22,907 bases of DNA from a virus, in IMG/VR virus record IMGVR_UViG_3300031236_000324, positions 1 to 22,907 of that record; one strand, given 5' to 3'. The position numbers and the translations under genes were made by a program. The notes under the pieces were generated by a model. That model was not told where the DNA came from and made no database searches. It was given only the letters and a program-made list of their open reading frames with translations. This document shows, piece after piece, positions 1-22,907 of this stretch; positions within the stretch are counted from its first letter, which is position 1; every line of letters starts with the position of its first letter.

Positions 1-1
1 G

Positions 2-316
2 CTCTCCACCTGGATCACGCGTTGGGAGCAGGAGCTGCGGCGCTGCCTGCTGACACCTGAAGAGAAAACGCAAGGCTACTTTTTCCGGCACAACCTGAAT
101 GCGTTATTGCGCGGCGACTTCTTAACTCGGATGCAGGGCTATTCGACGATGCTGCAGAACGGCATCGCATCAGTCAATGAAGTGAGAGACCTGGAAGACT
201 GGAACCCGTTCGATGGCGGCGATGCCTATCATATTCAGCTCAACCAGGCGACTCTTCCAGGAACCGGCAAGCCGATCACTGGGACAGATTCATCGTTAGT
301 ACGGCTGGGCGGGTAA
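2..316 (+). CDS. Phage portal protein, C-terminal end (partial, HK97-like)
   Basis: An open frame enters from the left edge and ends at TAA 314-316, giving about 104 residues. The frame reads through the start of the window (STWITRWEQELRRCLLTPEE), so the gene begins upstream. The segments FRHNLNALLRGDF, RMQGYSTMLQNGIASVNEVRD and the tail WNPFDGGDAYHIQLNQ match the C-terminal clip and wing region typical of HK97-family portals, where 'G..s.NE.R...gl.p..gGd.y....N' is the usual pattern. The portal forms the dodecameric ring at the unique capsid vertex through which DNA enters and leaves. Its place just upstream of protease and capsid fits the standard order. The identification rests on pattern recognition of the last third of the protein only. 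Confidence 0.85.
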   Translation, partial: LSTWITRWEQELRRCLLTPEEKTQGYFFRHNLNALLRGDFLTRMQGYSTMLQNGIASVNEVRDLEDWNPFDGGDAYHIQLNQATLPGTGKPITGTDSSLVRLGG

Positions 317-321
317 CGGTT

Positions 322-579
322 TTAAGAGGCTTTCCGCAGTTCTTCGCGGATCACTCGGCGCAACATATCTTCGATCTTAGGCGCGTTTTGTTTGCCTTCC
401 ATGTAGTCGCGCAGCACGGCGTTGATGGAGGTCTGGTAATTGCCGCCGCCGGCACGATCGACCGCATCCCGGAAATAATCCAGAACGTCGAGATCAAGAC
501 GGATGGTGATCCGCTCTTTGCCAGGCGTGGGCAGTACCGCGCCGCGCTTACCTTTGCTGAAATCGTACTCGTCTTTCAT
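322..579 (-). CDS. brnA: BrnA-type antitoxin (type II toxin-antitoxin)
   Basis: This 85-residue protein has the BrnA layout: a charged N-terminus, then a ribbon-helix-helix-like stretch (RITIRLDLDVLDYFRDAVDRAGGGNYQTSINAVLRDYM, here written in parts: RITIRLDLDVLDYFR, then NYQTSINAVLRDYM) and a basic tail. BrnA proteins neutralise the BrnT RNase and repress the shared promoter. The ATG at 577-579 overlaps the toxin stop as ATGA, so the pair is translationally coupled with the toxin first, the usual brnT-brnA order. It ends 5 bases from the portal stop and runs antisense to the virion genes, so it is inserted cargo between portal and protease. The family call is from motif and operon structure. 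Confidence 0.85.
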   Translation of the reverse strand: MKDEYDFSKGKRGAVLPTPGKERITIRLDLDVLDYFRDAVDRAGGGNYQTSINAVLRDYMEGKQNAPKIEDMLRRVIREELRKAS

Positions 580-848
580 TGGTTTTCGTATCCCTTCCGT
601 TCATTTGGAGTAGCGGGGCGAGCGGAAATCAACCGGATGTCGTTGCCGCTCCAGGTGTAAACCACTGCCAGGATGCGCATCAAAGCATCCAGTCCCAACG
701 TCACGAAGCGCTCCTCTGCAGGGTCGGATTCGTAATCGCTGATCGTGATGGCGCGGGGATCTTCGAGCACCGGGATTGCATCGCGAAAGCTTACGCCATG
801 CTTGGCGATGTTGGCTTTTAGCTTCTCGGAGTCCCATACAATCGCCAT
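576..848 (-). CDS. brnT: BrnT-type ribonuclease toxin
   Basis: This 90-residue protein opens with the BrnT signature (M.IVWDSEKLKANIAKHGVSF), followed by the strand-rich DPRAITISDYESDPAEERFVTLG, the hydrophobic MRILAVVYTW and the C-terminal IRLISARPATPNERKGYE; the IR.ISAR.A...E...Y ending is typical of BrnT. The family has a RelE-like fold and cleaves RNA, arresting growth when the antitoxin is lost. It is the first gene of a two-gene antisense operon. There is no ribosome-binding site before the ATG at 846-848, and a good -10 hexamer lies only 5 bases upstream, so the mRNA is probably leaderless. In a prophage such a pair commonly stabilises the element or acts in phage competition; that role is inferred. 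Confidence 0.87.
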   Translation of the reverse strand: MAIVWDSEKLKANIAKHGVSFRDAIPVLEDPRAITISDYESDPAEERFVTLGLDALMRILAVVYTWSGNDIRLISARPATPNERKGYENQ

Positions 849-853
849 GCTTT

Positions 854-882
854 AGTGTACACCAGTATGCACGATAAAGCAA
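854..882 (-). promoter_or_regulatory. brnT-brnA promoter with overlapping palindromic operator
   Basis: Read on the minus strand, TTGCTT (877-882) and TACACT (854-859) are separated by exactly 17 bases, a good sigma-70 type arrangement. An imperfect palindrome GTGCATACTGGTGTACAC (855-872, 12 of 18 positions symmetric) covers the -10 and most of the spacer, a natural site for autorepression by BrnA. The -10 lies 5 bases before the toxin ATG, so transcription should begin at or next to the start codon. Confidence 0.6.
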
Positions 883-956
883 GCAGAGCAGCCCGTTTTT
901 GTAGGCACTCTAACCCATCTCTGTTAGCGAAAGTCACCCGGCACTGACACAGAACA

Positions 957-1003
957 CAGTCATCAGTCTGACGCGCGATTGAATCGCCGCGAAGCTCACA
1001 ACA
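957..1003 (+). repeat. Intergenic repeat, leader type, copy 1 (5' of protease gene)
   Basis: This element starts with CAGTCAT (957-963), has 25 variable bases including GACGCGCGATTGA, and ends with GCGAAGCTCACAACA (989-1003), directly followed by the ribosome-binding site of the protease gene. The same ends with 25-27 bases between them recur at 14797 and 21767 on this strand and, inverted, at 8683, 19424 and 20925. It also marks the right border of the antisense brnT-brnA insert. Confidence 0.65.
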
Positions 1004-1015
1004 AGGAAATTTGAA

Positions 1016-1984
1016 ATGAAAACGAAACAGCGTATGCGGCTGGAGATCAAAGAAATCTCGGCCGAGGGATCGTTCGAAGGATTGCTTTCGCCCTACGGCA
1101 ACGTGGACGGCGGTGGCGACATCGTGGAGCGCGGCGCCTATACCAAGACGCTCCTGGACCAAGGCCCCACGCGCCCCATGCTCTGGCAGCATAAGTCCGA
1201 CGTCCCGGTGGGCGAAATCACTCTCGAAGATCGCACGGACGGCCTCTGGTGCAAGGGCCAGTTGCTCATGGCGCTGCCCGAAGCGCAGAAAGCCTATCTG
1301 CTGGTGAAGGCCAAGATCGTCAAGGGCCTGTCCATCGGCTTCGAGTCGATCAAGGACGCCATCGAAAACGGCGTGCGCCACCTCAAAGAGATAAGGCTCT
1401 ACGAAGGAAGCGTAGTCACTTTCCCGATGAACGAACTGGCGCTGATCACGAGCGTCAAGGCCAAGGGCAAGCGGGAAACGAAAGACGACTTCAACGAAGT
1501 GCTGAATGAGATCCAGCTTTCGGACGCGGGCTACCAGATGCGCAACGCACTGTCGAGCGCGCTCGCCTCGCTGTTCTATTCGGGCCTCAAGAAAGACGAA
1601 ATAGTCACGGCGTCGGAAACCATCATCCAGCAGTTCTCCGATGCGTACATGGCTTACGTTCCCGCTTACATCGATCTGATGGCCGAGTACTATGGCGACC
1701 TGGAAACCTGGGCCAAGAGCCGCCTCGAAACCAAATCAGGCCGTACCATCAGCGCGGCCACCAAAACGACTTTAACCACGGCGCACGAGCACTTGAAAAG
1801 CGCCACAGACATTTTGTCCGCACTTATCTCTCCCGAAGCCGACTGCGATCCGGATGGTGATGACACCAACTGCGACACGGACACTTCGGACGAGAAAGCC
1901 GCGAAACACAAGACCGAGCCGGCAGACCACTCGGCAGCCCAAACCCTGGTCGAAGAGATCAGGTCGCTCATTCCGGCGGCGTAG
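1016..1984 (+). CDS. HK97-family prohead protease (peptidase U35/S78)
   Basis: This serine protease matures the procapsid by cleaving the N-terminal delta domain of the capsid protein and then itself. The N-terminal 150 residues carry the family pattern: FEGLLSPYGNVDGGGDIVERGAY (in parts), LWQHKSD with likely catalytic His59, KGLSIGF with likely nucleophile Ser106, and LYEGSVVTFPMNE with Glu130. Past about residue 155 there is a long extension to 322 residues, ending in an Asp-rich stretch (DCDPDGDDTNCDTDTSDE); it could be a scaffold-like tail. AAGGAA at 1003-1008 lies 7 bases before the ATG and supports this start. The capsid gene follows after 32 bases, the normal order. Confidence 0.92.
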   Translation: MKTKQRMRLEIKEISAEGSFEGLLSPYGNVDGGGDIVERGAYTKTLLDQGPTRPMLWQHKSDVPVGEITLEDRTDGLWCKGQLLMALPEAQKAYLLVKAKIVKGLSIGFESIKDAIENGVRHLKEIRLYEGSVVTFPMNELALITSVKAKGKRETKDDFNEVLNEIQLSDAGYQMRNALSSALASLFYSGLKKDEIVTASETIIQQFSDAYMAYVPAYIDLMAEYYGDLETWAKSRLETKSGRTISAATKTTLTTAHEHLKSATDILSALISPEADCDPDGDDTNCDTDTSDEKAAKHKTEPADHSAAQTLVEEIRSLIPAA

Positions 1985-2016
1985 GCCGGGAAATTCAATC
2001 GAAGGACATTTTTCAA

Positions 2017-3273
2017 ATGGAACTCAAAGAACAGTTGTCCGCCCTGCAGGCGGAACTGAAAGTCTACTTCGAGAAGGCTGCCAAAGAGAAAGACGAATTC
2101 GGCACCATGCTCGGAACAACCAAAACCGCAATCGAAGCGCTCCAGAAACAGACGGACGCTATCGACGTCAAACTAGCGCAGCGCGTGACTCCCGACGCGA
2201 GCGCGGGCTCCTCGCTCGAAAAAGAAGTAAAAGAGAACGAGAACGTCCTGCGCCTGATGCGCGACAAACGCGGCAGCGCGGTGATCTCGCTCACCCCGAA
2301 ATCGGCCGCCGAGCTGTACGAACGCAAGGCCATCCTGGGCGGCGATATCAACATTATCGGTACCGGCCAGGGCGTCACCACGGCAACCACCGGCGTGCTG
2401 ACCATCGATCGCATTCCCGGGATCACGCCGGAAGCGCGCCAGACATTGCGCGTGCGCGATCTGTTCCGCGCCACCCCAACCACCATGCAGGTGATCGACT
2501 TCGTGAAGGTGCTCTCTCCCCTGAGCATCGCGTCGCCGGTGCCCGAGGCCTCGGTCAAGCCCGAAAACAACTTGACCTTCCTGTCGGCCAGCGAGCGCGT
2601 GAAAACGATCGCCACATGGATTCCGGCCACCAAGCAGATCCTGGACGATTTCTCGGAGCTGCTGAGCTTCATCCGGACGTCCATGCCGTATTACGTCAAC
2701 CTGGAGGAAGAGCTTCAATTCCTCAGCGGCGATGATATCGGCGAAGATCTCGACGGAATCATTCCCCAGGCGAACGCATTCAACGGCACCTTGCTGAATG
2801 CTACGCAAGGGTGGAACCGCATCGACGTGATCGGCCGCCCCATCCAGCAGATCACCGCATCGAAGGAGTTGGACCCGAGCTTTGTGGTGATGCACCCGAA
2901 CGATTGGTGGTCGATCCGTCTGACCAAAGACCAGTTTGGGCGTTACATCCTGGGCGACCCGCAGATGCCCTCGATGGGCGGCACGGGCGGCATGGGCGGC
3001 CAGCAAGTGGTGCGTCCCAACATCTTCGGTCTCGACATCGTGAGCACCACTTCGATGGTGTCCGGGCAGTTCCTCGTCGGCACGGGTAACCCGATCGCCT
3101 GCGAGATCCGCGACAGAATGGAGATGCAGGTCGAGATCTCGACCGAGCACGCATCATATTTTACCAGCAACCTTGTAGCAATACGGGCGGAAAAGCGCGT
3201 GGCGATCATTGTGAAGCGCCCCGCGTCGTTCGTAAGCGGATCGTTCACGACTTCGCCCAACACCGGGAACTAA
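2017..3273 (+). CDS. Major capsid protein (HK97 fold)
   Basis: This 418-residue protein begins with about 60 residues of charged heptad-like helix (MELKEQLSALQAELKVYFEK), as in the scaffold-like delta domain of HK97 gp5. A linker and the folded shell domain follow. Recognisable family segments are TGVLTIDRIPGI, RVRDLFRATPT, the central ATWIPATKQILDDFSELLSFI, then ELQFLSGDD and the C-terminal IACEIRDRMEMQVEISTEHA with AIRAEKRVAIIVKRPASFV. This is the usual HK97 order of E-loop, spine helix and P/A domains. The ATG has AAGGA about 10 bases upstream. The exact delta-domain cleavage site cannot be fixed by eye; somewhere after residue 80-105 is plausible. A strong hairpin follows the stop codon. 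Confidence 0.93.
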   Translation: MELKEQLSALQAELKVYFEKAAKEKDEFGTMLGTTKTAIEALQKQTDAIDVKLAQRVTPDASAGSSLEKEVKENENVLRLMRDKRGSAVISLTPKSAAELYERKAILGGDINIIGTGQGVTTATTGVLTIDRIPGITPEARQTLRVRDLFRATPTTMQVIDFVKVLSPLSIASPVPEASVKPENNLTFLSASERVKTIATWIPATKQILDDFSELLSFIRTSMPYYVNLEEELQFLSGDDIGEDLDGIIPQANAFNGTLLNATQGWNRIDVIGRPIQQITASKELDPSFVVMHPNDWWSIRLTKDQFGRYILGDPQMPSMGGTGGMGGQQVVRPNIFGLDIVSTTSMVSGQFLVGTGNPIACEIRDRMEMQVEISTEHASYFTSNLVAIRAEKRVAIIVKRPASFVSGSFTTSPNTGN

Positions 3274-3286
3274 GTCCGTCTCTTTT

Positions 3287-3316
3287 GGTCCGGGTCATTT
3301 CCGAATGGCCCGGCCC
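3287..3316 (+). terminator. Hairpin after the capsid gene (possible terminator or processing site)
   Basis: GGTCCGGGTCAT (3287-3298) pairs with ATGGCCCGGCCC (3305-3316) around the loop TTCCGA, with one G-T wobble and one mismatch. It sits 14 bases past the capsid stop and before the ribosome-binding site of the next gene. There is no clean T-run after it, so it may be a partial terminator or an mRNA stabiliser that raises capsid expression rather than a full stop. Confidence 0.45.
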
Positions 3317-3358
3317 TTACCTTTGTCAACCCAAATTTCCAATCAGGAGAAAACCAAC

Positions 3359-3679
3359 ATGCTAAAAGAAAACGCTGATACCACGTCAACGCGCCAAGCC
3401 AAAGAGCTCGGCACCTTTCAACGATCCGGCGGAAAAGTGCACATCAAGATCGATGGCGTCGCCAAGACCCTCCCGCTCCCAGTTACCGGAGAGGCGTTGC
3501 ATCGTCTCGCCGGACACGTCGAGGGACATCCCGTCTCAGTCAGCGGAGTTCCCAATAACAACGAGCCGCTGGAAGTGAAGGACGGCCAGGAGTTCACCAC
3601 TGCTCTCGGGGTAGGAAAGCATCCCTTGGAAAAGCAATCGTCACCCGATGCGTTTGGCGAGCACTTCTCGGGCGTGTAA
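3359..3679 (+). CDS. Small head-region protein of unknown function
   Basis: A frame open from 3305 is best started at the ATG at 3359, which has AGGAGA 8 bases upstream; the earlier ATG lies inside the post-capsid hairpin. The product is 106 residues, with no membrane segment and no motif I recognise. The middle (GGKVHIKIDGVAKTLPLPVTGEALHRLAGHVEGHPVSVSG) looks like a small beta-rich domain, and the end is Asp/Glu/Gly-rich. The position directly behind the capsid gene is where many phages carry a head decoration or stabilising protein. That role is only positional inference. Confidence 0.6.
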   Translation: MLKENADTTSTRQAKELGTFQRSGGKVHIKIDGVAKTLPLPVTGEALHRLAGHVEGHPVSVSGVPNNNEPLEVKDGQEFTTALGVGKHPLEKQSSPDAFGEHFSGV

Positions 3680-3682
3680 TCC

Positions 3683-4027
3683 ATGCGACTGATCGCCGTA
3701 GCTCACCAGCTCACCGGCGTGTACGGGACCGTCACGGCAGGGCAGGAATTCGAATGCCGTGACGATCTCGCCATTCAACTCGTGCGCTCTGGATCGGCGC
3801 GTAAGGCGGATCCGCCGCGAGTGACTTACGAAACCAAGGTCATCGTTCCCGAAGCGCCCGAGGTGCGCCCGCGGCTTCCGTTTCGTGACGTGCCTGTGCG
3901 TCACGAGGAATCGCCGCCAGTGGATCCCGAAAGCGATCGCGTGCTTCCAGAGCCAGACGTATCCGCACCGGGAGCTGCTGATCCTGGCGGACGGCGAAAG
4001 CGTAAGGGATTTGGTTCCGGCCGATAA
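3683..4027 (+). CDS. Small head-region protein, 3' half overlapping a glycosyltransferase frame
   Basis: This 114-codon frame starts at the ATG at 3683, 4 bases after the previous stop, without a clear ribosome-binding site. The first 45 residues (MRLIAVAHQLTGVYGTVTAG, then EFECRDDLAIQLVRSGSA) look like the small phage domain 'y.G.~v.pGe.fe~~d~~A~~Li~~G~A' found near head-completion genes. After about residue 67 the frame runs 143 bases over the glycosyltransferase in the +1 frame and becomes Pro/Arg-rich, unlike a conserved domain. Only the first ~65 codons are convincing. A single-base shift before 3886 would let this gene end at TGA 3886-3888, in a GTGA overlap with the next start. Confidence 0.5.
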   Translation: MRLIAVAHQLTGVYGTVTAGQEFECRDDLAIQLVRSGSARKADPPRVTYETKVIVPEAPEVRPRLPFRDVPVRHEESPPVDPESDRVLPEPDVSAPGAADPGGRRKRKGFGSGR

Positions 4028-4484
4028 TTCGATTCGTCTGCTGGAACTCGAAGGCGCCGCGCAGATCGGCGAGAAGCGGAATCTCGGCTGCGATCGCGCA
4101 TTGGGCGAGATCATCATTCACTGGGATGATGATGATCATTCGGCGCCTGGGCGTATTGCCGATCAGGTTGCGCGGCTGGCCGAAAGCAAGCTGGCTGTTA
4201 CTGGGTACCGCTCGATGCGATTCACCGATGGCTCGCGCTGGTGGTTGTATCAGGGAACGCCTTTATTCGCCCTTGGGACATCACTCTGTTACCGGAAAGA
4301 GTGGTGGAAGACGCATCCATTCCGATACGTTCAGATCGGGGAGGATAATCACTTCGTAACCGCGGCCGCGGCGGAGGTGCAAATGGTGACCTCTGATGCC
4401 GGGGAGTTGATGTGGGCGACGGTCCACGCGAAGAATACAAGCCCGCGTTCGTTGAGCGGGAGTGCCTGGAAACTTCTGGCTTAG
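3885..4484 (+). CDS. Family 2 glycosyltransferase (GT-A fold)
   Basis: This protein of 199 residues starts with GTG at 3885, directly at the first beta strand (M-TCLCVTRNRRQWIPKAIACF), followed by QSQTYPHRELLILADGES, the classic GT2 nucleotide-sugar opening. HWDDDDHS at about residues 79-86 holds the metal-binding DxD. GEDNHF at about 150 supplies the later acidic residue. The GTG is the only usable start after the upstream in-frame stop at 3822; no ribosome-binding site is seen, so coupling to the upstream gene is likely. GT2 enzymes transfer sugars from nucleotide donors. Inside a virion gene block the acceptor may be a capsid or tail protein, or a host surface glycan. The acceptor is not visible from sequence. 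Confidence 0.85.
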   Translation: MTCLCVTRNRRQWIPKAIACFQSQTYPHRELLILADGESVRDLVPADNSIRLLELEGAAQIGEKRNLGCDRALGEIIIHWDDDDHSAPGRIADQVARLAESKLAVTGYRSMRFTDGSRWWLYQGTPLFALGTSLCYRKEWWKTHPFRYVQIGEDNHFVTAAAAEVQMVTSDAGELMWATVHAKNTSPRSLSGSAWKLLA

Positions 4485-4627
4485 TCGCAATGCGCCAGGG
4501 CCTGACGTCTGCTGGCGCATGGAGCCTGGCATCTCGGGCACGGTGAGGGGACTTTCGGACGCCCACCGGCGTAGGTCTTGCGGGCGGAGGCCATCTGGCG
4601 AGCGGCTTTCGAGGTGAGTTTACGCAT
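4481..4627 (-). CDS. 48-residue Cys-rich zinc-finger-like protein
   Basis: On the minus strand an ATG at 4625-4627 opens a frame of 48 codons ending at TAA 4481-4483. The start is MRKLTSKAARQMASARKTYA, followed by GGRPKVPSPCPRCQAPCASR and RQALAHCD. The N-terminal 'LT...AR.MA..RKt..gGRPkv..PCprC' with C-x2-C-x3-C and a terminal H-C resembles small zinc-knuckle proteins scattered in phages of soil bacteria. No clear ribosome-binding site precedes it. It probably belongs to an antisense operon with the coiled-coil gene at 4714-4908. It ends inside the last codons of the convergent glycosyltransferase gene. DNA or RNA binding is a guess from the Cys/His pattern. Confidence 0.6.
   Translation of the reverse strand: MRKLTSKAARQMASARKTYAGGRPKVPSPCPRCQAPCASRRQALAHCD
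4490..4520. repeat. Perfect 9-bp inverted repeat at the end of the glycosyltransferase gene
   Basis: ATGCGCCAG (4490-4498) and CTGGCGCAT (4512-4520) are exact reverse complements around a 13-base loop. The hairpin starts 6 bases after the + strand stop codon at 4484 and lies within the last codons of the antisense zinc-finger gene. There is no T-run on either side, so it is more likely a 3' end stabiliser than a terminator. Confidence 0.45.
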
Positions 4628-4637
4628 GTTTGTAAGT

Positions 4638-4715
4638 GGGCCGGTTACCTACGGCCCGCCTGGTACCACCCAGGAGGCTCCGCTTACGCAGAGAGGCGCA
4701 CGGCGGAGCTTTTTT
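4638..4715 (+). terminator. Three hairpins in a row ending in a six-T terminator
   Basis: Three stems follow each other: GGGCCG (4638-4643) with CGGCCC (4652-4657); CCTGG (4659-4663) with CCAGG (4670-4674); GCTCCGC (4677-4683) with GCGGAGC (4703-4709). T6 at 4710-4715 follows the last stem. The third stem plus T-run has the form of an intrinsic terminator for + strand transcription leaving the glycosyltransferase gene. On the minus strand the same stretch forms the spacer between two antisense genes. The two extra stems in front could instead belong to a short structured RNA that ends at this terminator. Confidence 0.6.
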
Positions 4716-4908
4716 AGTTTGCCTCCAGCTTCTTAACGCGATCGGCGATGGCTTCCACCTCCACGTCTATTGCGCGCAACGCGGCCGAATGGCTTCTGAC
4801 GCGCATTTCGAGCGGGCTCGACCACTTATGGAATTCGGTCAATAGCGCCGTCTCGACGCGTTCGAGCTGCTCCGTAATCCATTGTTTGTCTTCGTCTGTG
4901 AGGCTCAT
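4714..4908 (-). CDS. Small coiled-coil phage protein
   Basis: This 64-residue protein consists of alternating helical heptads (DEDKQWITEQLERVETALL, then AIDVEVEAIADRVKKLEAN) with a central FHKWSSPLEMRVRSHSAALRA. Similar short 'MSLTDEDrqWI.eql.~vEt~LL..FhkW.sP...R~rsh~aa~ra~d.E~e.l~dRv..LE' proteins are familiar from phages of soil bacteria; I cannot assign a role. AGGAG lies 11 bases upstream of the ATG at 4906-4908, and a good promoter sits behind it. It is the first gene of an antisense unit between the glycosyltransferase and the connector gene. Oligomerisation through the coiled coil is likely. Confidence 0.72.
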   Translation of the reverse strand: MSLTDEDKQWITEQLERVETALLTEFHKWSSPLEMRVRSHSAALRAIDVEVEAIADRVKKLEAN

Positions 4909-4949
4909 GAGTTGGTTTTCTCCTGCGGCTGGTTTGCCGCTCTAAAACC

Positions 4950-4978
4950 AGTATAGCAGTTTATACAAACAGCGTAAA
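4950..4978 (-). promoter_or_regulatory. Promoter for the antisense coiled-coil gene
   Basis: On the minus strand TTTACG (4973-4978) and TATACT (4950-4955) are separated by 17 bases. The spacer contains the near-palindrome GTTTGTATAAAC (4959-4970), a possible operator. The expected start of transcription near 4943 leaves a leader of about 34 bases with AGGAG, unlike the leaderless toxin promoters in this window. The region is AT-rich compared with its surroundings. Confidence 0.6.
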
Positions 4979-4996
4979 GCGAAAAGCGAATTAAAA

Positions 4997-5686
4997 ATGT
5001 ATCCCCCCTTCGGCGGCGCCGGGCCCTACGGCACATACGCAAATCTCGGTCTCTATGGCGCGCTGGTGGCCTATGGCAGCCTGGATCTCACGGTTCAGTC
5101 TCCGCCTCAAACCTTCGACGAGCCCCTGTCACTCTCAGACGTGCAGGCATACTTGCGCATCCCGAACAGTATGCTGGAGGCGCAGTCCAACACCTTGGAA
5201 GTGTTCATCAGTGCAGCGCGGGAACAGGCGGAGATCCTGCAGGGCCGCGACCTGGTGACGAAACAGTGGGACATCTCGTTCGACTACTGGCCCTCGTACC
5301 AGGTGCAACTGCGGCCGAATCTAGTCAGTGTCGATCTCGCGCAGTACACCGATAACAACGGCGTCGTCACACCTCTGGTAGAAGGTCAGAATGGCGATTA
5401 CGTGGTCGACTACACCAAGCAGCCTGGCATTCTGTCGCCACCGTACAACGCGACATGGCCTTCGTTCACTCCCTGGCCGACGGGCGCCATCCTGATCCGG
5501 TTCACGGCTGGGATTGCTTCCAATGCTGCGTACTGGTCGGATGCTGGGGCGCGGGTGAAGATTGGCATGCAGCTTTTGATTTCACAGTGGTTCAGCGGAC
5601 GGCTTCCGTTTGGGGCGAAGGTGGAAGAGTTCCCCTATGCTGTGACAAGTTGTTTGAGCTATGGGCAGGTACCGAGGGCGAAGTGA
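4997..5686 (+). CDS. Head-tail connector protein (HK97 gp6 / phiE125 gp8 family)
   Basis: This 229-residue protein contains the connector hallmark EPLSLSDVQAYLRIPNSM at about residue 42, followed by the helix LEVFISAAREQAEILQGRDLVTKQWDISFDYWP (given in part), as in DNA-packaging or connector proteins that form the ring below the portal. The Gly/Tyr-rich first 30 residues (MYPPFGGAGPYGTYANLG) are an unusual extension. The C-terminal half, from ILIRFTAGIAS through VKIGMQLLISQWF, is the variable domain of this family. No ribosome-binding site is seen before the ATG, only an A-rich leader. It is separated from the protease-capsid group by glycosyltransferase and antisense cargo. Confidence 0.82.
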   Translation: MYPPFGGAGPYGTYANLGLYGALVAYGSLDLTVQSPPQTFDEPLSLSDVQAYLRIPNSMLEAQSNTLEVFISAAREQAEILQGRDLVTKQWDISFDYWPSYQVQLRPNLVSVDLAQYTDNNGVVTPLVEGQNGDYVVDYTKQPGILSPPYNATWPSFTPWPTGAILIRFTAGIASNAAYWSDAGARVKIGMQLLISQWFSGRLPFGAKVEEFPYAVTSCLSYGQVPRAK

Positions 5687-5715
5687 CTCGCCCCCTGGAT
5701 TCGCTGGCGTTTTTT
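5676..5715 (+). terminator. Possible terminator after the connector gene
   Basis: GGGCGA (5676-5681) pairs perfectly with TCGCCC (5688-5693). A competing stem is GCGAA (5678-5682) with TTCGC (5700-5704), and CGCC (5689-5692) can pair with GGCG (5706-5709) directly before T6 (5710-5715). The stems overlap the stop codon at 5684-5686. The stem touching the T-run is short, so termination may be weak or conditional. Confidence 0.4.
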
Positions 5716-5785
5716 AATGAACAAGTCTCACGACGATAAACCCTGCGATGAAAAACAGAAGTTCGATCAAAAGATCTTTCCACAT
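5714..5785 (-). CDS. 23-residue hydrophobic micro-protein with a strong ribosome-binding site
   Basis: On the minus strand AAAGGAGG ends 6 bases before the ATG at 5783-5785. The frame has 23 codons: MWKDLLIELLFFIAGFIVVR followed by LVH and TAA. It is a single membrane helix with a charged start and a short basic end, the size and form of type I toxins or small phage membrane peptides. The ribosome-binding site is the best match to the consensus that I noticed in the window, which argues against a chance frame. No clear promoter was seen upstream, and no antisense antitoxin RNA could be recognised. It lies in the gap between the connector gene and the methyltransferase gene. Confidence 0.5.
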   Translation of the reverse strand: MWKDLLIELLFFIAGFIVVRLVH

Positions 5786-5868
5786 GGCGAGCCTCCTTTC
5801 CTGGGCGATCAGCCTGATTGCGCCGGACGCGCCCAAGTAGGAAATCGACAGGTGACCGAAGGTCTCTT

Positions 5869-6327
5869 GTGAAATTGAATCTCGGCGCATGTGACCGTCC
5901 CTTCCCCGGCTTCCTCTCCGTCGATATCGTCGAGCCTGCCGATCAGATAGTGGATCTCTCGCAGCCGTGGCCCTGGCCGGATTCATCGGTGGACGAAGTA
6001 CGCGCGCATGACGTGATCGAGCACATCGCCGACCGGATCCAGTTCATGAACGAGCTGCACCGGGTACTGAAGCCGGGCGCGCGGGCCACCATCGAGACAC
6101 CCAACGCATCACGCGGCGCTGGATACTTTCAGGACCCCACGCACAAGTCGCCCTGGTGTCTGAATTCGTTTCAATACTTCGAAGCCGGATCGTTTGCGCA
6201 CAAGCGGCTGGCGAAGTCTTACGGGATCACCGCGGCCTTCAAGATCATTCATCTCACGGAACTGCCTTACCAGGACGTCCGGGAGCAGGTCTGGAAGATA
6301 ACCGCGGTGCTGGAGGCGGTGAAGTGA
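5869..6327 (+). CDS. SAM-dependent methyltransferase (class I, Methyltransf_11-like)
   Basis: The start is GTG at 5869, giving 152 residues that begin at motif I (MKLNLGACDRPFPGFLSVDI). DLSQPWPWPDSSVDEVRAHDVIEHI follows (in parts: PWPWPDSSVDEV and HDVIEHI), then LHRVLKPGARATIETPN as the post-motif strand. This is the short 'LNLGcg....gy.nvDi' methyltransferase type common beside glycosyltransferases in surface-glycan and phage clusters. The substrate is unknown; with three GT2 genes nearby, an O-methylated sugar or a modified virion glycan is a reasonable inference. The upstream frame extension to 5818 is Arg-rich and not part of the domain. The gene overlaps the next as GTGA. Confidence 0.82.
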   Translation: MKLNLGACDRPFPGFLSVDIVEPADQIVDLSQPWPWPDSSVDEVRAHDVIEHIADRIQFMNELHRVLKPGARATIETPNASRGAGYFQDPTHKSPWCLNSFQYFEAGSFAHKRLAKSYGITAAFKIIHLTELPYQDVREQVWKITAVLEAVK

Positions 6328-6641
6328 AAACGCAAGGAGTCTATCAGCCGGAAGGCTCGGGTGAACTGAAGGGGGAGCCTCCGACCGGCGGATCAGGAGT
6401 GCCACAAGCGGCCCACACCATACAAGTGATGCAGGAAGCGCGGCTCTCGTCGTTCGTGAAAGCGCTCTTTGATGCCGGGGTCATTCCTCCGAACTGCAAA
6501 AGAGTGGTGATCGATTGCAACACCGGGAAAGCCATCATGATTCACTACGAGGTGTTCGGCGATGAGCGGTTAAACGATCAGTCGGTCCTGGATGCCGTCT
6601 TCGAGCTTGGAGTGAAGATCAAGACCGAGGCGGGGAAGTGA
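6324..6641 (+). CDS. Conserved-looking hypothetical protein, coupled to the methyltransferase
   Basis: This frame starts with GTG at 6324-6326, overlapping the methyltransferase stop as GTGA, with GGAGG about 7 bases upstream; it ends at 6641. The 105-residue product has a Gly/Pro-rich first 25 residues and then a compact alpha/beta region (MQEARLSSFVKALFDAGVIP, CKRVVIDCNTGKAIMIHYEV, LDAVFELGVKIKTEAGK). I do not recognise the family. The coupling suggests it is made together with the methyltransferase. It is followed by the convergent antisense higB-higA pair only 3 bases away. Confidence 0.6.
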   Translation: MKTQGVYQPEGSGELKGEPPTGGSGVPQAAHTIQVMQEARLSSFVKALFDAGVIPPNCKRVVIDCNTGKAIMIHYEVFGDERLNDQSVLDAVFELGVKIKTEAGK

Positions 6642-6644
6642 TTC

Positions 6645-6962
6645 TCAAGCGCTCTTCTGGTAGGGAATCACGACGCGTGCGATGGCTTCCTGGTCAATGC
6701 GACGCAGATCGTAGTGGCTCTGCATGTTCAGCCAGTATTCTGGCGACGTGCCGAAATAGCGCGCGAGGCGCACGGCGGTGTCCGCGGTGACATCGCGCTT
6801 TCCGTTCACGATCTGGCTGATGCGATTGGGAGGCACGCCGATAGCTCGCGCCAAACCATTGATGCTGACTCCACAGTCCTGCAGGTCTTCCAGTAGAATC
6901 TCGCCCGGATGAATCGGGGGCAGCTTCTGTTCGCTTTTAGTGGTAGTCGGTGATTTCGACAT
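6645..6962 (-). CDS. higA: HigA-type antitoxin (XRE helix-turn-helix)
   Basis: The chosen start is the ATG at 6960-6962, with AAAGGA 8 bases upstream inside the end of higB; the frame is open further upstream but without signal. The product is 105 residues. LPPIHPGEILLEDL is the HigA signature, followed by an XRE helix-turn-helix (SINGLARAIGVPPNRISQIV), NGKRDVTADTAVRLARYFGTS and the C-terminal EYWLNMQSHYDLR. It binds HigB and represses the shared promoter. The gene overlaps the toxin by 26 bases. It is convergent with the upstream + strand hypothetical gene. Confidence 0.9.
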   Translation of the reverse strand: MSKSPTTTKSEQKLPPIHPGEILLEDLQDCGVSINGLARAIGVPPNRISQIVNGKRDVTADTAVRLARYFGTSPEYWLNMQSHYDLRRIDQEAIARVVIPYQKSA

Positions 6963-7215
6963 CGGTCGGTCCTTTCGCTTCCCATTTGAAGCAGATTCTG
7001 TATTGATCATTGATCCGAATGCTGAACTGGCCCTTCCGGTTTCCGCTCAAAGCTTCGAGGCGATTGCCGCCGAAGACCCGCAAATCGCTCAGCGAGGTAG
7101 CAAAGTGAAGCCGGGAAAGGCGGGTGCGTGCCTGTTTTTGGATGTTCGCCAGTTCGATGACGGGCTCATCGTTGAATAGTCGCTCGGCCCGTTTGTCTTT
7201 GAACGACTGGATCAC
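6937..7215 (-). CDS. higB: HigB-type RelE-family toxin
   Basis: The start is GTG at 7213-7215, giving 92 residues that begin at the normal HigB start (M-IQSFKDKRAERLFNDEP). RLSRLHFATSLSDLRVFGGNRLEAL follows in parts, then GQFSIRINDQYRICFKWE and the C-terminal DVEITDYH, the standard killer-protein layout of ribosome-dependent mRNA interferases. The frame is open to 7251, but that extension covers the promoter. A -10 box lies 7 bases before the GTG and no ribosome-binding site is present, so a leaderless message is likely. It is the second toxin-antitoxin pair in this virion block. Confidence 0.9.
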   Translation of the reverse strand: MIQSFKDKRAERLFNDEPVIELANIQKQARTRLSRLHFATSLSDLRVFGGNRLEALSGNRKGQFSIRINDQYRICFKWEAKGPTDVEITDYH

Positions 7216-7222
7216 TACTTCT

Positions 7223-7251
7223 ATTGTATGACGGCGCGCGTCATAGAGCAA
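7223..7251 (-). promoter_or_regulatory. higB-higA promoter with a perfect palindromic operator in the spacer
   Basis: On the minus strand TTGCTC (7246-7251) and TACAAT (7223-7228) are 17 bases apart. The spacer is almost entirely the palindrome ATGACGCGCGCCGTCAT (7228-7244), with exact 6-base arms, suited to a HigA dimer. The -10 ends 7 bases before the GTG start. The layout (TTGCTY, 17 bases, TACAxT, palindrome between, start codon right behind) is nearly the same as at brnT-brnA. Confidence 0.68.
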
Positions 7252-7269
7252 GGGAATTCAGGGAATTCA
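7252..7269. repeat. Tandem direct repeat GGGAATTCA x2
   Basis: Two exact adjacent copies of GGGAATTCA lie at 7252-7260 and 7261-7269, immediately upstream of the higB -35 box and between that promoter and the next glycosyltransferase start. It could be a duplication scar at the border of the toxin-antitoxin insert or simple slippage. Confidence 0.6.
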
Positions 7270-7289
7270 GCAAGGAAAAAGCGAATAAA

Positions 7290-7970
7290 GTGGGACTCTC
7301 CGTCATCATCCCGAGCAAGACGGCCTCGAACCTGCTGCCGTGTCTCACGGCCGTGCACCTGCATGAACCTGCCGCGCGCCTTCTGGTTGTGGACGGCGGC
7401 GTGGACTGGGACGCTTTCCGGAATGGATTGCTGGAGCCGCTCTGGGCGTCGATCGAGCTGCTGTGGGCCGGCGCCAGGCCGTTTATCTTCGCCCGCAACT
7501 GCAATTACGGAATCGAGATCGCGGGCCCGGACGACGACGTGGTGCTCTTGAATGATGACGCGCTGCTCCAGACGCCGGGCGGCTTCACTGCGATGCAGCA
7601 GGAAGCGCGGGAGCATCCCGAATACGGCGTGATCGGGGCAGTCACGAATGTGACCGGCCAGTCTTTGCAGCAGCCTCAGAACGCGGGGTTGCGCGAGGTT
7701 CCGCATTTCGCTTTCGTGTGCGTGCTGATCCCGCGCCGGACCATCAACCGGGTCGGCCTGCTCGATGAGCGGTACTGCCTGGATTATGGCGTCGAAGACC
7801 TGGATTATTGCGAGGCGGTGCGGCGCGCCGGGATGAAGTGCGGCGTGTTCGATTACTGCTATGTGGATCACGGCAGCCTGATCAGCTCGTTCCGTGGAGA
7901 CCCGAGAACGCCCAAAAGTTTCGCTCGCAATTACGGGCTGTTCAAGCAAAAGTGGGGGCTGGCCGCTTGA
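7290..7970 (+). CDS. Family 2 glycosyltransferase (rhamnosyltransferase-like form)
   Basis: The start is GTG at 7290, at the first beta strand (M-GLSVIIPSKTASNLLPCL); the frame is open to 7224 only through the higB promoter. The product is 226 residues. Further hallmarks are FIFARNCNYGIEIA at about 65-78, DDVVLLNDDALL holding the metal-binding NDD at 88-90, a GVIGAVTNV strand and GVEDLDYCEAVRRAG, the 'ED.dlc.R...G' catalytic region of GT2 enzymes. AAGGA lies 13 bases upstream, rather far. It overlaps the following glycosyltransferase as TTGA. The donor sugar and acceptor are unknown; the two adjacent enzymes probably act one after the other on the same glycan. Confidence 0.87.
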   Translation: MGLSVIIPSKTASNLLPCLTAVHLHEPAARLLVVDGGVDWDAFRNGLLEPLWASIELLWAGARPFIFARNCNYGIEIAGPDDDVVLLNDDALLQTPGGFTAMQQEAREHPEYGVIGAVTNVTGQSLQQPQNAGLREVPHFAFVCVLIPRRTINRVGLLDERYCLDYGVEDLDYCEAVRRAGMKCGVFDYCYVDHGSLISSFRGDPRTPKSFARNYGLFKQKWGLAA

Positions 7971-8665
7971 CCGTCTTCGGCATACTGCGGATTAAGAACG
8001 AAGCGCGCTGGATCGAGCGCGTGATCCGCTCCCTTCAGCCGGTGTGCCACAAGATTCTGGTGCTCGACGATCACAGCGACGATGGGACGCCGGAGATCTG
8101 CGAGACGCTCGGCTGCGTGGTCTATCGCTCCCGGTTCAGCGGAATCTCGGAGGCTCGCGATAAAGACTGGCTGCTCGAAAAGGTATGGGAGGCCGGCGCC
8201 CAGGTGGGCGACTGGTGCTTGATGGTGGATGGCGACGAGGCCCTGCATCCGGACGACACACCGGCTTTGCTCGCAGCGGTCAACGGTGCGCATCCCTGCT
8301 GCTCGCTGCACATCGTCTATCTTTGGGATCGCGAGGATCAGGCGCGGGTGGACCGGATTTACAGGGAATTTCGCAGGCCCTCGCTGTTCCAGCTCATCCA
8401 GCGGGATCTGACGTTCCGGCGCACGTCCTGGGGCGGAGACTTTCACTGTTCGTCGGCTCCGGCGCAGTTGCTCGGAAGCATCACACCGATTGCGGTAAGG
8501 CTGCTGCATTACGGATATCTCTATGTCGAGGACCGCATCCGGAAGTACCAGTTCTACAACCGGGTGGACCCAGGGAATGAGTTTGAAGACTTCTACCGGC
8601 ATGTAGTGCAGGGAGATGTTCCAGAGGTTCCTGCCAAAGCAAAGTTAAGACATTGGAGCTGGTGA
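7967..8665 (+). CDS. Family 2 glycosyltransferase (TTG start)
   Basis: The start is TTG at 7967-7969, overlapping the previous stop as TTGA, with a G-rich stretch upstream; the longer frame from 7808 lies over the previous gene. The product is 232 residues. FGILRIKNEARWIERVIRSL is the opening of the GT2 subfamily with the NEa.~i~r~l~s pattern; ILVLDDHSDDGTPEI and WCLMVDGDEALHPDD, with DGDE at 88-91, form the nucleotide-sugar and metal sites. The C-terminal half, from LIQRDLTFRR to FYNRVDPGNEFEDFYRHVV, is the acceptor side. A hairpin repeat follows the stop after 17 bases. Confidence 0.86.
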   Translation: MTVFGILRIKNEARWIERVIRSLQPVCHKILVLDDHSDDGTPEICETLGCVVYRSRFSGISEARDKDWLLEKVWEAGAQVGDWCLMVDGDEALHPDDTPALLAAVNGAHPCCSLHIVYLWDREDQARVDRIYREFRRPSLFQLIQRDLTFRRTSWGGDFHCSSAPAQLLGSITPIAVRLLHYGYLYVEDRIRKYQFYNRVDPGNEFEDFYRHVVQGDVPEVPAKAKLRHWSW

Positions 8666-8682
8666 CACTGAGCTGAAGGATT

Positions 8683-8766
8683 TTGTGAGCTTCGCGGTAG
8701 TCAGGCGCTCGCGCTGCACGGCATGACTGAGCGACACTCCGGGGTCATTCAGCTTTTTGCGGGCGT
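8683..8766 (-). repeat. Intergenic repeat, hairpin type, copy A
   Basis: Read on the + strand it contains TTGTGAGCTTCGC (8683-8695), CGCTC (8706-8710), CGGCATGACTGAGCGA (8719-8734) and GGGGTCATTCAGCTTTTTGC extended by GGGCGT (8741-8766). The last 26 bases are identical to copy C at 20982-21007. CGCTC pairs with GAGCG, and an inner TGC pairs with GCA. Its reverse complement ends in GCGAAGCTCACAA, as do the leader-type copies. It lies 3' of both the + strand glycosyltransferase and the antisense coiled-coil gene, whose last codons fall inside it. Confidence 0.75.
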
Positions 8767-8970
8767 TTCAGGCAGCGCCTTAGCTGGCGAGGCCTGAATG
8801 CTGGCCAGAATCAGATCCAGCTTTTGCTCGAGCACATCCAGCCGTTTGCTGAATTGGGCGTACAACTGGAGCCCCCAGTCCATCTTGGGCGGAAAGCCGG
8901 GCGAAGCCGGATCCGGCAGTTGTGCTGCGGTCGTTTCTGCCTCTGCCGCTGCGATTTTTTCAGGTGCCAC
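8749..8970 (-). CDS. Small Ala/Pro-rich coiled-coil protein
   Basis: This 73-residue frame starts with GTG at 8968-8970. Its N-terminus is Ala/Pro/Glu-rich (MAPEKIAAAEAETTAAQLPD), its centre helical (MDWGLQLYAQFSKRLDVLEQ, then KLDLILASIQ) and its tail Pro/Lys-rich. It has no ribosome-binding site, but TAGACT lies 6 bases before the GTG, fitting a leaderless message; an alternative is an ATG at residue 30. The function is unknown. It is the antisense member of a gap between the last glycosyltransferase and the head-tail adaptor, and its final codons and stop are supplied by the hairpin repeat. Confidence 0.5.
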   Translation of the reverse strand: MAPEKIAAAEAETTAAQLPDPASPGFPPKMDWGLQLYAQFSKRLDVLEQKLDLILASIQASPAKALPETPAKS

Positions 8971-8976
8971 TTTTAA

Positions 8977-9006
8977 AGTCTACCCGACACCAAGCCACAA
9001 CAAGAA
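8977..9006 (-). promoter_or_regulatory. Possible leaderless promoter of the antisense coiled-coil gene
   Basis: TAGACT (8977-8982) lies 6 bases before the GTG start. Possible -35 boxes are TTCTTG (9001-9006) with an 18-base spacer or TTGTTG (8998-9003) with 15; neither is strong. The call rests mainly on the same -10-to-start distance as at the three toxin-antitoxin operons. Confidence 0.35.
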
Positions 9007-9018
9007 GCGCTTAAATCC

Positions 9019-9363
9019 ATGGACCCCTGGCCATCATTAGATCCCGGTGATCTGCGCAACCAGATCTCCATCCTCCAGCAGACGCAGTCCTCGGACGCCT
9101 CGGGGAACACGGTGGTCATGGCGCCCTTCGCCACAGCCTACGCCAAGATCGATCCTGTCCGTGGTACCGACGTGCTCAAGGCCGGCCAGGTGACCACGCA
9201 GGAATTCCTGGTCATCTCGATGTGGTACCAGCCGGGAATTCTCGCTGACATGCAGGTGCAGGCATTGAACGGCCTCTATGTCATCCAAGGCGTCGAGGAC
9301 CTTCTCGAGATGGATATTGTGCTGAAGCTGAACTGCCTGGCGATAGGTCGGAACGATGCTTGA
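9019..9363 (+). CDS. Phage head-tail adaptor (SPP1 gp16-like, head closure)
   Basis: This 114-residue protein has the adaptor layout: DPGDLRNQISILQQTQSSDASGNTV, in which 'LR.~I~i~~~~~~~d~~G~~v' is the family opening, then FATAYAKIDPVRGTDVLKAG, QEFLVISMWYQPGILADMQV and YVIQGVEDLLEMDIVLKL. Such proteins form the head-completion ring between connector and tail. It starts at the ATG at 9019 with only a weak AGAAG upstream. It overlaps the next gene by 8 bases, so the two are coupled. Confidence 0.88.
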   Translation: MDPWPSLDPGDLRNQISILQQTQSSDASGNTVVMAPFATAYAKIDPVRGTDVLKAGQVTTQEFLVISMWYQPGILADMQVQALNGLYVIQGVEDLLEMDIVLKLNCLAIGRNDA

Positions 9364-9760
9364 GCTCGGCATCAAAGACCTCGTGATGGCCAACGCCGGC
9401 GTGCTGGCGACCGCCGCGACCGGCGGCTTCCTGCTCTCCCTGCCCAAAGACACGGTGCTGCCGAGCTGGACCTACCGCTCGATCTCCGACGTCGGGAAGT
9501 ACGCGCTGCGGGGCGAGCACGGCTTTTTCACGCGGCGGCTGCAGATCGATTGCTATGCGAACCCGCTCAATCCGGGCCAAGTTATCACTCTGGCCAAGGC
9601 AATCGATAGTGTTCTGAGCGGCTACCAGGGAACGCTCACCGATCCGGATTCGACCATCGTGTACGGGTGCTTCCGTTCGGATGTGATCGACTTCTTCGAC
9701 GAAGCCGGCCGCACGTACCGGCGAATGCTTGAGTACGAGATTCAGTATTGCAGCGCCTGA
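9356..9760 (+). CDS. Tail terminator / tail completion protein (DUF3168-like)
   Basis: This 134-residue protein (LELGIKDLVMANAGVLATAA, then TVLPSWTYRSISDVGKYALRG, RRLQIDCYAN, AKAIDSVLSGYQGTL, then IDFFDEAGRTYRRMLEYEIQY) follows the DUF3168 pattern of gp17-like proteins that cap the tail tube and join it to the head. It overlaps the adaptor end and is followed by the tail tube gene after 56 bases. This is the usual place for the terminator. Confidence 0.85.
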   Translation: MLELGIKDLVMANAGVLATAATGGFLLSLPKDTVLPSWTYRSISDVGKYALRGEHGFFTRRLQIDCYANPLNPGQVITLAKAIDSVLSGYQGTLTDPDSTIVYGCFRSDVIDFFDEAGRTYRRMLEYEIQYCSA

Positions 9761-9816
9761 ACTCGCGCGTGAGTTCACCAACGAAAAACACCACACCAAA
9801 AAAGGAAACGACCAAA

Positions 9817-10284
9817 ATGCCAGTATATTTGCCAGTGACGGGAGCGCCAAGCGAGGCCAACAGCGGCTACGGCGCAGCCTTTTATATCGGGGATGAAGCG
9901 AGCCCGACCGGGTGAACCCTGGTCGCCGAAGTCGCTTCGATCAACAATAAGAACTTTTCGACCCCGGCCATCGATACAACCAATCTGCAATCTCCGGATG
10001 CGACTGAAGAAATGTTCCCTGGAATCAAAAAGCCGGGCACATTCGAAATAACCGGGAGCTACACCGGCGATCCCAGCCAGCTTCTTTTCGATACGCTCGC
10101 CAGTAGCCAGACGATTTTCCCGTTCAAGATGACGGCGGGGATGCAGAAGAACACCAAGACCGCGACCGTAACCGGGAATTGCTTCGTGACGGAGTCCGAG
10201 GACGGGCCGTATGAAGCGAACAAGAAGATCGACTTCAAAGTGACCTTCCAGAAAACCGGTCCGACCGTCGTAGTGATAGCGTAG
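9817..10284 (+). pseudogene. Major tail (tube) protein with an in-frame TGA at codon 33
   Basis: A strong ribosome-binding site (AAAGGAA, 8 bases before the ATG) starts a 155-codon frame that is continuous except for TGA at 9913-9915. Before it: MPVYLPVTGAPSEANSGYGA, AFYIGDEASPTG. After it, in the same frame: TLVAEVASINNKNFSTPAID, TTNLQSPDATEEMFPGIKKP, then FEITGSYTGDPSQLLFDTLA and the C-terminal EANKKIDFKVTFQKTGP. The whole reads as one tail tube subunit of the lambda gpV / Gp10-like class that forms the hollow tail shaft. TGG to TGA would be a one-base change, and a Trp fits the 'G-W-T-L-V-A-E-V' context. The internal ATG at 10012 would give only the last 90 residues. It may be a true nonsense mutation, a sequencing error, or readthrough. 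Confidence 0.8.
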
Positions 10285-10292
10285 CGTCGCCC

Positions 10293-10946
10293 ATGATCGC
10301 GCGCTGGTTTACCAGGCCGGTCGAACTGTGGGCCTGCGGCCGCAAGTGGCGCCTGCTGATCACGCACCGGGTGCTCCTCGTGATCGGGGAACTGACCGGT
10401 ATTGACGCCATGCGCGTGAGCCTGGCGCGGCCCTCCGCGCTCGTATTGCGCGCGGTCCTGTTCGCCGCGCTGCGCGAAGCGGGCGCCAGAATCTCGCTCG
10501 AAGAAGCCGGGGCCATGTTGCGGCCGGGGGTTATAGCGGGCATTCGCGCCGCGCTGGTCGAGACCTGGCAGGCATCGATGCCGGACCCGGAGCCGGAAGA
10601 TCGGGCAACCAAACGAAGCGCAGAACCTCCCCTTACCACGTTGGAGGCCTGGGCCACGGCGCGCCACGATCTCCGCCTCTCGGACGAAGAGTGGCTCTCG
10701 ATGACGCCGCGCATGCTCCATGCCTTGTCCCACCATCACCTCGAAAACATGCGCTGGAGCGAATTGATGATGGGCGTGCTGTGCGCGCACACCGTCAACC
10801 ACAGCTTCTGCGCTCCGAAGAAACCCACCAGCCCCCGATCCTACATGCTGCACCCCTGGCCCGAAAGCAATCAGCGCCGGCCGGTTTATGGCGAAACGCT
10901 CATCAGTATAGTCGCGGATGCACCCAAGAAACGTAAGGCGAAATGA
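10293..10946 (+). CDS. Tail assembly chaperone-like protein (two-part)
   Basis: This protein of 217 residues lies directly behind the tail tube gene. The first half (LWACGRKWRLLITHRVLLVI, then GELTGIDAMRV and LRPGVIAGIRAALVETWQ) and the second half (LEAWATARHDLRLSDEEWLS, then MTPRMLHALSHHHLENMRWS) look like the two parts of chaperone pairs that coat the tape measure protein, the role of lambda gpG and gpGT. Here both appear in one continuous frame, so no programmed shift is needed. The C-terminus (CAPKKPTSPRSYMLHPWPES) is Pro-rich. The call is from position and pattern and is less certain than the head genes. It overlaps the next gene as ATGA. Confidence 0.6.
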   Translation: MIARWFTRPVELWACGRKWRLLITHRVLLVIGELTGIDAMRVSLARPSALVLRAVLFAALREAGARISLEEAGAMLRPGVIAGIRAALVETWQASMPDPEPEDRATKRSAEPPLTTLEAWATARHDLRLSDEEWLSMTPRMLHALSHHHLENMRWSELMMGVLCAHTVNHSFCAPKKPTSPRSYMLHPWPESNQRRPVYGETLISIVADAPKKRKAK

Positions 10947-11284
10947 ATATGAAGACTTCCACCCTGACGATCGACGACAAGAAATATCTCCTGGCCTATG
11001 ATTTCAATTCCATTGCGGACGCAGAACCGGTTGCCGGATGCAACCTCTTCGCGGCGCTTCAAAATCTGAATGGCATCAGTTGCGCCCAATTGCGGGGACT
11101 GCTCTACGCGGCCATCGTGGTGACGCCACCGGATCCGCCGCCGACGCTGGCGCAGGTGGGAGATCTGGTCCGGCTCGATACCATCGAGACCGTTACCCTC
11201 GCTCTTGCCGAAGCGTACCAGTTGTCGATGCGGGAGCCCGCGGACCCGCCGGCGGCCGAACCGCCGGCCGCCCCCAATCCTTGA
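10943..11284 (+). CDS. Tail assembly chaperone (GTA TAC-like)
   Basis: This 113-residue protein has the small TAC pattern: STLTIDDKKYLLAYDFNSIADAE, in which 'l.idgk.~.l.ydfnal...E' is typical, then CAQLRGLLYAAIVV, PPTLAQVGDLVRLDTIETVT and a Pro/Ala-rich tail (PADPPAAEPPAAPNP). TAC proteins bind the tape measure protein before the tube polymerises. The ATG overlaps the upstream stop as ATGA, so the two chaperone-like genes are coupled. Two such proteins in tandem are unusual; one could serve as the shorter, gpG-like partner. Confidence 0.68.
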   Translation: MNMKTSTLTIDDKKYLLAYDFNSIADAEPVAGCNLFAALQNLNGISCAQLRGLLYAAIVVTPPDPPPTLAQVGDLVRLDTIETVTLALAEAYQLSMREPADPPAAEPPAAPNP

Positions 11285-11303
11285 CGCAGATCAAAGCGGC
11301 AAA

Positions 11304-11789
11304 ATGGCTGACGATTTCGCTATCGACGTGACCGGCCTGCAGGAGATGGCCGACAAGGTTCGGGCTCTTCCCGAGAGCCTGGCCCGTGGTGCGTTCGCGC
11401 TCGGCTTCGTTCACGCGGCAGCCGTTCTGGCGCCGGCGCTCACCTCCGCTTGCCCAGACCGGGCCGAAGGCTCGCGCGACGAGAATAGCAAGCATCTGGC
11501 CGACTGTATCGGTACGGAGATCGCCATCAATCGGGATGGCACGGGAGGCCGCCTGTGGATCGGCTTTACAGGCAACATCGGCAATATCAAGGCCAGTGAC
11601 ATCGCCCTCTGGCTCGAATACGGCCACAGAATCGTTGGCCACGCGCCCAATTATGTCTCCAAGGGCAAGGTCGTGGCACCCTTTCCCTTCATCCGCGCCG
11701 CCTGGGATCAGTCAATTGACGAAGCCGTGCAGGCTTTCGTCGACACGGTAAACGCAGCTCTGCCGGAAGCTCTCGAGAAGGCGGCTTAG
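11304..11789 (+). CDS. HK97 gp10-like tail component
   Basis: The ATG at 11304 starts a 161-residue protein; the frame is open to 11205 but overlaps the previous gene. IDVTGLQEMADKVRALPESL is the opening of the HK97 gp10 family ('v.Gl.el...l..lp..~..'), and IALWLEYGHRIVG is the central 'a~~vEfGt' motif, followed by PFIRAAWDQSIDEAVQAF. These proteins take part in head-tail joining or tail completion. In most HK97-like phages the gene lies between adaptor and terminator; here it lies after the chaperones and before the tape measure gene, an order change. Confidence 0.8.
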   Translation: MADDFAIDVTGLQEMADKVRALPESLARGAFALGFVHAAAVLAPALTSACPDRAEGSRDENSKHLADCIGTEIAINRDGTGGRLWIGFTGNIGNIKASDIALWLEYGHRIVGHAPNYVSKGKVVAPFPFIRAAWDQSIDEAVQAFVDTVNAALPEALEKAA

Positions 11790-11856
11790 GAACCTACCCA
11801 CATGCCCAAAGCATCGCTGTTATTGAGGGCCAGCACGGCCCACTGCGCAGAAGAAC

Positions 11857-11970
11857 TTGGGGGACCTGGCGGTCAAGATCACCGTGGTCGGCAAGGCGGG
11901 CAAAGCTGCCGGCGCCCAGGCGGCCTCGGGAATTCGCCTGGATAAGCTCCAGCTCGCACACGGCAATCAG
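11857..11970 (+). pseudogene. Probable N-terminal piece of the tape measure gene, out of frame
   Basis: Frame 1 gives LGDLAVKITVVGKAGKAAGA followed by QAASGIRLDKLQ and stops at TGA 11971-11973. 'DLAVKITV.GkagkAAGA..A' is how many tape measure proteins begin, and the downstream frame (SSSHTAISEMQATTAAVRVL when read back before the ATG at 11975) continues the same theme. One extra base near 11950-11960 would explain the split. An ATG at 11802 lies in yet another frame, so the real start is not resolved. Confidence 0.4.
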
Positions 11971-11974
11971 TGAG

Positions 11975-14767
11975 ATGCAGGCCACCACCGCCGCCGTGCG
12001 CGTCCTGGAAGGCGGCGTGACGAACAACCTGCGCGCCGTGGAGCGGTTCGCCGCGGGGACGCTGAAGCTCGGCCCGATCCTGAAGGCGGCCTTTCCACTG
12101 GTAGGCGGGCTCGCCTTCGCCGGGCTCATCGTGGGGATGGGCGAAAAGGTTTACGAGTTCTTCAAGAAGGCGTCCGAAGGTCCGGCGCGCATCGCTAACG
12201 CATTCCGCGAGTTGAACGCTCCTCTGAAGCTCACCAACGATGAGCTGCGCGTCGCCAATGACCGGCTGACGAACGATATTGCCAAGCTCGAAGGACGGCG
12301 TCAGAACACGCTGCAGACGGCATTGGATGAGGCGCGCGTCGCGGCCGACAAGTTGGCCGACTCCCTCGAAAAGGACCTCAAGGGCCTCAATAAGCTGCTG
12401 AAGGAAGAGAACGTCAACGCCCTGCACGGCTTCGTCACGGACCAAGCCCCCACCACCGCGCTCCGGGAGCAGCTCGGCGGAAAGACCGGATTCGGAGGGT
12501 TCACTGGGGAAGTCGCGGACATCACCGACAAGGGGCAGGCGAAGATCGACGATGCAGCCAGGAGGGGCGACAAGAAGGGACAGGATGCCGCGGTCATCGA
12601 GCTGAGCACGGCGCTCGAAAAGAAATACGGCGATGAGATCGCCATCACCACTGCGAAGCTCGCCGAATTCCAGAAGCTGCAGCTTGCGCACCAGGGTGCC
12701 AATCCCCTTTTGCGGGCAGTCGATCCCGCGCTAGACGATCAGAGCGCCAATATCGAATTGGCGAAAGGCGCCCTCAGGACTCTCCGCGATGAGCAGGAGC
12801 GCGTCCGACTGAGTGCGCAAAATACTACCCTGACTCAGCGTAAAGACGCCGACACTGCGGCGAATGCCAACGCCAAGCAGGACCGCCCGCTGCAAGACAA
12901 GCTGAAGGAACTGGACGCCCAGCTCACCAAGGCCGCGGCCAAACTTGGCGCCGCCGGCAAGAGCGCGGCGGAGCAGGAGGCATTGAAGGCCAGCGCGGCG
13001 GCCGTCAAAGCCATCGAGGAAGTAAACAAGGCGCTCGAACGCCAGCATACGAAACTGGATGCGGCAGGAGAGGCAGCGATCCGGCTGCGCGAGAAGTCCA
13101 TCGCCCTGGTGACTGCGGAGGCTGACTGGAAGACCAAGCTGGCCGCGACTACCAACGAGATAGAAGACCGCATCAAGTCGCAGAAGCTCCTTACCGCCGC
13201 AATTGGCCAGGGCTATGAAGCGACGAAAAAGGCCAACGCCGAAACAGCGGTGATGGGCTTCGCGAAGGAGCACTATAACGATCCCCAGTGGATGAAAGAC
13301 CATGCCGGCGACGTGGCGGGCGTGCGGACCCTGGCCGGCAATGAGTTCGACGCGAAGAATGCGGAGCAGACTGCGACGGCCCTCGAAAAACTGACGGATC
13401 AGATCGCCCTCGAAAAGAAGCTGGCCACCGTTCAGTCTCAGGGCGAGGAGGCGGTACGCCTGGCCACCCTGGCAATGAAGCTCCAGGAGATCGCCCGGCA
13501 CAAGGGCGCCGACGCCGCGAAGAAACTGACACAGGCGGAGCAGGATCTCTTTGCCGCGCAGCGCGCCAACACCTCGGCCAAAAATATTGCGGAGCTGAAC
13601 ATCGAGATCGATGCCACGCGGCGCCTGGCTGCGGCCCAGATCCAGGGCGCAGAGGCGGTCCGGCAGACCGAGATCAAGCTGCAGGCCGAAAAGATGGGAC
13701 GCGCGGGCGCCACGCCGCAGGAGATTTCGCTAAGTGGGCAGGAAGACGAGTTGAAGCATCAAGCGGCTATCACTGCGGAAGTTCTGAAGACCGCCAATGC
13801 CGGCCGTAACCGCCTGGCTGAACTCGATAAGGAGGAAGCCGCGGCGCTCAAACTGAAGAACACGGACGCGGACCAGCTCGGCGTCCAGATCAAACTCCGG
13901 GACATCGAGAATGAGCGGCTGAAGATTGAGGCGCAGCAGCTCCTCCAGTTCGGAGGGATCAGCGATGGAGTGAAGGCATTCTTTCTCGAGATGGAGGAGT
14001 CCGCTAAAAGCGCGGCATCGATCATTTATGACGCGCTGAATTCAACATTCGACAAGCTCTCCGAGAACCTGGCCAAGCTTGCCACGGGCGGCAAGGCCCA
14101 CTTCGCCGCAATGTTCAAGGACATCGGCCAGCAGATGGTGCAATCTACCGTCAAATCGAACCTCCAGAAAGGACTGGCGGCGTTTGGAAATAGCCCGCTC
14201 GGGAAAAAGCTCGGCCTCGCAGGTTTGGGGAACAAGAAGGATGGTCAAACAGTTTCCAGCGCGTTGTTCGTTCAGGTCGTACGGGGGACGGCCGCGCCCG
14301 GTGGGACGGGGGCTGGCCCCGCGGCCGCGCTAGGGCAACTCGGCAGTATGGTTGGATCCCAGGGCTCCGGAGTGTCTGGCCTCTTTAGCAAGGCGCTCAA
14401 ATTTCTCGGCCCGCTGCTTGGAGGGCTCGGAGGCGGGGGTGGCGACGGACTTACTCCCAGCGTCACATCGAGCTTCACGCCTCTCGCCGGCGGCGGTGAT
14501 ATGTCCGCGGACAAGGCATACGTTGTTGGCGAGAAGGGGCCAGAGATTCTCCGCAAGACGTCAGGGACGATCACGAGCAATGCGCAATCCCGCAAGCTGC
14601 TGAGCCAGTCTGGCGGGAATCACTACTACTCGATCGATGCGCGGGGAACCGATCCCGTGCTTACCGAACAGAGAACCAGAATGGCGATCATGGCAGCCCA
14701 TAATTCAGCAGTGTCCACAGGGGTGCAGGTGCAACAAGAGCATTTGAAGCGGACACCGCACGGGTAA
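11975..14767 (+). CDS. Tail tape measure protein
   Basis: This protein of 930 residues from the ATG at 11975 is the longest in the window. A hydrophobic segment (LGPILKAAFPLVGGLAFAGL, then IVGMG) lies at about residues 32-55, followed by some 600 residues of Ala/Lys/Glu/Gln-rich coiled coil. A Gly-rich region follows, and then the tape-measure ending GGGDMSADKAYVVGEKGPEI. The length would set the tail at roughly 140 nm by the lambda rule of about 0.15 nm per residue. No ribosome-binding site is seen before this ATG, and the true N-terminus probably lies upstream in another frame. The gene follows the chaperones and gp10-like gene, as expected. Confidence 0.9.
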   Translation: MQATTAAVRVLEGGVTNNLRAVERFAAGTLKLGPILKAAFPLVGGLAFAGLIVGMGEKVYEFFKKASEGPARIANAFRELNAPLKLTNDELRVANDRLTNDIAKLEGRRQNTLQTALDEARVAADKLADSLEKDLKGLNKLLKEENVNALHGFVTDQAPTTALREQLGGKTGFGGFTGEVADITDKGQAKIDDAARRGDKKGQDAAVIELSTALEKKYGDEIAITTAKLAEFQKLQLAHQGANPLLRAVDPALDDQSANIELAKGALRTLRDEQERVRLSAQNTTLTQRKDADTAANANAKQDRPLQDKLKELDAQLTKAAAKLGAAGKSAAEQEALKASAAAVKAIEEVNKALERQHTKLDAAGEAAIRLREKSIALVTAEADWKTKLAATTNEIEDRIKSQKLLTAAIGQGYEATKKANAETAVMGFAKEHYNDPQWMKDHAGDVAGVRTLAGNEFDAKNAEQTATALEKLTDQIALEKKLATVQSQGEEAVRLATLAMKLQEIARHKGADAAKKLTQAEQDLFAAQRANTSAKNIAELNIEIDATRRLAAAQIQGAEAVRQTEIKLQAEKMGRAGATPQEISLSGQEDELKHQAAITAEVLKTANAGRNRLAELDKEEAAALKLKNTDADQLGVQIKLRDIENERLKIEAQQLLQFGGISDGVKAFFLEMEESAKSAASIIYDALNSTFDKLSENLAKLATGGKAHFAAMFKDIGQQMVQSTVKSNLQKGLAAFGNSPLGKKLGLAGLGNKKDGQTVSSALFVQVVRGTAAPGGTGAGPAAALGQLGSMVGSQGSGVSGLFSKALKFLGPLLGGLGGGGGDGLTPSVTSSFTPLAGGGDMSADKAYVVGEKGPEILRKTSGTITSNAQSRKLLSQSGGNHYYSIDARGTDPVLTEQRTRMAIMAAHNSAVSTGVQVQQEHLKRTPHG

Positions 14768-14796
14768 GAAATCCGCACAACATCACCACGTTTCCT

Positions 14797-14844
14797 CAGT
14801 CATAGGCGCGGCGCGAACGGTTGACCGCCGCGAAGCTCACAACA
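14797..14844 (+). repeat. Intergenic repeat, leader type, copy 2 (5' of distal tail gene)
   Basis: CAGTCAT (14797-14803), 26 bases containing GGCGCGAACGGTTGACC, then GCGAAGCTCACAACA (14830-14844), ending 2 bases before the ATG of the next gene. The last 15 bases are identical to the copy at 957-1003. There is no separate ribosome-binding site here, so the element itself forms the translation leader. Confidence 0.65.
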
Positions 14845-14846
14845 CC

Positions 14847-15470
14847 ATGTTTCCCACTTTCAACGGCTGGACCATCATCCCGATGCCTGCGGCACCTCCC
14901 GCTCCAGCCACGATGGAGTTTACTGCCCTGGATACGGTAGCCGTGAGCATCTCTCCCTTTACCGGCCAGCAGCAGGTGCAGGACTGGCAGGCCTCTTTCA
15001 TGGAGGCCTCCGTCTCTATGCCCGCACTCACTCCAGCGCAAGCGCCGGCATGGATCGCATTCCTGATGGCATGCCGCGGCCAGGCCAACGTCTTTCAGCT
15101 CGGGGATCCGCTCGCCGTCAAGCCACAGGGCTCCGGACTGGGAACGCCGCTGGTCGACGGCGCCGGCCAGACCGGATACTCGATCGCGCTCAAAGGCTGG
15201 ACCCCCTCGGCGGCCGGCGTGCTCCTTCCCGGCGACTGGATCCAGATCGGCTACCGCATCTATCGGACACTCGTGGCAGCAACCGCGGATGGCACGGGAC
15301 GGCTGGTGTTGAACGTCTGGCCGCAGCTCCGCGAGTCACCCGCGGATAGCGCCGTCGTTATCCTGAACAACACGCAAGGGCTCTGGCGCCTGAAAGAGAA
15401 CGCACGCAAGTGGTCGCTCACCGCGTCCCGGACCTACGGTATGCAGTTTGAAATCATCGAGGCGCTCTGA
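14847..15470 (+). CDS. Distal/minor tail protein (tail tip, Dit-like by position)
   Basis: This 207-residue protein has the segments FNGWTIIPMPAAPPAPATME, AVSISPFTGQQQVQDWQAS, ASVSMPALTPAQAPAWIAFL, ANVFQLGDPLAV, LLPGDWIQIGYRIYRTL and ARKWSLTASRTYGMQFEIIE. The pattern is one I associate with the first minor tail gene behind the tape measure in phages of soil bacteria; no catalytic motif is visible. By position it should be the distal tail protein joining tube and tip. The start overlaps no other gene but directly abuts a leader-type repeat. It is coupled to the next gene by a 1-base TGATG overlap. Confidence 0.65.
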   Translation: MFPTFNGWTIIPMPAAPPAPATMEFTALDTVAVSISPFTGQQQVQDWQASFMEASVSMPALTPAQAPAWIAFLMACRGQANVFQLGDPLAVKPQGSGLGTPLVDGAGQTGYSIALKGWTPSAAGVLLPGDWIQIGYRIYRTLVAATADGTGRLVLNVWPQLRESPADSAVVILNNTQGLWRLKENARKWSLTASRTYGMQFEIIEAL

Positions 15471-16054
15471 TGCCGCGCAACATGACGGTTGCCTATCTCG
15501 CTGCGATTGTCAGCCGGGATTTGAAGCCGGCGCTGTTCATCGAGGCCAACTTCACCTCGGGACCCGTTTATATCTGGAGCGGCTTCGGTCCGATCACCTG
15601 GAACGGCCAGGTATGGACCGGCCTCGGATCGCTCGTTGGTGTCTCGACGATCGAAGAAGCCTCCGCTGTAAGCGCCAAGGGAATCACGCTTTCTCTCAGC
15701 GGCATCGACGTTACCCTGCTCACCGGCATCCTGGATGAATTTCAGCTCGGGCTGCCGGCGGTTGTCTCGCTGGGACTCTTCGATGCGACGGGCGTCACAC
15801 TTATCGCGAGCCCGGTTACCAGCTTCGCCGGCAGGATGGACCAGCCCACTCTCGACGTGAGCGGGACAAAGGCGACCATCTCGGTCAACTGCGAAAGCCG
15901 GCTGGTTGATATGAACACGTCGGTCGAAAGAAGGTATACGGATGAAGACCAGCAGCTCGATTATCCGGGGGATCTCGGCATGTCGTTTGTGAACGGCATA
16001 CAGGAGACGCAGATCTACTGGGGCCGGACGCCTTCGTCGAAGAATAACATTTGA
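15470..16054 (+). CDS. Minor tail tip protein
   Basis: This 194-residue protein starts in a TGATG overlap, with GAGG about 8 bases upstream. Typical stretches are PALFIEANFTSGPVYIWSGF, GPITWNGQVWTGLGSLVGVS, IEEASAVSAKGITLSLSGID, FAGRMDQPTLDVSGTKATIS and NCESRLVDMNTSVERRYT. This is the beta-rich tip protein that often precedes a peptidase-like gene and the hub gene (the lambda L/K/J region in role, not in sequence). The ending YWGRTPSSKNNI is complete, so the gene appears intact. Confidence 0.68.
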   Translation: MPRNMTVAYLAAIVSRDLKPALFIEANFTSGPVYIWSGFGPITWNGQVWTGLGSLVGVSTIEEASAVSAKGITLSLSGIDVTLLTGILDEFQLGLPAVVSLGLFDATGVTLIASPVTSFAGRMDQPTLDVSGTKATISVNCESRLVDMNTSVERRYTDEDQQLDYPGDLGMSFVNGIQETQIYWGRTPSSKNNI

Positions 16055-16482
16055 CCCGCCTGCCCGACTGGCAATCCCGGCTCAACACTTTCCTGTTGGC
16101 GCACCAAAGCGAGCCCTTCCGTTACGGCCGCTTTGATTGCTGCCTCTTCGTGTGCGAAGCCATCTCGGTGATGACCGGCGTGGATCCGGCCGCCGGCTTC
16201 CGTGAAACTTACTCCTCGCGCGCCGGGGCCCGCCGCGCCCTGGTCTCGTATTGCGGGACGGCTTCCGTCCGGGCGTTCGCCGAAGCTTTCACTGCGAAGT
16301 ACGGAATGCGGGAGAGCGCCACGGTTCTGCACGCGCAACGAGGCGACGCGGCACTGATCGAACGCAGCCGCGACTATTCGCTGGGCCTCATCGCACTGAA
16401 CGGCCGCGAGATCGTAGTCGCGTCTTCACTGGGGCTCTCGATGGCGCCGCTCTCTTCGGCCGTGCGCTCCTGGCACGTGTAA
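16051..16482 (+). CDS. NlpC/P60-like tail protein (DUF6950 type)
   Basis: The start is TTG at 16051-16053, overlapping the previous stop as TTGA. The product is 143 residues. PFRYGRFDCCLFVCEAISVM contains the conserved 'pf.wG..DCclf' cysteine region, followed by DPAAGFRETYSSRAGARRAL, then RGDAALIERSRDYSLGLIAL and the C-terminal LSSAVRSWHV. The family is a small relative of NlpC/P60 cysteine peptidases found in tail tips; it may cut peptidoglycan at DNA entry or be a structural remnant. The place between tip and hub genes equals lambda K. A clear catalytic His is hard to point to. Confidence 0.72.
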   Translation: MTRLPDWQSRLNTFLLAHQSEPFRYGRFDCCLFVCEAISVMTGVDPAAGFRETYSSRAGARRALVSYCGTASVRAFAEAFTAKYGMRESATVLHAQRGDAALIERSRDYSLGLIALNGREIVVASSLGLSMAPLSSAVRSWHV

Positions 16483-16488
16483 ACACCA

Positions 16489-18057
16489 ATGTCGAAATTC
16501 GTAGGAATCATCTCGGGCGCGCTCATGATCGCGGCCGGCCTGGTTCTGGAGTTCCTCACCTTCGGGATATCCACGCCTCTGACCGTGTTCCTCATCACGG
16601 CCGGCGCCGGCATGGTGATCAGCGGCATCGGCACGGCGCTGCAAAAGGGGCCTCTCAAAGGGGCCAGCACGGCGTCGCGCAACCCGATCAAGGCCTGGGA
16701 CATCATCGTCGGCTGGGTCAAGACTGGCGGAACGGTCGTCTATGTGTCGGAGTTCGATAACAACGACAAGTATCTCGACCTGGTGTTCGTGCTCGCGGCG
16801 CACGTCTGCCAGAGCGTCGATTCGCTGCTCTTCGATGGCCAGCGCATCACCATGGACCCCACCGGGACCAGCTACCAGCCGCTGCAGCAGACCGTCAACA
16901 TATCGGCCATCTCGCGCGCCAACAATGTCGTCACGGTGGTCCTGGAGGCCAACATCCCGACGCTCCAGGTCGGAGACAACATCATTATCCAAGGGATCAG
17001 CGGCGACTATACACTGAACGGCACCTATCCAGTGGAGACCATCATCAGCCAGATACCCGCGCCTCCGACAGGAGGGCCTGGAAGCCTGTCGTTCTCATAT
17101 CTCTGTGGCGGGTTGCCCTCCATCGTGGATAACGAGGGCCAGGCGATGACTACCTGGGCCAACTATGGCAAGCACGTGTTCATGGAGGTGCTGCTGGGAA
17201 ATCAGACCGCGACTTTCCCCGGCATGCTGAACGGCACGCCCAACGAGGGCGATGTTACCGATCTGATCCAGACTCCGACAGCCAACCCATGGACAGCCGA
17301 CTGTGTGCTGTATGGAAAGACGTGCGTCCACCTGCGGCTGAACTATGACGACAATTACTTCGCGCAGGGTCTGCCGGCAATCAGTTTCCTGGTGCATGGC
17401 AAGTGCGATATTTCGGATCCGCGCACCAGCCCTCCTACCATCGGCTACACCGAAAATGTAGCGCTGGTCATTGCCGACTATCTGACGAACACGACCTGGG
17501 GATTCAAGGCCGTGCTCGGAACCGAGGTGCCGATCCCGGAGCTGATCGCAGCGGCCAATATCTGCGACGAAGCGGTGGCGCTGGCCGCGGGAGGCACCGA
17601 ACCGCGCTATTCGTGCAACGGCACTTTTTCGCTTTCCATGAAACGCGGCGAGGTGCTGCAGAACCTTCTGACGGCGTGCGGCGGCCGGATTACTTATTGC
17701 GGCGGACAGTTCGTCATCTATCCGGCGGCCTGGCCGGGCGTATCGTTTCTGCTGGGGCCGCCTACTGGAATCCCCGTTCCGATTGCCAGCGCGGTTCTTT
17801 CGGTGGTCTCTTCCTTCACGCAGGGATCCGGGTACCAGGCGTATGTGAACTTTTCGATTGGCAGCCAGTCAAAATGGCTGTTTGATAATAATCCCGCCGG
17901 CTGGGCGATCCGCACCGACACGGTTGGGTTGAACACTGCCGATATCCTGGCGATCCAAAACGGTACCGGAAATGTGACCTACGATATCGAGAATTCGATG
18001 CTCGGCACAGCGACGCCGGCCGCCCAGTTGCTCATTTACGATACTGGCTGGATGTGA
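16489..18057 (+). CDS. Tail tip hub / central fibre protein (J-like), N-terminal part
   Basis: This frame of 522 residues ends at TGA 18055-18057. It starts with a hydrophobic double segment (GALMIAAGLVLEFLTFGIST, then PLTVFLITAGAGMVISGIG), which is common at the start of hub proteins that sit at the tail tip. It then has the beta-rich body, with NPIKAWDIIVGWVKTGGTVV, DKYLDLVFVLAAHVCQSVDS, TADCVLYGKTCVHLRLNYDD, GKCDISDPRT, ADYLTNTTWGF and CNGTFSLSMKRGEVLQNLLT. These are the hallmarks of baseplate-hub/J proteins that open the host envelope. The sequence clearly continues in another frame after 18050, so the stop is probably not the natural end. Confidence 0.85.
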   Translation: MSKFVGIISGALMIAAGLVLEFLTFGISTPLTVFLITAGAGMVISGIGTALQKGPLKGASTASRNPIKAWDIIVGWVKTGGTVVYVSEFDNNDKYLDLVFVLAAHVCQSVDSLLFDGQRITMDPTGTSYQPLQQTVNISAISRANNVVTVVLEANIPTLQVGDNIIIQGISGDYTLNGTYPVETIISQIPAPPTGGPGSLSFSYLCGGLPSIVDNEGQAMTTWANYGKHVFMEVLLGNQTATFPGMLNGTPNEGDVTDLIQTPTANPWTADCVLYGKTCVHLRLNYDDNYFAQGLPAISFLVHGKCDISDPRTSPPTIGYTENVALVIADYLTNTTWGFKAVLGTEVPIPELIAAANICDEAVALAAGGTEPRYSCNGTFSLSMKRGEVLQNLLTACGGRITYCGGQFVIYPAAWPGVSFLLGPPTGIPVPIASAVLSVVSSFTQGSGYQAYVNFSIGSQSKWLFDNNPAGWAIRTDTVGLNTADILAIQNGTGNVTYDIENSMLGTATPAAQLLIYDTGWM

Positions 18058-18836
18058 CCTTCGCGGATGGATCAACGCAGGTCTGGCGGGCCAACACGGT
18101 GAACGCTGTGCCCGGCGTGCTCCCAGGGGTCATTCTGAATCCGGGTAACGCGATCGACGGCGACCCTACGACGTACGCCACCATCGAGATGGCCGGCTTC
18201 ACTATATTCGATAGCGGCCCTGTGCTCGAGACGGGTGCCTATGCGCCGGTCGACATTGTGGCGAGTCCGCCCGATTCGAGTCCACCCGAGGTGGCTTCCA
18301 CCGGAACGGCGCTCTCGCAGGCGGCCGGCCCCTTCAAGTGGCGCCCGACGGTTTCCATCCGCGATCTGTTCAACGGCTGCAAGGGGACCTACGTCTGTCC
18401 CTCGAACAAATGGCAGCCGAGCGACATTCCGCCTTACGCGCAGGACACCGACCACGGCTATGCGAGCGGAGGCGGGTCCCCGTTTGCGCTGTATCCGTTT
18501 GGCGACGCCAATCTGTTTGCGGATGGAGGCGACCGCCGCTGGCTCGACATTCAGCTTCCGTTCACGATTTCCTCTTCGATGGCCCAACGGCTCTGCAAGA
18601 TCGAACTGATGCGCAGGCGCCAGCAGGGGACCGGAACGTTCTCATATAACATGGCGCTCTATCAGGCCACGGCCCTCGACGTGTTTCAGATGACGCTGCT
18701 CGAGATCTCGGCGTTTCGCTTCAAGCTGGATAAAGCCCAAAATCCCGGCGGCGGCGAAGTGACCTGCTCGGTACCGAGATCGACGTGCAGGAAACCGATC
18801 CCTCCGTTTATGACTGGTCGACCACCGAAGAGTTGA
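18054..18836 (+). CDS. Tail tip hub protein, second segment (after a -1 shift)
   Basis: This frame begins exactly at the stop of the first hub segment (GTGA overlap) and continues its theme: VTFADGSTQVWRANTVNAVP, WRPTVSIRDLFNGCKGTYVC, LPFTISSSMAQRLCKIELMR and GTFSYNMALYQATALDVFQM, all usual in the C-terminal half of one hub protein. An added base (TGG ATG read as TGG GAT G) would join it as W-D-V-T-F. The last 25 residues (from about VTCSVPRSTC) are out of frame; the real continuation is in frame 2 from 18761. Separate translation as its own gene is possible because of the GTGA overlap, but a break in one gene is more likely. Confidence 0.7.
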   Translation: MTFADGSTQVWRANTVNAVPGVLPGVILNPGNAIDGDPTTYATIEMAGFTIFDSGPVLETGAYAPVDIVASPPDSSPPEVASTGTALSQAAGPFKWRPTVSIRDLFNGCKGTYVCPSNKWQPSDIPPYAQDTDHGYASGGGSPFALYPFGDANLFADGGDRRWLDIQLPFTISSSMAQRLCKIELMRRRQQGTGTFSYNMALYQATALDVFQMTLLEISAFRFKLDKAQNPGGGEVTCSVPRSTCRKPIPPFMTGRPPKS

Positions 18837-18916
18837 CTTCGGAGGGCTATCAACAGGCGGCACTGCCTTCGAACGTCGGGACCTTGGACGATCTCTATAC
18901 GGTGAATGGGCAATAA
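18761..18916 (+). pseudogene. C-terminal piece of the hub protein (after a second -1 shift)
   Basis: Frame 2 from 18761 reads DLLGTEIDVQETDPSVYDWS, then TTEELTSEGYQQAALPSNVG and TLDDLYTVNGQ, ending at TAA 18914-18916, directly before the next ATG. 'l.~~E~d.svydW.t.ee' is the usual end of these hub proteins. Restoring one C (ACCTG to ACCCTG) would read V-T-L-L-G-T-E and join this piece to the segment before it. Confidence 0.65.
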
Positions 18917-19411
18917 ATGGCTGTCCGTAACTTCGATAACTCGGATCCGCCGGCGCCCGCCGGAGCGACGAACTGTCTCTGGCAACTCGACGCGGATTCC
19001 GATCCGCAGAACATTTCCTCCTACCTGCCGCTGTTCGTTGGAGACGACGACCCGTCCAGTCCCTTGGCTGCTCCGGAGGCTGGGGCTGTTCCCGCGCCCG
19101 CGGTAGGAGATGCGGCGTTAGGGAAGTTCCTATCCGCAAATGGCACATGGGAAATTCCCTCTGGAGCTGGAGGTGCCATTCCTCAACGCGAGGCGCCGGC
19201 CGGAATACTGAACGGAGTGAACACGATCTTTACTCTCAGCTTCGTGCCGAATCCGGTTGATTCGCTGCTCTTGCTGCTGAATGGAGTGGCGCAGAATCCG
19301 GGCTCGGGATCGCCGATTTCAGGAGCGGATTATTCGATCAGCGGAGTGACCATTACTTTCACAGTGGCACCAGTTGCAAGTGACTGGATGATGGCCTTCT
19401 ACACCCACTGA
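18917..19411 (+). CDS. Tail tip/fibre accessory protein with C-terminal beta domain
   Basis: This 164-residue protein starts at an ATG that directly follows the TAA of the hub gene. The N-terminal third is acidic (NFDNSDPPAPAGATNCLWQL, DADSDPQNISSYLPLFVGDD). It is followed by DAALGKFLSANGTWEIPSGAG, a typical fibre linker, and then the domain NGVNTIFTLSFVPNPVDSLL, LLLNGVAQNPGSG, DYSISGVTITFTVAPVASDW, MMAFYTH. That 'NGvN.~FtlsftPnp~~sl.l~lNG..q..g.dYtisg.titf~~aP..gd.l.a.Y' module is common in phage tail and fibre proteins and is probably a receptor-binding or trimer-forming beta sandwich. A hairpin repeat follows. Confidence 0.7.
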   Translation: MAVRNFDNSDPPAPAGATNCLWQLDADSDPQNISSYLPLFVGDDDPSSPLAAPEAGAVPAPAVGDAALGKFLSANGTWEIPSGAGGAIPQREAPAGILNGVNTIFTLSFVPNPVDSLLLLLNGVAQNPGSGSPISGADYSISGVTITFTVAPVASDWMMAFYTH

Positions 19412-19423
19412 GTCAGTTTGTTT

Positions 19424-19493
19424 TTGTGAGCCTCGTTGCGTTCTGCCGCTCCCATGCACGGCATGACTGAGCGATAGCGCGGGGTCCTTCGAG
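19424..19493 (-). repeat. Intergenic repeat, hairpin type, copy B
   Basis: On the + strand it holds TTGTGAGCCTCG (19424-19435), CGCTC (19447-19451), CATGCACGGCATG with exact 5-base arms around ACG, CGGCATGACTGAGCGA (19459-19474) and GGGGTCCTTCGAG (19481-19493). The two nested stems CGCTC/GAGCG and CATGC/GCATG are the best formed of the three copies. It lies between two + strand fibre-region genes; no antisense gene is seen here. Confidence 0.72.
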
Positions 19494-19508
19494 TTCTTAC
19501 GTAGAGAT

Positions 19509-20912
19509 ATGCCCACTTTGATCAGTCCGAACAACATGACGGCGGACAATGCTCCGTCGCCGTATGTCGCCTCAGCTTTGAGTGAATCCGTCCCAGCGTT
19601 CCAGGCCTTCGACGGCAATACCACTTCGAGCGGCTGGTACGGCAACGTGGGCGGCGTGACCTGGCTGCAGATCGATCTGGGCAGCGCGCAGTCGGTCGGG
19701 TCCTACGCCATTTCCTATGGCATTTCCGGATACGCCAACGCTTCGGCGCCGAACTCCTGGACGATGCAGGGCTCCGCCGACGGCAGCACCTGGGTGACGG
19801 TAGACACGCAGACGGGCCAGGTCTTTACTAATCCGCAAACCCTTACCTACACCGTGGCGGCTCCCGTGTCCTACCGTTATTGGCGGCTGAATATCACCGC
19901 CAACAATGGCGATGCGACGTACACCGGGCTGGGCGAGCTGCTGCTCTATGCAGTAGTAATTGGCACGACCCCGCAAACGATCACCTTTCCCGCGATCAGC
20001 GGCCCCGCTCTCGCGGCCACCGCAAGCTCCGGGCTGACAGTTTCCTATGCGGTGACCTCGGGTCCCGCCACGGTCTCCGGCAGTACACTATCGATCACCG
20101 GCGCTGGAACCATCGTCGTCCAGGCGACACAGCCCGGAAACGGAACGTATGCAGCGGCCGCTCCGGTAAGCCAGTCACTGGCGGTGCTCGATATCGTCCC
20201 CCACACTTTCACCACCGATACCAGTGATCCTCCTTGGGTGATCTCGGCATCCACCGAGCTTGGCGGGTATCAGGGCTGGGAAGCTTTCAACGCGGCGGGC
20301 TCGAATTCCTGGGCGGGGACCAATAGCGGCGTGGACTGGCTCCAGGTGGATACAGGAGCGGGTAATGCCTATGTGCTGTTCGCTTATGCCTTGACAGTGG
20401 GAAACGGCGGCGCGGGCAGCTGCCCCAAAAGCTGGACTTTTGAAGGCAGCAACGACGGCGCGACCTGGGTGACGCTCGATTCCCAGCCCGGCCCCTGGTC
20501 GAATGCAGGGCCGAATCCGGGCGGCAAGGCTTGGGGTAATGGAATGCCGCTGACTCCATTTCCCATCGCTTCGCCGGGGATTGGCTATCGCTATTTCCGC
20601 CTGAACGTCACGGCCAATAATGGCAGCGCTGACACGGAGGTGGATCGGATCTATCTGTACGGCATCGGTTATGTCGCTCCTACCCCGACGCCCAACACGC
20701 AGCGCGGCAATATCGCTTTCGATCAGATCAAGGGCACGGATCGCACGGGGAATGGGGATCAACTTCTCACGTACTCGACGGCTCCAGCGCATTCGAACAG
20801 CACGGGCGCGGCTGGGCAGATCGCATTCGATGGCTCGGGAAATTGGTATTGGTGTTTCGCGGCGAATCTGTGGGCGCGCATCGGGCCTGGAGGATTCAGC
20901 GCGTCGTGGTAA
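19509..20912 (+). CDS. Tail fibre / receptor-binding protein with two discoidin (F5/8 type C) domains
   Basis: This protein of 467 residues has four parts. Domain 1 (about 1-152) has [60 protein letters not shown] and [20 protein letters not shown], the discoidin/CBM32-like jelly roll that binds sugars. An Ig-like linker (about 153-228; [20 protein letters not shown]) follows. Domain 2 (about 229-395) repeats the plan ([60 protein letters not shown]). The C-terminal 70 residues end in [20 protein letters not shown]. It is very likely the glycan-binding fibre. Start: the ATG at 19509, with only a weak ribosome-binding site. Repeats lie on both sides, so it looks like an exchangeable cassette. 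Confidence 0.83.
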
Positions 20913-20924
20913 CCCGGTTTTTGG

Positions 20925-21007
20925 TTTGTGGCTCCGATGCGTTCTGGCGCTCGCGTGCGCGGCATGACTGAGCGAGGGTGCGGGGTCATTCAGCTTTTTG
21001 CGGGCGT
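20925..21007 (-). repeat. Intergenic repeat, hairpin type, copy C
   Basis: On the + strand it holds TTTGTGGCTCCG (20925-20936), CGCTC (20949-20953), CGGCATGACTGAGCGA (20960-20975) and GGGGTCATTCAGCTTTTTGC extended by GGGCGT (20982-21007). The last 26 bases equal copy A. Stems CGCTC/GAGCG and CGTGC/GCATG (one G-T pair) are kept, although the arm sequence differs from copy B. It lies 3' of both the + strand fibre gene and the antisense DUF5615 gene. Confidence 0.75.
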
Positions 21008-21012
21008 GGTGG

Positions 21013-21342
21013 TCATGGTTCCCACGGAATCTCGACCGCGGTGTAGCTTCCGGGCGTGGCCGCGTTCACGGCGCCGGAAATCCTGTCGAGATATGCCTGT
21101 ACAACCGGCCATTGTGGATTACCGAGAACGACGAGCGCGATTTTCCGGCCTGAGAGGTTCTGCTGGTACCGGATATTTTTGTCGGTGCTGAGAAGCACTT
21201 CATACCCGGCTTCCTCCGCCCGTTGAATCAGTTCGCCGTTTGACAGCTCGTGCCAGCCAATCCGGCGCGCATACGTCACTTCGTGTCCAGCCAGAAAGCG
21301 AGCAATCGGCCTCGGAGTGCCGTTATCGAAGAGGATCTTCAT
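21013..21342 (-). CDS. DUF5615 PIN-like toxin (putative RNase)
   Basis: The ATG at 21340-21342, in a 1-base TGATG overlap with the antitoxin stop, gives 109 residues. KILFDNGTPRPIARFLAGHE is the DUF5615 opening with the first acidic residue of the PIN-like site, followed by VTYARRIGWHELSNGELIQR, YEVLLSTDKNIRYQQNLSGR with the second Asp, and KIALVVLGNPQWPVVQAYLD. DUF5615 proteins are encoded with DUF433 partners as toxin-antitoxin pairs, the toxin presumably an RNase. It is the third such pair in the window, again antisense to virion genes, here between fibre and tailspike genes. A hairpin repeat lies 3' of it. Confidence 0.83.
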   Translation of the reverse strand: MKILFDNGTPRPIARFLAGHEVTYARRIGWHELSNGELIQRAEEAGYEVLLSTDKNIRYQQNLSGRKIALVVLGNPQWPVVQAYLDRISGAVNAATPGSYTAVEIPWEP

Positions 21343-21575
21343 CAAGCGAAGGTGGGGGCCTTCTCCAGGCTCTCGCTGGCAAAGTGCAGCACGGCTTTTA
21401 CTTCCTCCGGCGTCACGTCGAAAACTTCCGTGATCTCGTCGAGCGACATCCCGGCCTCAAGATTCTGAAAGACCGTCTGGACTGGCATGCGCGTGCCCTT
21501 GAAGACCCAAGCGCCGCTGACCTTGCCGGGTATGCTTTCCACCGCCGGGCATTGCGACCAGTCGAGATCGGGCAT
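21342..21575 (-). CDS. DUF433 antitoxin
   Basis: This 77-residue protein has the DUF433 pattern: GKVSGAWVFKGTRMPVQTVF, then QNLEAGMSLDEITEVFDVTP and EEVKAVLHFASESLE. The 'P.~~~G.p~~~GTR~pV..v~~~l..G.s.dei.~~fp.lt.e.v.aal.ya' plan is a small winged or helix-turn-helix domain that binds the DUF5615 toxin and probably the promoter. The ATG at 21573-21575 has a -10-like CATACT only 6 bases upstream and no ribosome-binding site, again suggesting a leaderless message. It is the first gene of the pair, antitoxin first, the reverse of brnT-brnA and higB-higA. Confidence 0.85.
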   Translation of the reverse strand: MPDLDWSQCPAVESIPGKVSGAWVFKGTRMPVQTVFQNLEAGMSLDEITEVFDVTPEEVKAVLHFASESLEKAPTFA

Positions 21576-21581
21576 GTCTTC

Positions 21582-21611
21582 AGTATGCCCTCAAAGCTCC
21601 AGGGTTTACAA
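21582..21611 (-). promoter_or_regulatory. Promoter of the DUF433/DUF5615 pair
   Basis: On the minus strand TTGTAA (21606-21611) and CATACT (21582-21587) are 18 bases apart, and the -10 ends 6 bases before the ATG. The boxes are moderate matches. No palindrome overlaps them; the nearest ones are about 55-110 bases further upstream at 21664-21696. Confidence 0.45.
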
Positions 21612-21663
21612 GACACAAGGGGCACACAAGGCTACTAGTACGCGGACCCAAGCCTTGCCTTGG

Positions 21664-21696
21664 CTTGATACAAGCCAGACCCTGCCTTGTATCAAG
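21664..21696. repeat. Paired palindromes CTTGATACAAG / CTTGTATCAAG
   Basis: CTTGATACAAG (21664-21674) and CTTGTATCAAG (21686-21696) are exact reverse complements, and each is itself a palindrome around its central three bases (CTTG...CAAG). Their centres are 22 bases apart, about two DNA turns, as for a pair of dimer-binding operators; as RNA they would form an 11-base stem. The surrounding 21645-21722 is rich in CCTTG, CAAG and GACCC words, including AGACCCTGCCTT and AGACCCTAGCCTT. It lies between the antitoxin promoter and the tailspike gene. Confidence 0.65.
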
Positions 21697-21766
21697 GGAA
21701 CACTGGCAAGACCCTAGCCTTTACCCCCTCCAGGCAAAGGAACTCCATCGGCCGGGCACTGGCGCA

Positions 21767-21811
21767 CGGTCATGACGTTTGACGCGCGATTGTGATGCCG
21801 CGAAGCCACGG
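21767..21811 (+). repeat. Intergenic repeat, leader type, copy 3 (5' of tailspike gene)
   Basis: CGGTCAT (21767-21773), 26 bases containing GACGCGCGATTG (shared exactly with the first copy), then GCGAAGCCACGG (21800-21811), followed at once by the ribosome-binding site AAGG before the ATG at 21822. This copy is the most diverged at both ends. GTCATGAC inside it is a perfect 8-base palindrome. Confidence 0.55.
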
Positions 21812-21831
21812 AAGGCCCTTTATGAAAGGCA

Positions 21832-22907
21832 GTGACCTGGCAACTCACGGGCGGCAACGGCTGGACCGAGACCTGGCTGGTGCCTACCTCAATCACTCCG
21901 GTTACGGTGGATTCGGTGGTCACCTCGACCGCGCCATCGACGTCGTACGTGATTCAGTGGACGCAGATGGGCCAGGACGGCGCCGCCATCGGAGATGCGA
22001 TCATCTGGAACGGTTCGTCCTGGCTTCCTGGAACGGTTTCCGGTTCCGGGATTACCGGTGCACCGGGCACGTGGCCGGCTTTTGCGACGGTGGCCACCAG
22101 CGGCAGCTACACCGATCTTTTGAATCGACCTACGGTCCCGGCCGCCCAAGTCAATTCGGACTGGAACGCGGTTTCCGGTCTGGCGCAGATCTTCAACAAA
22201 CCTACGATTCCCAACACCACGTCGCAAATCTCCGAAGGGAGCAATCTGTATTTCACGAACGTCCGCGCGATCGCTGCCCTCGCCGGGCTCTACCAGACAC
22301 CCATCAGCGGCGCGCCGTCCACCTGGCCTGCACTTGCCACGGTGGCCACCTCCGGTGCTTACGCCAGCCTCTCGGGTCTGCCCACGATCCCCAGCACCAC
22401 CTCGCAGATTACGGAAGGCACGAATTTGTATTTCACAAACACGCGGGCGATCGCTGCCCTGGCCGGCTTGTACCAGACACCGCTGGGCTTCACCCCGTTG
22501 AACACTACCGCTGTGGGCGTGGCCAACGGCGTCGCGCCTCTCGATCTGAACAGCCTGCTGCCCCTTGCCAACCTCCCTCAATACACCGCGCCCTACACAG
22601 GGTCTGTCCCGCGCACCTTCACCAGCAAGCTTGGGGACGTGGTCTCCCTGGCCGATTTCGGCGCGGTCGGCAATGACGTCACCGACGACACCGCCGCCTG
22701 GAACGCCGCCGTAAAAGCCACTCCCCCCGGCGGAACGCTGATCGGCACGCCCGGCGCCGTCTACGCCATCAAAACGCAGGCCGTTTATTCGAGCGGCGAC
22801 TCGACTCTGTGCAGCATCCCGCTGCCCAATACCATCCACATCGACCTGCAAGGGGCCACGGTAGACGCTACCCCGCTGCCAGCCAACACCGGCGGAGTCT
22901 TCTGCTA
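21832..22907 (+). CDS. Tailspike / tail fibre with beta-helix (pectate-lyase-like) domain, partial
   Basis: Frame 1 is open from 21826 to the window end, over 350 codons. It reads VTWQLTGGNGWTETWLVPTS, a fibre shaft with repeats (TWPAFATVATSGSY, NLYFTNVRAIAALAGLYQTP, TWPALATVATSGAY, NLYFTNTRAIAALAGLYQTP), then VVSLADFGAVGNDVTDDTAA with WNAAVKATPPGGTLI. 'l.DFGAvGngvtDDtaAi..A' is the start of the right-handed beta-helix of phage tailspike depolymerases. GTG at 21832 is in frame, but the ATG at 21822 has the better ribosome-binding site (AAGG) and is out of frame by one base in an AAA run; ATG AAG GCA GTG would join it. A longer frame from 21792 over the same DNA gives no sensible protein. Confidence 0.85.
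   Translation, partial: MTWQLTGGNGWTETWLVPTSITPVTVDSVVTSTAPSTSYVIQWTQMGQDGAAIGDAIIWNGSSWLPGTVSGSGITGAPGTWPAFATVATSGSYTDLLNRPTVPAAQVNSDWNAVSGLAQIFNKPTIPNTTSQISEGSNLYFTNVRAIAALAGLYQTPISGAPSTWPALATVATSGAYASLSGLPTIPSTTSQITEGTNLYFTNTRAIAALAGLYQTPLGFTPLNTTAVGVANGVAPLDLNSLLPLANLPQYTAPYTGSVPRTFTSKLGDVVSLADFGAVGNDVTDDTAAWNAAVKATPPGGTLIGTPGAVYAIKTQAVYSSGDSTLCSIPLPNTIHIDLQGATVDATPLPANTGGVFC
22069..22495 (+). repeat. Internal repeats in the tailspike shaft
   Basis: The block 22201-22260 recurs at 22381-22440 with the same frame and about 80 percent identity by eye, a period of 180 bases or 60 residues (PTIPNTTSQISEGSNLYFTN and PTIPSTTSQITEGTNLYFTN). A second module (TWPAxATVATSG) occurs at 22069 and 22321. 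Such repeats build the trimeric shaft, and copy number can change by recombination. Confidence 0.75.

Follow-up and report, generated by a model that had tools for sequence, protein, structure and literature searches.

The repeats in a 22,907-nt stretch of viral DNA, analysed over its full length and called the window here, look like the edges of swappable gene cassettes rather than folded RNAs. We consider it probable (about 0.58) that the copies serve as DNA borders to moron-like cassettes set where core phage genes meet. One suggestion of the original prediction, which was made on three copies, had been that cassette borders share a sequence, and this agrees with the placement at junctions, the facing copies around accessory genes, the occurrence in unrelated phages and the mosaic look of the repeats. 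It has long been asked how morons and toxin-antitoxin pairs can enter phage operons that are tightly packed and yet leave them intact; a family that has recognisable borders and exact ends, occurs both empty and filled, and is missing from some relatives makes the entry of accessory genes testable.

Copies of the repeat in the window

Copies A, B and C share a 16-base core, CGGCATGACTGAGCGA, exactly (8719-8734, 19459-19474 and 20960-20975), and the window holds no fourth site even at three allowed mismatches; in the same search, 100 dinucleotide shuffles averaged 0.46 matches with a maximum of 2, and none had three. The 26-base block reported as exact between A (8741-8766) and C (20982-21007) was also confirmed, and ungapped identity over 68 nt was 79% for B and C and 62% for A and B. 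The surroundings were as first described: A and C each follow a plus-strand gene and on their other side reach a minus-strand gene at its 3' end, and B lies in the tail-fibre region, flanked by two plus-strand genes. The count of three copies was real as far as it went and incomplete, as profile searches added the three minus-strand borders of Table 1, matched at 1003-913, 14846-14767 and 21814-21726, and bring the window to six or more copies, which occur in both orientations.

The border opposite copy C reached 39 bits with the retrained profile and an E-value of 5 with the first model. The border at 14767..14847 occupies the whole gap from the stop of the tape-measure gene (14767) to the start of the next gene (14847), and this border and copy B are single copies that carry no cargo. 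In copy B the inner end, TACGTAGAGATATG, reaches into the fibre-gene start codon at 19509. The 73-aa ORF had no match in a Pfam search, and the DUF5615/PIN-like protein scored slightly below the PF18478 cut-off. No left border was detectable for the BrnTA cassette, nor any border for HigBA (6645-7251) and ORF 4714-4908, two further accessory loci in the window.

Table 1. Borders, cargo genes and related features in the window
Feature	Position	Strand	Evidence and context
BrnA antitoxin gene, cargo beside border 913..1006	322..579	-	Pfam PF14384, E 4e-12
BrnT toxin gene, same cassette as BrnA	576..848	-	Pfam PF04365, E 2e-25
R-type border	913..1006	-	Between BrnT and protease gene (start 1016); inner end CAGAGATGGGTTAGAGT; profile match
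Copy A, L-type border	8678..8767	+	After stop of glycosyltransferase-like gene (gene end 8665); inner end GCGGGCGT; profile match, E about 1e-23, five-copy model
73-aa ORF	8749..8970	-	Final codons (...TPAKS stop) inside inner end of copy A
Possible R-type outer-end remnant	8980..9001	-	TTGTGGCTTGGTGTCGG; by eye, below search threshold; precedes gene starting 9019
Lone R-position border	14767..14847	-	E 3.5e-5, first five-copy model
Copy B, L-type border	19419..19510	+	After stop at 19411; no cargo; profile match
Copy C, L-type border	20922..21008	+	After fibre gene stop 20912; inner end GCGGGCGT; profile match
DUF5615/PIN-like cargo gene, probable toxin	21013..21342	-	Pfam PF18480, 26 bits (cut-off 23.8)
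DUF433 cargo gene, probable antitoxin	21342..21575	-	Pfam PF04255, E 5e-15
R-type border opposite copy C	21726..21814	-	TCACAATCGCGCG block; precedes fibre gene starting 21832

A repeat family at gene junctions

The repeat unit is about 95 bp long and very variable. A profile retrained on family members gave 69 matches at E<0.01, spread over eight virus contigs, three of which are parts of one phage, with E-values that are optimistic because members served to retrain the profile; a reversed control gave none at this threshold. The repeats occur in phage lineages that share no proteins, and cultured phages contained no real match. Exact 16-mer matches in contigs L005-L009, L011, L013 and L014 were judged to be chance because the rest of the element is absent there. 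We dropped the idea that the element codes for protein, as the alignment, inspected by eye, kept no frame and its indels did not come in threes.

In 39 of 68 copies the outer end (TTTTGGGGCTTCG-like) abutted a stop or start codon, counted when an ORF of 100 aa or more had its stop or first start no more than 20 nt away; 3.5 were expected, and 1000 draws gave at most 13. The inner end did so in five of the 68 in the same test. The second block differs between copies that follow stops and copies that precede starts (Fisher p=4e-6), which form different subtypes, L and R. Among neighbouring pairs less than 1.5 kb apart, 21 faced each other, eight diverged and six were in tandem. Inserts between neighbouring copies ranged from 14 to 938 bp, some of them carrying antisense genes, and empty facing pairs were present in contigs G001 (7320-7515) and L135 (5461-5653). 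Comparison of cargo ORFs between units revealed no homology, and no cassette was found at two sites. The two halves of the element correlate at 0.37, compared with 0.56 (sd 0.04) for random column splits, a mosaic signal that could also reflect differing constraints rather than exchange.

Proposed cassettes in core gene junctions

Comparison with relatives revealed that the portal|protease junction, 699 nt long with BrnTA in the window, measures 14-42 nt in element-free relatives, and the junction between tape measure and next gene measures 79 nt in the window and 3-13 nt in such relatives. At the portal|scaffold junction the genes and the borders are not the same in the homologous phages L135 and L226. 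As in morons, DNA present in one phage is absent between the same genes of a relative.

In the arrangement that we propose, asymmetric, very variable borders of about 95 bp would enclose cassettes lying between core phage genes. The L type would set its outer end (TTTTGGGGCTTCG or TTTGTGAGCTTCG) against the stop codon of the core gene upstream and the R type would set the same end against the start region of the core gene downstream, with L and R forming imperfect inverted repeats that face each other around an insert. This insert would be either empty (14-16 bp) or composed of one or two small genes, frequently antisense to the core genes. The R-type inner end (GTAGAGATGGGT followed by TAnnnT) is probably part of the promoter of the cargo gene; in L135 and L226 the inner end is followed by TAnnnT and then by a close ATG. 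Some L-type inner ends may provide the last codons of the cargo. We infer that the cassettes are mobile and that gain, loss and exchange take place at the borders, where either an unseen transposase or recombinase might work on the ends or homologous recombination might occur between borders, the latter being, in our view, a somewhat more probable route of exchange between copies. The flanks share a mean of 4.3 bases versus 3.9 with shuffled partners, at no fixed length or position; any sign of a target-site duplication was weak and not consistent.

More tentatively, and with the odds against it, the family may represent a new class of non-autonomous mobile cassette with long asymmetric inverted-repeat ends, inserted into structural-gene operons exactly between a stop and a start codon, spread among unrelated phages and carrying interchangeable antisense cargo that includes toxin-antitoxin systems. 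Such a class, if real, would be a direct mechanism of moron acquisition. The ends could serve to locate accessory genes in the phages that infect uncultured soil bacteria, and the border family opens the way to counting cassette gains and losses and to searching for the enzyme that uses the ends.

Alternative explanations

Instead of cassette insertion, a regulatory role could explain why the copies lie at starts and stops. Copies would then be fixed sites of core genes, either promoters or sites in DNA or RNA that act close to starts and stops to control structural genes, with the cargo incidental. Close placement at both kinds of codon, conserved blocks and a -10-like motif at the inner end agree with this, and there are precedents in the SAS/ESAS sequences (PMC3203893) and the intergenic repeats of halovirus HF2 (PMC8707807). 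However, the -10-like motif is directed into the insert, away from the core gene, and the same operons have junctions of 3-42 nt in element-free relatives. Positions of the HF2 repeats are moreover kept within the genus (PMC8707807), whereas L135 and L226 differ at one junction. We therefore regard fixed regulatory sites as rather unlikely.

It is improbable that the repeats belong to a bacterial host and were acquired by its phages, even though they are variable, dispersed and mostly intergenic, and the unrelated phages possibly share hosts. Three hundred genomes related to Sulfopaludibacter yielded one isolated, chance-like match, 300 related to a second acidobacterial bin yielded none, and the inner-end pattern had 0 matches in a 257-Gb scan, all with strict patterns and in sampled genomes that may not include the true host. 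Model R1 and the patterns also had no match in 201 acidobacterial genomes, a weak result as the model scored just 20 candidates per genome.

Quite improbable is an RNA bridge, in which the L and R outer ends would pair in the core transcript and loop out the insert, bringing stop and start codons near each other and keeping translational coupling. The inverted repeats do face each other, and the predicted fold pairs the outer ends in six of eight short units, but such a fold arises from any inverted repeat. Pairing with a copy's own partner (-22.8) did not differ significantly from that with shuffled partners (-21.4; 186/2000), and the single copies B and 14767-14847 have no partner.

The original prediction suggested that selection on RNA or cruciform structure keeps the pairing. 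In the wider family this failed: the named stems were paired in 62.8% of cases versus 62.7% in shuffles, breaking as often as by chance, which the prediction itself had named as counting against it. There was no covariation, and double changes were fewer than in shuffles. RNAalifold returned no consensus structure for 25 mixed, 42 L-like and 24 R-like copies, with subtypes on both strands. Folds of single copies were no better than shuffles in nine of ten, the exception being one L135 copy (z -3.3), and Rfam had no match above gathering score, nor at copy A in permissive mode. A bidirectional 3' end signal found no support either, as no terminator occurred at B or C and one weak candidate lay near A, outside it; candidates around the three copies were no more numerous than in shuffles. 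A structured RNA, cruciform or bidirectional terminator in every copy is thus very improbable, the possible CGCTC/GAGCG stem common to the three window copies and the good fold of one L135 copy notwithstanding.

Comparison with known systems

Like insertion sequences and MITEs, the cassettes have terminal inverted repeats, here the facing L/R pairs with outer end TTTTGGGGCTTCG, which are imperfect and of two subtypes; a consistent target-site duplication and related full-length copies at different sites were not seen. Integron attC sites are folding palindromes with GTTRRRY/RYYYAAC ends, and their cassettes share one orientation. They were rejected as a model, since the family has no fold, consists mostly of facing pairs and does not display such ends in the alignment. 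With respect to the own promoter and terminator of a moron, the -10-like TAnnnT follows the R inner end, and scans around A, B and C found neither a sigma-70-like promoter nor a terminator at these copies. The PeSL of T4-type phages, reportedly described by Arbiol et al. in 2010, are said to be dispersed intergenic cassettes of an early promoter and a stem-loop, for which recombination-driven shuffling of accessory genes was proposed. The repeats resemble them as dispersed intergenic sequences that may join a promoter with recombination-driven accessory-gene shuffling, but have no conserved stem-loop and form borders as facing L/R pairs.

The SAS/ESAS of Cluster K mycobacteriophages resemble the repeats in being linked to start codons, in having no counterpart in the host genome and in having no known function; they comprise 13 bp plus 17-bp inverted repeats in one orientation, only upstream of starts of non-structural genes (PMC3203893), whereas the present repeats are about 95 bp long, also follow stops and lie in structural operons. 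The SAS/ESAS motif GGGATAGGAGCCC was in no block of the repeat alignment. The intergenic repeats of HF2 (58 and 29 bp), with genus-conserved positions and promoter activity in HF2, also have blocks of conserved bases, but facing-pair cassettes have not been described for them (PMC8707807). MPME1/2 of mycobacteriophages are very small phage-borne elements with inverted-repeat ends, built as one conserved unit of 439 bp that contains an ORF and comes with a 6-bp addition at the target (PMC3029335); the cassettes share inverted-repeat ends in phage DNA, but their ends are variable and their cargo differs from unit to unit. Gene 60 of YungJamal, a Cluster O mycobacteriophage, is a leftward gene among rightward tail genes that lies at a gene junction, at one locus, between imperfect 24-bp repeats (inverted in the legend of the paper, direct in its text), and relatives that lack the gene have one repeat copy (PMC4351075). 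The window family also flanks an opposite-strand gene at a gene junction with imperfect repeats, but here these are about 95 bp long, of two subtypes, and present in tens of copies in several lineages.

The repeat family

Both matches on which the original prediction was built, CGGCATGACTGAGCGA in three exact copies and the common 26-mer, are real and beyond chance. Alignment of 52 copies showed this 16-mer to be one variant of the third block of a longer element. In this alignment, the outer end, adjoining the core gene, reads TTTTGGGGCTTCG or TTTGTGAGCTTCG, the second block GTTCnGnCGCTC or TCAATCGCGCG, the third block CACGGCATGACTGAGCGA, ATGGCTCTTCAGCG, ATCGGGGAACTGGAGACCG and others, and the inner end, facing the insert, CTTCCGCTGGTAGAGATGGGT, CTTCTTGCGTAGAGATGGGT, CTTTTTGCGGGCGT or CTACCGCAGGCCCGG.

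An exact scan of viral contigs returned three true loci (L004, L010 and L012), the rest being chance matches. With a five-copy profile, divergent copies came to light, in the window at 14844-14791 (E = 3.5e-5) and in L010 (E = 2e-4). Looser pattern scans added the contigs L135, L170, L226 and L227. Profile iteration yielded 69 matches at E<0.01, with E-values that are optimistic because family members went into the retraining; the reversed sequence of the same contigs gave 0 matches. Only short, weak partial matches were found in 178 other loci (2.1 Mb), element-free relatives included. L016 shares 1317 bp with L012 at 99% and matches the window at 99.8% where the two overlap, so that these three represent one phage with two loci counted twice. 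The contig L226 ends at TTAGTC (4246-4260), the opening sequence of many borders, which suggests that the repeats break assemblies.

Copies of the element at E<1e-3 in the window and in other viral contigs
Sequence	Length	Copies	Positions of copies A, B and C
Window	22,907 nt	6	A 8678-8767, B 19419-19510, C 20922-21008, all +
G001	30 kb	15	
L135	9 kb	9	
L012		4	
G006	63 kb	6	
L226		3	
L016		2	
G307	85 kb	22	

All contigs compared are metagenomic fragments with ORF-based gene calls. G006 is a distant relative in the terminase region. No proteins are common to the window and G001 or L135/L226, and none to the window and G307 except for a weak match of the repeat-rich fibre protein.

Placement and RNA structure

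In 39 of 68 copies (3.5 expected), no more than 20 nt separated the outer end from the stop or first start of an ORF of 100 aa or longer; for the inner end this held in 5 of 68. The second block differed between copies after a stop (L type) and those before a start (R type; Fisher p = 4e-6), and 21 of 35 pairs of neighbouring copies less than 1.5 kb apart faced each other.

The hairpin reading, with pairing under selection, did not hold: across 25 copies, the stem positions paired in 62.8% of cells, compared with 62.7% in shuffles, and covariation was not in excess. RNAalifold, applied to all copies and to both subtypes, gave essentially no structure. When copies were folded singly, one L135 copy did better than shuffles and the other nine of ten did not. 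Conserved RNA structure was rejected, and conservation in the shared blocks seems to be of the DNA sequence itself.

Junctions and cargo

Junction gaps, read off the printed sequence, are longer in the window than in element-free relatives: 699 nt against 14-42 nt between portal and protease genes, and 79 nt against 3-13 nt between the tape-measure gene and the next. In the window, a border at 1006-913 lies between BrnT and the protease gene, copy A adjoins a 73-aa ORF, and copy C and 21814-21726 enclose a DUF5615/DUF433 pair. L135 and L226 are homologous (77-79% DNA identity), yet differ between portal and scaffold genes, where L226 carries a 76-aa antisense ORF between two facing borders and L135 an extra 263-aa gene with borders unlike those of L226. 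Near-empty facing pairs, with 14-16 bp between borders, occur in G001 (7320-7515) and L135 (5461-5653).

Cargo ORFs show no kinship to one another and mostly lack a Pfam match. The six bases after the inner end GATGGGT often fit TAnnnT, a motif read by eye and a candidate promoter element only; the cargo ATG of L135 and L226 comes no more than about ten bases later.

A tRNA-Met (CAT) lies in L135 at 8018-8091, just downstream of an L-type border (7910-7996), and the insert there may carry it. An Rfam tRNA match in the contig L244 (3479-3593, -), spread over 115 bases for a model of 71 and not called by ARAGORN, is possibly a tRNA with an insertion. Two minus-strand features lie between plus-strand genes of the window: a second toxin-antitoxin pair, HigA/HigB-like (6645-7251; Pfam HTH_3 and PF05015), with no detectable border repeats, and a 64-aa ORF (4714-4908), which has TATACT-like bases upstream but neither border repeats nor a match in Pfam.

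Proposed exchange of cassettes

The evidence supports the proposal that the repeats delimit exchangeable cassettes lying where two genes meet; its main rival is a fixed regulatory role. The simplest route for exchange would be homologous recombination between borders. Distances from the two element halves correlated at 0.37, against 0.56 (sd 0.04) for random column splits, which suggests mosaic exchange and agrees with this route, although different constraints could give the same signal. Alternatively, an unseen recombinase acting on the outer ends would better account for their exact placement. No consistent target duplication was seen at the cassettes, and no enzyme that would move them was identified. 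An RNA bridge, formed by base pairing of the ends in RNA so as to join stop to start, is possible, but L and R partners are not specially matched.

PeSL, reportedly described by Arbiol in 2010, is a precedent in kind. The closest precedent for the cassette borders is leftward gene 60 of mycobacteriophage YungJamal, located at a gene junction with imperfect 24-bp repeats on both sides (PMC4351075); SAS/ESAS (PMC3203893), the HF2 repeats (PMC8707807) and MPME (PMC3029335) are precedents in kind. In the open-access literature, no element was found that unites this size, the L/R asymmetry, the precise placement at junctions and the occurrence in unrelated phages, and we file the repeats with dispersed phage intergenic repeats bordering moron-like insertions.

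The phage and its host

The window, a complete linear IMG/VR record, is probably a phage genome fragment and encodes a major head protein (phrog_10) and a tape-measure protein (phrog_24). Relatives of the head protein (50-61% identity) sit in Acidobacteriota genomes, among them Candidatus Sulfopaludibacter (61%), Edaphobacter and Granulicella, which makes an acidobacterial host likely for this one lineage. Contig L015 (1-12037) is 99.4% identical to window 1234-13219 and longer by about 51 bases, apparently in one gap. Within 4997-8665, the head-tail connector gene and two glycosyltransferase genes stand in a different order than in the relatives L018, L025, L033 and L171, where the glycosyltransferases come first. 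The second fibre gene holds a 118-bp direct repeat, 75% identical (22201-22498).
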